This document shows positions 1 to 64,000 of a DNA stretch of 64,000 nucleotides, in pieces. Origin of the DNA: Thiobacillus sp. (lineage in GTDB: Bacteria; Pseudomonadota; Gammaproteobacteria; Burkholderiales; Thiobacillaceae); the NCBI GenBank assembly GCA_030679915.1, contig JAUXRY010000042.1, positions 1 to 64,000 of the forward strand, written 5' to 3'. Within the stretch, counting starts at the first letter, position 1, and each line of letters starts with the position of its first letter. The notes under the pieces are model-generated. The model searched no databases. It was not told where the DNA came from and saw only the letters and a program-made list of their open reading frames with translations. The translations under genes and the position numbers were made by a program.

Positions 1-2
1 CC

Positions 3-146
3 TACGAGTCCTCCGCCCAACGCCAAGCCGCCTTGCAGCCCTTCATTGACGGCTACAACTGGCTTCGGCCACACTCGGCACTGAACCACCAGCCGCCCAT
101 GAGCCGCATCCCGGCCATGTACAACCTACTGAAACTCGACACCTAG
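3..146 (+). mobile_element. 3' end of an IS transposase gene (partial)
   Basis: The frame is open from the window edge and ends in TAG after 47 codons. It contains the C-terminal signature of DDE integrase-type transposases (IS481/IS3-like), with YNWLRPHSAL followed by PPMSRIP. The upstream catalytic core lies outside the window. The element stops close to the truncated end of the ATPase gene on the other strand, so the IS appears to have inserted into, or deleted part of, that gene. I could not define a terminal inverted repeat, and the family assignment between IS481 and IS3 is a judgement from the tail alone. Confidence 0.8.
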
Positions 147-386
147 GTCAATTCCAAGCCGCAAGGGTAGGCGGTTGTCACCTTGCGCTAATTCCTTTGC
201 TTGGTTTAGTAAGGAACTCTTTCCGATTCCGCGATCACCCGTAATGATCGTGCTGGTTGGCTTTCCATGCTTCAACTGGTACAGGGAGTCGACAACCAAT
301 TCGACCTGCGTCTTCCGACCCGAGAACCGAGTCGGATCAGACACCGGTATATCGGGCGTGAATGGATCTACGTATCGGCTCTTCAT
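126..386 (-). pseudogene. N-terminal fragment of a P-loop ATPase, truncated by the IS
   Basis: About 86 codons, starting at ATG 386 with AGGA a few bases upstream; an earlier in-frame ATG lies at 401. The product carries a Walker A motif (GDRGIGKSS) near residue 55, preceded by an FSGRKTQVE segment typical of AAA/NACHT-type ATPases that begin with a 'GR' box. Walker B, sensor motifs and everything downstream are missing: the frame runs into the IS end and stops at 126. The intact gene would have been several hundred residues. The remnant probably has no function. The exact breakpoint between native and IS sequence lies somewhere around 147-200 and cannot be fixed here. Confidence 0.65.
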
Positions 387-607
387 GGCTTGATCCTGCA
401 TAAAAAATGAAACAGGGGGCGGTTAATTTGCGATAACTGAACTGTGTTTATGCAACAGATAGAAATCTGCCGTCAAACTGCACAGGACATTCAGATCATT
501 CTAAGAGGGTGTGAAGAATAGTCCTATCCCCCAAAGGGGGTACGGGACGACAGCTTTAGGCATTAATCCTAGTTGTCCACTCTTGGCCGCTAGCCGACGG
601 ATCACGC

Positions 608-640
608 CAAAAAAACGCCGGGCTTGCCCGGCGTTTTTTC
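608..640. terminator. Bidirectional rho-independent terminator downstream of glcF
   Basis: An 8-bp GC stem (CGCCGGGC / GCCCGGCG) with a TT loop is flanked by an A-run on the left and a T-run on the right. It can therefore terminate transcription from either side, most usefully the glcEF genes arriving on the minus strand. The stretch 402-607 shows no gene I can support. Confidence 0.85.
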
Positions 641-661
641 TTATTCAACTGAAACAAAGAC

Positions 662-1885
662 TCAGCCCACCAACGCTTCATCCAGCATCTCCACCCAGTG
701 CTTCACCGGCGTGCCGGTGCCGCTTTGCAGGTGGGTGATGCAGCCGATGTTGGCAGAGACGATCACCTCGGGTTTCATCTCGGCCAGGTTGGTCAGCTTG
801 CGGTCGCGCAGCTGGTAAGCGAGCTTGGGGTTCAGCACCGAGTAGGTGCCGGCCGAGCCGCAGCACAGGTGCGGCTCGACGCGGCAGGTGTTGATCTTGA
901 AACCGAGTTCGCCCATGAACTGCTCCACGCCACCGCGCAGCTGCTGGCCGTGCTGCAGGGTGCAGGGCGGGTGGAAGGTCATCTGGCCGGCCTTGGCCGA
1001 GACCTTGCCGCGCAGCTTGTCCACCAGCTGGGGCAGCAGCTCGCTCAGGTCCTTGGTCAACTCACTGATGCGCTTCGCTTTCGCGGCATAGGCCGGGTCA
1101 TCGTGCAGGAGGTGGCCGTAGTCTTTGACCGTGACGCCGCAGCCGGAGGCGTTCATGACGATGGCTTCCACGCCGCTCTCGATGTGCGGCCACCAGGCGT
1201 CGATGTTGGTCCGCATCTCGGCTTTGCCACCATCCTGGTCGTTCAGGTGGAACTTCACCGCACCGCAGCAGCCGGCCTTGGCCGCCACCACGGTCTGGAT
1301 GCCGGCGGCGTCGAGCACGCGGGCGGTGGCGCTGTTGATATTGGGCATCATGGCCGGCTGCACACAGCCGGCCAGCATGAGCACCTTGCGTGCGTGGGTG
1401 CGTGTGGGCCAGGTGCCAGCGTCTTGCGGGGCCGGCACCTTGTTGCGCAGCGACTCAGGCATGAGGCCGCGCACCAGTTGGCCCATCTTCATGGCGGGTC
1501 CGAACAGCGGCGAGGTCAGGCCCTCCTTGAGGGCCCAGCGCACAAACCGCTCACCGCTTGGGCGCGGCACTTTGGCGTCAACGATTTTGCGGCCGATGTC
1601 GACCAGGTGGCCGTAGTCCACACCCGAGGGGCAGGTACTTTCGCAGTTGCGGCATGTGAGGCAGCGGTCCAGGTGCTGCTGCGTCTTGCGCGTGGGCGTT
1701 TCACCTTCGAGCACCTGTTTCATCAGGTAGATGCGACCGCGCGGGCCATCGAGCTCGTCGCCCAGCAACTGGTAGGTGGGACAGGTAGCGGTGCAGAAGC
1801 CGCAGTGCACGCACTTGCGCAGGATGGCTTCAGCGGCCAGGCCGTCGGGCGTGTTCTTGAATTCGGGCGCGAGATTGGTTTGCAT
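662..1885 (-). CDS. glcF: Glycolate oxidase iron-sulfur subunit
   Basis: A 407-residue protein of the GlcF family, the iron-sulfur subunit that passes electrons from the flavin subunits of membrane-associated glycolate dehydrogenase to the respiratory chain. Two ferredoxin-type 4Fe-4S motifs are visible near the N-terminus (CVHCGFCTATCP at about residue 25 and CLTCRNCESTCP at about residue 75). Two CCG-type cysteine-rich domains follow (AGCCGAV at about 205 and LCCGSAGTYS at about 340). Length matches the family. It lies 20 bases downstream of glcE on the same strand and is followed by a strong terminator. No glcD is present next to them. Confidence 0.93.
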   Translation of the reverse strand: MQTNLAPEFKNTPDGLAAEAILRKCVHCGFCTATCPTYQLLGDELDGPRGRIYLMKQVLEGETPTRKTQQHLDRCLTCRNCESTCPSGVDYGHLVDIGRKIVDAKVPRPSGERFVRWALKEGLTSPLFGPAMKMGQLVRGLMPESLRNKVPAPQDAGTWPTRTHARKVLMLAGCVQPAMMPNINSATARVLDAAGIQTVVAAKAGCCGAVKFHLNDQDGGKAEMRTNIDAWWPHIESGVEAIVMNASGCGVTVKDYGHLLHDDPAYAAKAKRISELTKDLSELLPQLVDKLRGKVSAKAGQMTFHPPCTLQHGQQLRGGVEQFMGELGFKINTCRVEPHLCCGSAGTYSVLNPKLAYQLRDRKLTNLAEMKPEVIVSANIGCITHLQSGTGTPVKHWVEMLDEALVG

Positions 1886-1905
1886 GGAGGGTTCGCCAGT
1901 CCGGC

Positions 1906-2982
1906 TCAGAAATCGGGGTACAGGCGGCCGCGGTTGAAGATGCCGGCCGGGTCGAACTGCTTTTTCAGTTCGCGGTGGATGCGGTCCAGCGGCGCGACCA
2001 GCGGCGTGAAGACGCCGGCGCTTTTATCCACCGCGCGGAACAGCGTGGCATGGCCGGCCAGGTTGGCCAGCACGGCACCCAGGTCCGGGCGCTGTGCCAA
2101 CGGCAGCTTGAGCCAGCGCTGCGCGCCGCCCCATTCGATCAACGTCGGGCCCAGGTCCAACGGTGGTGTGGTGTCGGGCACGCTCAGGCGTACCAGCGAC
2201 TCGCCTTCAGCCAGTTGGAAGAAGGGGGCGGTCTGCTCGCGCAGGGCGTTCCACAGTTGTGCAGCCTGCGCGTCCATCACCGCGCCGCCCATGGTTTTGT
2301 GGGCGGCAGCGACGGCCGCCTGGGCACCACGCAGGCGCACCATGAGCGCACCCTCGTGCCAGCAGGACGCGTTGATCGGCAGCGGTTGCCCGCCCCAGCG
2401 GTTGAGCTGGGCCAGGGCCTGTGCCTCATCCAGTTCAAACACGAGAGTGCTCTCGGCCACGGCCTTGGGCAGCACCTTGAGTGAGACTTCGACCAGCAGG
2501 CCCAGCGTGCCGAGCGAGCCGGCCATCAGGCGCGACACGTCGTAGCCGGCCACGTTTTTCATGACCTGGCCGCCGAAGGTCAGCAGCTCGGCGCGGCCGT
2601 TGAGCATCTGCACACCCAGCACGTAGTCGCGCACGGCGCCGACGCTGGCCCGCGCCGGGCCATTGAGGCCGGCTGCCACCATGCCGCCGACGGTGGCCAC
2701 CGCGCCCCCGTTGGCGAAATGTGGCGGCTCGAACGGCAGGACCTGGCCTTTTTCAGCCAGAACCGCTTCGAGCTCGGCCAGCGGTGTGCCAGCACGCACC
2801 GTCACCACCAGCTCGCTCGGCTCGTAGCTGACGATGCCGGCCAGCGGCCGGGTGTCGAGCAGGTCGCCCTGCAGCGTCTGGCCGTAGAAGTCTTTGCTGC
2901 CGCCGCCGCGGATGCGCAAAGGGGCGCCGTCAGCAGCGGCGGCGCGCACGCGTTCGGTGATGTGTTGCAGAGCTGAATCCAT
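1906..2982 (-). CDS. glcE: Glycolate oxidase FAD-binding subunit
   Basis: A FAD_binding_4/GlcE-type flavoprotein of 358 residues. The dinucleotide-fold segment includes IRGGGSKDFYG and the conserved PFEPPHFANGGAVATVGGMVAAGLNGP region, and the C-terminus ends NRGRLYPDF as in GlcE. I chose ATG 2982, with AAGG just upstream, over a TTG at 3021. With GlcF and GlcD it oxidises glycolate to glyoxylate during photorespiratory-type salvage. GlcD, the larger flavin subunit usually upstream, is not here: the neighbour is an aldose epimerase. It must be encoded elsewhere for the complex to work. Confidence 0.9.
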   Translation of the reverse strand: MDSALQHITERVRAAAADGAPLRIRGGGSKDFYGQTLQGDLLDTRPLAGIVSYEPSELVVTVRAGTPLAELEAVLAEKGQVLPFEPPHFANGGAVATVGGMVAAGLNGPARASVGAVRDYVLGVQMLNGRAELLTFGGQVMKNVAGYDVSRLMAGSLGTLGLLVEVSLKVLPKAVAESTLVFELDEAQALAQLNRWGGQPLPINASCWHEGALMVRLRGAQAAVAAAHKTMGGAVMDAQAAQLWNALREQTAPFFQLAEGESLVRLSVPDTTPPLDLGPTLIEWGGAQRWLKLPLAQRPDLGAVLANLAGHATLFRAVDKSAGVFTPLVAPLDRIHRELKKQFDPAGIFNRGRLYPDF

Positions 2983-3031
2983 AGCCTTGGATGGTAACGC
3001 CGGGCCGGCCGTCTGATTCAAGCCGGGCGCA

Positions 3032-3895
3032 TTAAACAGCTTCGACCCGGATCGTCATAGTCGCGCTCATTGATGCGCCCGGCAGCAGCACGGTCAGCCC
3101 CAGCGCCTCGGCCGTCATGCCCGCCTGCCCCAGCAGGTTGACGGCGTTGTTGACGTGGCTGACCGGTTCGATGGCCACCGTGTCGCGCGTCGGCTGGGTG
3201 AACACCACCAGCCGGTTCAGGCTCGATACGAGGTGGATGCGCAGCGCGGCATCGCTCAGGAAGGCTTGGCCGTCCCAACCTTCGAAACAATGGTCCACAT
3301 CCAGCGCGGTGCATGCCTGGTCCAGCCCCGTGGACGGCAGGCGGTGCGTCGGCAGTTTGTCCGCGCCCATCTCCCAGCGCCCACTGGCGGCAAAACGCAG
3401 GTGGCTGCCGGGTCGCTTGACGAAATAAGGGTGCCAGCCCAGCCCCACCGGCGCGGCCTGTGCTGACTGGTTGGTGATGCTCAAGGTCAGCTCGAGTGCA
3501 TCATCGTTCAGGCGAAAGGCCTGCGAGGTGTCGAAGGCAAAGGGCCAAGAGGCGTCGGGCTTGTGCTCGTAGGACAGCAGGGCGAACTGCGCATCGGCCT
3601 CCAGCACCTCCCAGGGCCGCTGCCAACCGACACCGTGGATGGCATGCGGTTCCGCCGCGTTGTTCTGCACCAGCGGGTGGCTGGTGCCGGCCCACTTGAG
3701 TTGCGCCTGGCCAACCCGGTTGGAAAACGGCACCAGCGGGTAGCTGCCGGCCTGGCGCACGGTGGTCAGCGCTTGCGCTGCGGTGGAGCGCAGCACCGGC
3801 AGGTCGCCATGCCACAGGCCGGCCACGCAGCCTCCCAGGTCTGGGCGGATATCACAACGCAGCGGCCCGCTGCGCAGATGGAGAGAAGTCGTCAT
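3032..3895 (-). CDS. Aldose 1-epimerase (galactose mutarotase family)
   Basis: A 287-residue protein of the galactose mutarotase-like fold, which interconverts alpha and beta anomers of aldoses. Recognisable family segments are the N-terminal LGGCVAGLWHGD, the YPLVPFSNRVG motif, the catalytic-site HGVGWQRPWEV (His), the GLGWHPYF motif and a late VAIEPVSHVNNA (Glu). The ATG at 3895 has GGAG eight bases upstream; longer frames to 3919 or 4105 lack such a site and add non-homologous sequence. Substrate is unknown. It lies between glcE and the ammonium transporter operon and is probably transcribed separately from the latter because a terminator intervenes. Confidence 0.85.
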   Translation of the reverse strand: MTTSLHLRSGPLRCDIRPDLGGCVAGLWHGDLPVLRSTAAQALTTVRQAGSYPLVPFSNRVGQAQLKWAGTSHPLVQNNAAEPHAIHGVGWQRPWEVLEADAQFALLSYEHKPDASWPFAFDTSQAFRLNDDALELTLSITNQSAQAAPVGLGWHPYFVKRPGSHLRFAASGRWEMGADKLPTHRLPSTGLDQACTALDVDHCFEGWDGQAFLSDAALRIHLVSSLNRLVVFTQPTRDTVAIEPVSHVNNAVNLLGQAGMTAEALGLTVLLPGASMSATMTIRVEAV

Positions 3896-3937
3896 GGTGG
3901 CTGCTCCAGTTTCGTGCATTGTGCACCGGCCACCGAC

Positions 3938-3971
3938 AAAAAAGCCCGCATGAGCCGAAGCGCATGCGGGC
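3938..3971 (-). terminator. Rho-independent terminator after amtB (left copy)
   Basis: Read on the minus strand, a stem AGCCCGCATG / CATGCGGGCT closes a GCGCTTCGGCT-type loop and runs into six T residues. It sits just past the amtB stop and before the aldose epimerase start, separating the two units. Confidence 0.85.
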
Positions 3972-4040
3972 TGAAGAACCAGAGGAGACTGTCTATTGCT
4001 GAGTGACGGCAGCCGACCGAACCGACTGCCGCCCTTGCAC

Positions 4041-5477
4041 TTAGCGGGTGTAAGCACTCTCGCCGTGGGATGTGATATCCAGCCCTTGGCGCTCGTCTTC
4101 TTCACTGACGCGCAAACCGATGGTGAGATCCACCAGCTTGTAGGCGATGAAGGACACCACCCCCGACCAGACCAGCGTGAAGATCACGCTCTTGACCTGG
4201 ATCCACACTTGGCTACCCATTGCGAAGGTGTCCGGAGTCAGGCCGCCGGTGCCGCCCAGGTTCTGTGCCGCAAACACGCCAGTCAAGATGGCACCGATGA
4301 TGCCGCCGACACCGTGCACGCCGAACACGTCAAACGCGTCGTCGGCACCCAGCAACTTCTTCAGACCGGTCACACCCCACAGGCAGGCCAAGCCGGCGAT
4401 GAAGCCGATGACGATGGACCCCATCGGGCCAACGAAGCCGGCAGCGGGCGTGACAGCGACCAGACCGGCGACAGCACCGGAGGCAGCGCCCAACATGGAG
4501 GCCTTGCCCTTGCTCAGCGATTCACCGGTGATCCAGGACAGTGTGGCTGCTGCCGTTGCCAGCACGGTATTGACGAAGGCCAAGCCGGCCTGGGCGTTGG
4601 CAGCACCGGCAGAGCCGGCGTTGAAGCCGAACCAACCCACCCACAGCAGGGAAGCCCCCACCATTGTCAGTGTCAGGCTGTGCGGCGCCATCGACTCACG
4701 GCCGTAACCGATGCGCTTGCCCACCAGGTAGGCGCCCACCAGACCAGCCACAGCGGCGTTGATGTGCACCACGGTACCACCAGCGAAGTCGAGCGCACCG
4801 TCTGCGCCCAACAGACCACCACCCCACACAATATGGGCCATCGGCACGTAGCTGAAGGTAAACCACAGCGCGGAGAACAGCAGCACAGCGCCGAACTTGA
4901 TGCGCTCAGCGAAAGAGCCGACGATCAGCGCCACGGTAATGGCGGCAAACGTGCCTTGGAAAGCAACAAAGACGTACTCAGGGATGGTGATCAGGGGCCC
5001 GAAGGTTTCCTGCGTTACGCCCTTGAGAAAGATCTTCTCGAGCGAGCCGAAGAATTTGCCTTCGCCAGCGAACGCCAGACTGTAGCCGTAGATGGACCAC
5101 AGAATGGAGATCAGCGAGAAGACCACAAAGACCTGCATCAGTACCGACAGCATGTTCTTGCTGCGGCCCAGGCCACCGTAGAACAGGGCCAGACCCGGGA
5201 TGATCATCAAGATAACCAGCATGGTGGAAGTCATCATCCAGGCAGTGTCACCAGAGTCGACCTTGGGTGTCGGCGCTTCGGGCGCAGCCGAAGCTGCTGC
5301 CTCGGCGGCGGCCGGCGCCGGGGTAGCGGCGGGTGCAGCTGCAGCTTCCGCGGGTTTGGCTTCGGCCATCGCCTCGGCGGCGGGCTTGGCTTCAGTTGGA
5401 GCGGTCTGAGCCCAGGTGGCCGTTCCACCGGCCATCAGGCTAAGCCCCAGTGCGAAGGAGACAAATAGTTTTTTCAT
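4041..5477 (-). CDS. amtB: Ammonium transporter Amt (left copy)
   Basis: A 478-residue Amt/Rh-family ammonium channel. A signal peptide (residues 1 to about 23, ending TWAQ) is followed by an unusual 65-residue Ala/Pro/Glu-rich linker, then the 11-helix channel from about residue 88. The twin pore histidines are present in GGTVVHINAA and FDVFGVHGVGG, and the pore-entrance motif GLALFYGGL is clear. It is the last gene of a porin-glnK-amtB operon, with glnK 27 bases upstream. The family is gated by trimeric GlnK at the cytoplasmic face. A second copy lies at 26946-28364, about 75% similar by eye over the channel. Confidence 0.95.
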   Translation of the reverse strand: MKKLFVSFALGLSLMAGGTATWAQTAPTEAKPAAEAMAEAKPAEAAAAPAATPAPAAAEAAASAAPEAPTPKVDSGDTAWMMTSTMLVILMIIPGLALFYGGLGRSKNMLSVLMQVFVVFSLISILWSIYGYSLAFAGEGKFFGSLEKIFLKGVTQETFGPLITIPEYVFVAFQGTFAAITVALIVGSFAERIKFGAVLLFSALWFTFSYVPMAHIVWGGGLLGADGALDFAGGTVVHINAAVAGLVGAYLVGKRIGYGRESMAPHSLTLTMVGASLLWVGWFGFNAGSAGAANAQAGLAFVNTVLATAAATLSWITGESLSKGKASMLGAASGAVAGLVAVTPAAGFVGPMGSIVIGFIAGLACLWGVTGLKKLLGADDAFDVFGVHGVGGIIGAILTGVFAAQNLGGTGGLTPDTFAMGSQVWIQVKSVIFTLVWSGVVSFIAYKLVDLTIGLRVSEEDERQGLDITSHGESAYTR

Positions 5478-5504
5478 GTCAGTGTTCTCTCGGTTGTGTG
5501 AGCC

Positions 5505-6676
<1,172 letters not shown>

Positions 6677-6714
6677 TGCTTGCTCCATAGATGAGTTAAA
6701 GGGACAAACCTGTC

Positions 6715-6732
6715 TAGCACGGAGCGTGCCAG
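6715..6732 (-). promoter_or_regulatory. Sigma-54 promoter of the left porin-glnK-amtB operon
   Basis: On the minus strand the sequence reads TGGCACGctccgTGCT, with the invariant GG and GC separated by exactly ten bases, one mismatch from the consensus TGGCACG-N4-TTGC. Initiation would fall about 25 bases upstream of the porin ATG. The same architecture occurs at 25695 and 28722. Confidence 0.8.
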
Positions 6733-6815
6733 CTCTGCCTTGCAACCAATCGTCACATATTTGTCCCCTGGCATCGTATGGATACGCTAAGATAACTGGA
6801 CAAATAAACAGTACC

Positions 6816-6840
6816 GCACCATTTATGTGCATTATGGTGC
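6816..6840 (-). promoter_or_regulatory. NtrC-like enhancer site upstream of the left operon
   Basis: GCAC-N7-GTGC at 6816-6830 fits the NtrC dyad, and a third half-site GGTGC follows at 6836-6840. It lies 85-125 bases upstream of the sigma-54 promoter, the usual enhancer distance, and just before the divergent yifB gene. Assignment is by pattern and context. Confidence 0.6.
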
Positions 6841-6882
6841 AGATCAGCGTTGGCATCGCACGATTGTGTGGAGGGAGTCCTC

Positions 6883-8421
6883 ATGAGCCTGTCTTTGGTG
6901 CAAAGCCGCGCCCTGCTCGGCCTGGAAGCGGCCAGTGTCACCGTTGAGGTGCATCTGGCCAATGGTCTGCCCAGCTTCACGCTGGTCGGTCTGGCCGAGA
7001 CGGAGGTGAAGGAAGCACGTGAGCGCGTGCGTTCGGCCATCCAGAACTCCGGGCTGGAATTCCCCCATAACAAGCGCATCACGGTCAATCTCGCCCCGGC
7101 CGATCTCCCCAAGGATTCGGGGCGCTTCGATCTGCCCATCGCCTTGGGCATTCTGGCAGCCAGCGGACAGATCGATACAGCCCGGCTGGCCGAGCATGAA
7201 TTCGCCGGCGAACTGTCGCTGTCCGGCGAACTGCGTCCCGTGCGCGGTGCGCTGGCCATGGCGCTCGCCTTGCACCAGGGCGGGGTCAGCACGCGACTGG
7301 TATTGCCACCCGGCAGTGCCGAAGAAGCGGCACTGGTGCCTGAAGCCCAGGTCTACCGGGCACATCACCTGCTCGATGTGGTGCAGCAATTCCTGCCGCA
7401 AGGTGCACGCAACGACACGACTGACGCCGGTGAAGGCTGGTCACGCGCCGCAGCCGCACCACCGTGCACCAGCACGGACCTGCTTGATCTTGCTGACGTC
7501 AAGGGGCAGGCGGGTGCCAAACGTGCGCTCGAAATTGCTGCCGCCGGCGGTCACAGCCTGCTGCTCAGCGGCCCGCCCGGCTCCGGCAAGTCGATGCTGG
7601 CGCAGCGTTTTGCCGGTCTGCTGCCACCCATGTCCACCTCGGAAGCCCTGCACAGTGCGGCCATTGCCAGCCTGGGTGGTCAGTTTTCGCTGGCGCGCTG
7701 GGGCCAGCGCCCGACCCGCAGCCCGCACCACTCAGCCAGTGCGGTGGCCCTGGTCGGCGGCGGGTCGCCGCCGCGCCCGGGTGAAATCTCCATGGCGCAC
7801 CATGGGGTGCTGTTTCTGGACGAGCTGGCCGAGTTCCCGCGCGCCGCGCTGGAAGCCTTGCGCGAGCCACTGGAGACCCACCACATCACCATCGCCCGCG
7901 CGGCGCGGCGTGCCGAATTTCCCGCTCATTTCCAGCTGGTTGCCGCCATGAACCCCTGCCCTTGCGGTTATCTCGGCTCCGCACAACGTGCCTGCCGCTG
8001 CACGCCAGACCAGGTGGCCCGCTACCAGGGGCGTCTGAGTGGCCCGCTCCTTGACCGCATTGACCTGCATGTGACGGTTGCGGCCCTGCCTGCGGGTGAA
8101 TTGCTGCAAGCACCGGCGGGCGAATCGACCCAACTCGTGCGCGCACGCTGTCTGGCCGCGCACGAGCGGGCTTTGGCGCGCCAAGGCAAACCCAACCAGG
8201 CCTTGGCGGGTGCCGAGATCGATACACACACCCTGTTGGACGCCGCCGCGCTCAAATTCCTGAACACGGCCGCTGTGCGTCTAGGCTGGTCGGCACGCGG
8301 AACACACCGCACCCTCAAAGTCGCACGCACCATTGCCGACCTGGCCGGTGCGTCATGCACCGGTTTGGAGCATGTGGCCGAGGCCTTGCAATACCGGCCC
8401 GCACTCCAGCCTCACGGCTGA
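6883..8421 (+). CDS. comM: YifB/ComM family Mg-chelatase-like ATPase (left copy)
   Basis: A 512-residue protein of the YifB/ComM family. ComM is a hexameric helicase that promotes branch migration during natural transformation. Visible parts: the N-terminal Lon-like ChlI domain (SRALLGLEA to about residue 175), Walker A GPPGSGKSM near residue 230, Walker B LFLDELAEF, and the C-terminal Mg_chelatase_C segment with RLSGPLLDRIDLHV and TLKVARTIADLA. ATG 6883 follows GGAGGGAG; a TTG at 6850 is less likely. Divergent from the porin operon. A second copy at 23748 has ubiK next to it; ubiK is missing here. Confidence 0.92.
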   Translation: MSLSLVQSRALLGLEAASVTVEVHLANGLPSFTLVGLAETEVKEARERVRSAIQNSGLEFPHNKRITVNLAPADLPKDSGRFDLPIALGILAASGQIDTARLAEHEFAGELSLSGELRPVRGALAMALALHQGGVSTRLVLPPGSAEEAALVPEAQVYRAHHLLDVVQQFLPQGARNDTTDAGEGWSRAAAAPPCTSTDLLDLADVKGQAGAKRALEIAAAGGHSLLLSGPPGSGKSMLAQRFAGLLPPMSTSEALHSAAIASLGGQFSLARWGQRPTRSPHHSASAVALVGGGSPPRPGEISMAHHGVLFLDELAEFPRAALEALREPLETHHITIARAARRAEFPAHFQLVAAMNPCPCGYLGSAQRACRCTPDQVARYQGRLSGPLLDRIDLHVTVAALPAGELLQAPAGESTQLVRARCLAAHERALARQGKPNQALAGAEIDTHTLLDAAALKFLNTAAVRLGWSARGTHRTLKVARTIADLAGASCTGLEHVAEALQYRPALQPHG

Positions 8422-8438
8422 GGATGCAAGCCGCGGCT

Positions 8439-10991
8439 TCAGGCTGCACAGGCCGGCGCTTCCCGCTTCATCAAAGCGGCAAACAGACTGTGGGGGTCGA
8501 CCGCCTGGATCAGTACCTGCCCGCCATTGGCTTTGATGAAGTGCTTGACGAGGGCACGGTCGTCCAGGCTGCCAAACGGCGTGGGCATGATCTGCGCCTC
8601 GCTGAACTCCGGCACGCCATGCAGCTCGTCCACCAGCAGGCCCAGGGTCTGCTCACCGATGCGTACGATGATCACCTGGCTGCTCTTGTCGATGAAGGAG
8701 GGCGTGCCGCGGATCAGGTAGCCGAAATCGAACACCCAGACTGGCGCGCTGTCCCGCCCTTCATGCTGCAGGCCCAGCAGACCGACGCAGGCGCGACGTT
8801 CCCCGGTCGACACCGTCGTGATCTTGCTCGCCGGCAGCGCTTCCTGCGCATGTTCAGCCGGCAAGGCAAACAGCGCTCCGTCCATCAGAAAGGTCGCGTA
8901 TTCGCGTCCGCTCTGCCCCATCAGGTCGGTCTTGAAAATCGCCTGGGTTTTGGCACCCGCACCTGAGCGATCCCGCACTTCGCCCAGGAACTTGAACACA
9001 ATGGCCAGCACGTCTTCGTCATAGCCATCCGACACCTTGAATTCGCGGTAACCGCAGGACACCGTGCAGCCCATGATGGCGTATTGGCCGTCGTGCACCA
9101 CAATCCGTGAGGCACTCTCGCCATTGGGCAGCTGGCTCCAGCCTGCGTCGAGCGCCAGCACGCTGCCGACCGGTCGGGTCGGGTCGGTGCTGGAAATGAC
9201 ACGACCTGAACGATCGACAAACAGGGCCTGCATGTCTGCCTGATCACCCAGGCCACCCTTGAGCATGGCGGCGAACTCCGGCGCCGCATCGAACACGATG
9301 CCGATGCCACCGACCACCCTGGATTCGTTCTGCGGATCACGGATCGCTGCGTGGTAGATGTAGGTCGGCTGGCCGGCGTACAGTGCCGAGGACTCGAACG
9401 GCGTGACGTGGTAATCCTGCTCGCTGTGCAAAGCCTGCACGCGTGCCAGCGTTGCCGCATCCACATGCTGACCGATCACGTTGTTGCCGAGTGGCCCCGG
9501 CTGGGTGCTGGCCACGATGCAGCCATCCACGTCGTACACAAAGATGCGCGTGTAGACCGTATACAGCCGGTTGATGTAGTCCAGGATGTCGCCGATCTGC
9601 TTGCGCGCCGCCTCGTTCATCTGGGGCGCAGCCAGTGCCACACGCAACTCCGGCGTCAGCGCCCACCAGCGACAGTCGTCCGAACGCTCGTACAAATTGC
9701 GGTCGAGCAGGTCAACCAGCAGATGCGAAACGAACTCCGAATCGCGCAGGCTGGAGGCCAGCACCGTCTCGTACAGATCGCCGATCGACTTGGAGAACAG
9801 CTCATTGCTGCGGGCACCGGTCTCACTGATCTGATCCAGAATGGTCTTGAGCTTCATCAGCTCGCCACGCCGGCCGGCCGTCATCACCTGGCCGTTCCAG
9901 ACCACACGCCGGATCGTGTCAGCCGCCGTCATGATCTCGTACAGCGGCGCCGAGATGGACTGGGCATGCGACAGCAGACCTTCGCGCACGGCCGGCGCCA
10001 GCGTGGCCAGCGTGTTGCTGGTCGCGCCGGTGAAGGCCACATCAACCGGAATCATGACCTGGCCTTGCCAGCCTACCGGCCCCATGTAACCCTGATAGCC
10101 CTCGGCGCGGAAGGTGCGAACCAGGTACTCGCGCCCGGCAAACATCAGCAGTTGCGGCGACGCGCTCTGGTTGACCGGCACCAGCGCGCCGACCGGGATC
10201 CACAGCGGGTCGGCACTTTCGATGACCCGGTTGTCGCCGTCGAGCAGCAGCATGTTGGCGCGGCCGTCGGGGTCGCCGTGCGAACGAAAAATGCCCGCCA
10301 TCTCCTGCTCGAAGTTGAAACACAGGCACAGCACGCCAACCACCGCACCAGTCTGCGGGTGCAACATGCGCTTGGAATAGATCAATGCCTGGCGCTTGGC
10401 CGGACGCAGATCGCTGGCACGAAAGGTCTCCACGAAACCGTCGCTGTCCAGGGTCTGCGCCAACAGCGGGTCGCTACTGCCTTCCAGCGGCGTCGCCTCG
10501 TCGATCTGCACCAGCACGTTGCCGGCGGCATCGAGCAGGATGATCTCGTCGTACACGGTGTACTTGTTGCGATAGGCACGCAGGCGCTGGCGGATCGCCG
10601 ACGCATCGTCGCTCAAACCGGCGACGAAGGCGCACAACTCGTTGTCCGTGGCCAGGAAGCCGACGTCAGCCGTGCGCTCATAGAGGTTGCGCACCACGAT
10701 GTCGATCACATACTGTGCTTTGGTGCCGATCTCGGCCAGCACCGTGGCCACCTTTTCACCTACCAGGCTGGTCACCAGCTCTTCTTCCAGCCGGTTGAAG
10801 CCGTCACGCGTGGCGGCCATGGTCGGCAAAATGGCGCGCGCCTCCTCCGGGCAGTTCATCTTGGCGGATGATTCAATCATGCGCCACATCAGGTTGAGCT
10901 CCTGCAGTGCCTGTTCGCAACGGATGACGTCGCGCATATAGGGCAGAAAAGTATCGGTTTGCAGTCTGGCAGAGGTTTCCGTTTTACGCAT
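8439..10991 (-). CDS. CheW-domain protein with two tandem Cache-like sensor modules
   Basis: An 850-residue protein of unusual layout. Two related halves each carry a helical segment with NLYER(T/S) (about residues 105 and 430) followed by a Cache/PAS-like sensor fold (KYTVYDEIILLD and LYTVYTRIFVYD). A C-terminal CheW-like domain (about 690-840, including FLMDGALFALPAEH, GLLVDELHGVPEF and a closing INPHSL-like AVDPHSLF) would dock a CheA kinase. No methyl-accepting coiled coil and no convincing membrane helix are visible, so it looks like a soluble scaffold-sensor. It stands alone, convergent with yifB. A decayed relative is at 47232-49817. The domain reading is good; the ligand and partner are unknown. 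Confidence 0.75.
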   Translation of the reverse strand: MRKTETSARLQTDTFLPYMRDVIRCEQALQELNLMWRMIESSAKMNCPEEARAILPTMAATRDGFNRLEEELVTSLVGEKVATVLAEIGTKAQYVIDIVVRNLYERTADVGFLATDNELCAFVAGLSDDASAIRQRLRAYRNKYTVYDEIILLDAAGNVLVQIDEATPLEGSSDPLLAQTLDSDGFVETFRASDLRPAKRQALIYSKRMLHPQTGAVVGVLCLCFNFEQEMAGIFRSHGDPDGRANMLLLDGDNRVIESADPLWIPVGALVPVNQSASPQLLMFAGREYLVRTFRAEGYQGYMGPVGWQGQVMIPVDVAFTGATSNTLATLAPAVREGLLSHAQSISAPLYEIMTAADTIRRVVWNGQVMTAGRRGELMKLKTILDQISETGARSNELFSKSIGDLYETVLASSLRDSEFVSHLLVDLLDRNLYERSDDCRWWALTPELRVALAAPQMNEAARKQIGDILDYINRLYTVYTRIFVYDVDGCIVASTQPGPLGNNVIGQHVDAATLARVQALHSEQDYHVTPFESSALYAGQPTYIYHAAIRDPQNESRVVGGIGIVFDAAPEFAAMLKGGLGDQADMQALFVDRSGRVISSTDPTRPVGSVLALDAGWSQLPNGESASRIVVHDGQYAIMGCTVSCGYREFKVSDGYDEDVLAIVFKFLGEVRDRSGAGAKTQAIFKTDLMGQSGREYATFLMDGALFALPAEHAQEALPASKITTVSTGERRACVGLLGLQHEGRDSAPVWVFDFGYLIRGTPSFIDKSSQVIIVRIGEQTLGLLVDELHGVPEFSEAQIMPTPFGSLDDRALVKHFIKANGGQVLIQAVDPHSLFAALMKREAPACAA

Positions 10992-11065
10992 GTATCCCTA
11001 GCATTCTTTGGTATTGACTCACCTTCAAACCAAAGCAATTTCCGGGCCCGCGCCGACCGTCACGC

Positions 11066-12280
11066 CTAGTGCATGAGCGCATCGCGCCGCTTCAGCGCGT
11101 TGGCAAAAAAAGCGCCGACCAGCACCAGCACGGTGCCGCCGGCACCGATGACCGCCGCCGAACCGATACGGGTCACCAGGGCCGCAGCCAGCAACACGCC
11201 CACCGATTGGCCCAGGAACAGCGCGGAAGCGAACAGCGAGACGGCCGTGCCACGCGCGGCCGGTGCCATCTGCGTGGCATTGGCCTGCATGGTGTTGTGG
11301 AACATGAAGAAGCCGAAGCCGCCCAGCAGGCTGGCCGGGATGGTCGGCCCCCAGTGTGGGGAGATGGCAATCACCAAGGCCGCAACACCCAGCAATCCGA
11401 CGCCCAGCCGCACCAGGCCGCGTTCACCGAAACGACGGATCAGGAAGCGAGCCACCGCCATGTAGAACATGCCTCCCAGACCAAACAGCGCCACGATGGC
11501 GCCCGACACCGACAGCGACAGGCCCAGGACGTGGTGCAGATGCGAGGCCCAGATCGCCATGACGCCAAAACCGGCCGCCCCTTCGACAAAGGCCACCCCC
11601 AGCACCACACGCGACCAGCGGCCGGTGACGATGATGAGAGCCTGCGCCACAAAACCCGGGCGCACCAGGGGCTGAGTGTTCTGCGCCGCCGAAGGTGTCG
11701 GCCGCTGTCGCCGCAGGTCGGCCAACAGCAACAGCCCCACGGCGCCGAACAGCAAAGTCATGAAGCCGAAAGCCCAGCGCCAGCCCAGGCTGTCCGTGAA
11801 CACACCCCCCAGCAACTGACCACCGGCTATGCCCAGCGTGGTACCCAGCCCCACGCGTGCCAGCGTCTCCTGCCGCTGCTCATAGGCCACCGCATCGCCG
11901 ATCCAGGCCAGCGACAGCGGAATGACAGCGGCGGCCCCGAGCGCCACCAGCATGCGCGCCAGCACCAGCCCCTCCAGACTGGCGGCAAAGACCGCCACGA
12001 TGCTGCCCACGCTGCAGCCCAGCGTGGCCAGGGTCACGACACGGTACTTGCCTAGGCGGTCGCCCAGTGGGCCGTAAAACAATTGCGCCAGGCCATAGAC
12101 CACGGCGAACATCGACACCACCTGCGCCGCCTGCGCCAGGCTGGCGGAGAACTCACGCGACAACTCAGGCAACATCGCATCACACAGGCGCTGTGCCGAC
12201 ATACTGGAGAAAGTGGCAAACGACAGGAGCAGGACAGAGCGCCGCGTGGCTGCGGAGATGGAAGCATCAGCAGAAGTCAT
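11066..12280 (-). CDS. MFS transporter (drug/metabolite efflux type)
   Basis: A 404-residue, 12-helix major facilitator with the motif A loop between helices 2 and 3 (FYGPLGDRLGKYRVV) and the usual gap between the two six-helix halves. It resembles the YnfM/multidrug-resistance group (start SVLLLSFATFSSMSAQRLCDAMLPELS). I chose ATG 12280; an in-frame TTG at 12298 is possible, and neither has a strong ribosome-binding site. Substrate cannot be told from sequence. Transcribed toward the Cache-CheW gene, divergent from the second MFS gene. Confidence 0.8.
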   Translation of the reverse strand: MTSADASISAATRRSVLLLSFATFSSMSAQRLCDAMLPELSREFSASLAQAAQVVSMFAVVYGLAQLFYGPLGDRLGKYRVVTLATLGCSVGSIVAVFAASLEGLVLARMLVALGAAAVIPLSLAWIGDAVAYEQRQETLARVGLGTTLGIAGGQLLGGVFTDSLGWRWAFGFMTLLFGAVGLLLLADLRRQRPTPSAAQNTQPLVRPGFVAQALIIVTGRWSRVVLGVAFVEGAAGFGVMAIWASHLHHVLGLSLSVSGAIVALFGLGGMFYMAVARFLIRRFGERGLVRLGVGLLGVAALVIAISPHWGPTIPASLLGGFGFFMFHNTMQANATQMAPAARGTAVSLFASALFLGQSVGVLLAAALVTRIGSAAVIGAGGTVLVLVGAFFANALKRRDALMH

Positions 12281-12512
12281 GTGCGATGGAAAAGTCAATC
12301 AGGTCAAGGTCAGCGCACCACCAGCCGCTGCCTGATGCACACAGCTGGCCATTCTAGGCAGACCCCGCCTGGCACGCTGCGCACCCGAATCTTGCCCTGG
12401 CGGAACACCGGGGCTTGCCACCCACCTGTTAGCTATCAATTTCATAGCTTAATGCGCAGCAAACACGTGGCCTGCACGGCAAAACATCGATTGAATTTGT
12501 CATAATCCACAC

Positions 12513-13721
12513 ATGCACCCCACCGCCCGCAACGCCCCACACCTGATCGGCTGGCTGTCGCTGGCGCAACTCATCGGCTGGGGCAGCGTGTTCTACACCT
12601 TCGCCCTGCTGCTCGAACCGGTGGAGCGCGAACTGGGCCTGAGCCGTGCCCAGTCTTCGCTGGGTTTCAGCCTGGCGCTGCTGGTCGAAGGGCTGCTGGC
12701 CTACCCGGTGGGTCGCCTGATCGACCGCGGCCATGAGCGCGCGGTGATGACCGGCGGCTCGCTGCTGGTGGCCCTGTGCCTGGCACTGCACAGCGGCATC
12801 GACAGCATGGCGGGCTTTTACGCCGTCTGGCTCGGGCTCGGCGCCGGGCTGGCGGCCACGCTCTACCCACCGGTCTTCGCCGTGGTCATCCGGCGCTACC
12901 CGCATGACTTTCGCCGCGCCATCATCACCATCACCTTTCTGGGCGGCCTGGCCAGCACGGTGTTCATCCCGCTGACCGCCTGGCTGATCCAGGCGCTGGG
13001 CTGGCGCCATGCCCTGCTGGTGCTGGCCGCCCTGCAGCTGCTGGTGTGCGCGCCGCTACACGCCCTCGTGCTGCGCCATGCGCCCGCCGGTCAGGCCCAT
13101 GCCACAAGCCAGGCGACGGCGTCCGCCCCGCTCAAGCGGCACTTGCTGAGTGCGCCCTTTCTGCTGGTCGGCCTCTTCATCGTGCTGCTCATGGCCGTGA
13201 CCGCCGCGCTGCCGGCCCACATGGTGAGCCTGCTGCGCGAGAACGGACTGGCGGAGTCCTGGGTCATCGCCATTCCGGCGGCCATCGGCGTGCTGCAGGT
13301 ACTGGGGCGGGTGCTGCTGTACTTCTTTGAGCAGCATATGGACCTGCATCTGGCCAATCGGCTCATCCCCGTGCTGATTTCTCTGGGCTTGTTGGCACTG
13401 CTGGTCGCCCCCTGGTTCGGCCGCGCACAGGTGGCGGTGGTGCTGTTGTTCGTGCTGTTGTATGGCATGGGCAACGGCATGCTCACCATCGTCAAGGGCA
13501 CCGCGGTCGCTGAGTACGTGGACCGTACCCAGGTGGCCTCGCTCAACGGCGCGCTCGGCGTGCCGATGGCCCTGGGCCGGGCAGCAGCGCCGTGGCTGCT
13601 CGGACTGCTGTGGAGCCCGTCCGGCGGTTATGCCTCGGGCTTGTGGCTGATGCTGGGCCTGAGCCTGGTCGGCGTGGCGGCCCTGGCAGGCGCTCAGCGG
13701 CTGGCACGACCAAGGCACTGA
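12513..13721 (+). CDS. MFS transporter
   Basis: A 402-residue membrane protein with twelve predicted helices. It contains the motif A-like GRLIDRGHERAVM loop and a long Ala/Leu-rich helix pattern. It is unrelated in detail to the MFS gene on the other side of the 230-base divergent gap, so the pair is not a simple duplication. A CATAAT hexamer at 12500 could be a -10 box, which would give a very short leader. Substrate unknown. Convergent with the glycine-zipper gene. Confidence 0.8.
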   Translation: MHPTARNAPHLIGWLSLAQLIGWGSVFYTFALLLEPVERELGLSRAQSSLGFSLALLVEGLLAYPVGRLIDRGHERAVMTGGSLLVALCLALHSGIDSMAGFYAVWLGLGAGLAATLYPPVFAVVIRRYPHDFRRAIITITFLGGLASTVFIPLTAWLIQALGWRHALLVLAALQLLVCAPLHALVLRHAPAGQAHATSQATASAPLKRHLLSAPFLLVGLFIVLLMAVTAALPAHMVSLLRENGLAESWVIAIPAAIGVLQVLGRVLLYFFEQHMDLHLANRLIPVLISLGLLALLVAPWFGRAQVAVVLLFVLLYGMGNGMLTIVKGTAVAEYVDRTQVASLNGALGVPMALGRAAAPWLLGLLWSPSGGYASGLWLMLGLSLVGVAALAGAQRLARPRH

Positions 13722-13769
13722 ACCGGCACTGAAGGCGGCCTACGCTGCCGCCCACAAGCTCGACGTGGT

Positions 13770-14468
13770 TCAGTTGAGCGGCTGCAGGGTATTGCCTTCG
13801 ACCCGCACGCGTGCACCGACGCTGGCCGGCGTGGCCTGCTCGATGCTGTGGAAACTGCCGTCATCCATGCGCAACTCCACGCGGTAGGCCGTCACTTTTT
13901 TCATCTTTTTCTCGACCGCATTACCAGCCAGGCCACCGCCCACCGCACCGGCAATGGTGGCCAACGTCTTGCCGTCGCCACCACCAAACTGGTTGCCGAC
14001 CAGGGCACCGAGCACGCCACCGGCCACGGCACCAGCGCCACTGCCCGTGCCCTCGCGTTCCACCGGCGTCACGGCGGTCACCGTGGCGCAGTTCAGGCAG
14101 ACCTCCTTGGCAGGCAGCACAGTGGTGGATTTGCCCGTCGCCGTGTCGGCCGATGCTGTTGCGGACGATCCGCTGCTACCGGCAGGCTTGGCAGACCGGC
14201 TGGCCACCGCCTTGCCTGCGCCGGTTTTTTTCTCAGGTGCAACGGCCTTCGGTTCTAGCGCCGGCACGGGTTGGGAAGCGCTCAGCGCCGGCACCACCAC
14301 CGGCACGGGAACCGGGCTCACTGCGGCGGTGTGCAGCGCCTCCTGGCGCGTTTGCACGTAATACAGTGCCGAGCCCAGGGCCACCACCGCCACACCAAGC
14401 ACGCCTATCGCGGCCCACAGGGTTTGGTTACGCGCCGAGCTGGATGCGGTTTGCGACATATCGTTCAT
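13770..14468 (-). CDS. Glycine-zipper 2TM domain protein
   Basis: A 232-residue protein. An N-terminal membrane anchor (TLWAAIGVLGVAVVALGSALY, residues about 16-36) is followed by a Pro/Ala/Val-rich linker, a CLNC motif, and a glycine-zipper block (GAVAGGVLGALVGNQFGGG ... AGAVGGGLAGN) of the SlyB/Rickettsia 17-kDa type. The C-terminal part is a small beta-rich segment (VTAYRVELRMDDGSF). GAGGAA upstream of ATG 14468 sets the start. These proteins sit in the cell envelope; their specific role is unclear. Monocistronic. Confidence 0.75.
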   Translation of the reverse strand: MNDMSQTASSSARNQTLWAAIGVLGVAVVALGSALYYVQTRQEALHTAAVSPVPVPVVVPALSASQPVPALEPKAVAPEKKTGAGKAVASRSAKPAGSSGSSATASADTATGKSTTVLPAKEVCLNCATVTAVTPVEREGTGSGAGAVAGGVLGALVGNQFGGGDGKTLATIAGAVGGGLAGNAVEKKMKKVTAYRVELRMDDGSFHSIEQATPASVGARVRVEGNTLQPLN

Positions 14469-14653
14469 CTTGTGTTCCTCTTGCAAAAACGGGCAGCAGG
14501 CCGGATGCCTCTGACGTCACTCTTGATGTAACGCGCTGACGGTACGAAGGTAAACAGGAACGGACACGATTTGCGTGTCTGCTTTGTAAGCTTAGGTAAA
14601 TCTGCGTCTCGCAAGCCGGCGGCGGCAAAGACCCCGAGCACCTCAGGGCTACA

Positions 14654-18364
<3,711 letters not shown>

Positions 18365-18526
18365 GGCAGGGGCAGATGGAGAAAAGAAGCATTATATAAG
18401 GTGCAGCCGGATGATCCGGGCTCGAGTCTGTGAGCCGCCAGGATGAGAGGCTGACACTCTAGTTGGTTTTTCAACGTTTCAGGTGGCAGCGGATGACGGG
18501 ACCCGCATGGCCTCATGTGGTGTGTC
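18365..18526. other. Divergent intergenic gap at the change of genomic character
   Basis: A short AT-mixed gap between metH and prsT. It contains an imperfect inverted repeat around AGCCGGATGATCCGGGCT (about 18402-18420). Genes to the left resemble Burkholderiales proteins and those to the right a Thiobacillus-like set, so any block boundary or assembly join is most likely here. No direct repeat, IS end or attachment site is visible. Confidence 0.35.
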
Positions 18527-18542
18527 GGGTACGGTTCTTGCC
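18527..18542 (+). promoter_or_regulatory. Possible sigma-54 promoter of prsT
   Basis: The sequence GGGTACggttcTTGCC keeps the GG-N10-GC spacing and a TTGC -12 box, and lies 35 bases before the start codon. The -24 box is imperfect. PEP-CTERM gene sets are known to be under RpoN/PrsK-PrsR control in some floc-forming betaproteobacteria, which supports the call. Confidence 0.4.
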
Positions 18543-18576
18543 ACTCGATGCTCATAACCGATTAGAGGATGAGGCA

Positions 18577-21276
18577 ATGAACTTCCCGAGCTTGTTGATG
18601 TTTCTCCTTGCCAGCATTTTTCTTGCGCCACTGGCGCATGCAGATTCGGCAGTGGATGCCTCGCGTTATTACGAAGATGCGCTCAAGCGTTATGAACGCA
18701 ATGATGACGCCGGTGCCATCATCCAGTTGAAAAATGCGCTCAAGGCAGATAGCCGTATGTTGCCGGCACTGGTTCTGATGGGGCAGGCGTATTTGCGCGA
18801 GGGGGATCCGGCCGCGGCCGAGCGGGTGCTTGTCGATGCTGAGAAGCTGGGTGCGGCACGCGGGCAGATTGCCACGCTCCAGGCGCAAGCCTATCTAGCG
18901 CAGGGCAAGGCGCGCCTTATGCTCGAAAAGTTCGGGGCGGATGGTTTGCCGCCTCAGGCGCGTCTGGAGATGTTGTTGATGCGTGGACAGGCGCAACTCA
19001 AGCTGAATCAACTCGATGCCGCCATGACATCAGCCAGACAGGTCGCGCAGATTGCGGGTGGTTCGGCACGGGCCTTGGCGCTGCAAGCACGCATTCACCT
19101 CAATGCAGGGCGTCCACAGGATGCGCAAGCGGTGGTTCAAGAAGCATTGCGGGTATCGCCGCGCAATGCGGATGTCCTCAACATGCAGGCGTCGGTTTTT
19201 CATGTGCGGGGTGATTTGCAGACTGCCGTGCGCGAGTATGGGCGTGCGCTGGAATCTGAACCGAACCATCTCGATGCACGACTGGCTCGAGCGGGTGCCC
19301 TGCTGGATCTGCAGCGCGATAGCGAAGTCAAAACCGATCTGGATTATCTACAGAAACATTTCGCCTATGATCCACGAGGCGCCTATCTGCGCGCGTTGTA
19401 CTTCAGTCGACAGGGCGACGAAGTCCGCTCCCGCGTGGCCTTGCATGAAGCGACGCGCACCTTGAGTCAGCTTCCGCCCGAATTCCTGTCGGCAAGCGAC
19501 CAATTGCAATTGCTGGGCGGACTGGCGCACCATGCTCTGGGTGAATTCGAGCGAGCAAAAAGTTTCCTTACGCCCTATCAGGATCGGCATCCGCGTGACG
19601 TGGGGGTCCGCAAGCTGCTGGCCAGCATTTATCTGGCCGAGCGTCAGTACGATCGGGTCATTACGCTGTTGCAACCCGCGTTGCGCGAGCAGCCCGACGA
19701 TGCCAGGGTGCTTGCCATGTTGGGCGAGGTGGCGATGCGCCGGGGCATGTACGACAAAGCCGCCAGCTTGTTCAAGGAGGCGGCAGAAGCGCACGACAGC
19801 CCCGATATTCAGGCTGGGTTAGGTGTCAGCCTGATCAGCGCCGGGCAAATGGAAGCCGGGTTTCAGACCTTGACGCGTGCCTTTGCAAAGACACCAGATT
19901 CAACCCAGGCAGCGATACCCTATGCCTTGGCGCTCCTCAAGCGCGGTGACGCCCGCAAGGCGGTTGCAGTAGTTGAAACCCTCATCAAACGCGAACCCGG
20001 GAATGTCGCCATGCTGAACCTGCTGGGGATTACACGCCTGGCATCGGGTGACCGTGCGGGTGCGCGTACGGCTTATGTCGCGGCAATCAAGGCCTCGCCC
20101 AGTTTTTACCCGGCGCACCTCAACCTGGCACGCATAGACGAAATCGACAAACTGCCCGAGCGTGCGCGAAAACGCTATCTCGGCATACTCAAAGTCTCGC
20201 CGGCACACATCGATACCATGCTCGAACTGGCGCGACTGGAAGAGTCGATCAGCCGTCCCGATGAAGCGCTGCGATGGCTCGAAAAAGCGCGCAACACACG
20301 CAGCAAGGATCTCCGCACGCATCTCGCCCTCAGCGCTTTTTACTTGAAAAAGGGGCAACCCAAGCCGGCGCTGGACGCCGCAAAGGAAGCCCAGGCTCAG
20401 TCACCGGATGACCCGCGTACCCTGCTGGCATTGGCGCAATCGCAAATCGCTGGGGGACATGGCGACGCCGCGCGCGCCGTATTACGACGTCTGGTGCAAG
20501 TGGCGGCATTTAATCCGGCACGGCTCACTCAGACGGCCGCTCTGCAAATGCAGATCGGCGATCCGGAAGCTGCGCGCTACACCCTGAGCAAGGCGCTGTT
20601 GGCGGATCCGGGTTATTCACCCGCACGCTCACAGCAAGTCCGGCTTGTACTGAAAAGCGGCAACATCAGTGAAGCCGAGAAACAAGCGCAAGCCCTGTTA
20701 AACCAGTCAGGCATGGGGGCTGAAGCGCAGCGTCTGATGGGCGAAATCCACATGGCGCAGAAACGGTATCCCGAGGCGGTTGCGGCGTACCGTAAAGCAC
20801 ATGCAAAGGCGCCAGTCGAGTCCAGTGTATTTGGCCTGTTCGACGCCCTGATGGCATCAGGACAGGCATCAGAAGCCGCCGCGCTGATGTCCCGGTGGCG
20901 CGACAGCCATCCGCAAAGCCGCCTGGCTACTCATGCATTGGGAGAAGCATGGCTGGCCATGAAAGATGCGCCACGTGCCCGGACGGTGTACGCCGGACTG
21001 GTTCGGACGGATCCCAAGGATGCGCGTGCGCACAACAACCTGGCCCAAGTGTTGTTGCAACTGGGCGATGCTGCGGCGCTCACGCATGCCGAACAGGCTC
21101 GCGCGCTTGCCCCCAACCAGCCGCAGGTAAACGACACGCTGGGCTGGGTGCTGGTGCAGCAGGGGCAATTGGAAAAGGGTCTGCGCTATCTGCGCGAGGC
21201 GGCGTTGCGCGCGCCAGAAGACAAGGAGATTCAGAGCCATCTCAATGAAACCCTGGCGAGGCTCAAACGTCATTGA
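18577..21276 (+). CDS. prsT: TPR-repeat protein PrsT of the PEP-CTERM/exosortase system
   Basis: An 899-residue exported protein made almost entirely of tetratricopeptide repeats, with a signal peptide (residues 1 to about 22, ending LAHAD). It begins with the family's YYEDALKRYERNDDAGAIIQLKNALK and ends with a last TPR block that includes NDTLGWVLVQQG. Length and pattern match PrsT, which accompanies exosortase A and exopolysaccharide loci and is thought to aid assembly or secretion of PEP-CTERM proteins or polysaccharide. Start at ATG 18577 with GAGG upstream. The exosortase itself is not in the window; the neighbour at 21429 is a likely substrate. Confidence 0.88.
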   Translation: MNFPSLLMFLLASIFLAPLAHADSAVDASRYYEDALKRYERNDDAGAIIQLKNALKADSRMLPALVLMGQAYLREGDPAAAERVLVDAEKLGAARGQIATLQAQAYLAQGKARLMLEKFGADGLPPQARLEMLLMRGQAQLKLNQLDAAMTSARQVAQIAGGSARALALQARIHLNAGRPQDAQAVVQEALRVSPRNADVLNMQASVFHVRGDLQTAVREYGRALESEPNHLDARLARAGALLDLQRDSEVKTDLDYLQKHFAYDPRGAYLRALYFSRQGDEVRSRVALHEATRTLSQLPPEFLSASDQLQLLGGLAHHALGEFERAKSFLTPYQDRHPRDVGVRKLLASIYLAERQYDRVITLLQPALREQPDDARVLAMLGEVAMRRGMYDKAASLFKEAAEAHDSPDIQAGLGVSLISAGQMEAGFQTLTRAFAKTPDSTQAAIPYALALLKRGDARKAVAVVETLIKREPGNVAMLNLLGITRLASGDRAGARTAYVAAIKASPSFYPAHLNLARIDEIDKLPERARKRYLGILKVSPAHIDTMLELARLEESISRPDEALRWLEKARNTRSKDLRTHLALSAFYLKKGQPKPALDAAKEAQAQSPDDPRTLLALAQSQIAGGHGDAARAVLRRLVQVAAFNPARLTQTAALQMQIGDPEAARYTLSKALLADPGYSPARSQQVRLVLKSGNISEAEKQAQALLNQSGMGAEAQRLMGEIHMAQKRYPEAVAAYRKAHAKAPVESSVFGLFDALMASGQASEAAALMSRWRDSHPQSRLATHALGEAWLAMKDAPRARTVYAGLVRTDPKDARAHNNLAQVLLQLGDAAALTHAEQARALAPNQPQVNDTLGWVLVQQGQLEKGLRYLREAALRAPEDKEIQSHLNETLARLKRH

Positions 21277-21367
21277 GACGGAAGTTTCTGTCGGAATTGT
21301 TTACAAATGGAATGGGGTTGAAGTCGTTGTTTTTGTTTGTTCTTTGATTTGAAAAGGTATTTTATTT

Positions 21368-21385
21368 TCGGCATTGTTTTTGCTT
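21368..21385 (+). promoter_or_regulatory. Sigma-54 promoter of the PEP-CTERM protein gene
   Basis: TCGGCATtgtttTTGCT matches the -24/-12 pattern, with GG and GC ten bases apart and an intact TTGCT. It sits in an AT-rich 150-base gap, about 45 bases before the start codon. Confidence 0.6.
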
Positions 21386-21428
21386 ATTCGAGCTAGGCAA
21401 TTCATCCGATTAAAAGGGAGTTAATACA

Positions 21429-22208
21429 ATGAAAACCATCCGGAATTTATCAATCTCAACTGTTTTGGCATTGAGCGCCTTGGCAACCAGTCCGGCAAGC
21501 GCGGCGACCTGGACCTACAGCAGCACGTCACCTGCTTCAGACTCAGGGTTGACTGCGACCGCGACTGCCTTTTCCGCCGCCAACAATTCCTCCGCCACGA
21601 TTGCTGCGAGTACAGCTTATTACGGCGGTGGGCTGGGCGTCACATCCAGTGGGGAATCGACCAGCAGCCCACAGCACGCTATTGACAATAACGGTGCCAT
21701 CGAAACCGTCATGATTTCCTTTTCCAATGGGGTGGGAGGAATCACCAGTGCCGACAAGGTTAGCCTCACGTCGGCGAGTTTCGGCTGGTCCCAGACCGAT
21801 GCCGATTTCAGCGTTTACGCCTATAGCGGTACCGGGACACCTTCGGTGCTGGGGCTGACCTACAGCAGCCTGACCAGCCCCAGTAACGGCTGGACGTTGA
21901 TTGGGCATTACAACAACGCGGCCTCGTCCAGCGCAAAAACGGTCTCCTTCGCGAACACCGTATATTCCAGCGCCTGGTTGATCGGCGCCTACAACGGGCT
22001 CACAACGTCTAGCGGAGCCAGCAGCGGCAATGACTACTTCAAACTCGCCAGCGTGACCGGCAACAAGTGCCCAGCAACCGGGACGCCTCCCTCTGGTTGC
22101 GGAAGCTCCGGCACACCGAGTGGGGGTGTGCCGGAGCCGGGCACGATTCTGCTGGTGGGTGCGGGCTTGCTTGGAATGACTCGGATGTCGCGTCGCAAAG
22201 CAGCTTGA
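21429..22208 (+). CDS. PEP-CTERM sorting-domain surface protein
   Basis: A 259-residue secreted protein. A signal peptide (ends ASAAT near residue 26) precedes a low-complexity Ser/Thr/Ala/Gly-rich body with few charges. The C-terminal PEP-CTERM signal has a VPEPG motif at about residue 236, a hydrophobic helix (TILLVGAGLLGM) and an Arg-rich tail (RMSRRKAA). Exosortase cleaves such proteins at the PEP motif, usually followed by glycosylation and release to the surface or matrix. The body resembles the XDP1 type of exosortase-dependent proteins, which I state with caution. GGGAG precedes ATG 21429. The next element is a terminator. Confidence 0.88.
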   Translation: MKTIRNLSISTVLALSALATSPASAATWTYSSTSPASDSGLTATATAFSAANNSSATIAASTAYYGGGLGVTSSGESTSSPQHAIDNNGAIETVMISFSNGVGGITSADKVSLTSASFGWSQTDADFSVYAYSGTGTPSVLGLTYSSLTSPSNGWTLIGHYNNAASSSAKTVSFANTVYSSAWLIGAYNGLTTSSGASSGNDYFKLASVTGNKCPATGTPPSGCGSSGTPSGGVPEPGTILLVGAGLLGMTRMSRRKAA

Positions 22209-22225
22209 GTTTTTTTGCTGACAGC

Positions 22226-22253
22226 AAAGCCCCGCTTGCGCGGGGTTTTTTTC
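22226..22253 (+). terminator. Rho-independent terminator after the PEP-CTERM gene
   Basis: A stem CCCCGC / GCGGGG with a short TTGC-type loop is followed by seven or more T residues, directly past the stop codon at 22208. Confidence 0.88.
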
Positions 22254-22303
22254 GTCGTCGACAGAAATGCTATGCTCAAACCAATGCATCGAAGGAGCGC
22301 ACC

Positions 22304-22690
22304 ATGAAGCAGTTCAGCCCTACCGAAGCCCATGCCTTTTTACAGACGCACCCCGAGGCGGTTTTTATCGACTGCCGTTCGGAAATCGAATTCCTGTTTG
22401 TCGGGCACCCCCTGGGTGCGATTCACATCGCCTGGCAGGACAGCCCGGACTGGGACGTGAATCCCGATTTTCTTGGACATTCACGCAAGGCTGCTTCCGT
22501 TAATCGGCCGGTTGTGCTGATTTGCCGTTCAGGTAGACGCTCAATGGAAGCCGGCCGTTACCTGGAAAAATATGGTTTTCCTGAGGTGTACAACGTCACC
22601 CACGGTTTCGAAGGCGATATGGACGAGTCACGTCACCGCTGCACCAAGAATGGCTGGCGCTTTGATGACCTGCCGTGGGAACAGACGTAA
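22304..22690 (+). CDS. Rhodanese-like domain protein
   Basis: A single rhodanese domain of 128 residues with the catalytic cysteine Cys74 in the loop CRSGRRS and the conserved DCRSEIEF near the N-terminus. Such proteins transfer sulfane sulfur or carry persulfide. The start at ATG 22304 has GAAGGAG upstream; the frame extends further upstream but through the previous gene's terminator. No signal peptide, so cytoplasmic. It stands alone between the PEP-CTERM gene and the convergent VIT1-family gene. Confidence 0.85.
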   Translation: MKQFSPTEAHAFLQTHPEAVFIDCRSEIEFLFVGHPLGAIHIAWQDSPDWDVNPDFLGHSRKAASVNRPVVLICRSGRRSMEAGRYLEKYGFPEVYNVTHGFEGDMDESRHRCTKNGWRFDDLPWEQT

Positions 22691-22719
22691 AAGCGGATCC
22701 TGCACGGCTCGCCAATGCC

Positions 22720-23751
22720 TTAGGCCAGCTGCACCCCTAGCCAGGCACCGATGTAATAGGTGGCCAGCCCAGCCGCGCCGCCGATACCCAGCATGCGCAG
22801 GCCGCTCAATATGGCGTGGCGGCCGGTGAACAGGCTCATGCTGGCGCCAACGGCGAAAAGTCCTAATGCGGTTAGCACGATGGAAGCGGCTAATGCATGG
22901 CTGTGTCCAAACAGAAACGGCAACAGCGGAAGGGCTGCGCCGGTTGTGAAGGCAGCAAACGACGAAATGGCGGCCACCCAGGGTGAGCCCAACTCGTCGG
23001 GGTTAAGGCCGAGTTCTTCGCGCGTGAGTGCATCCAGCGCCCGCTCAGGATCCTCCATCAGCTTCTCGGCCACCCGCTTGGCTTCGTCCATGGGCATGCC
23101 CTTGGCGGCATAAATCAGGGCCAGTTCGGCCGCTTCTTCTTGCGGATATTTTTCCAGTTCGTCGCGTTCCAGTCCGATTTGGTATTCGAACATTTCGCGC
23201 TGCGCACGTACCGAGACGTACTCGCCCGACGCCATCGAAAATGCGCCGGCCAATAGCCCTGCTACACCAGTCAAAACAATAATCGTGGGCTCTTGTGACG
23301 CGCCGGCTATGCCATAAATGAGCGCTGCATTCGATACCAGACCGTCGTTGACGCCGAATACGCCGGCGCGCAGGGCATTCCCTGAAACGCCTTTGTGGTG
23401 ACGTTTTCCAACGTCGTCGATATGGGTGGGTGTCGCGTGTGGCGGGGTTTGCGTATAGAGCGCCATCCCCCGCACCTTCATCGCAGCCAGTACCCCTCGC
23501 ATGGTACGCGGGGTGAATGTTCGGGTGAGTCGCGCCACTACGCGGGTGCGTAAGTCGGGCCGGTAGGTTTTGGGGGGTGGGCCGCCGTGTTGGACGATCG
23601 CCTTCAGCCAGATATCTGCCTGGTCATCGGCTGACTGCGCCAGTTCATTGAACAGCGATTCGCGTGTTGAGCCGTGTTCGCATTGGGCGACCACCCGATA
23701 CAGCCAGGCCGAGCGCTTTTCTTCCAGCCAGGATTCACGCGGGTTGCTCAT
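22720..23751 (-). CDS. VIT1/CCC1-family metal transporter with ferritin-like N-terminal domain
   Basis: A 343-residue protein. The N-terminal 90-100 residues form a helical rubrerythrin/ferritin-like region (Glu-rich start WLEEKRSAWLYRVVAQCE, then LFNELAQSADDQADIW). The rest is a VIT1/CCC1 membrane domain with the family motif FGVNDGLVSN near residue 135 and SMASGEYVSVRAQ near 178, a Glu-rich cytoplasmic loop (about 185-245), and three to five helices. The layout recalls MbfA-type iron exporters, so iron or manganese export is likely. It overlaps yifB by four bases (ATGA), making it the third gene of ubiK-yifB-VIT1. Confidence 0.82.
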   Translation of the reverse strand: MSNPRESWLEEKRSAWLYRVVAQCEHGSTRESLFNELAQSADDQADIWLKAIVQHGGPPPKTYRPDLRTRVVARLTRTFTPRTMRGVLAAMKVRGMALYTQTPPHATPTHIDDVGKRHHKGVSGNALRAGVFGVNDGLVSNAALIYGIAGASQEPTIIVLTGVAGLLAGAFSMASGEYVSVRAQREMFEYQIGLERDELEKYPQEEAAELALIYAAKGMPMDEAKRVAEKLMEDPERALDALTREELGLNPDELGSPWVAAISSFAAFTTGAALPLLPFLFGHSHALAASIVLTALGLFAVGASMSLFTGRHAILSGLRMLGIGGAAGLATYYIGAWLGVQLA

Positions 23752-25238
23752 GCGGCTTGCCTCCGATATTGGATCGCCTCGGCAAGATGCACCATGCTGA
23801 TGGTGTCGCTCCCTGTCAGGTCGGCCACACTACGCGCCAGTTTGAGTACGCGGTGGTAGGCGCGCGCAGACAGGTTGAGCTGCGCAATCGCTTTTTTGAG
23901 CAAGGTTTCGCCGGCCGCATCCAGCTGGCACAGCTCGTCGATTTCCTGTGTCCCCAGTGCGGCATTGGGCTTTCCCTGGCGCGCTATCTGACGGTCGCGT
24001 GCCATCTGCACGCGGGCGCGGATGACCGAACTGGGCTCGCCCGTACTCACCTGCATCAATTCATCCTGCGTCAGCGTCGGTACGCTGATCTGGATGTCAA
24101 TGCGGTCGAGCAGAGGGCCGGAAATCCGGGCGCGGTAGCGGGCAATTTGATCGGGGGTATCGCGACACGCCTGAGTAGGGTGGCCGAGAAAACCGCAGGG
24201 GCAAGGGTTCATTGCAGCAACCAGCTGAAACCGGGCGGGGAAATCGGCCTGCCGCGCAGCGCGCGAAATCGTGATGTGGCCGGTCTCCAGCGGTTCGCGT
24301 AGCACTTCCAGAACCTGCCGTGAAAACTCCGGCAGTTCGTCGAGAAACAGCACGCCGTGATGTGCCAGTGATATTTCACCCGGACGTGGATTACCGCCTC
24401 CCCCCACTAGCGCCACCGCTGATGCTGTGTGGTGAGGAGAACGGAACGGACGGCGTTGCCAGTGTTCGTGACGAAACCCGCCATTGAGCGACTGGACCGC
24501 CGCGGCTTCCAGCGCCTCGGTTTCGTTCATCGCAGGCAGGATGCCGGGAAAGCGTGCCGCCAGCATCGACTTTCCGGTGCCGGGCGGACCCGCCATAAGC
24601 ACTGAATGGCCGCCTGCTGCAGCCACTTCCAGCGCGCGCTTGGTGGCGGTCTGGCCTTTGACGTCGAGAAAATCGGGGTAGTCCGGTGCGCTGCGCGGTG
24701 CGTTTATTTCAGGTGCGATCAATGAAGTTTGCCCCGCCAGCCAGGCACAAACATCGAGCAGGCTGGACGCGCCGAGTGTGTCGACGCCGCTGGCAAGCGA
24801 GGCCTCAGCGGCAGAATGGACCGGCAAAATCAATTGACGATTCGCTGCGCGCGTTGCTAGCGCCATCGCCAGCGCGCCGCGCACCGGGCGCAATTCGCCG
24901 GTTAATGCCAGTTCGCCGGCGAATTCGGCCTGCGTGAATTTGTCAGACGGGATTTGCCCGGAAGCGGCGAGGATGGCCAACGCAATCGGCAGGTCGAAAC
25001 GCCCGGATTCCTTGGGCAAATCGGCCGGTGCGAGATTGACAGTGATGCGGCGCGCTGGAAATTCGTAGCGTGAATTCTGGATCGCTGCGCGTACGCGGTC
25101 GCGCGCCTCCTTCACCTCGGTTTCGGGCAGGCCGACCAGCGTGAAAGCCGGCAAGCCATTGGCCAGATGCGCCTCGACCACCACCTCGGGCGCGTTCATG
25201 CCGTTTAACGCTCGGCTTTTGACGACAGCGACGGCCAC
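23748..25238 (-). CDS. comM: YifB/ComM family Mg-chelatase-like ATPase (right copy)
   Basis: A 496-residue paralogue of the protein at 6883. It has the N-terminal ChlI domain, Walker A (GPPGTGKSM), Walker B (LFLDELPEF) and C-terminal ARSVADLTG segment. The start is a GTG at 25238 directly after the ubiK stop codon TAA, giving tight coupling; the family start VVKSRAL supports it. The similarity of the two copies by eye is what one expects between different families of betaproteobacteria rather than between recent duplicates. Confidence 0.92.
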   Translation of the reverse strand: MAVAVVKSRALNGMNAPEVVVEAHLANGLPAFTLVGLPETEVKEARDRVRAAIQNSRYEFPARRITVNLAPADLPKESGRFDLPIALAILAASGQIPSDKFTQAEFAGELALTGELRPVRGALAMALATRAANRQLILPVHSAAEASLASGVDTLGASSLLDVCAWLAGQTSLIAPEINAPRSAPDYPDFLDVKGQTATKRALEVAAAGGHSVLMAGPPGTGKSMLAARFPGILPAMNETEALEAAAVQSLNGGFRHEHWQRRPFRSPHHTASAVALVGGGGNPRPGEISLAHHGVLFLDELPEFSRQVLEVLREPLETGHITISRAARQADFPARFQLVAAMNPCPCGFLGHPTQACRDTPDQIARYRARISGPLLDRIDIQISVPTLTQDELMQVSTGEPSSVIRARVQMARDRQIARQGKPNAALGTQEIDELCQLDAAGETLLKKAIAQLNLSARAYHRVLKLARSVADLTGSDTISMVHLAEAIQYRRQAA

Positions 25239-25535
25239 TTATTCGGAGCGCTGCTTTTCCGGTTCAGTCGTGCGCGCTTCAGGCGCGCCTGGTTTTTCCA
25301 GTTGAAGCAGTCGCGCTTCCAGTTGCTCGAGCCTGGCGCGGGTTCGTGCCAGCACTTCGGTTTGCACGTCGAATTCCTCGCGGCTCACCATGTCGAGTTT
25401 GCCGAGCATCGAGGTGACGCCAGCCTTGAGGTTTTGCTCAATGTCTTTAGCCGGGGATTGCTTCAACAATTCGCCCAGTTTGCCCATTGCATCATTAAGA
25501 AACGCGGGGGTGGGAAATTTCGGATTTGTATTCAT
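25239..25535 (-). CDS. ubiK: Ubiquinone biosynthesis accessory factor UbiK
   Basis: A 98-residue protein of the YqiC/BMFP family that helps assemble the ubiquinone synthesis complex with UbiJ. It shows the amphipathic N-terminal helix (NDAMGKLGELL), the conserved VSREEFDVQTEVLARTRARLEQLEARL coiled coil from about residue 50 (trimerisation region) and a charged tail. A coiled-coil C-terminus and this neighbourhood (ubiK next to yifB) are typical of betaproteobacteria. The left-hand locus lacks this gene. Confidence 0.88.
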   Translation of the reverse strand: MNTNPKFPTPAFLNDAMGKLGELLKQSPAKDIEQNLKAGVTSMLGKLDMVSREEFDVQTEVLARTRARLEQLEARLLQLEKPGAPEARTTEPEKQRSE

Positions 25536-25614
25536 GTGAATCTCCAGTTACGCGAGAGTGTAGCAAGCCCCCTGCAGCAGGGGGCAGCACAAATAGGGTG
25601 CATTGTGATTTTGT

Positions 25615-25635
25615 TGCGCACTACTAAAGTGCGCA
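25615..25635 (+). promoter_or_regulatory. NtrC-like palindrome upstream of the right porin-glnK-amtB operon
   Basis: A perfect dyad TGCGCACT-N5-AGTGCGCA that contains GCAC-N7-GTGC, the spacing of NtrC sites. It lies 60-80 bases upstream of the sigma-54 promoter. Confidence 0.7.
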
Positions 25636-25694
25636 CAGTGTGTGGGTTAGAGGGGGGGCGATAGTATCTGTTTGTTTTTTATACTTAAAATAAC

Positions 25695-25710
25695 TGGCAC
25701 GCCTCATGCT
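25695..25710 (+). promoter_or_regulatory. Sigma-54 promoter of the right porin-glnK-amtB operon
   Basis: TGGCACGcctcaTGCT, with GG and GC ten bases apart, differs from the left-hand promoter only in the spacer. Initiation would fall some 35 bases before the start codon at 25757. Confidence 0.82.
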
Positions 25711-25756
25711 AAATTGAAATTGCAATTTTGCGAGTCTTCACATTCGGAGAATATTC

Positions 25757-26527
25757 ATGAAGAAACTTGTACACGCATTAGTCCTGGTTGGTTTGGTAGG
25801 AGCGCCTGCCTTGGTTGTGGCAGCTGAAGAAAGCCCGCATTCATTGAGTGCCAACATTGGCTTAACCAGCAATTACATTTTCCGCGGCATTTCCCAAACC
25901 GGTGGCGATGCCGCCATTCAGGGTGGAGTCGACTACACGCATAGCAGCGGCTTCTATCTTGGTACTTGGGGTTCCAATGTGGGCTGGCTTAAAGACTATC
26001 AGGGATATGATTCTGGCAAAGTGGAAGTCGATATCTACGGTGGTTACCGTGGGGATATTGGCAAGACTGAGCTGACTTATGATCTCGGGGCGATTCAGTA
26101 TATTTACCCAGGGGACCGGCCAGCGGGGATTACCCGTGCCGATACCACAGAATTGTATGCTGCCTTGGGCTGGAAGTGGTTCACTGCCAAATATTCCTAC
26201 TATGTCAGCGATGAAGTTTTTGGCTTCGCCAATGCCGATAGTTCTGACTATCTGGATATTTCCGCAAGTGTGCCAATCGGCGAAACCGGCCTGACCGCTG
26301 GCGCGCATTGGGGCACGTTCAACTTCAAAAACAACGGTGCTCAGGATTACACCGATTGGAAGGTCAGCTTGGCTTATGACATGAGCAAGCTGAGCACCGT
26401 CATGTCTGGCGTGACCGTTGGCGTGATGTACACCGACACCGATGCCGACAAGTCTGTTTGGACTGACACCAATAATGAGTTTTTGGGTAAAAGCACGACT
26501 ACCGTTTGGGTTTCCAAGGCTTTTTAA
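25757..26527 (+). CDS. TorF-family putative outer-membrane porin (right copy)
   Basis: A 256-residue beta-barrel protein with a signal peptide (ends VVAAEE) and the family segments LSANIGLTSNYIFRGISQT and GGVDYTHSSGFYLGTWGSNV. Alternating Tyr/Trp strands lead to a C-terminal VSKAF. It leads an operon with glnK and amtB. Role in outer-membrane uptake of nitrogen compounds is inferred from linkage. The paralogue at 5870 has the same position in its own operon. Confidence 0.85.
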   Translation: MKKLVHALVLVGLVGAPALVVAAEESPHSLSANIGLTSNYIFRGISQTGGDAAIQGGVDYTHSSGFYLGTWGSNVGWLKDYQGYDSGKVEVDIYGGYRGDIGKTELTYDLGAIQYIYPGDRPAGITRADTTELYAALGWKWFTAKYSYYVSDEVFGFANADSSDYLDISASVPIGETGLTAGAHWGTFNFKNNGAQDYTDWKVSLAYDMSKLSTVMSGVTVGVMYTDTDADKSVWTDTNNEFLGKSTTTVWVSKAF

Positions 26528-26535
26528 AAGGCTGA

Positions 26536-26934
<399 letters not shown>

Positions 26935-26945
26935 GGAGTATGACG

Positions 26946-28364
26946 ATGAAAAAGCTACTTACTTCTCTGGGCTTGATGTGCGTACTGCTGGCCCCCGGCA
27001 TGACGTTTGCTCAAGATGCAGCGGCGCCGACGGAAACCGCTGTGGTTGAGACCATGGCAATCGAGGAAGCGGCGCCGGTTGCCGTTGAAGTTGCCGCGGT
27101 TGCTGCGACAGAGACCGCAGCGCCCGTCCCCGACAAAGGCGACACCACCTGGATGATGGTTTCCACCTTGCTGGTGATCTTGATGATCATTCCGGGCGTG
27201 GCCTTGTTCTACGGCGGTCTGGTTCGCGCCAAAAACATGTTGTCGGTACTGACTCAGGTCATGGCCATTTTCTGCCTGATTTCCATCCTGTGGGCGGTGT
27301 ACGGCTACTCGCTGGCGTTTGGTGATGGTGGTGGTCTCAACTGGATGATCGGTGATCTGTCCAAGATGTTCCTGGCCGGCATTACCCCTGACAGTACGGC
27401 CGCGACCTTTACCGATGGTGTGGTGATCCCCGAACTGGTGTTCGTGGCCTTCCAGCTGACCTTTGCTGCCAGTACCGTGGCGCTGATCGTCGGCGGCCTC
27501 GCCGAGCGGGTGAAATTCTCCGCCCTGATGGTGTTTGGCGCACTGTGGTTCACGTTCTCCTACCTGCCGATTACGCACATGGTGTGGGCAACGGGCGGTT
27601 ATCTGTTTGAACACGGCGCCCTCGACTTTGCGGGCGGCACGGTGGTGCACATCAACGCAGGTATTGCAGCGCTGGTGGGCGCTATCGTGCTGGGCAAACG
27701 TATCGGCTACGGCCGCGACGCGATGCCGCCGCACAACCTGCCGATGACCATGATCGGTGCCTCGCTGCTGTGGGTGGGCTGGTTCGGCTTTAACGCCGGT
27801 TCCAACCTCGAAGCCACCGGCGGTGCTGCGCTGGCCTTCATGAACACCATTCTGGCCACCGCAGCTGCGGGCTTGTCATGGATGCTGGCCGAGTGGATGT
27901 TGCGCGGCAAGCCCTCCATGCTGGGTATTGCATCGGGTGTGGTGACGGGTCTGGTTGCCGTTACCCCGGCCGCTGGTCTGGTGGGCCCGATGGGTGCGAT
28001 CGTCCTCGGTGCAATCGCTGGCGTAATCTGCCTGTGGGGCGTGTCTGGCCTGAAGAAAGCCCTGGGCTACGATGACAGCCTCGACGTCTTCGGCATCCAT
28101 GGTATCGGCGGCATCGTCGGCGCCATCGGCACCGGCATCTTTGTTTCGCCGGCGCTGGGTGGTGTGGGTGTCGACGGTTACACGATGGGTGGTCAGGTCA
28201 TGACGCAGGCTACGGGTGTGCTCATCACCATCGTCTGGTCGGGTGTGGTCAGCTTCGTGGCATTCAAGCTGATCGACATGACCATCGGTCTGCGCGTTTC
28301 CGAAGAACAGGAACGTGAAGGTCTGGATACCGCAAGCCACGGCGAGCGGGCCTACAACCTCTAA
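26946..28364 (+). CDS. amtB: Ammonium transporter Amt (right copy)
   Basis: A 472-residue Amt channel. A signal peptide (ends MTFAQD) and an Ala/Glu/Val-rich linker of about 40 residues precede the channel domain, which begins around GDTTWMMVSTLL. Pore histidines occur in GGTVVHINAG and LDVFGIHGIGG. The second of two nearby ATG codons (26946) is chosen because AAGGAG is seven bases upstream of it. The cytoplasmic tail (SEEQEREGLDTASHGE) is the family's GlnK-contact region. A strong terminator follows. Confidence 0.95.
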   Translation: MKKLLTSLGLMCVLLAPGMTFAQDAAAPTETAVVETMAIEEAAPVAVEVAAVAATETAAPVPDKGDTTWMMVSTLLVILMIIPGVALFYGGLVRAKNMLSVLTQVMAIFCLISILWAVYGYSLAFGDGGGLNWMIGDLSKMFLAGITPDSTAATFTDGVVIPELVFVAFQLTFAASTVALIVGGLAERVKFSALMVFGALWFTFSYLPITHMVWATGGYLFEHGALDFAGGTVVHINAGIAALVGAIVLGKRIGYGRDAMPPHNLPMTMIGASLLWVGWFGFNAGSNLEATGGAALAFMNTILATAAAGLSWMLAEWMLRGKPSMLGIASGVVTGLVAVTPAAGLVGPMGAIVLGAIAGVICLWGVSGLKKALGYDDSLDVFGIHGIGGIVGAIGTGIFVSPALGGVGVDGYTMGGQVMTQATGVLITIVWSGVVSFVAFKLIDMTIGLRVSEEQEREGLDTASHGERAYNL

Positions 28365-28390
28365 GATCCATCCTTTCTCCTTAGGAAGCT

Positions 28391-28417
28391 GGGGCGCTCT
28401 GCAGAGCGCCCCTTTTT
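28391..28417 (+). terminator. Rho-independent terminator after amtB (right copy)
   Basis: A perfect 22-base palindrome GGGGCGCTCT/AGAGCGCCCC followed by five T residues, 27 bases past the amtB stop. It isolates the ammonium operon from the guanidine cluster. Confidence 0.9.
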
Positions 28418-28721
28418 ATTGGGCGAGCGTAAGAGATCGGTTGCGTTGATAACACTTTTAAGGTGCTGCGCTATCGAATGACAGGGCACCTTGCCAGGGT
28501 GCAGGTCACCCATGGTTCACGCCTCATTCCTTGCGTAACGAAAACAAGATCAATTGCCTGGGAATGATATTTGAGACGCCATCTGGCGCCCGCTCTTTTC
28601 TGCTCCGGTTGCCAAAACAGTGCGATTGCGCACTAAAAGAATGCTCTGTTCACCATGATGCGGGAAACATTGTTTTCTGGTTATTGCTATCTATTCATGG
28701 TGATAGATTGTTTTTTTGATA
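28418..28721 (+). promoter_or_regulatory. Long regulatory leader of the guanidine cluster with NtrC-like sites
   Basis: No supported gene. The best NtrC-like site is at 28627-28644 (TGCGCAC-TAAAAGA-ATGC; one mismatch in GCAC-N7-GTGC), about 80 bases upstream of the promoter and closely similar to the 25615 palindrome. Weaker dyads are GCACC-N7-GGTGC at about 28486-28502 and the pair AAGGTGC / GCACCTT at about 28460-28491. I looked for the conserved cores of guanidine-I, -II and -III riboswitches and did not find them. Confidence 0.5.
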
Positions 28722-28737
28722 TGGCACGGTGGTTGCT
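28722..28737 (+). promoter_or_regulatory. Consensus sigma-54 promoter of the guanidine cluster
   Basis: TGGCACGgtggTTGCT is a full match to the -24/-12 consensus (TGGCACG-N4-TTGCW). The predicted start of transcription is about 28748, fifty bases before the first gene. Together with the upstream dyads this places the whole cluster under RpoN and very probably NtrC. Confidence 0.88.
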
Positions 28738-28798
28738 TTTAGTGAATTGAATATTACGAATATTCATTTCGGTAATACCACTCATCTAGGAGCCCACC

Positions 28799-29797
28799 AT
28801 GAATGTGAAGCACATCGGAAGCACCCTGAAAACGCTGTTGACGCGGCTGGTGATCCCCGTCGCCGTCGCCATTTCCTTTTCCGCCCAGGCGGCCCAGCCC
28901 CTCAAGATTGGCTACAGCGACTGGCCGGGCTGGGTGGCGTGGCAGGTCGCCATCGACAAGGGCTGGTTCAAGGAGGCGGGCGTGCCCGTCACCTTCGAGT
29001 GGTTCGACTACTCGGCCTCGATGGATGCGTTTTCGGCCGGCAAGATCGACGCGGTCACCATGACCAACGGCGATGCGCTGGTCACCGGCGCTGCAGGCGG
29101 CAAGAGCGTCATGGTGATGCTGACCGATTATTCCAATGGCAACGACATGATCATCGGCAAGCCGGGTGTGCGTTCCCTCAAGGCCCTCAAGGGCAAGAAG
29201 GTGGCAGTGGAATTGGGTTTCGTTGAGCATCTGCTGCTGCTCAACGGCCTGAAAAAAGCGGGCATGAAGGAGTCCGATGTCACGCTGGTCAACGCCAAGA
29301 CCAACGAGATGCCGCAGATGCTGGCCTCGGGTGATGTCGCCGCGGTTGGTGCCTGGCAGCCCATCGCCGGTCAGACCATGAAGTCGGTACCGGGTGCCCG
29401 GCCCATCTACACATCCGCTGACGAACCCGGCCTGATCTATGACGTGCTCGCGGTGAATCCCGCCAGCGCCAAGCAGCGCCGCGCTGAGTGGATCAAGGTC
29501 GTGAAGGTGTGGGACCGTGTCGTGAAGTACATCAACGATCCCAAGACCCAGCCGGATGCGGTGAAGATCATGGCCGCACGTGTTGGCGTTTCGCCCGAAA
29601 CCTACCTGCCGCTGCTCAAGGGCACCAAGCTGCTGAGCCTGGATGACGCGAAGAAGATCTACGTCAAGGGGAACGGTTTCAAGACCTTGTACGGTTCGTC
29701 CAAGATTGCGGATGATTTCAACGTTGCCAATGACGTGTACAAGACGCCCCAGGACCTGAACAGCTATCTGGATTCGTCTTTCACCTTTGCCAAGTAA
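28799..29797 (+). CDS. ABC transporter substrate-binding protein (guanidine/urea cluster)
   Basis: A 332-residue periplasmic binding protein of the TauA/SsuA/NMT1 group. A signal peptide (about residues 1-31, ending FSAQAAQ) is followed by the start [24 protein letters not shown] and a two-lobed fold. Close relatives next to urea carboxylase genes are often named 'putative urea ABC transporter'; the linked DUF1989 genes point rather to guanidine or another guanidino compound. Start ATG 28799 has TAGGAG upstream. First gene of the cluster, 21 bases before the permease gene. Confidence 0.85.
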
Positions 29798-29818
29798 CTG
29801 AACCGAGACGGAGCGGAC

Positions 29819-30781
29819 ATGAGCTTGATTGCCAACCTGGCCAGCGTGGATAGCGAGATGCGCAAGCGCACCCTGCTGGCAATCGGTTCGTTCCTGCTGC
29901 CGCTGCTGGTTTGGTGCATGGTCAGTTATGTCCCGTTCATCTGGCATCCCAAGGTCGAGGTCACCGATCCCGGTGGCGTCGACTACTTCCAGATTGGCAT
30001 GCTGGTGGACAAGTCCCAGTTCAAGGACGAGGCTGCCTTCACGCGGACTGAGAAGCTGGCCCCCCCGGCCGGCAAGCCGGCCAACCCCATTTACCTGCCG
30101 GCGCCGCACGAAGTCGCGCAGGCGTTCTACACCGGCTTTACCAAACAACCTGTGCAGAAAGATGCACCGTGGCTGCACGAAAGCCTGTGGCACAGCATCC
30201 AGATCATCTTCTGGGGATTCCTGATTTCTTCGCTCATTGGTGTGCCGCTCGGCATCCTGGCTGGAACCTATTCCACCTTTGCCCGGCTGAGTGAACCCTT
30301 CATCGAATACTTTCGCTACCTGCCGGCACCCGCGTTTGGTGCTTTGGCGGTGGCGATTCTCGGTATCTACGACGGGCCCAAGATCGCGATCATCGTCATC
30401 GGCACGCTGTTCCAGCAGGTGCTGATCATCGCCAACACCACGCGCAAGCTGGAAGCCACCATCATCGAGGCGGCGCGCACGCTGGGTACGCGCGGGATCA
30501 AGTTGCTAACCAAAGTCGTGGTACCGGGCATCCTGCCCGATCTCTACCGCGACCAGCGCATCCTGCTCGGCTGGGCCTGGACTTACCTGATCGTGGCCGA
30601 GCTGATCGGCACCAGTTCCGGCATCACGTTCTATATCACCCAGCAGGCGCGCTACCAGCATTTTGACAACGTCTACGCCGCCATCATGATCATCGGCATC
30701 ATCGGCTTCGGCACCGATCTGATCCTGGGTCGCCTCGGTCGTCGCCTGTTTCCCTGGGATCGTACCCAGGATCGTCGCTGA
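29819..30781 (+). CDS. ABC transporter permease (guanidine/urea cluster)
   Basis: A 320-residue inner-membrane protein with an N-terminal helix, a long periplasmic segment (about residues 45-110, rich in Pro and Lys), and a BPD_transp_1 core with about five more helices. The EAA loop that contacts the ATPase is visible as [26 protein letters not shown]. The long first periplasmic loop distinguishes it from ordinary SsuC/TauC permeases. It is sandwiched between its binding protein and ATPase genes, so the three form one importer. Confidence 0.85.
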
Positions 30782-30792
30782 GGGCACACGTC

Positions 30793-31704
30793 ATGAACCA
30801 GAAAAACCTGCCCAGCTATCTGGATCAGTCGGAGGACGTGAAGGCGCGCTTCGACAAGATCAACCAGCGTGAAACTATTCTCGAAGTGCGCAACCTCGGC
30901 AAGCGCTTTCGCACGCAGCAGGGCGAAGTCGAGGCCTTGCGCGGCATCAATTTCAGCGTGCGCCGTCGCGAATTCGTCTGTGTCATCGGCCCCTCCGGCT
31001 GCGGTAAGTCGACCCTGATTCGCATCCTTGCCGGCCTGGAGGATCACACTTCCGGCGACGTGCTGCTCGACGACAAACCAGTCAAAGGCCCCGGCCAGGA
31101 TCGCGGCATGGTGTTTCAGGGCTATTCCCTGTTCCCCTGGTTGACGGTGAAGCAAAACGTGATGTTCGGGCCGCAAATAAAAGGCCACGGCAAGGACGAA
31201 GCCGAGCGCGATGCCCGCACCTGGCTGGAACTGGTCGGCCTGGAGAAGTTCGCGGATTCCTATCCGCATCAGCTTTCCGGCGGCATGCGCCAGCGCGTCG
31301 CCATCGCCCGCGCGCTGGTCAACCAGCCGCGCATCCTGCTGATGGACGAGCCCTTCGGCGCGCTTGACGCGCAGACCCGCTCGAAGATGCAGTCGCACCT
31401 GATCGACATCTGGAAAAACATCGACATCACGGTGCTGTTCATCACCCACGATCTCGACGAAGCGATCTATCTGGCCGACCGCATCCTGGTGCTGAAGGCG
31501 CATCCGGGCGAGGTGCAGGAAGTCATCGAAGTGTCAGTGCCGCGTCCGCGTTCGCCGGGCCAGTTCAATACGCCGGAATTCATGGCCACCAAGGCGCGAC
31601 TGGAGCAATTGATTCATCCCGCACCGGCGCCTGAGCCGGAAGACGAGCAGGCGGCGCAACCGCAGATGATCCGCTTCACCAACGTTGCCGACAACGTCGA
31701 ATAA
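30793..31704 (+). CDS. ABC transporter ATP-binding protein (guanidine/urea cluster)
   Basis: A 303-residue nitrate/sulfonate/taurine-type ABC ATPase. Walker [10 protein letters not shown] near residue 75, signature [15 protein letters not shown] near 165, Walker [13 protein letters not shown], and switch histidine in [11 protein letters not shown]. The N-terminal 35 residues ([15 protein letters not shown]) and the C-terminal tail ([14 protein letters not shown]) extend beyond the usual 260-residue core. It is ten bases from the creatininase-family gene. Confidence 0.9.
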
Positions 31705-31714
31705 GGCCTTATTT

Positions 31715-32494
31715 ATGCGCTGGTCTGATCTCACCTGGTCCGAAATTCCCGACGTGCTGGCCCGCTGCGGCCAGGCGGCCATGCTGCCGGTGGGCGCCAC
31801 CGAGCAGCATGGCCCGCACCTCGGGTGCGGCGTCGATTCCGTGATCGCCGAGCAACTGTGTGAGGCAGTCGCCGCGCAGACCGGCGTGCCGATGCTGCCG
31901 ACGCTGCCGTACGGCTGCTCGCTCGGCCACAGTCGGCGCTGGCCCGGCACGATTGCGCTGCAACCGGTCACGCTGATTCAGGTGGTCAAGGAAGTCGGCG
32001 ACTGGGCGTATCACAGCGGCATCCGCCGCCTGTTCATCGTCAACGCCCATGTCACCAATGCCGCACCGCTGCGCTGTGCGCTGGAAATGCTGCGCGCAGA
32101 ACACGACGACCTGATGGTCGCGGTGATCAATACCGCGACCATCAGCGAACGGGTGCGCCAGTTTCATTTCGCCGACGCCGCCGACTGGCATGCCAACGAC
32201 GCCGAAGCCTCGATCATGCTGGCGATTGCCCCCGAAGGCGTGCGCCCGGACAAGCTGATGGATGCCGATGATCCGGACCGCACCTGCGGCTGTGTTTTCG
32301 CGCATCCGGTCAACCGCACCAGTTTGAATGGCGTCACCGGCACGCCCAGTCTGGCCACGGCGGAGAAGGGCGCGCTCTGGTTCGACTGGCTGGTGGCCGA
32401 CCTCGCCGCTCTGATTCATAAGGGCACGGCTGAAACGCCGCCGCTTGACCAATCCTATTTCGGGGACGCCGTCCCCGCTGTTACGAACCGATAA
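31715..32494 (+). CDS. Creatininase-family amidohydrolase
   Basis: A 259-residue creatininase-fold protein. The metal-site motif [10 protein letters not shown] with a downstream Asp (GCGVDS) fits the usual Glu/His/Asp ligands, and an Asn-Ala-His (NAHVTN) replaces the common NGHGGN. The late motif [12 protein letters not shown] stands where most members have GHAGE-ETS. Members hydrolyse cyclic or linear amides, including creatinine. Inside a guanidine-type operon it could release guanidino compounds or ammonium from an imported precursor; that is inference. Start ATG 31715 with AAGG upstream. The next gene is 13 bases away. Confidence 0.78.
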
Positions 32495-32507
32495 ACAAGG
32501 ACGCATC

Positions 32508-33926
32508 ATGAACGCAAGCGACAACACGGCCGTGCTGGAAAAAGTGAGCCCCCAACCTGACGCACGCCATTCGGCTGAAGCGACGGCTCAATTGCAGCGC
32601 GAACTAACCGACAAGGGCGTGAAATACTGCATCGGCGCCTACGTCGACATCCACGGTGTGCCCAAGGCCAAGGTCGTGCCCATCGCCCATCTTGGACACA
32701 TGGCCAAGGGTTCCGAGCGCTACACTGGTTACGCGCTGGATGGTTTGGGCCAGGCGCCCAACGACGACGAGCTGACCTCGATGCCCGACCTCGACCGCGC
32801 CATCCAACTACCGTGGGAACCGAAGATCGCCTGGATTCCGTCTGACAATCATTTCCAGGGCCAGCCTTATCCGTTGAACACCCGCGTCTCTCTGAAGAAC
32901 CAGCTGGCCAAGGCGGCCGAGATGGGCTACGGCCTTAACCTGGGCATCGAGTGCGAAATATTCCTGCTCAAGCAGAATGCGGATGGCAGCCTGTCGGTGC
33001 CCGTCGCCGACGACAAGCTGACCAAGCCCTGCTACGACGTGCGCGGCTTCGTCGACAATTTCTCCTGGCTCGACAAGGTGGCCACCTCGATCAACGACCT
33101 CGGCTGGGACCTGTATTCCTTCGACCACGAAGATGCGAACGGCCAGTTCGAGTTCGACTTCAACTATGCCGATGCGCTGACCACCTGCGACCGGCTGACT
33201 TTCTTCCGCTTCATGGCCAAGCACTACGCCAAGGAAGAAGGCCTACTGGCCACCATGATGCCCAAGCCGTTTGCCGACAAGACCGGTAACGGCGCGCACT
33301 TCAACATGTCGATCTACGACCTGGAGACCGGCAAGAACCTGTTCGCATGTGCGCCTGAGGATGACCCCCACGGCATCGGCCTGACCCCGCTCGGGTACAG
33401 TTTCGTGGCCGGCATCCTTAAGCACGGTCGCGCCCTGTGCGCCGTGTTCGCCCCCACGGTCAACAGCTACAAACGCCTGGTCCGTCGCGGTGCGATGAGC
33501 TACTTTTCTTGGGCGCCGGTGTTCAACTCCTGGGGTTCCAACAACCGCACCAACTCGGTGCGCATTCCGTCCGGTGGTGGCCGCTGCGAATCGCGCAACG
33601 CCGACGGCGCAGTGAACCCCTATCTGGCGGCCACGCTGGCGCTGGCCGCCGGTCTCGAAGGCATTCGCGAGGGGCTCGATCCGGGCAACCCCAACGAGGA
33701 CAACCTGTACGCCATCGGCGATGACGAACGGCGCGAGCGCGGCATCGAGTTCCTGCCGCAAACCCTGCAGGAAGCGGTCGCCGCCTTCGCCGAAGACCCG
33801 CTGGTGGAAGCCACGCTGGGCAAGGGACTGCGCGACGAATTCATCCGCTATAAAACTGAGGAGTGGGAGGCGTACCACCTGACCGTGAGCAAGTGGGAAG
33901 TTGAACGCTACAGCTACATGTTCTGA
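32508..33926 (+). CDS. glnT: Type III glutamine synthetase (GlnT class)
   Basis: A 472-residue glutamine synthetase of the class called type III in rhizobia (GlnT). It has the beta-grasp N-domain ([16 protein letters not shown]), the catalytic Glu motif [21 protein letters not shown] for ATP/glutamate, and the signature [11 protein letters not shown]. It joins ammonium to glutamate. The adenylylation loop of GlnA is not evident, so control is probably transcriptional. Its place in the cluster, between importer and ammonia-releasing enzymes, suggests it captures ammonium as it is made. GGA of AAGGACGC precedes ATG 32508. Confidence 0.9.
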
Positions 33927-33979
33927 ACACCCATGAATCAATCTACTGCGCGCCCCAATCCCGGCCCTGCGATGCGCAT

Positions 33980-33993
33980 CGTACGCGAGTACG
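33980..33993. promoter_or_regulatory. Candidate operator palindrome before the NikR-like gene
   Basis: CGTAC-GCGA-GTACG is a 14-base dyad directly next to a second palindrome, GATGCGCATC (33971-33980), in the 143-base gap before the NikR-like gene. Ribbon-helix-helix regulators bind such short dyads and often their own promoter. No sequence match to the long NikR operator of enterobacteria. Confidence 0.35.
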
Positions 33994-34069
33994 ACTGTGC
34001 TTCTCGGACCGGCCTTGGATCGCTCGCGACGATTGCTTCACGGGTGTTGCGCTATAAAAGGGAGCTGCC

Positions 34070-34540
34070 ATGACGACGAAGGAGGACAAGGTCTCAACGC
34101 TGGTCAGTCGCATCAGCGTTTCGTTGCCGCCGGACCTGCTGGCCGAACTGGACGGCATGGTCGAAAGCCGGGGCTACGACAGTCGCTCGCAGGCGATCGG
34201 CGAGATGGTCAACTACCAGTTGGCCGAGCACAAGCGTAGCCTCGGTAACGAGGTGATGGCTGGCACGCTCACGTTGCTATACAACCGGGCCACGCGCGGC
34301 TTGCAGGGCAGGCTGGCGGACATCCAGTATCAGCATGTCGTCGAAGTCATCAGTTCGTTGCACGTACACCTGACCGAGGACCAGATGCTGGAAGTGATTC
34401 TGGTTCAGGGCCCGGCCGTCAAGCTTCAGGCCATCGCCAATGAAATGATTGCCCAGCGCGGTGTCATCACCGGCCGGCTACAACTGCTGACAGCGGTGAT
34501 TCCGCCGCTGCATGCGCCGGCACACGAAAAGGAAATGTAA
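34070..34540 (+). CDS. NikR-like ribbon-helix-helix regulator with altered metal ligands
   Basis: A 156-residue protein with a ribbon-helix-helix DNA-binding domain (RISVSLPPDLLAELDGMVESRGYDSRSQAI, residues about 14-44) and a C-terminal ACT-like NikR domain (about 60-145). The conserved LHVH pair (His98, His100) is kept. The position of the nickel-ligand cysteine of NikR is Met106, and the first ligand histidine aligns with Tyr87 or, with a gap, His89. So it may sense another metal or a small molecule. It ends one base before the next gene (TAATGG overlap), inside the cluster. The most likely target is this cluster's downstream part. Confidence 0.8.
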   Translation: MTTKEDKVSTLVSRISVSLPPDLLAELDGMVESRGYDSRSQAIGEMVNYQLAEHKRSLGNEVMAGTLTLLYNRATRGLQGRLADIQYQHVVEVISSLHVHLTEDQMLEVILVQGPAVKLQAIANEMIAQRGVITGRLQLLTAVIPPLHAPAHEKEM

Positions 34541-35346
34541 TGGACCATCCCGAACTTGCACTCGACAACCCGCCGGCCACGGCACCCGTCGACGTGCCCG
34601 AACACTGGCGCCGCTTCGCACCCGATCTTGCGGCCGAGACGGTGCTGTTCTCCGACTTGGTGCCCGGCGGCGGCCACTGGTCCTACCGGCTGCCGCGCGG
34701 CACCACGCTGCGCATCACCGCGCTGGACGCCGGTGCCAACCTGTCGCTAGTGCTCTATTCGGCCCAGGAAAAGCTGGAACGCTACAACATGCCGGATTCG
34801 CTCAAGGCTCAGCACACTGCCCACTACACCCACGGCCACGTCCTGATGAGCGACATGGGGCGGGCCATGGCCTCGATTACCGCCGACAGCCTGGGCTGGC
34901 ACGACCCGCTCGGTATGCTGCTCGACAACCGCCTGATGCACGAAAAATATGGCGACCATGCCTACCAGGACAACCGCAACGGCATGACGCGCTCGGGTCG
35001 CGATGGCCTGCTGATCGAGATCGGAAAATACGGACTGGCCAAGCGCGACCTGGTGGCGCCGGTCAACGTCTTCAGCAAGATCACGGTCGATGCCGAAGGC
35101 CGCTTCCGCTATGTGCCCGACCATGCCAAGGCCGGCGACTTCATCGACCTGCGCATGGACATGGACGTGCTGGTCGCGTTTTCCGCCGCGCCGCATCCGC
35201 TTAACCCTGCACCAGCTTACCCAGCGAGCAAAGTCGGCCTGGCGGTGTGGCGTTCCGGCCCGGCGCCCAGGGACGACTATTGCCGCGCCTTCCGCTCGGA
35301 AAATGCGCGTGCGCTGCACAATACCGACATGCTCTACCTGACCTGA
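34540..35346 (+). CDS. Carboxyguanidine deiminase subunit (DUF1989, urea amidolyase-associated protein 1 type)
   Basis: A 268-residue DUF1989 protein. Proteins of this family that flank 'urea carboxylase' genes were shown in Pseudomonas to form a two-subunit carboxyguanidine deiminase that converts carboxyguanidine to allophanate and ammonium. Visible: GGGHWSYRLPRGTTLRITALDAGANLSLVLY, a central NRNGMTRSGRDGLL region, and DLRMDMDVLVAFSAAPHPLNP near the C-terminus. The start ATG overlaps the stop of the regulator gene by one base. The two subunits lie next to each other, 11 bases apart, as in other operons of this type. Confidence 0.85.
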   Translation: MDHPELALDNPPATAPVDVPEHWRRFAPDLAAETVLFSDLVPGGGHWSYRLPRGTTLRITALDAGANLSLVLYSAQEKLERYNMPDSLKAQHTAHYTHGHVLMSDMGRAMASITADSLGWHDPLGMLLDNRLMHEKYGDHAYQDNRNGMTRSGRDGLLIEIGKYGLAKRDLVAPVNVFSKITVDAEGRFRYVPDHAKAGDFIDLRMDMDVLVAFSAAPHPLNPAPAYPASKVGLAVWRSGPAPRDDYCRAFRSENARALHNTDMLYLT

Positions 35347-35357
35347 GGAAACTGGCC

Positions 35358-36017
35358 ATGACTGCTGCTGCCATTCGCATCCAGGAAAGTACGCTGGCCC
35401 CCGAGGCCGCCGTGCTCGACCACACCCTGCCCGCGGGCGAACCCTATCTGCTGGCGATCGACAAGGGGCAGACCCTGCGCATCGTCGACCTCGAAGGCAA
35501 CCAGGCCGTCGATGTCATCTTCTACAACCGCGACGACGGCGCCGAGCATTACAGCGCCACTGAAACCATCCTGCGCCAGGGTGGCATCTACCTGACCACC
35601 GGATCGGTTCTGTACAGCGACGACGGTCATCCCATGCTCACCATCGTCGCCGATACCTGCGGCCGCCACGATACCCTCGGCGGCGCCTGTGCGGCCGAGA
35701 GCAACACGGTGCGTTACGCGCTGCAGAAGAAGTTCATGCACAGCTGCCGCGACAACTACCTGACCGCGCTGCAGCATGCCGACATCGGCCTCGGCAAGCG
35801 CGATCTGGTGCCCAACATCAACTTCTTCATGAATGTTCCGGTGACCGAGTCGGGCGAGCTGACCTTCGCCGACGGCGTCTCGGCGCCTGGAAAATACGTC
35901 GAACTGCGCGCCGAAATGAACCTGTGGATGCTGGTGTCAAATTGCCCCCAGCTCAACAATCCCTGCAACGCCTACAATCCGACACCGGCCCGCTTCCTTC
36001 TCTGGAACCCGCAATAA
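35358..36017 (+). CDS. Carboxyguanidine deiminase subunit (DUF1989, urea amidolyase-associated protein 2 type)
   Basis: A 219-residue DUF1989 protein, the partner of the preceding one. It carries the conserved LRIVDLEGNQAVDVIFYN start, the cysteine motif GGACAAESNTVRYA, HSCRDNYLTAL and DLVPNINFFMNVPV, all typical of the second subunit. Together the two are expected to bind one catalytic metal. Start ATG 35358 follows TGAGGAA. The alternative old annotation 'urea carboxylase-associated protein' describes linkage only; the pair is the best marker that this cluster uses guanidine rather than urea. Confidence 0.88.
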   Translation: MTAAAIRIQESTLAPEAAVLDHTLPAGEPYLLAIDKGQTLRIVDLEGNQAVDVIFYNRDDGAEHYSATETILRQGGIYLTTGSVLYSDDGHPMLTIVADTCGRHDTLGGACAAESNTVRYALQKKFMHSCRDNYLTALQHADIGLGKRDLVPNINFFMNVPVTESGELTFADGVSAPGKYVELRAEMNLWMLVSNCPQLNNPCNAYNPTPARFLLWNPQ

Positions 36018-36081
36018 ACCCGGCCCGGGACGACCCAGGCCGGTAATGAAAAGATGCGGGACGCCCCGCACCAGGTGACCT

Positions 36082-39000
36082 ATGTTCAAGAAAGTCCTGA
36101 TCGCCAACCGCGGCGCCATCGCCTGCCGCATCATCCGCACCCTGCGCACCATGGGGGTCAAATCGGTCGCCGTCTATTCCGAGGCGGACCGCCATTCGCT
36201 GCACGTGCGACTGGCTGACGAAGCGGTCGAGATCGGCCCGGCGCCGGCGGCGCAAAGCTACCTGCGCGGCGAGACAATCCTCGAGGTTGCGAAGGCCACC
36301 GGCGCCCAGGCGATCCATCCCGGCTACGGCTTCCTGTCCGAGAACCCCGGCTTTGCCGAGGACTGCGCCGCCGCCGGTATCGCCTTCATCGGCCCCAGCC
36401 CGGACCAGATGCGCGCCTTCGGCCTCAAGCACACCGCGCGCGATCTGGCCGAACACAACAAGGTGCCGCTGCTGCCCGGTTCCGGCCTGCTGTCTGATGC
36501 GGGTCATGCGCTGGCCGAAGCCGCGCGCATCGGCTACCCGGTGATGCTGAAGAGTACCGCTGGCGGTGGCGGCATCGGCATGCGCCTGATCTGGAGCAGC
36601 GATGAACTGGTGGATGCCTTTCAGTCAGTGGAGCGACTGGCGCGCGCCAACTTCAAGGAGGCCGGCATCTTCCTCGAGAAATACGTCGAGCACGCGCGCC
36701 ATATAGAGGTGCAGATCTTCGGCGACGGCAAGGGTAATGTCGTCGCGCTGGGTGAGCGCGATTGCTCGGTGCAGCGGCGCAACCAGAAGGTGATCGAGGA
36801 AACCCCGGCGCCCGGCTTGACCGACACACAACGCAGGAACCTGCTGGCCACTGCTGTGCGCCTCGGTGAAGCAGTCGGCTACCGTTCGGCCGGCACGGTT
36901 GAGTTCGTCTATGACACCTTGAGTGCCGAATTCTATTTCCTCGAAGTGAACACGCGGCTGCAGGTCGAGCACGGCGTCACCGAGGAAGTCACCGGCGTCG
37001 ATCTGGTCGAGTGGATGGTTAAGGAGGCTGCCGGCGAACTGGACCTGTCCGGCTTCAAGGCGGAACCCCAAGGCGCGTCGATACAGGTGCGCCTGTATGC
37101 AGAAGATCCGGGCAAGGACTTCCAGCCCGCCGCCGGTGTGTTGACCGAGGTGGTGTTCTCGCCGGATGCGCGCATCGAGACCTGGGTCGAGCGCGGTTCC
37201 GACGTGCCGCCGTTCTACGATCCGATGGTGGCGAAGATCATGGTCAAGGGCAGCGACCGTGCAGACGCTTTGAAAAAAATGCAGCAGGTGCTGGCGCATA
37301 CCCGTGTCGCAGGTATCGAGACCAACCTCGGCTACCTCGCGCAGATCGTGCGCGACAGCGTGTTCATGGAAGGGCGTCAGACCACGCGCTACCTCAATGC
37401 CTTCCACTACCACCCGGCAACAATTGATGTGATTGAGCCCGGCGTGCAGAGCAGCATCCAGGACTGGCCGGGCCGTACCGGCTACTGGGACGTCGGCGTG
37501 CCGCCATCGGGGCCGATGGACGCGTTGTCGCTGCGTCTCGCCAACCGCCTCGCCGGCAATGCCGAGGGAACGGCCGGTCTGGAATTGACCGTCGCCGGTC
37601 CCACGCTGCGCTTCAACTGCGACAGCGTGATCGCGCTGGCCGGCGCCGACATGGCCGCCGAACTCGACGGCCAGCCGCTGGCCAACTGGGCGGCGCATGC
37701 GGTCAAGGCCAGCGCGATGTTGAAGCTCGGCGCGATCAAGGACATCGGTTGTCGCGCCTACCTCGCGGTGCGCGGTGGCTTCGACGTGCCGGATTACCTC
37801 GGCAGCAAGGCGACTTTTACGCTGGGCCAGTTCGGCGGCCATGCCGGACGCACGCTGCGCGTCGGCGACGTGTTGCACGTCACGGCAGCGGACGCATCGA
37901 GTATCAGCAATCCATTGCCTGCCACACTGGTGCCCGTCTACAGCCACGCTTGGGAAATCGGCGTGCTCTACGGTCCGCACGGCGCACCGGATTTCTTCAC
38001 CGATGCCGACATCGACCTGTTCTTCGCCACCGACTGGGAAGTGCATTACAACTCCAGCCGCACCGGCGTCCGCCTGATCGGCCCACGGCCCGAATGGGCG
38101 CGCAAGGACGGCGGTGAGGCCGGCCTGCATCCGTCCAACATCCACGACAACGCCTACGCCATCGGCGCGGTCGACTTCACCGGCGACATGCCGGTGATCC
38201 TCGGTCCGGACGGCCCTAGCCTCGGTGGCTTCGTCTGTCCGGCCACCATCGTGCAGGCTGAGCTGTGGAAGATGGGCCAGCTGCGTCCCGGCGACACCGT
38301 GCATTTCAAGCGGCTTTCGCAAGTACAGGCCGAGCGCATGGAGGCGGCACAGGATGCTGCCATCGCCAGTCTCGCCGCCCCGGCTGCGCCTTCGTTGATT
38401 GTCGATGCCGGAGAACTCGCCGAACCCGTCCTGCATCGCACGCCCGACATCGACAATCCGGTCGCCGTGGTCTACCGTCGCGCCGGCGACAAGTATCTGC
38501 TGGTCGAACACGGCCCGCTGGTGCTCGACCTCAACCTGCGCTTCCGCGTGCACGCGCTGATGACGCAACTGCAGGCCGATGCCGTGCCGGGCATCCTCGA
38601 CCTCACGCCGGGCATTCGCTCGCTGCAGGTGCACTACGATTCGCGCGTGCTGCCGCTGTCCAAACTGATGGATCTGCTGCTGGCCGCAGAAAAGGCGCTG
38701 CCAGCTATCGAGGACATGCAGGTGCCGACCCGGATCGTGCACATTCCGCTGTCGTGGGACGATGCCGCCACGAAACTTGCCATCGAGAAATACATGCAGT
38801 CGGTGCGCAAGGACGCGCCCTGGTGCCCGAGCAACATCGAATTCATCCGCCGTATCAACGGGCTCGAATCGATTGAAGAGGTGAAGCGCATCGTGTTCGA
38901 GGCCAGCTATCTGGTGATGGGCCTGGGCGACGTGTATTTGGGCGCACCGGTGGCGACACCGGTCGACCCGCGTCATCGCATGGTCACGACCAAGTACAAC

Positions 39001-39699
39001 CCCGCGCGCACCTGGACCCCGGAAAACGCCGTCGGCATCGGCGGCGCCTACATGTGCGTGTACGGCATGGAAGGCCCCGGCGGCTACCAGTTCGTCGGCC
39101 GCACCTTGCAGATGTGGAACCGTTGGCGCCAGACCGCCAATTTCACCGACGGTAAGCCGTGGCTGCTGCGCTTCTTCGACCAGGTGCGATTCTTCCCGGT
39201 CAGCGCAGAGGAACTGCTGACAATCCGTGAAGACTTTCCGCTTGGCCGCTACCAGTTGAAGATCGAGGAAACCACGTTCAGCCTGCGCGAGTACAACCAG
39301 TTTCTCAGCGACAATAACGAATCCATCGTCGCCTTCAAAGCACAGCAGCAGGCCTCGTTCGATGCCGAGCGCGAACGCTGGCGTGCCAGCGGCCAGGCCG
39401 ACTACGCCAGCGACCTGATCGTGGCCGAAGCTGCGCCCGACAGCGAACTCGACCTGCCGGAGCACGGCCGCGCCATCGCCAGCCACGTCGCCGGCAACGT
39501 GTGGAAGGTGGAAGTGGAGGCGGGTGCCGTAGTCAAGCAGGGCGATACCCTCCTGATCATCGAATCGATGAAGATGGAGTTCGCTGTGATGGCGCCGTGT
39601 GATGGGCGCATCCACACCGTTTTCTGCCGCGAAGGCGGTCAGGTATCAGCCGGCCAGGATCTTCTGGTGCTGATCAGCGAATGTGCGCCAAAATCATGA
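36082..39699 (+). CDS. Biotin-dependent guanidine/urea carboxylase
   Basis: A 1205-residue multidomain enzyme. Biotin carboxylase domain at 1 to about 450 (KKVLIANRGAIACRI start, glycine loop AGGGGIGMR near 160, EVNTRLQVEHGVTE near 290). Then the carboxyltransferase part with KipA/AHS2-like (from EPGVQSSIQDWPGRTGYW, about 455-760) and KipI/AHS1-like (about 790-1010) regions, and a C-terminal biotinyl domain with IESMKMEF (Lys about 1164). It lacks a fused allophanate hydrolase. Classic annotation is urea carboxylase; with both DUF1989 partners it is probably a guanidine carboxylase making carboxyguanidine from guanidine, bicarbonate and ATP. Its stop overlaps the next start (ATGA). Confidence 0.9.
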   Translation: MFKKVLIANRGAIACRIIRTLRTMGVKSVAVYSEADRHSLHVRLADEAVEIGPAPAAQSYLRGETILEVAKATGAQAIHPGYGFLSENPGFAEDCAAAGIAFIGPSPDQMRAFGLKHTARDLAEHNKVPLLPGSGLLSDAGHALAEAARIGYPVMLKSTAGGGGIGMRLIWSSDELVDAFQSVERLARANFKEAGIFLEKYVEHARHIEVQIFGDGKGNVVALGERDCSVQRRNQKVIEETPAPGLTDTQRRNLLATAVRLGEAVGYRSAGTVEFVYDTLSAEFYFLEVNTRLQVEHGVTEEVTGVDLVEWMVKEAAGELDLSGFKAEPQGASIQVRLYAEDPGKDFQPAAGVLTEVVFSPDARIETWVERGSDVPPFYDPMVAKIMVKGSDRADALKKMQQVLAHTRVAGIETNLGYLAQIVRDSVFMEGRQTTRYLNAFHYHPATIDVIEPGVQSSIQDWPGRTGYWDVGVPPSGPMDALSLRLANRLAGNAEGTAGLELTVAGPTLRFNCDSVIALAGADMAAELDGQPLANWAAHAVKASAMLKLGAIKDIGCRAYLAVRGGFDVPDYLGSKATFTLGQFGGHAGRTLRVGDVLHVTAADASSISNPLPATLVPVYSHAWEIGVLYGPHGAPDFFTDADIDLFFATDWEVHYNSSRTGVRLIGPRPEWARKDGGEAGLHPSNIHDNAYAIGAVDFTGDMPVILGPDGPSLGGFVCPATIVQAELWKMGQLRPGDTVHFKRLSQVQAERMEAAQDAAIASLAAPAAPSLIVDAGELAEPVLHRTPDIDNPVAVVYRRAGDKYLLVEHGPLVLDLNLRFRVHALMTQLQADAVPGILDLTPGIRSLQVHYDSRVLPLSKLMDLLLAAEKALPAIEDMQVPTRIVHIPLSWDDAATKLAIEKYMQSVRKDAPWCPSNIEFIRRINGLESIEEVKRIVFEASYLVMGLGDVYLGAPVATPVDPRHRMVTTKYNPARTWTPENAVGIGGAYMCVYGMEGPGGYQFVGRTLQMWNRWRQTANFTDGKPWLLRFFDQVRFFPVSAEELLTIREDFPLGRYQLKIEETTFSLREYNQFLSDNNESIVAFKAQQQASFDAERERWRASGQADYASDLIVAEAAPDSELDLPEHGRAIASHVAGNVWKVEVEAGAVVKQGDTLLIIESMKMEFAVMAPCDGRIHTVFCREGGQVSAGQDLLVLISECAPKS

Positions 39700-41495
39700 A
39701 CATACCCTACAGTCTCGATATTGCCACCCTGCGCCAACGCTATCAGTCCGGCAGCTTCACCCCGCTGGATCTGGTGGAAGCCCTGCTTGAACGGTTGGCT
39801 GGGGAAGACAGCCATCACATCTGGATCAGCCGCCTCGACGCCGATGCCCTGCGTGCTTACGCCAGTGCCCTGCAAGGCAAGGATCCCACGAGTCTGCCGC
39901 TCTACGGCATTCCCTTCGCCATCAAGGACAACATCGACCTCGCCGGTCTGCCCACCACTGCGGGCTGTCCGGAATATGCCTATTCGCCAACTCAGACCGC
40001 CACGGTTGTGCAGCGCCTGATTGACGCCGGTGCGATTCCGCTCGGCAAAACCAACCTCGACCAGTTTGCAACGGGGCTCAACGGCACCCGCTCGCCCTAC
40101 GGCGCCTGCCGCAACGCCTTCAATCCAGACTACATTTCCGGTGGCTCCAGCGCCGGCTCGGCGGTCGCCGTGGCGCTCGGCCTGGCCAGCTTCTCGCTCG
40201 GTACCGACACCGCCGGCTCCGGTCGCGTGCCCGCTGCCTTCAACAACCTCGTCGGCCACAAGCCAAGCTGCGGTGCGCTGTCCACCCGCGGCGTGGTACC
40301 TGCTTGCCGCTCGCTCGATGCGGTGTCGATCTTTGCGCTGACGGCTGAAGACGCCGAGCGCGTGCTGGCGGTCGCTGCCGGCTTCGATGCCGAAGATGAA
40401 TATTCGCTGACGCTGGAGCCGCATGGTTTTGACTTCGGCCGCGCAGGCAGTTTTCGTTTTGGTGTGCCGCTGGAGAAAGGCCTGGAATTTTTTGGTAATG
40501 CCGACGGCGAACGCCTGTTCGGTCAAGCGGTGGAGCGGTTGGAGGCGCTGGGCGGCACGCCGGTAGCAATCGATCTCGCTCCCTTTCTGGAAACTGCTCG
40601 CCTGCTTTACGGTGGCCCCTGGGTGGCCGAGCGCTACCTCGCCATCCGTGATTTCTTCGACGCGCACTCCGACAAGGTTTTTCCGCCGGTACGTGAAATC
40701 ATCGCCGGCGGTCGCAACTACAGCGCCGCCGACACCTTTGCTCATCTTTACAAATTACGCGCGGCCAAGCGGATCTGCGATGCTGCATGGAACGACATCG
40801 ATGTGATGCTCACGCCCACCGCCGGGACGATCTATCGCGTGGAGGAAATGGAAGCGGACCCCATCCGCCTCAATTCCAACCTCGGCTACTACACCAACTT
40901 CATGAACCTGCTCGACCTCGCCGCCACCGCCGTTCCGGCCGGGTTCCAGAACGACGGTTTGCCATTTGGTATCACCCTGATCGCGCCATTGCATCAGGAT
41001 GGCCCGCTGTTGCATCTGGCTTCGCGCATGCAGCAGGCGCTCGGCGCAAGGCTGGGTGCAACCGATCATGCGCTGCCCGCTGCTGAGTCCTTGAACCTGC
41101 TTGCCGACGGCCAGATCCGTGTCGCCGTTGTCGGCGCTCACTTGAGTGGGCTTCCGCTCAACAGCCAGTTGACCGACCGCAACGCGCGTCTGGTCGCCGC
41201 AACGCAGACTGCGTTGAACTACCGCTTATACGCGCTACCCGATGGCAAGCGCCCCGGCCTCGTAAAGGTCCCGACAGACGGAGCGGCGATCGCCTGCGAA
41301 GTCTGGGAGATGCCCGCAAGCCAGTTCGGCTCTTTCGTGGCAGGTATCCCGGCGCCGCTTGGCATCGGCAAGCTGGAGCTAACCAATGGATCAATCGTGA
41401 ATGGCTTTATCTGCGAAGGTATTGGTGTGGCCGATGCTCAGGATATAACGGCGTACGGGGGCTGGCGGGCTTGGCTGGCGAGTATGAGTGACTGA
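39696..41495 (+). CDS. atzF: Allophanate hydrolase
   Basis: A 599-residue allophanate hydrolase that splits allophanate to two ammonium and two carbon dioxide. The amidase-signature domain (1 to about 460) shows the Ser-cisSer-Lys triad: Lys77 in FAIKDNIDLAG, GGSSAGSAVAVALG and GTDTAGSGRVPAAF. The C-terminal domain (about 475-599) that completes carboxylate removal is present (SFVAGIPAPLGIGKLEL). Of three nearby in-frame starts I take ATG 39696, overlapping the carboxylase stop. Last gene of the cluster; it is convergent with the FHA gene. Confidence 0.92.
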   Translation: MNIPYSLDIATLRQRYQSGSFTPLDLVEALLERLAGEDSHHIWISRLDADALRAYASALQGKDPTSLPLYGIPFAIKDNIDLAGLPTTAGCPEYAYSPTQTATVVQRLIDAGAIPLGKTNLDQFATGLNGTRSPYGACRNAFNPDYISGGSSAGSAVAVALGLASFSLGTDTAGSGRVPAAFNNLVGHKPSCGALSTRGVVPACRSLDAVSIFALTAEDAERVLAVAAGFDAEDEYSLTLEPHGFDFGRAGSFRFGVPLEKGLEFFGNADGERLFGQAVERLEALGGTPVAIDLAPFLETARLLYGGPWVAERYLAIRDFFDAHSDKVFPPVREIIAGGRNYSAADTFAHLYKLRAAKRICDAAWNDIDVMLTPTAGTIYRVEEMEADPIRLNSNLGYYTNFMNLLDLAATAVPAGFQNDGLPFGITLIAPLHQDGPLLHLASRMQQALGARLGATDHALPAAESLNLLADGQIRVAVVGAHLSGLPLNSQLTDRNARLVAATQTALNYRLYALPDGKRPGLVKVPTDGAAIACEVWEMPASQFGSFVAGIPAPLGIGKLELTNGSIVNGFICEGIGVADAQDITAYGGWRAWLASMSD

Positions 41496-41508
41496 ATGGC
41501 CCCGTTTT

Positions 41509-41542
41509 TGCCGCTTGGCGCATTGTTATGTGCCAAGCGGCA
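41509..41542. terminator. Strong inverted repeat between convergent genes
   Basis: A perfect 11-bp stem TGCCGCTTGGC / GCCAAGCGGCA with a 12-base loop lies in the 67-base gap after allophanate hydrolase. It lacks a T-run on either strand, so it may end transcription only weakly or protect 3' ends of both messages. Confidence 0.5.
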
Positions 41543-41562
41543 GTCAAATAATCGGATAAGTC

Positions 41563-42246
41563 TTATTTGAGTAGGAACAGCAGCTTCTCGTTTCCCACTT
41601 CGATCGTATCGTTGGGTGCTAAGGGGCGCGGCTCATGGCCGATGGATTTGCCATTCAATCGTGCCGGTTTTTTTCCTTCAACGTGAGTGATGAAGTAACC
41701 CTGCGGACGGGAATTGATTACCGCCAGTTGGGTGCCGGGTATTCCAAAGGTATGCAGCACTTCGGACAGCTCAATTTCCTGCGCGGACGGGCCGCCACTG
41801 AAAACCCGGACCAGGCCCATGCGGGCGCCCGTCCTGAAACGGCGCTCTTTTTTTGCGGTTGCCAGTGCATAGGTCCCCACCGCCTGGGAGGGGGCTCCGA
41901 GCTCATGGCCAGAGGGCTGAATGATCATCGTCCGGTCAAAACTGGGGCCGTCAATGGCTTTATGGTTGCGGTAACGAATCTGGATGTTGGCAATCTCGAT
42001 GACATCGTCGTTTTGCAGGATATGCCGAGTAATCGACCGACCATTTACCAGTGTGCCATTGGTGCTGCCCTGGTCTTCGATGATGTCGTCATTGCCGACT
42101 GAGGTGATGCGTGCATGTGTGCGGCTGATGCCCTCGCCGACCAGGCTTAGATCACTGTCGGCCAAGCTGCCGATGGTGAAGCTGGATTCGTTGAGAAATC
42201 GGTTTTCGATGACTTCACCGTTTTGACTGACGATTAATTTAGCCAT
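41563..42246 (-). CDS. FHA-domain protein (two FHA-like domains)
   Basis: A 227-residue protein. The first FHA domain (about 20-90) has all phosphothreonine-binding landmarks: GISRTHARI and DQGSTNGT(LV)NG. A second FHA-like domain occupies about 145-227 (LAVINSRPQGYFITHVEGKKPARLNGKSIG, ending EVGNEKLLFLL). It reads Ser/Thr phosphorylation, most likely set by the kinase at 43185 and reversed by the phosphatase at 42253, which lies six bases upstream on the same strand. FHA proteins of this pairing often act as adaptors in type VI secretion control. No membrane segment. Confidence 0.85.
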   Translation of the reverse strand: MAKLIVSQNGEVIENRFLNESSFTIGSLADSDLSLVGEGISRTHARITSVGNDDIIEDQGSTNGTLVNGRSITRHILQNDDVIEIANIQIRYRNHKAIDGPSFDRTMIIQPSGHELGAPSQAVGTYALATAKKERRFRTGARMGLVRVFSGGPSAQEIELSEVLHTFGIPGTQLAVINSRPQGYFITHVEGKKPARLNGKSIGHEPRPLAPNDTIEVGNEKLLFLLK

Positions 42247-42252
42247 GGGGTA

Positions 42253-43092
42253 TCAGCCTCCAAAGAGCCGGGCAAAGAAACCCTGCTTCTTCACGATGGG
42301 TGGGGGATGATTTACCGTTTTTGCCAGGATGACGGAAACGTTGTCTTCGCCACCATTGTCGTTGGCAATCATGACCAACTGGCTGGCAGCGAGCGGTAAA
42401 TTGGACTGGAGCGAATTCAGGACCAGCTGGATATCCGCGTTGTCGACCATATCGTTGAGGCCATCCGAACAGAGCAGGAAGATATCGCCCGGCCGCGCTT
42501 CGCATTCACTCAGTGACACGTCTACCTCGGACTTCAGGCCCAGCCCGCGTGTCACCAGATGGCGGTTGTGGGACGTGGCAGCGGCCTCGGTGCTGAGTAT
42601 TCCCTGGTCGATCTGCTCCTGTAGCAGAGAATGATCATGCGTGAGCAGCTCCAGTTGGCCTTCACGCAGTCGATAAATGCGCGAATCGCCCACATGCGCC
42701 AGCGTGACATGATTTTTTCTGAACAGCAGTAGCGCCAGAGTGGACCCCATCATTTGCTCCTGGGTGCCGTGGATACGCTTCGCGCGTCGTTCGCCTTCCA
42801 TGAAAATCGCGCGATTGGCCCTTTTGACGACGTCAGTCACCATGGCAGCCACATCACTGCTGTGATTGAGCTTGCCCTGCAGGCCCTGGGTCAGGCCCTC
42901 CACGATGACCTGGGTAGTCAGTTTGCTGGCGACGTCACCGGATTGGTAGCCGCCCATGCCATCGGACAATACCAACAGGCCCAGATCATTGACCGTGGCG
43001 AGACTGTCCTCGTTCAAGCTACGTAATAAGCCAGGGTCAGTCTTGGTGGCGATCTCGAGGAAAAGCGGGGTATTTGAGGGCTTGTTTGACAA
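42253..43092 (-). CDS. PP2C-family Ser/Thr protein phosphatase
   Basis: A 279-residue PP2C phosphatase with the metal-binding motifs NEDS, VLSDGMGGYQSGD, VGDSRIYRL and GEDNVSVIL, resembling PppA/Stp1. No ATG exists between the regulatory region and the catalytic core, so the start must be non-ATG: TTG 43092 (with AAGAGA upstream) or GTG 43143. I give the shorter one. It opposes the divergent kinase and sits upstream of the FHA gene. The tail (KKQGFFARLFGG) is basic and amphipathic. Confidence 0.85.
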   Translation of the reverse strand: MSNKPSNTPLFLEIATKTDPGLLRSLNEDSLATVNDLGLLVLSDGMGGYQSGDVASKLTTQVIVEGLTQGLQGKLNHSSDVAAMVTDVVKRANRAIFMEGERRAKRIHGTQEQMMGSTLALLLFRKNHVTLAHVGDSRIYRLREGQLELLTHDHSLLQEQIDQGILSTEAAATSHNRHLVTRGLGLKSEVDVSLSECEARPGDIFLLCSDGLNDMVDNADIQLVLNSLQSNLPLAASQLVMIANDNGGEDNVSVILAKTVNHPPPIVKKQGFFARLFGG

Positions 43093-43184
43093 AGCGATAG
43101 TCTCTTGGTGTTTGTTATACTTTCTTTCCGAGGATTCTCTCACCAGGAATCACCCTAAAGCAAGCCGCTTGGCGCGTACCCCGC

Positions 43185-44759
43185 ATGCTCAATCAAACTA
43201 AAATTGGTCGTTATGAAGTGATCGCTCCGCTGGGACAGGGCGCGATGGGAACCGTTTATAAGGCGGTTGACCCGTTGATTGAGCGTACGGTCGCCATCAA
43301 GACGATCAGTCTAAACCTCTCAAAAGAGGAGCTTGCCGAGTTCGAAGAACGGTTTTACCGTGAAGCCAAATCGGCTGGCCGTTTGAATCATCCCAATATC
43401 GTCACCATTTATGACGTGGGCGAAACCGGCGATATTGCTTATATCGCAATGGAATATCTGGAAGGGGAATCGCTGCGCGAGATGCTCGATTCCGGCGTAG
43501 TGCTGCCGGTCGAAATGATCGTAAAGATCGCGGCACGCATTGCCAGTGCACTGAACTACGCACATGAGAACCATGTGGTGCATCGCGATATCAAGCCTGC
43601 AAATATCATGATCACGCCCAACCGCAACGTCAAAATCATGGATTTCGGTATTGCGCAGATCCCAACGGGTTCGCGCACACAACTCGGTACCGTGCTGGGG
43701 TCGCCGAAATACATGGCACCCGAGCAAGTCGTGGGTCAAGCCACCGACGGTAAAACCGATATCTTTGCGTTGGGCGTGGTGCTGTACGAAATGCTGACCG
43801 GGACGACGCCTTTTAACGGCGACAACCTGAGCGCCATCATGTACAAAATTTTGCACGAAGAGCCCGTGCCGCCCAGCACGATCAACCCCCGCGTCCCCCC
43901 AATATTCGACAGGATTGTCAGCCGGGCGCTGGCCAAACGGCCAGCGGATCGGTACCAGACCGCCCGCGAGTTCGCCCGGGATTTGAAAAACCAGGATGCC
44001 GTTCCGCTCCACGCATCCAGTCAACCAGCAGTAGGCAGCCGGTCGGCAAGCTCAAGGCAAGCGACCAGCCAGCCGGCAGACGAACAGGACACCACCCTGT
44101 TCCTGCCGCCCCATAAAGCACGAAAAGTGATCGCGGCAGCGTCCGTAGGTCGACGCGCTGGAATCAAGGAAAAAATTGCATCGGCTCTTCAAGGTTCTCA
44201 CCTGAGTAGCAAGGCTTTACTCGTTGGGGTTCCGTTGTTGGCCATTGCAGTTTTCGCCATTTATTTGCGGTCGGCCCCACCCATGCAGACTGCCGAACTC
44301 GGTTTGGTCGCATCCGTGCTTGAGGCGCCGCGTACTGACGCACCGCAACCAGCGGCCGCGGCTGAAAACAAGCTTGAGGTTCCTTCCGTTTTAGTCACAT
44401 CCGTGCTTGAGGCGCCGCGTGCTGACGCACGTCAACCAGCGGCTGTGGCTAGAAACAAGATTGATGTCTCTTCGACGGCGCCCACGATACCCTCTACGCT
44501 AGCGGTGTCAGCAGCTGAAGTTGCAACAGCACCTGCTGCTTTGGCGCAGGAAAAAGCCACCCTGACGCTCGCGATTTCGCCTTGGGGTGAAGTCTTTATC
44601 GATGGAAAAAACATGGGTGTCTCGCCGCCACTCAACACGTTGCAGTTGGAGGCGGGAAGACATACTGTGGAAATACGAAACAAAGCATTTGCAGGCTATC
44701 GAGACACTGTGCGCGTGACGCCGGGCCAGTCGCTCAAAATCAAACATAAATTCAGGTAA
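43185..44759 (+). CDS. Serine/threonine protein kinase with PEGA domain
   Basis: A 524-residue kinase. The Hanks-type domain covers about 8-270, with glycine loop GQGAMGTVYKA, catalytic Lys in VAIKTI, HRDIKPANI and DFGIAQ, GSPKYMAPEQ. A basic segment and one membrane helix (SKALLVGVPLLAIAVFAIYL, about 345-365) follow. The periplasmic part has two near-identical 29-residue repeats and a PEGA domain (ISPWGEVFIDGKNMGVSPPL) that may bind the cell surface. Divergent from the phosphatase. Four bases separate it from a TssQ-like lipoprotein gene, so the kinase resembles the PpkA/Stk1 role in type VI secretion regulation. Confidence 0.9.
   Translation: MLNQTKIGRYEVIAPLGQGAMGTVYKAVDPLIERTVAIKTISLNLSKEELAEFEERFYREAKSAGRLNHPNIVTIYDVGETGDIAYIAMEYLEGESLREMLDSGVVLPVEMIVKIAARIASALNYAHENHVVHRDIKPANIMITPNRNVKIMDFGIAQIPTGSRTQLGTVLGSPKYMAPEQVVGQATDGKTDIFALGVVLYEMLTGTTPFNGDNLSAIMYKILHEEPVPPSTINPRVPPIFDRIVSRALAKRPADRYQTAREFARDLKNQDAVPLHASSQPAVGSRSASSRQATSQPADEQDTTLFLPPHKARKVIAAASVGRRAGIKEKIASALQGSHLSSKALLVGVPLLAIAVFAIYLRSAPPMQTAELGLVASVLEAPRTDAPQPAAAAENKLEVPSVLVTSVLEAPRADARQPAAVARNKIDVSSTAPTIPSTLAVSAAEVATAPAALAQEKATLTLAISPWGEVFIDGKNMGVSPPLNTLQLEAGRHTVEIRNKAFAGYRDTVRVTPGQSLKIKHKFR
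44310..44475 (+). repeat. Tandem 87-bp repeat inside the kinase gene
   Basis: CATCCGTGCTTGAGGCGCCG occurs at 44311 and again at 44398, and the two units stay alignable for about 75 bases with scattered changes. The period of 87 bases keeps the frame and gives a 29-residue repeat (SVLEAPR ... QPAA ... NK) in the periplasmic linker between helix and PEGA domain. Confidence 0.85.
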
Positions 44760-44769
44760 GGATATGACT

Positions 44770-45150
44770 ATGAAGCAGATTAGTGCGCTTATTTGCGCTG
44801 TACTGCTGATGACAGCCTGCGCTACCCCCGTCATGAGAGATGCGGGCTTGGACAGATTTGCCCTCCGCAAGGCTGAAAAGGACCTGTCGCTGGGCATCCG
44901 CGCGTACGAAGACGGCGATTACAAAAACTCCACACGACTTTTGCAGAGTGCGCTCGGGGCCGACCTTTTTTTGACCTCTGACAAGGTGGCAGCGCACAAA
45001 TATCTGGCTTTTATGCATTGCGCCCAGTCTCGGGAAAAGGCCTGCCGTGAGGAGTTTCGAAAGGCGCTGGTTTTGAATCCGGATTTTCAGTTAACCCCGG
45101 CGGAGTCGGGCCATCCATCTTGGGGCCCCGTGTTCAAGTCGCTTAAATAG
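44770..45150 (+). CDS. TssQ-family T6SS-associated lipoprotein
   Basis: A 126-residue lipoprotein. The signal peptide ends in the lipobox LMTAC (Cys about 17). The mature part is a compact TPR-like helical domain (GIRAYEDGDYKNSTRLLQSAL, then AHKYLAFMHCAQSREKACREEFRKAL), characteristic of TssQ-type lipoproteins found with type VI secretion genes in betaproteobacteria. I prefer ATG 44770 to 44764 because AAGG is eight bases upstream. It follows the kinase closely and likely shares its transcript. No other T6SS structural gene is in the window, so the link rests on family resemblance. Confidence 0.7.
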   Translation: MKQISALICAVLLMTACATPVMRDAGLDRFALRKAEKDLSLGIRAYEDGDYKNSTRLLQSALGADLFLTSDKVAAHKYLAFMHCAQSREKACREEFRKALVLNPDFQLTPAESGHPSWGPVFKSLK

Positions 45151-45290
45151 CCATGCAGATAGCCCTGAGTTTTGGGGTGTCGATGCGGCAATCATGAAAA
45201 ATCTTGTTTGACAGGGAATAAAACGGCCTGTGACGGTGTTCACGTCTATGCAAGTTCGCAGTGCCCTTCAACCCTTGATAAAGGAACATC

Positions 45291-45665
45291 ATGAAATTAG
45301 CCTTAACTTCTGCTCTGGCGAGCCTCACCTTGCTGGTTGCCTGTGCGACTCCGATGGGTGCCCCCACCAAAACTGCTGCGGGTGTGCTTACCACCTCCTC
45401 GGGCATGACCCTGTACACCTTCGATAAAGATCCGGCCGATGCGGGCAAGAGTGTTTGCGTAGACGATTGCGCAACAAAATGGCCCCCTCTGATTGCAGCT
45501 GCAGGCGAAAAAGCCGACGGTTCGTACAGCATCATCAATCGTAACGATGGCGCCAGGCAGTGGGCATTCAAGGGCAAGCCTTTGTATACCTGGTTCAAGG
45601 ACCAGAAGCCGGGCGATACCACCGGTGATGGCGTCAACAACGTGTGGCGCACCGCCAAGCCCTAA
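45291..45665 (+). CDS. COG4315 predicted lipoprotein with secreted repeats
   Basis: A 124-residue lipoprotein (lipobox LLVACAT, Cys about 18) with the Lipoprotein_15/COG4315 repeat: GMTLYTFDKDPADAGKSVCVDDCATKWPPL and later KGKPLYTWFKDQKPGDTTGDG. The paired cysteines in VCVDDC are family-typical. Function in the family is not established; members are often controlled by ECF sigma factors, and one follows 18 bases downstream. AAAGGA precedes ATG 45291. Confidence 0.85.
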   Translation: MKLALTSALASLTLLVACATPMGAPTKTAAGVLTTSSGMTLYTFDKDPADAGKSVCVDDCATKWPPLIAAAGEKADGSYSIINRNDGARQWAFKGKPLYTWFKDQKPGDTTGDGVNNVWRTAKP

Positions 45666-45683
45666 GTGCATGTCAGGCCCTAA

Positions 45684-46181
45684 ATGAGAGCCAGGCCCGA
45701 TCTGATCGAGCACTTGCCCCGTCTGCGCCGCTATGCCCGGGCGCTGACGGGGGATGTCACACGCGCCGATGATCTGGTTCAGGACACCCTCGAGCGCGCT
45801 TTGGTCAAGCTTGACCTGTGGCAGCCGGGCACCGATCTGCGTGCCTGGCTGTTTACCTTGATGCACAATTTGTTTTTAAATCAGATTCGTTCCCATCGCC
45901 CCCCTGATTCAGCGCTGGATGACGCGCTGGACATTCCGGTGAGCGGTGGGCAGATGGAAGCCCTGGGTGCACGAGACATCCATGCGGCGCTGGCCCGGCT
46001 ACCGGATCAGCAGCGGGAAGTTATGCTGTTGGTGGGACTGGAACAATTCAGTTATGACGAAGCAGCCCAGGTGTTGGGTGTGCCGGTGGGTACCGTGATG
46101 TCGCGACTTTCCCGGGCGCGCGAGCGGATGCGGCAGATGCTGACAGGCGAACCCGTGGTGCAATTGAAAGTGGTGAAATGA
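45684..46181 (+). CDS. ECF-subfamily RNA polymerase sigma factor
   Basis: A 165-residue sigma-70 family factor of the ECF type. Region 2 spans about 10-75 (RYARALTGDVTRADDLVQDTLERAL and DLRAWLFTLMHNLFLNQIRS), region 4 about 100-155 (LARLPDQQREVMLLVGLEQFSYDEAAQVLGVPVGTVMSRLSRARERM). The stop overlaps the start of the anti-sigma gene (ATGA), a classical sigma/anti-sigma arrangement. Confidence 0.93.
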   Translation: MRARPDLIEHLPRLRRYARALTGDVTRADDLVQDTLERALVKLDLWQPGTDLRAWLFTLMHNLFLNQIRSHRPPDSALDDALDIPVSGGQMEALGARDIHAALARLPDQQREVMLLVGLEQFSYDEAAQVLGVPVGTVMSRLSRARERMRQMLTGEPVVQLKVVK

Positions 46182-46963
46182 CAGACAACGTCAACGAAGA
46201 AGACTTGCATGCTTTTGTGGATGGTTCGCTTTCCGATGCGCGCCGTCTTGAAGTTGAAGCCTGGTTGGCGGCACAGCCGGCGGATGCCGAGCGCGTGCAG
46301 GAATGGACGGGCCAGAACCAGGCATTGCACGCCGCGTTTGATTCGGTCCTCAATGAGCCGTTGCCGATTCATCTGGTGCGTGCGGCCCGACGTCAACCTT
46401 TGCACACACCATACAAGGCGATTGCCGCGGCACTGGCAGTTGTGGCTAGCGGTCTGATTGGTTATGGCTTCGGTATGGTCTCGGCGCAACAGGTGGTGAA
46501 TCCGCCCATGGCCTCGACACAGCCGTTTGTTCGCGATGCCGCTATCGCCCATGCGGTGTTCAGCCCCGAAGTGCGTCACCCGGTCGAAGTCGAAGCTGCC
46601 CACGCCGAACACTTGGTGAGCTGGCTGTCCAAGCGCGTCGGAACCGAGCTCAAGGCGCCGGATTTTGCTGTGCTCGGATTTGAATTGCTGGGCGGCCGTT
46701 TGCTGACCGGTGAGTCAGGCCCGGTTGCGCAGTTCATGTATCAGGACGCGGTCGGACGTCGCGTCACCCTGTATGTGCGGCGAGCGGTTGCGGAAAATCA
46801 GGAAACCTCATTCCGCCATGTGACTGAAAACGGAGTGGAAGTCTTTTACTGGATAGACCGGGATTTTGGTTATGCACTCTCCGGCCAGATCGCGCCCGAC
46901 GATATCCGGAAACTGGCCGGCGTAGCTTATAGCCAACTGGTGGGAGTAACTGGCGGCAGTTAG
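46178..46963 (+). CDS. Membrane anti-sigma factor
   Basis: A 261-residue anti-sigma protein. The cytosolic N-terminal domain (about 1-75, DLHAFVDGSLSDARRLEVEAWLAAQPADAERVQEW) is of the zinc-finger-less type, with no HxxxCxxC. One membrane helix at about 88-108 (IAAALAVVASGLIGYGFGMV) is followed by a periplasmic domain including HLVSWLSKRVGTELKAPDFAVLGFELLGGRLL (DUF-type found in many such factors). It should hold the adjacent sigma factor until an envelope signal frees it. Confidence 0.88.
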   Translation: MTDNVNEEDLHAFVDGSLSDARRLEVEAWLAAQPADAERVQEWTGQNQALHAAFDSVLNEPLPIHLVRAARRQPLHTPYKAIAAALAVVASGLIGYGFGMVSAQQVVNPPMASTQPFVRDAAIAHAVFSPEVRHPVEVEAAHAEHLVSWLSKRVGTELKAPDFAVLGFELLGGRLLTGESGPVAQFMYQDAVGRRVTLYVRRAVAENQETSFRHVTENGVEVFYWIDRDFGYALSGQIAPDDIRKLAGVAYSQLVGVTGGS

Positions 46964-46989
46964 TGCATGCGTCTGGGCAGGCGCATGCA
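46964..46989 (+). terminator. Hairpin after the anti-sigma gene
   Basis: An 8-bp stem TGCATGCG / CGCATGCA with a ten-base loop directly follows the stop codon. There is no clear T-run, so termination is uncertain. The rest of the gap to 47231 shows no gene. Confidence 0.45.
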
Positions 46990-47231
46990 ATCATCCAGAT
47001 GGGCGCGAACTTGGCGTGCTTCATCCGGTTGGCCCCGCCGGTTCCAGCATGCGCAACAATACTTTTACCGCTTGCTCGGGGCGATTTTTCATCGGCCGCA
47101 GCAAGGCTGTATCGCCCATGATTTCCGTTTTGACACGGTGCGACCACCAGGGCGGGACATAAAAACAAGTTGGTCTGCTACTTGCTTGAGAGTTGCTATC
47201 ACAACTCAATTTTCCTCAAGGGTCGACCCGC

Positions 47232-49817
47232 ATGCGTGACACAACAGCCCACAAGAACGACGTCTTTCTTCCTTACATGCGTGATGGTGTCCGCAGCGAG
47301 CAATCGCTGCGTGAACTGAACCTGATGTGGCGCATGATCGAGTCCTCGGCCAGGATGAATTATCTGGCGGAGACCAAGTCCATCCTGCAAACCATGGCCG
47401 CAACACGGGCCGGATTCGACCAGCTTGAGCATGAACTGGTTTCGAGCCTGGTGCACGAAAAATGTGCCAATGTGCTGATGGAAATCGGCACCAAGGCGCA
47501 CTACGTGATCGATATTGTGGTGCGCAATTTGTATGAACGCACCGCCGATGTCGGTTTTCTCGCCACCGACCGCGTTTTATGTGAATTCGTTGCCGGCCGC
47601 CAGAACGATCCAGAACGATCCAGAATCCATTCACGCACGCCTGCTGGCCTATCGCAGCAAATACACCGTATACGATGAAATCATGTTGCTGGACAAGGAC
47701 GGCAACGTCTTGATGCAGATCGATGAACATGCCGAAGTTGAGGGCAGTATCGATCCGCTTATCGCGCAAACATTGGCGTCCGACAGTTATGTCGAAACAT
47801 TCAGGGCGACCGATCTGCGTCCCGGGAAACAAAAGGCCTTGATCTATTCGCAGCGGATACTGGATCCGCAAACCCATGCGGTAGTTGGAATTCTCTGTCT
47901 TTGCTTCGATTTTGAAAGGGAGATGCACGGCATATTCGAGTCTCATCGCGATCAGGATGAACGTTCGAACATGCTCCTGCTTGACAGAGAAAACCGCGTC
48001 ATTGCCAGTGCTGATCCGCTATGGGTGCCATTCGGGGCGATCGTTCCGATCAACCCGAATGGCAGCACACGCTTGTTCATGTTTGGCGGGCGAAAATATC
48101 TGATACAAACCTTTGGCGCAGAAGGTTATCAGGGTTACATGGGTCCGCCGGGCTGGCAGGGGCAGGTCATGGTGCCGGTCGAAGTGGCTTTTCAGGATGG
48201 GGGTGACCAATCCCTGGTGTCGCTTGATCGATCGGTTGCCGAAGGCCTGTTGTCCCACGCCGAAACTTTTTCGCCTCCGCTCTACAAGATCATGCAAGCG
48301 GCTGAAACCATACAGCGTGTCGTCTGGAACGGGCAGGTCATGACCGCCGGCAAGGGTGACAACCTGCTGCAGCTTAAATCGGCGCTGGAGTAAATCAGCG
48401 AAACTGGCAACCGCAGCAACCAGCTGTTTTCGCAATCCATCGCCAACCTGTACGAAACGGTGCTGAGTTCCAGTTTGCGCGGTACCGAGTTCATGTCTCA
48501 CCTGCTGGTCGATCTGCTCGACCGCAACCTGTACGAGCGCGCCAACGATTGTCGGTGGTGGGCGCTGACCCCGGCACTGCGCAATGCCCTGGCTGCACCG
48601 GTACAGACCGATGCGATGGTAAAAGACATCAACGGGATTCTGACCTACATCAACAGCCTCTATACCGTTTACACCCGGATTTTTGTGTACGACACAAGCG
48701 GCCGCATCATCGCCATCACGCATTTGGCGCAGAAAGGTGAAGACCGGGCCATGGTCGGCACCAGCATCGGCCCCGTCACCCTTCAATCCGTGATGGCGCT
48801 TTCAGGCGAGCAGGATTATCACGTCGCGCCGTTCGCGCCGACACCCCTGTATGACGCACTGCCAACCTACGTCTACCATGCTGCAATTCGTCATCCGGAT
48901 AATCCCAAGACGATCGTGGGCGGGATAGGCATCGTGTTTGATGCGGCCCCCGAGTTTTCGGCCATGCTGCACGGCGGCCTGAATGGCAAAGCCGGCACAA
49001 CCGCCTTCTTCATCACATCAATCGCCTGGGCCATATCATCGCCAGCACCGCCCCCTCGCGCCCGGTTGGCGCCCTGCTCGACATCGATCCGGTGGTCCTG
49101 AAACAGAAAAATGGTCACAGTACTTCGACCATCACGGTGCACGATGGGCGTTATGCAAGCATGGGGTGCACCGTCACCAACGGTTATCGTGAGTTCAAGG
49201 TCAGCGACGGGTATCAGGAAGATGTCATCGCTGTGGTGTTCGAGTCGTTTGGCGAAGTGCGCGAACGCGTGGCTTCGGGCAACAAGACCGCTACCACGCT
49301 TGAATCCAGTTCGGCTGAATGCGGTGGCAAGCAGTTTGCAACCTGTTTCATCGATGGAAATTTGTATGCGATCCCGGCCGAGCAGGTACTGGAAGCCCTG
49401 CCGGGATCAAACCTGTTGCCGATGACCATGGGCGGTTTCGAGGGCCGAATCGGCATGCTTGCGTATGGGCACGACGATGAAGAGAAGAAGATCATCTGGG
49501 TGTTCGATCTGGGCTATATGGTCCGGGGGCGATTGACTGAAATCACGCGTGGCAGCCAGATCATTGTTGTTCAATTCGAAGCACAAAGCATCGGCATGCT
49601 GGTCGACGACCTGCATGGTGTGCCGGAGTTCAGTGACGAACACATTACGCCCACACCTTTTGCCAGACATGACGGCGGCACGTTGATACCCCAGGTCATT
49701 CGGGCAAATCAGGGAAAGGTGCTGATTCAGGTCATTAATCTGGATTACGTATACAGTGCCCTGAAGGCGGGGGAAATGCCGCGTATGCCGGAACCGGTGA
49801 TGGAGGAAGCTGCTTAA
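47232..49817 (+). pseudogene. Cache-CheW sensor protein pseudogene with three lesions
   Basis: The reading follows the intact protein at 8439-10991 from end to end (start FLPYMRD, NLYERTADVGFLATD, C-terminal CheW domain with LDDLHGVPEFSDEHI-like text), but it is broken three times. A 10-bp tandem duplication (cagaacgatc at 47601-47620) shifts the frame; removing one unit restores AGRQNDPESIHARLLAY. A stop TAA at 48391-48393 stands where the relative has Gln, a one-base change from CAA. One base is missing between 49014 and 49015; inserting G gives FFIDINRLGHIIAST. The conserved text between lesions suggests recent decay. No single long product can be made. Confidence 0.85.
47601..47620 (+). 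repeat. 10-bp tandem duplication causing a frameshift
   Basis: Two identical copies of CAGAACGATC side by side, followed by a partial third (CAGAATCC). One unit would keep the reading frame of the sensor gene. The cause is probably slipped replication, and it could in principle revert. Confidence 0.9.
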
Positions 49818-49830
49818 AAGGCACGCTCGT

Positions 49831-49864
49831 AAAAAATATCCCCCGCGCGTGCGGGGGAATTTTG
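49831..49864. terminator. Bidirectional terminator between the pseudogene and the GGDEF-EAL gene
   Basis: A 7-bp stem CCCCCGC / GCGGGGG with a GCGT loop, an AAAAAATA run on the left and TTTTGTT on the right. On the minus strand it ends with a good T-run and so serves the GGDEF-EAL gene best. Confidence 0.8.
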
Positions 49865-49898
49865 TTGAGGCATCTGGATTGAAACGCTTGGGGTGTGT

Positions 49899-52085
49899 TC
49901 AGATTGCAATGCCGCGTATTGGCACGATGTTGCATATTTCTGACCCACTTGCTGCTTGCAGAGTCGTAAAAGCCAGCATGCCTCCCAGTAGGGCACCCAT
50001 CTCGACCGCAGGTACCGGCCGGCTGAAGTAGTAGCCCTGGAGTTCGTCGCATTGATGTTGTTGCAGAAATTCCAGATGCGCGCGGGTTTCCACGCCCTCG
50101 GCCACTACTTTCAAGCCCAGGGCATGCCCGAGGGTGATGATGGCGCGCACAATGGCGGCATCGTCTGGATCGGTGTCGATGTCCCGAACAAAGCTCTTGT
50201 CCACTTTGAGGCGGTCAACCGGGAAACGCTTGAGGTAGCTCAGGCTCGAATAGCCGGTTCCGAAATCGTCCACCGAAATGTCGACGCCCAGTGACTTTAA
50301 AGACTGCATGGCGACGTTGATGCGTTCGGCGTCATGCATGACGAAGGACTCGGTCAGCTCCAGTTCCAGATAGGCGGGGTCCAGATTGGCCTGTTGCAGC
50401 GCAGTCGCAACCGATTTAACCAGCCCGGCATGGCGAAACTGAATCGGTGAGAGGTTGACCGAGACGCAGATGGGAGGAAGTCCGGCGCGTTGCCAGGCAC
50501 TGTTCTTGCGGCAGGCTTCCTGCAGGATCCACTGCCCAATGGGGACAATCAGCCCGGTTTCCTCGGCAATCGAAATGAAGCTGTCGGGAGGAACGAGGCC
50601 TTTGCCAGGGCAGTCCCAGCGGATCAGGGCTTCGGCGCCAACGATGCGTCCGCTGAACGTGTCGATTCGCGGCTGGTAATAGACGCGAAACTCGTCGCGT
50701 TCCAGCGCATGGCGAAGCTTGTTTTCCAATTCCAGACGGTCGCTGATGGCGTCATTCAGTTCGGGTGTATAGAAATGGTAAGTGCTGCGGCCGGAAGCTT
50801 TGGCCTTGTACATGGCTGCATCGGCGCAACGCAGCAAGGTGTCGGGGTCGTCGCCGTCCTGCGGATAACAGCTGACGCCGATGCTGCAGCTCAGGCCATA
50901 TTCCTGCCCGTCATTCATCCATGGTTGCGAGATGACCTCCAGCAATCGGCTGATGATGGCAAGCGTTTCATTGTTGCCATGTTGCTCGGTGAGGACGAGG
51001 ACGAACTCGTCCCCCCCCTGGCGTGCCACGCTGTCGTGGCTGCGCACGCAGGTTGCGAGTCGCGCCGCGACCTCAAGCAACAGGCGGTCGCCCACATGGT
51101 GGCCGAGACTGTCGTTGATCAGCTTGAAGTGGTCGAGGTCGACGAACACCACGGCCACCTTGTCTCCGTCGCGCCTGGCCTTGACGATGGCCTGGTCGAT
51201 GCGGTCGCGAAGAACCGAGCGGTTTGGAAGACCGGTCAGGCTGTCGTGACTGGCCAAGTGCTCGAGTTTGGCTTCATGCTGTTTCCGATCGGTGATATCC
51301 ACCACTGTGCCTTCGAAGAACAGCACGCTGCCATCCGGGTTTTTGATGGTGTGAGCATTTTCGGATATCCAGATGATGCTGCTGTCGACCCGGTAAACCT
51401 GCGATTCGAAATTGATCACTTCTCCCTTGTCGTGCATCAGGTCGAGGAACTCACGGCGGCGTGTGGGCGATACATATAATTGCTGAATGTCGCGCAGATG
51501 CTTGATCAATTCTCCGGCTGAAGCATGGCCGTAGATGGTGGCCAATGCCGGGTTAGCATTGAGATAGTACCCGTCCGGCGCAGTCTGGAAAATGCCTTCG
51601 GTGGCGTGTTCGAAGATGCTGCTATAGCGCCGGATCGCCTCAAGCATCGCGTCGTTGGCAGCCATCTGCTCGGAGATGTCCTGCATGTAGCCCTCAATCC
51701 AGGCCAGCCTGCCGGATTCATCGCGTATTCCCACGCCGCGTTCCAGCACCCAACACACCCGGCCGTCGGCCCGCAGGATTCGGTATTCCACCTCGAAGAT
51801 TTCGTTTTTCTCCAGCGTGGCATGAATGTCACGCCTGATACGCTCGCGGTCTTCCGGCAGCGTAATCTGATCGAAGGATATCCGCTTGTTGAACATGACT
51901 TCGTCGGGTTGGTAGCCGGTCAGCCTGAGACAGTGGTCACTTACATATTCCATGGTCCAGGTCGCATCCACTCGGCTTCGGTAGATCATGCCGACCAGAT
52001 TGGAGGTGATGGTGGTGAGCAGGCGCGTGAGGTCGAGCGGGGCGGCTTCGCTTGCGAGCTGGTCAGGGATGGCTTTCAGTTTCAT
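49899..52085 (-). CDS. PAS-PAS-GGDEF-EAL cyclic-di-GMP signalling protein
   Basis: A 728-residue cytoplasmic protein. Two PAS domains with PAC motifs (about 25-150 and 155-275, for example GYMQDISEQ and GTVVDITDRKQ) are followed by a GGDEF domain (about 290-450, intact GGDEF in ARQGGDEFVLV) and an EAL domain (about 465-710, EALIRW, LELTES, DDFGTGYSSLSYL, KVVAEGVET). Both catalytic signatures look intact, so it may make and degrade c-di-GMP, with the PAS domains sensing redox or a small ligand. The ATG has no ribosome-binding site of its own; a 9-codon ORF with a strong one ends right before it. Confidence 0.93.
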   Translation of the reverse strand: MKLKAIPDQLASEAAPLDLTRLLTTITSNLVGMIYRSRVDATWTMEYVSDHCLRLTGYQPDEVMFNKRISFDQITLPEDRERIRRDIHATLEKNEIFEVEYRILRADGRVCWVLERGVGIRDESGRLAWIEGYMQDISEQMAANDAMLEAIRRYSSIFEHATEGIFQTAPDGYYLNANPALATIYGHASAGELIKHLRDIQQLYVSPTRRREFLDLMHDKGEVINFESQVYRVDSSIIWISENAHTIKNPDGSVLFFEGTVVDITDRKQHEAKLEHLASHDSLTGLPNRSVLRDRIDQAIVKARRDGDKVAVVFVDLDHFKLINDSLGHHVGDRLLLEVAARLATCVRSHDSVARQGGDEFVLVLTEQHGNNETLAIISRLLEVISQPWMNDGQEYGLSCSIGVSCYPQDGDDPDTLLRCADAAMYKAKASGRSTYHFYTPELNDAISDRLELENKLRHALERDEFRVYYQPRIDTFSGRIVGAEALIRWDCPGKGLVPPDSFISIAEETGLIVPIGQWILQEACRKNSAWQRAGLPPICVSVNLSPIQFRHAGLVKSVATALQQANLDPAYLELELTESFVMHDAERINVAMQSLKSLGVDISVDDFGTGYSSLSYLKRFPVDRLKVDKSFVRDIDTDPDDAAIVRAIITLGHALGLKVVAEGVETRAHLEFLQQHQCDELQGYYFSRPVPAVEMGALLGGMLAFTTLQAASGSEICNIVPIRGIAI

Positions 52086-52115
52086 CTATTGATCTAAATC
52101 GTAATTCGGAAGCAT
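52086..52115 (-). CDS. Possible 9-codon leader ORF translationally coupled to the GGDEF-EAL gene
   Basis: The mini-ORF MLPNYDLDQ starts at ATG 52115 behind AAGGAG at good distance and stops with TAG at 52086, immediately before the ATG of the signalling gene. The real gene lacks a Shine-Dalgarno site, so ribosomes would reach it by re-initiation. It could instead be that the strong site simply marks a frame error, but the main frame does not continue through it. Confidence 0.4.
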   Translation of the reverse strand: MLPNYDLDQ

Positions 52116-52131
52116 GGTTGCTCCTTGGAAA

Positions 52132-52153
52132 GGTTACGGGTAGTCCCGTAACC
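52132..52153 (-). promoter_or_regulatory. Perfect 9-bp hairpin in the leader of the GGDEF-EAL gene
   Basis: GGTTACGGG-TAGT-CCCGTAACC, a perfect inverted repeat with a four-base loop, lies 17 bases upstream of the mini-ORF start. It has no T-run. It could be an operator or a structured leader; it does not match the known c-di-GMP riboswitch cores. Confidence 0.45.
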
Positions 52154-52551
52154 TGGGTAAACACATGCCCCCAGCCTTATCGCTCACTCCGTTGAGCTCG
52201 GTCTGTTGATATGCCCGGACGCACTCCAACAGCCATCCCCTGAAGGATCGGAACCCTGGCTGCGTATCCGCGGGAAAAGTAGACAACAGTGCACCGCTCC
52301 CGTGTGTCAATATAAGCAACTCGTGTGCCAGCCATGGGTCGGGCCTAAGCATCCGGCTAAGTGTCAGCCCTATTAATGGGGTTTTTTCACCGGCTGATGG
52401 CCGCAGCCAGTTGGGAGTGCGGATTACATGGTCCGAATTGGTGCGTATGGCTGGGGGTTGTGCACCAAACTGAGTGGAGGTAATGGGGTCACCCTTTTTA
52501 ATTGCATGGCTTTTAGGTAGGCTTCGCGCTAATCCTACGAAAAACGAGCTC
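52154..52551. other. Unexplained 400-base intergenic region
   Basis: Between the GGDEF-EAL leader and the ATPase gene. Open frames cross it but show no convincing protein features. It should hold the divergent promoters of both genes. The segment around 52470-52510 (GGAGGTAATGGGGTCA, then a TTTTTAATT run) recalls sequence found around REP-associated elements, without a clear repeat partner in this window. Confidence 0.4.
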
Positions 52552-53406
52552 ATGCATTTCACCCTCGACGCCTTCCGCGCATGGCCAACCAAGCGCATTA
52601 CCCTGCTCGGTATGTCCGGTGTCGGCAAGACACATATCTCTACCCGGCTGCGCGGTCACGACTGGTTTCACTTTTCCGGCGACTACCGGATTGGCACGCG
52701 TTATCTTGACGAACCGATTCTGGACCTGATCAAGCAGCAGGCGATGAGCGTACCGTTTTTGCGTGATCTGCTGCGCAACGACTGGATCGACATCAAGAAC
52801 AACATCAAGATTCACGATCTCGGGCCGGTGCTGACTTTCGTTGGAAAACTGGGTGGGCCGGAGTGGGGTGGGCTCCCGCTGGATGAGTTTTCGCGTCGCC
52901 AGGCGGCGTATCGTGAAGGCGAAATTGCAGCCATGCGCGACGTGCCGGAGTTCATCCGCAAGGGCCAGGAAATTTATGGCTATCCGCACTTTGTGAATGA
53001 TGTCGGCGGTAGCCTGTGCGAGCTGGATGAACCCGGCGTGGTCGAGTTGCTGGCCGAGCACACGTTGATCCTGTATATCCAGACCACCACGCGTGACGAA
53101 GAGGATACGCTGATCAAGCGCGCCCAATCCGACCCCAAGCCGCTGTATCTGCGCCCGGCCTTTCTGACCGAGCAGCTGCCGCTGTATCTCAAGGAAAAGG
53201 GTATTGAGTATGTTGCCCAGATCGAGCCCGACGATTTTGCGCGCTGGGTATTTCCGCGGCTGTTTCATTCGCGCCTTCCACGCTACGAGGCGATTGCCAA
53301 GCCGCATGGCTATACCGTCACTTCGCAGGAAGTCGCGCAAGTGCGTGACGAACACGATTTTCTGGCCCTGCTGGAAGTCGCCATTGCACGTAAGGGACAG
53401 GGCTAA
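52552..53406 (+). CDS. P-loop ATPase of unknown role next to metA
   Basis: A 284-residue protein with a Walker A at the very N-terminus (GMSGVGKTH, about residues 20-28), a short HFSGDYRIGTRY segment, and a kinase-like layout (DEPGVVELLAEHTLILYIQTT near 165). It resembles small-molecule kinases or nucleotide-dependent switches rather than ABC or AAA proteins. I do not recognise a defined family. ATG 52552 is chosen over GTG 52474 or ATG 52483 because the protein fold starts there. The gene ends three bases before the homoserine acyltransferase gene, so a role near methionine synthesis is possible. Confidence 0.65.
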   Translation: MHFTLDAFRAWPTKRITLLGMSGVGKTHISTRLRGHDWFHFSGDYRIGTRYLDEPILDLIKQQAMSVPFLRDLLRNDWIDIKNNIKIHDLGPVLTFVGKLGGPEWGGLPLDEFSRRQAAYREGEIAAMRDVPEFIRKGQEIYGYPHFVNDVGGSLCELDEPGVVELLAEHTLILYIQTTTRDEEDTLIKRAQSDPKPLYLRPAFLTEQLPLYLKEKGIEYVAQIEPDDFARWVFPRLFHSRLPRYEAIAKPHGYTVTSQEVAQVRDEHDFLALLEVAIARKGQG

Positions 53407-53408
53407 CC

Positions 53409-54461
53409 ATGCCGCTGGTCGCGCATAACGCGCTCCCTACCTTTGATCGTCTGCGTCAGGGGGGTCTGGTGGTGCACTCGCCCGAGCGTGCGGCACAGCA
53501 GGAGATCCGCGAATTGCACGTGGGGCTGCTGAACATGATGCCTGACGCCGCGCTGGAAGCGACCGAGCGCCAGTTCTATCGGTTGGTGGGCACGTCCAAT
53601 CCGATTGCACAGTTCTACATGCACCCCTTTACCTTGCCGACATTGTCGCGCGGCGAGGCGGCACAGGCGCACATTGCACACTATTACGAAAGCTTCGACT
53701 CTATTCGCGAGGCAGGGCTGGATGCGCTCATCATCACCGGCGCCAATGTCAGTCATGCCAATCTCGCCGATGAGCCATTCTGGGATCCGCTGATCGAGGT
53801 GATCGACTGGGCCTGGGACAATGTCACTTCCACCCTGTGTTCCTGTTTGGCGACCCATGCCGTGATGCAGTTTCGTCACGGCCAGACACGGGTGAAACAG
53901 CCACGCAAGATTTGGGGGGTGTTCGAGCATCGCGTAGCTGATAAACGCCATCCCCTGGTCACCGATGTCAACACGCGTTTTGATGTGCCGCATTCACGCT
54001 GGAATGATGTCTCGCCTGCACAATTCGACGCAGCGGGTGTCAAGGTACTGGTTGAAAGTGCGGAGGCGGGCGTGCATCTGGCAGTGAGTCCGGATGGCCT
54101 GCGGACTGTGTTCTTTCAGGGCCATCCTGAATACGACACCATTTCACTATTGAAGGAATACAAACGTGATTTGAAGATGGTGGCGCATGAGCCGAAGCGG
54201 GTGTTTCACCCTTATCCTGCGCGTTATTTCAACCTGCAGGCGCAAGCCTTTCTGGCTGAATTCAACAGTCGGGTCATCGCAGGAGAAAACCTGGACTTCC
54301 CTGAATCACTCGTGCTGCCTCTGATCGACAACACCTGGCACGATTCCGCCGAAGCAGTAGTCGGCAACTGGATTGGGTGTGTGTATCAGGTGACGCATCG
54401 CGAACGCGGATTGCCCTTCATGCCAGGGATCGACCCCAACAATCCTTTGGGATGGGTGTGA
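53409..54461 (+). CDS. metA: Homoserine O-acyltransferase (MetA/HTS family)
   Basis: A 350-residue MetA-type glutamine-amidotransferase-fold enzyme that acylates homoserine in the first step of methionine synthesis. The nucleophilic Cys lies in LCSCLATHAVMQ (about residue 142), and the His and Glu of the triad in FFQGHPEYDT (about 237-240). The start LHVGLLNMMPDAALEATERQF is typical. In betaproteobacteria this family may use succinyl- or acetyl-CoA; the sequence alone does not settle that. It overlaps the permease gene by ten bases. Confidence 0.9.
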   Translation: MPLVAHNALPTFDRLRQGGLVVHSPERAAQQEIRELHVGLLNMMPDAALEATERQFYRLVGTSNPIAQFYMHPFTLPTLSRGEAAQAHIAHYYESFDSIREAGLDALIITGANVSHANLADEPFWDPLIEVIDWAWDNVTSTLCSCLATHAVMQFRHGQTRVKQPRKIWGVFEHRVADKRHPLVTDVNTRFDVPHSRWNDVSPAQFDAAGVKVLVESAEAGVHLAVSPDGLRTVFFQGHPEYDTISLLKEYKRDLKMVAHEPKRVFHPYPARYFNLQAQAFLAEFNSRVIAGENLDFPESLVLPLIDNTWHDSAEAVVGNWIGCVYQVTHRERGLPFMPGIDPNNPLGWV

Positions 54462-55552
54462 CCGAGGCCCGCGCTTACTATGATGAGGCACAAGGTGCGC
54501 TGATTGTCAGCGGTGACTGGCATGCTGAATCTTTAGCGGAATGGCCTGTTTTGCCGGACAGCCCGAGCCACATTATTGACGGTGCCGGTGTCACGCAGCT
54601 CGACACCAATGGCGCGTGGATGATGCTTGCCGCCGCCGGCTGGCAAGTCAGCGACCCGCTCCCCGAGTTGCGCGCCTTCCAGCCTCAGCATCAGGCGATA
54701 CTGGAACTGGTGGCACGGCACAGCGGATCCACAGCGATGGAGCCCGGGCCATTGCATGAAGGCGTGTTGGCGCTGACCGGACGTGGCACGCTGGTTATGG
54801 GGAAGCATGGCCTCGGCCTGACCAATTTTATTGGGCACCTGTCCACTGAACTGATCTATCTTGTCAGCCGCCCGAGTCAATGGCGCTGGCGTGAATTTGG
54901 CGCACAGTTGAACGCGGTGTTCGTCGGCGCGATTCCCATCGTGTTTGGCATGCTGTTTCTACTTGGCGTGGTGTTCGCCTATTTGCTGGGGTCCCAGGCG
55001 CAACAATATGGAGCCAACATTTTTGTCGTGGATGGGTTGCTGCTGGCCATCCTGCGTGAAATTTCTCCGGTCATTGTGGCCGTGCTGGTAGCCGGTCGCA
55101 CGGGGGCAGCCATCACCGCGCAGCTTGGAACCATGAAAGTCACGGAAGAAATCGACGCAATGACCACACTTGGCTTGTCTCCCATGGCTGTGCTGGTGAT
55201 TCCCCGGGTGCTTGCCTTGTTGCTCGCATTGCCACTCCTGGTCTTTATTGGCGACATTGCAGGCATAGTGGGCGGCATGCTGGTTACGCACGAACAACTG
55301 GACATATCTTATTACGTGTTCATGGACCGGGTAGCTGATGTATTGCGCTTGAAAACCTTGCTGGTAGGGCTGTTCAAGGCCCCGATATTCGCGGTTTTTA
55401 TTGCACTTATTGCCTGCCGCATGGGTTTGTCCGTTGCGCGGGACGCGCGCAGCGTGGGCGAACATACAACCTCTACTGTTGTGCAGTGCCTGGTTGCCAT
55501 TATCATCCTCAACGCGATTTTTACCGTGATGTTCGTACGGCTGGATATCTGA
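54452..55552 (+). CDS. mlaE: MlaE-type ABC permease with N-terminal STAS-like domain
   Basis: A 366-residue protein. The first about 110 residues form a STAS/MlaB-like domain (GALIVSGDWHAESLAEWPVLP, HIIDGAGVTQLDTNGAWML) fused to a MlaE permease with about five helices (LGSQAQQYGANIFVVDGLLLAILREISPVIVAVLVAGRTGAAITAQLGTMKVTEEIDAM). In E. coli MlaB is a separate protein; here it is part of the permease. With the next three genes it forms an Mla/PqiC-type system for lipid movement between membranes. ATG 54452 lies inside the metA end; GTG 54458 is an alternative. Confidence 0.88.
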   Translation: MGVTEARAYYDEAQGALIVSGDWHAESLAEWPVLPDSPSHIIDGAGVTQLDTNGAWMMLAAAGWQVSDPLPELRAFQPQHQAILELVARHSGSTAMEPGPLHEGVLALTGRGTLVMGKHGLGLTNFIGHLSTELIYLVSRPSQWRWREFGAQLNAVFVGAIPIVFGMLFLLGVVFAYLLGSQAQQYGANIFVVDGLLLAILREISPVIVAVLVAGRTGAAITAQLGTMKVTEEIDAMTTLGLSPMAVLVIPRVLALLLALPLLVFIGDIAGIVGGMLVTHEQLDISYYVFMDRVADVLRLKTLLVGLFKAPIFAVFIALIACRMGLSVARDARSVGEHTTSTVVQCLVAIIILNAIFTVMFVRLDI

Positions 55553-56319
55553 TGGCAGAAATAGTGATTGATGTCCGTGACGTATCGATCAGCCTGGGCG
55601 GACACAGCATTCATCGGGATTTGAATGTGTCCGTTACACGCGGTGAAGTGATCGCATTGATCGGTGGTAGCGGCACGGGAAAGTCAGTGCTGTTACGTGA
55701 AATCATCGGACTGTTGAAACCGGACGCGGGCCATATCGACCTTTTTGGACAGTCCGTTCTGGACAGCACGCCTGAGCAGATGAATGTATTGCGCCGGCGT
55801 TTTGGCGTACTGTTTCAGGACGGGGCTTTGTTTTCCTCCCTGAATGTTGAGGATAACGTCGCCACGCCGCTGTTTGAACATACCCGGCTTGCACATGGCA
55901 CCTGCCGCCAGCTGGCACGGTTGAAGCTCGACATGGCAGGACTGCTTCCAGACGCTGCCAAAAAACGCCCGAGCGAATTGTCGGGTGGGATGCGGAAACG
56001 CGTCGCACTCGCACGCGCGCTGGCACTCGATCCTGAGTTGTTGTTTCTTGATGAGCCAACCTCCGGACTCGACCCGATATCAGCGCGTGCATTCGATACC
56101 TTGATCAGGCTGCTGGCTGATAGCCTGGGGTTGACGGTATTCCTCGTGACCCATGACTTGGATACACTGTTTTCAATTATCGATCGCGTGATCGTGCTGT
56201 CGGAAGGCCGCGTACTCGGCAGCGGCACTGTGACTGAGCTGAAAAATATCGATGACCCGTGGCTACGCGATTACTTCGCCGCACGGGCGCCAGAGGGAGT
56301 AAATGCGCATGGAAACTGA
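55552..56319 (+). CDS. mlaF: MlaF-type ABC ATPase
   Basis: A 255-residue ATPase with Walker A GGSGTGKSV, signature LSGGMRKRVALARAL, Walker B LLFLDEPTSGLD and switch His in FLVTHDLDTL. The start overlaps the permease stop by one base (TGATG). It energises lipid extraction by MlaE and MlaD. Confidence 0.93.
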   Translation: MAEIVIDVRDVSISLGGHSIHRDLNVSVTRGEVIALIGGSGTGKSVLLREIIGLLKPDAGHIDLFGQSVLDSTPEQMNVLRRRFGVLFQDGALFSSLNVEDNVATPLFEHTRLAHGTCRQLARLKLDMAGLLPDAAKKRPSELSGGMRKRVALARALALDPELLFLDEPTSGLDPISARAFDTLIRLLADSLGLTVFLVTHDLDTLFSIIDRVIVLSEGRVLGSGTVTELKNIDDPWLRDYFAARAPEGVNAHGN

Positions 56320-57256
56320 AGGTCGTTATACCGTGGTTGGCGCACTCGTGCTGGTCGTGGTCGTGTTGCTTACCTTGGCCATTTTGTGGTTGACGGGGGC
56401 GGCAGACCGGATCGCGTATCAGACCTATACCATTTATTTCAAACAGCAATCATTGGATGGGTTGGCGGTGGGAAGTCCAGTGAAAATGCGCGGGATCAAG
56501 GTGGGTGCAGTCGCAAGCTATCGCTTTGCGATGGGGGGGGACGAAGCAGTCAGCGTGACCGCTCGCATCGACGAAGGTGTGCCCATCCATCAGGGTGCAG
56601 CGGCCTTTATCAAGCGCAATCTGGTCACCGGCATTGCCACCATCGAAATCAATAACGGGTTGAGTAGCAGTCCGTTGCTGCTTGATACCAAGTCGGGAGA
56701 ACGCTATCCCGTCATTGCCGAAGGCAGTTCGGATATCGATAAAGTCACCACGGCCGTTTCGCAGTTAGCGGTCAATGGGGCACAAGTGCTTGAGAGAATG
56801 AACGCATTAATTTCGCCAGAAAACGAGCGTGCGATCACCCAGACGATTGCAAATTTAAACGAGCTGTCCGGTCATCTGGCGGCAAACAAGAACAGCCTGA
56901 TTGAGGCTGCCAACGGAATTCGTGACGCTTCAGCAGATACACGCCTTGCCGCTGCCAATGTGAGCCAAGCCGCCTCGCGTATCGAAAGCAGCGTTGTCGG
57001 CGTCAGTGCAAATGCCGACGCTACGCTCAAGCAAGCGACTGTGACCTTGGGTCAGCTGCAGCAAGATGCCAGTTTGATATCCGAGCGCTTGCAGCGCCTG
57101 GCTGAAACCGGAACACTGGAAATTACCAATGTCAGTCGCGATGTGCGTACAAGCGCCGATGTTCTTACCACGGCTGGCCAGCGACTATCTAATCCGCGGA
57201 GCATCCTGTTTGGACCCGGCAAGCAGCAACTCGGCCCCGGAGAAACACTGAAATGA
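56303..57256 (+). CDS. mlaD: MlaD/MCE-domain substrate-binding protein
   Basis: A 317-residue inner-membrane protein with one N-terminal helix (VVGALVLVVVVLLTLAILWL), an MCE domain (about 38-120; SLDGLAVGSPVKMRGIKVGAVASYRF) and a long helical C-terminal region (about 150-290) rich in Ala/Asn/Leu that may form a tube or coiled coil. It overlaps the ATPase gene by 17 bases; a second ATG at 56309 has better spacing to GAGGGAG. The C-terminal coil is longer than in E. coli MlaD, as in PqiB/YebT-like or Mce forms. Confidence 0.88.
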   Translation: MRMETEGRYTVVGALVLVVVVLLTLAILWLTGAADRIAYQTYTIYFKQQSLDGLAVGSPVKMRGIKVGAVASYRFAMGGDEAVSVTARIDEGVPIHQGAAAFIKRNLVTGIATIEINNGLSSSPLLLDTKSGERYPVIAEGSSDIDKVTTAVSQLAVNGAQVLERMNALISPENERAITQTIANLNELSGHLAANKNSLIEAANGIRDASADTRLAAANVSQAASRIESSVVGVSANADATLKQATVTLGQLQQDASLISERLQRLAETGTLEITNVSRDVRTSADVLTTAGQRLSNPRSILFGPGKQQLGPGETLK

Positions 57257-57855
57257 CCAAAAACCTCGCATTGCTGTGTTTTGCATTTGCCCTAACGGGT
57301 TGCGTCAGCCTGAGCGAACAACGCGATAAAGCTAGCGGTGTTAGTTATGTTATGAGCGATACGGGGCCCGGAATCAAGCCTGCTGCCGTACGTCCCGACG
57401 CGCCCACTCTGCTGGTTCTTGATACCACTACTTCGCGCTATTACGACACTGACCAACTCATTTTCAGCCGCGCCCCCGGGACACGCGGCCAATACCAGTT
57501 TGCCCGTTGGACTGAGCGTCCCGGAAAGCGATTTGCCGATCTGATGCGTACCCGCCTCGATCAGCAAAACGCCTGGCGGGTCAGCACGGCAGGCGGATAT
57601 GTTCACGGCGATGTGCTGTTGGATACTGAACTGGTTGAGTTCTATCACGATGCCACCAGCAATCCGGGCTACCTAAAACTGGAGTTGCGCGCCGAACTGG
57701 TTGACCTGAGGAAACATTCGTTGATGGGACGGCGAATTTTCGAGCAAACCGTGCCATTGACGTCCTACGATGCCGCAGGCGCTGCGTCCGCATCCAATCA
57801 GGCCGTCAGTCGCGCGTTGGATGACTTGGGCGTCTGGCTCGCTACCTTTCGATAA
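57253..57855 (+). CDS. ABC-type transport auxiliary lipoprotein (PqiC/YmbA-like)
   Basis: A 200-residue lipoprotein, lipobox LTGCVS (Cys about 17), with the ABC_trans_aux domain (about 40-195; LVLDTTTSRYYDTDQLIFSRAPGTRGQYQFARWTERPGKRFADLM). The family is anchored in the outer membrane and works with MCE proteins. Its start overlaps the MlaD stop (ATGA), so the transporter genes form one transcript. Confidence 0.87.
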   Translation: MTKNLALLCFAFALTGCVSLSEQRDKASGVSYVMSDTGPGIKPAAVRPDAPTLLVLDTTTSRYYDTDQLIFSRAPGTRGQYQFARWTERPGKRFADLMRTRLDQQNAWRVSTAGGYVHGDVLLDTELVEFYHDATSNPGYLKLELRAELVDLRKHSLMGRRIFEQTVPLTSYDAAGAASASNQAVSRALDDLGVWLATFR

Positions 57856-57903
57856 ACCTTTACAATAAAAGTTAACAACGCCCACAACAAGAGGAGAGAG
57901 ACG

Positions 57904-58332
57904 ATGAAACGACTACTTGCCACCCTGTGTTTGAGCTCAATTGCTGCCGTATCCCATGCTGAAATTTCTCAGGAGTTCGGGGCGTTCAAAGTTCACTACA
58001 ACGCATTGACTACGGATCAATTGCTACCGGAAGTTGCACGTGCTTACAAAATCGAGCGCAGTAAAACACGTGGCATGGTGACCATGTCGGTGCTGAAGAA
58101 AAACAGTGTCGGGGTACCGACACCGGTTCCAGCCAAGCTCACCGTCTATGCCACCAATCTCAATCAGCAACTAGCCAATATAGAGATGCGTGAAATAAAG
58201 GAAGGCACTGCCATTTATTATTTGGGGGAATTCCGGGTCAGCGCACCGGATACGTTGAAATTCACCACCACGGTTGAAGTGGCAGGTGAACCCGCTCGCG
58301 AGATGGTTTTCAAGCAGAAATTTTACAAATAA
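57904..58332 (+). CDS. DUF4426 family periplasmic protein
   Basis: A 142-residue protein with a signal peptide (ends VSHAE, about residue 20) and a DUF4426 domain (FGAFKVHYNALTTDQLLPEVARAYKI, VLKKNSVGVPTPVPAKL, FRVSAPDTLKFTTTVE). The function is not known. In several gammaproteobacteria this family lies near yggT/hemW-like loci; here it follows the lipid transport operon by 48 bases with its own GAGGAGAG ribosome-binding site. A terminator follows. Confidence 0.8.
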   Translation: MKRLLATLCLSSIAAVSHAEISQEFGAFKVHYNALTTDQLLPEVARAYKIERSKTRGMVTMSVLKKNSVGVPTPVPAKLTVYATNLNQQLANIEMREIKEGTAIYYLGEFRVSAPDTLKFTTTVEVAGEPAREMVFKQKFYK

Positions 58333-58345
58333 GGAAATGCTGAAT

Positions 58346-58370
58346 GCGCCCCGTTCCGGGGCGTTTTTTT
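58346..58370 (+). terminator. Rho-independent terminator after the DUF4426 gene
   Basis: A 7-bp stem CGCCCCG / CGGGGCG with a TTC loop and seven T residues, 14 bases past the stop. Confidence 0.92.
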
Positions 58371-58390
58371 GATTTGCGCGTGGGCCGAAA

Positions 58391-59071
58391 TCAGACGTTT
58401 GTGAAAGTCGAATAAGCCAGCATCATCAGCCCCCAAACACCAAATCCCGCCACCGTCAGGCCCGCTCCACGACGCACCCACAGCTGCTGCATGAAGGGTT
58501 GAATCTGTCGGGCAAACAGTCCCATTCCGAGCAGATTCGGCAGCGTGCCGAGACCAAAGGCAAGCATCAGTGCCGCACCCGAGGTAGCGCTGCCCGCCGC
58601 CAGTGCAGATACCAGGATCGAATACACCAGCCCGCACGGCAGCCAGCCCCAGGCCATGCCGGCCAGCACTGCCTGGGGCATGGATTTCACTGGCACCAGT
58701 TTCTGGAACAGCGGTTTGACCCGCTTCCATAGCGCGCCGCCCGCGCGCTCGAAAATCAGCACCCATTTTGACCAGCCGGCGAGATACAAGCCGAGCAGGA
58801 TCATTACCCCCTGCGCCAAAATGTAAAGCAGGATCTGCACCGGCAAAAAGTCGGCCAGTTTGAGTGAGGCGCCAAGCGTGCCCGCCAGTGCGCCAAAGAT
58901 CACATACGAAAACACGCGCCCCAGGTTGTAGGCCAGGTGCAGGCGGAACGGTGGGGCGCTGCCATCGGCACGAAACGAAAAAGCGGCGACGATGCCGCCG
59001 CACATGCCGACGCAATGCACGCCACCCAGAAGCCCGGCAAGCAGGGCTGCCAGTAGCGAAAACTCGATCAT
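58391..59071 (-). CDS. SafE/TauE-like sulfite exporter/cytochrome biogenesis-family membrane protein
   Basis: A 226-residue membrane protein with six to seven helices. The N-terminal HCVGMCGG motif, typical of the DsbD_2/CcoH-linked 'urease accessory UreH-like' group, starts near residue 20, and a second Pro-Cys motif occurs in GWLPCGLVYS (about 150). Such proteins are linked to copper or thiol/cytochrome maturation. The start ATG overlaps the stop of the permease gene (ATGA), so it is the last gene of xth-ampG-this. The function beyond metal or redox transport is not clear. Confidence 0.8.
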   Translation of the reverse strand: MIEFSLLAALLAGLLGGVHCVGMCGGIVAAFSFRADGSAPPFRLHLAYNLGRVFSYVIFGALAGTLGASLKLADFLPVQILLYILAQGVMILLGLYLAGWSKWVLIFERAGGALWKRVKPLFQKLVPVKSMPQAVLAGMAWGWLPCGLVYSILVSALAAGSATSGAALMLAFGLGTLPNLLGMGLFARQIQPFMQQLWVRRGAGLTVAGFGVWGLMMLAYSTFTNV

Positions 59072-60432
59072 GGTGGTTTGGCGTATCGGGACACCAGCCA
59101 CACCAGCAGCAGCACCGGCAGGCCGATCAGCGCGGTCCCCGTAAAGAAGTTCGCCCAGCCATAGACATCAACAAATTCGCCGGAAAAGCCCGCGATGAAC
59201 TTGGGTAGCAACAGCATTACTGACGTAAACAACGCGTATTGCGTGGCTGAATATGCTTGGTTCACCAGGCTGGAAAGATAAGCGACAAAAGCCGATGAGG
59301 CGATGCCAGCCGACAGGTTGTCCGCAGAAATGGTGAATACCAGCGCGTTCACATCATGCCCACGCCCGGCCAGCCACACGAACAGCAGGTTGGTCGCAGC
59401 CGACAGCACGGCGCCGAGAAACAGAGTGCGCATCACCCCCATGCGCATGGTCAGCAGACCGCCGAGCGCAGCGCCGGCAATGGTCATGATCACGCCATAG
59501 ACCTTGGATACGGTGGCGACCTCGTCCTTGGTGAACCCCATTTCCTGGTAGAACGGGTTGCTCATCACCCCCATGACCACGTCCGAAATGCGGTACAGGG
59601 CAATCAGCGCCAGCATCAGCAAAGCTTGCCATTTATAGCGCTGGATAAAGTCGATGAAAGGCGCCAGCACGGCGCTGTAAAACCATGCCGTTGCAGTCAG
59701 CAGCCAGCCCGACAGCCCCGCCGCGGCAAAGCGTTCCCGGGTGTGGGCTTCGCGCTCGGTGGTGACAGAGGAGATCTTCTTTTCCGGTTCGCGGATGATC
59801 AGCGTGGTGAGCATGCCGATGACCATCAGCGCAGCCATCACCGTGTAGGCCACCTGCCAGGGGCGGAAGTCGTAAGTCGCCTCGGAGGGGTCGACACTCG
59901 CCGCGATCCACAGCGCGCCCGCACCTGCCGTAATCATCGCAAGGCGATAACCCGCCTGATAGGTCGCCGCCATCGCGCCCTGCTTTTCGATTTCGACGGC
60001 TTCGATGCGGTAAGCGTCGAGCGCGATATCCTGCGTCGCCGAGGCAAACGCCACTGCCAGCGCGAAGAATACCGTGTGGGTCAGGTTCACCACTGGATCG
60101 GTATTGGCCATGCCGAGAAGCGCAGCGGCGATGCAGATTTGCGACAGCAACAGCCACGCCCGCCGCTTACCCAGTCGCGCGGTCAGAAACGGTAGCGGCA
60201 AGCGATCTACCAGCGGTGACCACAGAAACTTGAAACCATACGCCAGCCCCACCCAGCTCAGGTGCCCGATGGTCGCGCGCGCGATGCCCGCCTCGGACAG
60301 CCAGAACGACAGCGTGCCCAGCACCAGCAGCAGCGGGAGTCCGGCGGAAAAGCCAAGAAACAGCATGCCAACGACGCGGGGGTGGGTGTAGACCTTGAGG
60401 GCGCTGAGCCAGGGGTGGGCGAGTGCGTTCAT
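59068..60432 (-). CDS. ampG: AmpG-like muropeptide MFS permease
   Basis: A 454-residue, 12-14-helix permease of the AmpG family that imports anhydro-muropeptides for peptidoglycan recycling. Family segments: FLGFSAGLPLLLVLGTLSFWLSEAGI, FASATQDIALDAYRIE and an RISDVVMGVMSNPFYQEMGFTKDEVA loop. ATG 60432 overlaps the xth stop (ATGA). A longer frame to 60594 runs inside xth and is a shadow. Confidence 0.9.
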   Translation of the reverse strand: MNALAHPWLSALKVYTHPRVVGMLFLGFSAGLPLLLVLGTLSFWLSEAGIARATIGHLSWVGLAYGFKFLWSPLVDRLPLPFLTARLGKRRAWLLLSQICIAAALLGMANTDPVVNLTHTVFFALAVAFASATQDIALDAYRIEAVEIEKQGAMAATYQAGYRLAMITAGAGALWIAASVDPSEATYDFRPWQVAYTVMAALMVIGMLTTLIIREPEKKISSVTTEREAHTRERFAAAGLSGWLLTATAWFYSAVLAPFIDFIQRYKWQALLMLALIALYRISDVVMGVMSNPFYQEMGFTKDEVATVSKVYGVIMTIAGAALGGLLTMRMGVMRTLFLGAVLSAATNLLFVWLAGRGHDVNALVFTISADNLSAGIASSAFVAYLSSLVNQAYSATQYALFTSVMLLLPKFIAGFSGEFVDVYGWANFFTGTALIGLPVLLLVWLVSRYAKPP

Positions 60433-61208
60433 GGGGTGTAATCGTAATCGACGATGAGGGGCGCATGGTCGGAAAAGCGCTGTTCCTTGTACACGCTGGC
60501 GAATTGAGCCATTTTTGCAATTCCCGGCGTTGCGATCTGGTAGTCGATGCGCCAGCCGACGTTCTTGGCGTAGGCCTGGCCGCGGTTGCTCCACCAGGTG
60601 TAGGCCTCGCCGGTGTGCTCTGGATACAGATTACGGTAGACGTCAACCCAGCCGAGCTCGTCGAACAGCCGGGTCATCCAAGCGCGCTCTTCGGGCAGAA
60701 AACCGGAGTTTTTTTGGTTGGATTTCCAGTTTTTGAGGTCAGCCTCCTTATGCGCGATATTCCAGTCGCCGCAGATGACGATTTCGCGGCCGGATTTGAT
60801 CAAGGTTTCGAGGCGTGGGAAAAAAACGTCGAGGAACCGGTATTTGGCCTGCTGGCGCTCGTCGCCGCTGGAACCAGAGGGCTGATACAGAGAGATGACG
60901 GCCAACTTTCCGAAATCAGCCTCGATATAGCGGCCCTCAGCGTCGAACTCGGGTACGCCAAGGCCTTCGATGATCTGTTGCGGCGTGTTGCGAGTGTAGA
61001 CCCCCACCCCGCTGTAGCCTTTTTTCTCGGCGTAGTGAAAGGCGCCGCTCAGGCCGTCGCACTGGATGAATTCAGGCTTGAGGTCTGCAGCCTGGGCCTT
61101 GAGTTCCTGTACGCAAACAACGTCTGCAACCTGGCTGGGCAACCAGTCGAAGAAGCCTTTGGTGGAAGCAGAACGGATGCCGTTGAGGTTGGCCGATATA
61201 ATTCGCAT
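60429..61208 (-). CDS. xth: Exodeoxyribonuclease III
   Basis: A 259-residue ExoIII/AP endonuclease of the EEP fold for base excision repair. It has the start MRIISANLNGIRSA, the metal-binding Glu in CVQELKAQ (about 35), GVGVYTR, the catalytic GDWNIAHKEADL (about 150), and the closing SDHAPLIVDYD. First gene of a three-gene unit with ampG; divergent from pyrE with 26 bases between the starts. Confidence 0.94.
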   Translation of the reverse strand: MRIISANLNGIRSASTKGFFDWLPSQVADVVCVQELKAQAADLKPEFIQCDGLSGAFHYAEKKGYSGVGVYTRNTPQQIIEGLGVPEFDAEGRYIEADFGKLAVISLYQPSGSSGDERQQAKYRFLDVFFPRLETLIKSGREIVICGDWNIAHKEADLKNWKSNQKNSGFLPEERAWMTRLFDELGWVDVYRNLYPEHTGEAYTWWSNRGQAYAKNVGWRIDYQIATPGIAKMAQFASVYKEQRFSDHAPLIVDYDYTP

Positions 61209-61234
61209 CTAGATAGATTCAAGAAGTTAACAAA

Positions 61235-61873
61235 ATGTCCGATTACAAAGCCGAGTTTGTGGAATTCGCCATCGCCTCACAAGTATTGTGTTTTGGCGCG
61301 TTCAAAACCAAAGCGGGGCGCATGAGCCCCTATTTTTTCAATGCGGGGTTGTTCAACGACGGCGATAAACTGAAACGGCTGGGCGAATTTTACGCGAAAG
61401 CCATTGTCGACTCCGGGATTGCGTTCGATGTGTTGTTTGGCCCGGCTTACAAGGGTATTCCCCTTGCCGCAAGCATTGTGGTTGCCCTGGCGGGCCAGGG
61501 CAAGAATGTGCCGTTTGCATTCAATCGCAAGGAAGCCAAGGATCATGGCGAAGGGGGCACGGTCGTGGGTGCGGAACTTAAGGGCCGAGTGCTGATTGTG
61601 GATGATGTGATCTCTGCGGGCACGTCGGTGCGTGAATCGGTGGAACTGATCCGTCATTCGGGCGCCGAACCTGCCGGAGTGGTGATTGCGCTGGACCGAA
61701 TGGAACGAGGAACGGGTAGCCAATCTGCGGTGCAGGAAGTACGTGAGCAGTTTGGGATTCCGGTAGTAGCCGTGGTCACCCTGGATAATTTGTTGGAATT
61801 TTTGGAATGTGATGCAAACAGACAAGCGGAGTTACGTGCTGTGGCGGAATACCGGGCTGCATATGGTGTTTAG
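61235..61873 (+). CDS. pyrE: Orotate phosphoribosyltransferase
   Basis: A 212-residue OPRTase that makes orotidine-5'-phosphate in pyrimidine synthesis. Landmarks: [19 protein letters not shown], the PRPP-binding [12 protein letters not shown] (about 122-133), and the flexible loop [12 protein letters not shown] (about 98-109). The gene lies back to back with xth, a common betaproteobacterial pairing. Confidence 0.95.
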
Positions 61874-62456
61874 CACCCTGCTGCTTGTCGTTCTGCTGAG
61901 TGCGGGCACCGCGCATGCAGGCATGTATCGTTGGGTCGATGGCAGTGGTCGTGTGCATTACAGCGACACGTTGCCGTCTACTTATCAAAAAAGCGGTGCG
62001 GCTGAAATGAGCAAGCAAGGGGTGGTGATCAAACGCACGCAATCCGAGGTTGAACGGCGGGCTGAGAGAGTGCAGCTGGAAGAAGATCGGTTATCCGAGG
62101 AAACGCGGCAACAGCAGGCGCAACAGGATCGCGCGCTGACCCAGACCTACACGACGGAAGCGGAGATCGATCTGGCACGTGACCGTGCACTGGCACACCA
62201 TAACCTGGCGATCAAGGGTACGCAATTGCGGGCCAGAACCGTGGCCGATACCCTTGCTGAATTGAAGGAGCGGGTGGCCAGAATCGTTAAAGCCGGTCGA
62301 CCGATTCCTCCGAATCTAAAGGATCAACTGGATCGGGCCGGCAAGGAAAGCCTGGAGTTGCGGCGCAGTGTGCTGAATCATGAAGAATCACTCATGAAGG
62401 TGCGAGAGAAATACGATACAGACAAGATGCGGTTTCGCGAACTGACGCGCAAGTGA
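61812..62456 (+). CDS. DUF4124 domain-containing secreted protein
   Basis: A protein of up to 214 residues. A signal peptide (ends GTAHAG) precedes a DUF4124 domain ([18 protein letters not shown]), followed by a long charged helical region (about 70-210; [26 protein letters not shown]) likely to form a coiled coil. The start is uncertain: ATG 61812 overlaps pyrE by 62 bases, and ATG 61863 by 11, giving 197 residues with a tighter signal peptide. The function is unknown. Terminator at 62505. Confidence 0.75.
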
Positions 62457-62504
62457 TGCGCCAGGATTGGGTTTGTTAAACGGATAGCGGGGGGTTTAGG
62501 GTGT

Positions 62505-62545
62505 AAAACGCGTTGACCGGGGTAACCCGTCAACGCGTTTTTTTA
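62505..62545. terminator. Bidirectional terminator between the DUF4124 gene and gatB
   Basis: A long stem AAAACGCGTTGAC / GTCAACGCGTTTT with a CGGGGTAACCC-type loop, followed by a T-run on the plus strand and preceded by A residues that serve the gatB message on the minus strand. Confidence 0.88.
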
Positions 62546-62552
62546 CGCTCTG

Positions 62553-63980
62553 CTATTGCAACTTGGCTTTCAGCAGGTCGTTGACCTGAGCCGGGTTGGC
62601 TTTGCCCTTGCTGGCTTTCATCACCTGGCCGATCAGTGCGTTAAAGGCCTTTTCCTTGCCGGAACGGATTTCTTCAACCGATTTTTGATTGGCGGCGAGC
62701 ACCTCGTCGATGATCTTTTCCAGTTCGCCGGAATCGGACATCTGCTTGAGGCCGCGGGCCTCGATGATGGCATCGACTTCGCCCGCGCCCTCCCACAAGC
62801 CTTCGAATACCTGTTTGGCGAGCTTGCCCGACAGCGTGCCGTCCTGAATACGGGCAACCAGCGCGCCGAGTTGCCGTGAGGAAACGGGACTCTGCATAAT
62901 GTCGAGTTCTGCCTTGTTCAAGGTGGCGGACAGTTCGCCCATGACCCAGTTGGCCACGAGCTTGCCTTGACCGCAGGCGCGCGCAGCCGCTTCGAAATAT
63001 TCAGCGAGCGCGCGTGAGCCCGTCAACAGCCCGGCATCGTAGGCCGATACGCCGAAATCGTTCTGGAAGCGCAGTTGCATGGCGGCGGGCAGTTCGGGCA
63101 ATGCAGCGCGCACGGACTCGATCCAGTCTTCGTCCAGCTTGACGGGCAGCAGGTCGGGGTCGGGGAAGTAGCGATAGTCGTGCGCATCTTCCTTGCTGCG
63201 CATCATGCGCGTCTCGCCGGTGTCGGGGTCGAACAGTACCGTGGCTTGCTCGATGCGACCGCCGTCTTCAAGGGTTTCGATCTGCCAGCGCACTTCGTAG
63301 TCGATGGCCTGCTGCAGAAAACGGAAGGAGTTAAGGTTCTTGATTTCGCGGCGGGTGCCGAATTCGGCTTGGCCCACCGGGCGCACGGAGACGTTGGCGT
63401 CGACACGGAAGCTGCCTTCCTGCATGTTGCCGTCGCAGATTCCGATCCAGGTCACCAGCGTGTGCAGCGCACGGGCGTAGGCAACGGCTTCGGCGCTGGA
63501 ACGCATCTCCGGCTCGGAGACGATTTCCAGCAGCGGGGTGCCGGCGCGGTTGAGATCGATCCCGGTCACACCCTGGAAGTTCTCGTGCAGCGATTTTCCG
63601 GCGTCCTCTTCCAGGTGGGCACGGGTGAGATTGATGATTCTTTCTTCGCCGTCCACCAAGATTTTCAGCGCTCCGCCTTCGACGATGGGCTTGGCCAGCT
63701 GGCTGATCTGGTAGCCCTTGGGCAGGTCGGGATAGAAATAGTTTTTGCGGTCGAACACGTTGATTCGGTTCAGCGTTGCACCGATGGCCAGGGCAAACTT
63801 GATCGCGCATTCCACCGCGCCCTTATTCAGCACCGGCAGCACGCCGGGCAGTGCGATATCGACCGCGCTTGCCTGGGTGTTGGGTGATGCACCAAACGCG
63901 GTGCTGCTACCCGAAAAAATCTTGGATTGGGTGGCGAGCTGGGTGTGGACTTCCAGCCCGATAACGGTCTCCCACTTCAT
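62553..63980 (-). CDS. gatB: Asp-tRNA(Asn)/Glu-tRNA(Gln) amidotransferase subunit B
   Basis: A 475-residue GatB. With GatA and GatC it amidates mischarged Glu-tRNA(Gln)/Asp-tRNA(Asn). Start segment [13 protein letters not shown], kinase-domain motifs ([33 protein letters not shown]), and the tail domain from about 330 (YfeA/GatB_Yqey, ending [21 protein letters not shown]). ATG 63980 follows GAGGGTT. GatA is probably upstream, beyond the window edge; the last 20 bases do not show it. Confidence 0.97.
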
Positions 63981-64000
63981 TTCAAACCCTCCGGCGCGCG

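Follow-up and report, generated by a model that had tools for sequence, protein, structure and literature searches.

A probable guanidine-nitrogen operon of Thiobacillus in which a NikR-like regulator appears to replace the guanidine-I riboswitch

Guanidine metabolism came to light through riboswitches, and where guanidine arises in nature and which guanidine compounds bacteria use have been described only in part. In the known route, guanidine is converted to carboxyguanidine, carboxyguanidine to allophanate, and allophanate to ammonia and CO2. In Vreelandella boliviensis (PMC12508155), and in kin such as P. syringae DC3000, the guanidine carboxylase operon encodes a carboxylase with the guanidine signature, a DUF1989 pair, allophanate hydrolase and an ABC importer, and has a guanidine-II riboswitch before the carboxylase. 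Guanidine and urea carboxylases are told apart by Asp or Asn, respectively, at K. lactis position 1330 (PMC11410670). NikR has nickel ligands H76, H87, H89 and C95 (PMC7055735), and its operator is a 27-28 bp inverted repeat (PMC545781). The operon described here shares with that of V. boliviensis all of the encoded proteins listed above, and a guanidine-II-like element precedes its carboxylase. However, its head carries a sigma-54 promoter and a NikR-type operator, whereas a guanidine-I riboswitch stands there in V. boliviensis; a hydrolase-ligase pair is extra, and an MgdH-type dioxygenase was not found in this genome.

The window (the whole stretch of DNA that was analysed, 64,000 nucleotides) contains, at 28799-41495, ten tightly spaced genes in one direction behind a sigma-54 site, with intergenic gaps, in order, of 21, 11, 10, 13, 143, -1, 11, 64 and -19 bp. 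The features are as follows.

28630..28644, +, tentative NtrC-like site GCACTAAAAGAATGC, resembling the NtrC consensus
28722..28737, +, sigma-54 promoter TGGCACGGTGGTTGCT, 12/12 consensus positions, sole exact match in the window
28751..28778, +, NikR-type operator ATATTAC-N14-GTAATAC, differing from the family consensus at one position
28799..29797, +, ABC importer substrate-binding protein, NMT1/SsuA-type (PF09084/PF13379; TIGR01728 and TIGR03427 below cut-off)
29819..30781, +, ABC importer permease (PF00528)
30793..31704, +, ABC importer ATPase (PF00005)
31715..32494, +, creatininase-family metal amidohydrolase of its own clade (PF02633), with the metal ligands but not the substrate residues of creatininase
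32508..33926, +, GS-like gamma-glutamyl ligase, 'clade M' (TIGR03105), which retains the metal and glutamate residues and is distinct from both GMAS and GS
34070..34540, +, NikR-like putative repressor without the nickel site (PF08753, NikR_C, and PF01402, RHH), Cys95 lost in 55/55
34540..35346, +, carboxyguanidine deiminase subunit UAAP1, DUF1989 (TIGR03425, 326 bits, cut-off 205.95)
35358..36017, +, carboxyguanidine deiminase subunit UAAP2, DUF1989 (TIGR03424, 336 bits, cut-off 284.7)
36022..36069, +, guanidine-II (mini-ykkC) riboswitch-like element (RF01068, 30.8 bits against a gathering score of 32; E 7.2e-5 with 161 bases searched)
36082..39699, +, biotin-dependent guanidine carboxylase (TIGR02712), Asp698 opposite K. 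lactis Asn1330
39681..41495, +, allophanate hydrolase (TIGR02713, 803.8 bits, cut-off 511.05)

Gene calls, family profiles and the promoter match bear out the ten collinear genes behind a sigma-54 promoter described in an earlier note on this DNA. The labels 'GS', 'creatininase' and 'NikR' need correction. On balance, we favour reading the operon as two blocks that serve guanidine nitrogen under nitrogen limitation, with sigma-54 and NikR-like regulation. Block 1 (genes 1-6: ABC importer, hydrolase, ligase and NikR-like regulator) is a separable intake module, and block 2 (34540-41495) comprises the DUF1989 pair, the carboxylase and allophanate hydrolase. Block 2 is already known; new here are the lost nickel ligands of the NikR-like protein, its strict operator and its apparent exchange with guanidine-I.

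The carboxylase matched the urea carboxylase model TIGR02712 with 1914.5 bits (cut-off 1303.85), and its Asp698 (TIGR02712 position 701), aligned with Asn1330 of the K. lactis urea carboxylase, marks it as guanidine-type. Asp stands at this position in 70 of the 71 sources with a readable motif, and the conserved Asp at K. lactis 1584 is also present (GLGDV in the alignment; Asp in 77/77 motif matches). As in carboxyguanidine deiminase, two DUF1989 subunits adjoin the carboxylase, both above their cut-offs. The second loop of the element at 36022-36069 reads ACGC and not ACGA/G. The same place in a related locus (L033) scored 39.6 bits with RF01068. Paired ACGR hairpins were seen in 23 of the 48 pre-carboxylase gaps to which the pattern was applied, compared with 8 of 2400 random regions; Rfam at the gathering score was run on 32 loci, and these runs covered guanidine-III and -IV. 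A reading of the Rfam results in which the window has no riboswitch was dropped, as the guanidine-II-like element sits just below the gathering score. Given the guanidine-type residue and this element just before the carboxylase, the core is assigned, from signature residue, families and element, to the known guanidine carboxylase pathway, and the earlier assignment of the enzyme as a guanidine carboxylase stands. Neither this element nor the operator at 28751-28778 is mentioned in the earlier note.

The hydrolase and ligase genes are adjacent in 79 of 80 related loci. In 51 of the 80 the carboxylase gene is part of the locus, and of 26 genomes checked among the remainder, 22 encode it at another site (73 of 77 genomes in total). 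The creatininase-like and GS-like genes thus keep company with the cluster; that they never do so was a refuting condition set in the earlier note, and it does not apply. In two loci without a carboxylase (L055 and L068), an arginase-family gene of the guanidinase type lies beside the module; among solved structures, the L055 protein is closest to 7esr/7oi1 and 9fek. The pair also occurs in Methylobacillus arboreus (L061) and Hyphomicrobium NDB2Meth4 (L098), with no carboxylase match in either genome, and in L013 and L014 the module stands alone, followed by unrelated genes. The pair is spread over sulfur oxidisers and methylotrophs; a search of 72,556 plasmid records gave no match to the module at E 1e-40.

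The hydrolase falls below the cut-offs of all three equivalog models that it matches, scoring 124.7 bits with the creatininase model TIGR04448 (cut-off 235). It shares with P. putida creatininase the fold family, the metal ligands E34, H36, D45, H120 and E183, and also H178. However, Y121, E122 and W174, presumably the substrate residues of creatininase, are replaced in 84/84 sequences, with a Trp standing three places on. There is no creatinase gene among the ten genes, and creatinine, suggested earlier as a source, was rejected as the leading idea on the missed cut-off and the replaced residues. A creatininase-subfamily gene also occurs in an expression table for M. smegmatis (PMC4617892), the available sections of which contain no creatininase/urea carboxylase cluster.

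The ligase matched TIGR03105, type III glutamate-ammonia ligase, with 659.5 bits (cut-off 469.6), and in the tree clade M is a clade of its own, apart from GMAS (SH-aLRT 99) and from GS. Asp50 and Ser53, the ammonium-site residues of glutamine synthetase, are Thr and Ala in 75/75 clade M sequences and are replaced in 85/85 of clade M and the related clade H; the flap Glu of glutamine synthetase is matched by Glu in only 2 of 75 clade M sequences. Its residues and its place in the tree show the 'GS' to be neither a glutamine synthetase nor a methylamine ligase.

Creatinine is a cyclic acylguanidine. We tentatively suggest that the ligase could gamma-glutamylate guanidine or a close derivative and that the hydrolase could cleave that acyl-guanidine bond, trapping guanidine and then releasing it to the carboxylase. 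A cycle that forms this bond only to cleave it again would, however, spend ATP to no gain. A clade H ligase lies without a hydrolase in the guanidine operon of L018, and the two enzymes are therefore not obligate partners. Pfam searches of the neighbours of clade H ligases found little, some of the chosen ORFs probably being on the wrong strand.

A doubtful alternative is that the compound taken up by the module is an acylated or alkylated guanidine, from which the hydrolase would free guanidine while the ligase glutamylates the co-released amine. We know of no natural acylguanidine substrate, which speaks against it, whereas the module importer of one genome (G047) is unlike the carboxylase-linked one (permease 36% and ATPase 49% identical to those of the window). 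Genes of demethylase type also occur in the related loci (FA_desaturase in 15, TIM barrel in 15 and 2OG dioxygenase in 4 of 80), and a dioxygenase and a lyase are known to demethylate methylguanidine (PMC12508155). However, desaturase and dioxygenase queries found no relative in this genome and one in only 10/49 and 8/49 genomes, respectively, and a demethylase was rejected as an obligate partner; a larger guanidino compound as source is possible.

The proposal of the earlier note, that the GS-like enzyme assimilates guanidine-derived ammonia and closes a path from import to glutamine, is unlikely. It would agree with the TIGR03105 score, with the position of the gene in a sigma-54 operon and with the L018 operon, where the related ligase occurs without a hydrolase. 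Against it stand a separate canonical GS elsewhere in the same genome, the replacement of Asp50 and Ser53 noted above, and the closest solved chain, 9qur, which is named glutamate-methylamine ligase; nor does it account for the paired hydrolase.

The part of the cluster that says most is the regulator, which the earlier note merely listed. Of 62 homologous upstream regions, one from the window and the others from 61 loci, 41 had a sigma-54 score of at least 10/12, versus 15 of 1194 random regions from the same loci, and the site is therefore beyond chance. The NtrC-like site is retained with up to 3 changes in L032-L036, and not clearly in L038 or L041. The operator at 28751-28778 is the only site in this genome with at most one mismatch to GTATTAC-N14-GTAATAC, a 28-bp sequence with the geometry of the NikR inverted repeat. 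This sequence was present, exclusively with a spacing of 14, in 41 of 42 promoters with a NikR-like gene and without guanidine-I, compared with 1 of 14 guanidine-I-headed promoters and 47 of 3100 random regions. Conservation thus establishes the operator, to which the NikR-like protein would bind as a repressor.

In 14 loci the module is headed by a guanidine-I riboswitch, at the same place in the promoter, and the NikR-like gene is missing from 13 of these 14 genomes. A further locus, L012, has the riboswitch with no operator at up to 2 mismatches and no NikR-like gene of this type. In contrast, the window and 41 other loci have the protein gene and operator instead; neither Rfam nor a purpose-built model detected a guanidine-I riboswitch (RF00442) in the window, upstream of the operon or elsewhere. 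The NikR-like gene was found in 5/5 searched genomes that have the operator but no local gene. The NikR-like regulator therefore appears to replace the guanidine-I riboswitch at the operon head, with only four of the exchanges independent (4 changes of the riboswitch label on the tree; independent-pairs test, median p 0.25).

The protein has the RHH and NikR_C architecture of NikR from E. coli and P. horikoshii, and scores above two NCBIfam NikR equivalog cut-offs and below that of TIGR02793. These scores, and an operator of NikR type, would suit a conventional nickel regulator that controls some nickel enzyme of the cluster, a reading we regard as improbable. The ligand positions H76, H87, H89 and C95 hold Y, H, H and M in the window protein, and across 55 NikR-like sequences Cys95 is lost in all and His76 kept in 11. 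Neither an importer for nickel nor any known nickel enzyme is encoded by the ten genes, and the exchange with the guanidine-I riboswitch also speaks against this reading. Unlike NikR, moreover, the protein has GTATTAC as operator motif and a single, local target in this genome; its identity as a nickel sensor was rejected on the lost ligands. One source on NikR and urea carboxylase (PMC2667541) concerns, in its available part, yeast urea use only.

From these sequence comparisons, the NikR-like protein probably senses guanidine or a related compound. Since 15 genomes with the NikR-like module have a guanidine-I riboswitch elsewhere, L066 has both the gene and the riboswitch at the module, and the window operon has its own guanidine-II-like element, what the regulator detects may be the substrate of the module rather than guanidine. 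Transcription would start from the sigma-54 promoter and be blocked by the NikR-like protein bound to the operator, which closely follows the -12 element. Repression would be relieved by guanidine or a guanidino compound, as the exchange with guanidine-I at the same promoter and the lost nickel site suggest; the dedicated ABC importer would then bring the substrate in, and the carboxylase route of block 2 would break down guanidine. If this is true, a protein sensor of the guanidine type, undescribed so far in the open-access literature searched, and an RNA switch would be exchanging places at one operon head, and the conserved hydrolase-ligase pair, for which we found no assignment in that literature, would mark a guanidine-linked reaction. 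That both hold together, a guanidine or guanidino sensor derived from a nickel sensor and interchangeable with guanidine-I, and a gamma-glutamyl-guanidine step absent from known guanidine pathways, is a possibility we raise with considerable reserve.

It is very unlikely that the ligase is a gamma-glutamylmethylamide synthetase collecting methylamine, despite its best solved match (9qur), the retained Asp177 and Lys30 of RhGmaS and the many carriers that are methylotrophs by name, given its separate clade, the loss of Gln175 and Asn188 from the pocket in 85/85 sequences of clades M and H, and an extra GMAS-like gene in L033, L034 and the genomes of L027 and L028; methylamine ligase identity was rejected on the clade and the pocket. 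With RhGmaS, which we take to be 7cql, the ligase shares the Mg and glutamate residues and, mostly, the lack of the GS flap Glu. Five of the seven amine-pocket residues (K30, Y147, Q175, D177, E179, E186 and N188) are kept; the exceptions are Gln175, replaced by Ser, and Asn188, replaced by Asp, both changed in 75/75 clade M sequences, and the ATP site differs at 189 and 237, as does a loop. Ser175/Asp188 resembles true GS (Ala/Asp) as much as it suggests another pocket.

The ten genes described in the earlier note are real, collinear and tightly spaced, and belong to the gene families to which they had been assigned. They lie on contig C40 of a 2.52-Mb draft genome (79.7% complete), and the cluster's closest relatives occur in Thiobacillus and other Hydrogenophilales. 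A sigma-54 site showed a perfect match, and the genes for a P-II protein and an ammonium transporter directly upstream of the cluster fit a context of nitrogen limitation. The features of this region are:

26545-26934, + strand, as the cluster: P-II gene (glnK-type)
26940-28364, + strand, as the cluster: ammonium transporter gene
28722-28737: sigma-54 site
28751-28778: predicted operator of the NikR-like regulator
28799-41495, + strand: ten-gene cluster
36022-36069, + strand: guanidine-II (RF01068)-like element

The last four genes, encoding the DUF1989 pair UAAP1 and UAAP2, a carboxylase and allophanate hydrolase, constitute the known guanidine route, as the earlier note had proposed. The carboxylase could be aligned over nearly its whole length with the urea amidolyase of K. 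lactis; Asp698 lies opposite Asn1330, and the Asp of the GLGDV motif (corresponding to 1584) is kept. These two residues are the criteria for calling a guanidine carboxylase in the available part of PMC11410670. UAAP1, UAAP2 and allophanate hydrolase each scored above their own cut-offs. Across the window, the best 80 loci (of at least 557) and stretches L142-L169, the signature residue was Asp in 70 and Asn in 1 of the 71 sources with a readable motif. The guanidine carboxylase operon is the ordinary part of the cluster, and the route itself is already described in the accessible portions of PMC11410670, PMC12186494 and PMC12508155. The single Asn carboxylase (L155, from the genome of L065) is of the urea type and comes from a Hyphomicrobium bin that also has the hydrolase-ligase pair; a guanidine-I riboswitch in this bin precedes a divergent set of genes. 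A third DUF1989 gene is present elsewhere in the window's genome (G000:C20:29598-30095).

What is new is a conserved intake module linked to guanidine, comprising the ABC importer, a creatininase-family hydrolase and a glutamine synthetase-like ligase, with a predicted NikR-derived repressor and its operator. Searches of open-access literature found no description of module or regulator, although either may have been mentioned before. In an order-wide survey of 150 genomes, relatives of four genes were located and 20 stretches taken. In two of these (L013 and L014) the module, from the binding protein through to the NikR-like regulator, is present as six genes without the rest of the cluster, and unrelated genes come next. 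In one of the two genomes a carboxylase is encoded elsewhere beside an importer of its own (L015); the other gave no carboxylase match. As a contrast to the linkage described next, the six genomes of the order set whose best hydrolase match was only 31-36% identical gave no carboxylase match.

A six-sequence hydrolase alignment scanned against 84,980 species genomes gave at least 557 confirmed places, and the analysis used the best 80 (among them L047, L053 and L061, which correspond to the order-set genomes of L014, L016 and L013, respectively). In all of these best 80 loci but one (L100), thus in 79, the hydrolase and ligase genes are same-strand neighbours, and the carboxylase lies inside the locus in 51. 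Among the remaining 29 genomes, 26 were checked (L071, L075 and L077 were left out), and the carboxylase was found elsewhere in 22; the other four (L055, L061, L068 and L098) gave no match, an absence that is weak for L055 and L068 because both are draft bins. In these two, an arginase-family gene lies beside the module, the L068 copy being a fragment at a contig end. Among solved structures, the L055 protein matches 7esr/7oi1 and 9fek best (539 and 529 bits, against 169 for the one after them), which we take to be guanidine hydrolases. The guanidine-I-headed set in L055 (4674-13412), a draft genome that gave no carboxylase match, consists of genes for the importer, a 315-aa hypothetical protein, a 2OG dioxygenase, the hydrolase, the ligase and this guanidinase-type protein. 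L085, labelled a Klebsiella pneumoniae metagenome bin, also carries the module; the label may stem from misbinning or misnaming.

The closest solved relative of the ligase is 9qur (named glutamate-methylamine ligase), followed by 7cql, both ahead of glutamine synthetases; we take 7cql to be RhGmaS, which fits the Asp177-Glu186 spacing. Residues of glutamine synthetase that presumably bind ammonium are replaced in the ligase's clade (clade M), and a canonical glutamine synthetase is encoded separately in the genome (473 bits vs 291). In the amine pocket, Lys30, Tyr147, Asp177, Glu179 and Glu186 are kept, and Gln175 is changed to Ser and Asn188 to Asp in all 75 clade M sequences (a set counting three genomes twice) and in all 10 of the related clade H. 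Of the residues named in the available text of PMC7948447, those binding Mg and glutamate are kept in 75/75 clade M sequences, and ATP residues 175, 189 and 237 are changed. Clades M and H together stand apart from methylamine ligases (SH-aLRT 99) in a quick tree of 43 rows, with clade M represented by 26 of its 75 sequences, in which the long rows of glutamine synthetase and RhGmaS leave the root unsure. An extra gene resembling gamma-glutamylmethylamide synthetase occurs in L033 and L034 and in the genomes of L027 and L028. A clade H ligase is found in L018 (3905-13370), in a carboxylase operon without the hydrolase. This operon is headed by a guanidine-I riboswitch, and the ligase gene is flanked by those for a guanidine-type importer on one side and the carboxylase genes on the other.

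All 84 hydrolases retain the metal ligands of P. putida creatininase and its His178, and Tyr121, Glu122 and Trp174 are replaced in all 84 (three genomes counted twice); the roles of these four residues are assumed here. A Trp at 177 in all hydrolases could be a shifted equivalent of Trp174, and position 154 was left out because 3a6h, used as reference, is apparently a mutant there. The protein scored below the creatininase, MftE and IolN cut-offs. It can be assigned at family level only, as a creatininase-family amidohydrolase. Ligase and hydrolase would act on an acyl-guanidine bond.

The regulator passed two NCBIfam NikR models. At the positions of the E. coli NikR nickel ligands His76, His87, His89 and Cys95 (PMC7055735, accessible part), the window protein has Tyr, His, His and Met; across 55 family sequences, three genomes being counted twice, these ligands are kept in 11, 49, 46 and 0, respectively. 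A role as nickel sensor is unlikely, the two model matches notwithstanding. Upstream regions were readable for 61 loci and the window, and in 42 of these 62 the locus includes a NikR-like gene but lacks a guanidine-I riboswitch. GTATTAC-N14-GTAATAC was found with at most three mismatches in 41 of the 42 (L037 has four), just after the -12 element, compared to 47/3100 random regions of the same loci; other spacings from 8 to 21 gave at most one case each at up to two mismatches. This is the form described for NikR operators, which, in the available parts of PMC545781 and PMC7055735, are inverted repeats of 27-28 bp (GTATGAT-N13/14-ATCATAC in enterobacteria, GTGTTAC-N13/14-GTAACAC in delta-proteobacteria). 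The window operator is the sole site with at most one mismatch in the draft genome sequence searched; at up to three mismatches there are 33 sites, below the control (70). Six further regions have the operator form and neither a local NikR-like gene nor a local guanidine-I riboswitch, and a NikR-like gene of 41-47% identity was present elsewhere in all five genomes searched (L075, on a short contig, was left out). In two of the five (L086 and L109), a guanidine-II riboswitch is located at a greater distance upstream, preceding the desaturase-type gene. We infer that the regulator binds this operator, represses the operon and responds to a guanidino compound.

The window and the best 80 loci (of at least 557) were searched with a covariance model based on 28 guanidine-I matches from Rfam, and a guanidine-I riboswitch headed the module in 14 (L048, L055, L059, L064, L066, L072, L074, L081, L084, L085, L091, L093, L095 and L108; in L064 one extra gene separates the riboswitch from the binding protein). 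Some of the 14 were in the model by construction; Rfam itself reports guanidine-I in L048, L055, L081 and L108 and in the genomes of the other ten. A second guanidine-I riboswitch precedes UAAP1 in L074, L091, L093 and L095, and in L044, L046, L051, L067, L073, L102 and L104 the riboswitch that was found precedes UAAP1.

The riboswitch and the regulator exchange at the head of the module, an observation of the same standing as gene content, signature residues, linkage and operator conservation. Where a riboswitch heads the module (14 genomes), 13 genomes lack a NikR-like gene of this type (the exception is L066; two others show just 25-28% matches), and only one of the 14 regions matches the operator (L055, three mismatches). 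L012, outside the 80, has no NikR-like gene of this type (best match 30% identical, on another contig) and no operator with up to two mismatches; after these absences had been noted, it proved to carry a guanidine-I riboswitch (4911-5016) downstream of a sigma-54-like site. Fisher's exact test gave p 2e-12, although these rows share ancestry. On a ligase tree of 59 rows, the riboswitch character changes state four times; in an independent-pairs test with 3 pairs, 0 were the same and a mean of 2.7 were opposite (median p 0.25). Simple replacement is argued against by 15 genomes that have the NikR-like module and a guanidine-I riboswitch elsewhere. Together with the guanidine-II-like element of the window, this indicates that the riboswitch's place is taken at the operon head and not genome-wide, and that the regulator may bind the substrate of the module itself as its ligand.

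At gathering score, Rfam gave no match anywhere in the window. The guanidine-II-like element, with loops ACGA and ACGC, falls just below it (30.8 bits; gathering score 32; E 7.2e-5 with the 161-base UAAP2-carboxylase gap searched alone). Guanidine-II riboswitches lie in the same gap in the Thiobacillus relative L033 (14165-14212, 39.6 bits) and in L056 (44.7 bits). Two ACGA/ACGG hairpins were found in 23 of 48 readable gaps vs 8/2400 random regions matched for locus and length; the window falls outside the 23 because its second loop is ACGC. Two ACGN hairpins were found in 30 gaps, including the window, vs 23/2400. In V. boliviensis, according to the available part of PMC12508155, a guanidine-II riboswitch that also binds methylguanidine occupies the equivalent place, and a guanidine-I riboswitch heads the operon.

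Optional genes accompany the module in some of the best 80 loci (of at least 557): a membrane desaturase-type oxygenase (15), a TIM-barrel protein (15), a 2OG dioxygenase (4), and a relative of the 315-aa hypothetical, a metallo-beta-lactamase-fold protein and an EamA transporter (8 each). Genome-wide, the desaturase query matched 10/49 genomes and the dioxygenase query 8/49; the window's genome matched neither. By gene type, the desaturase, TIM-barrel and dioxygenase genes recall the MgdH/MgdL methylguanidine demethylase in the accessible text of PMC12508155. The fatty-acid-desaturase-type oxygenase and the AP_endonuc_2 TIM barrel recur together (L074, L085, L086, L096, L101, L105 and others), and may be an alternative methylguanidine demethylase.
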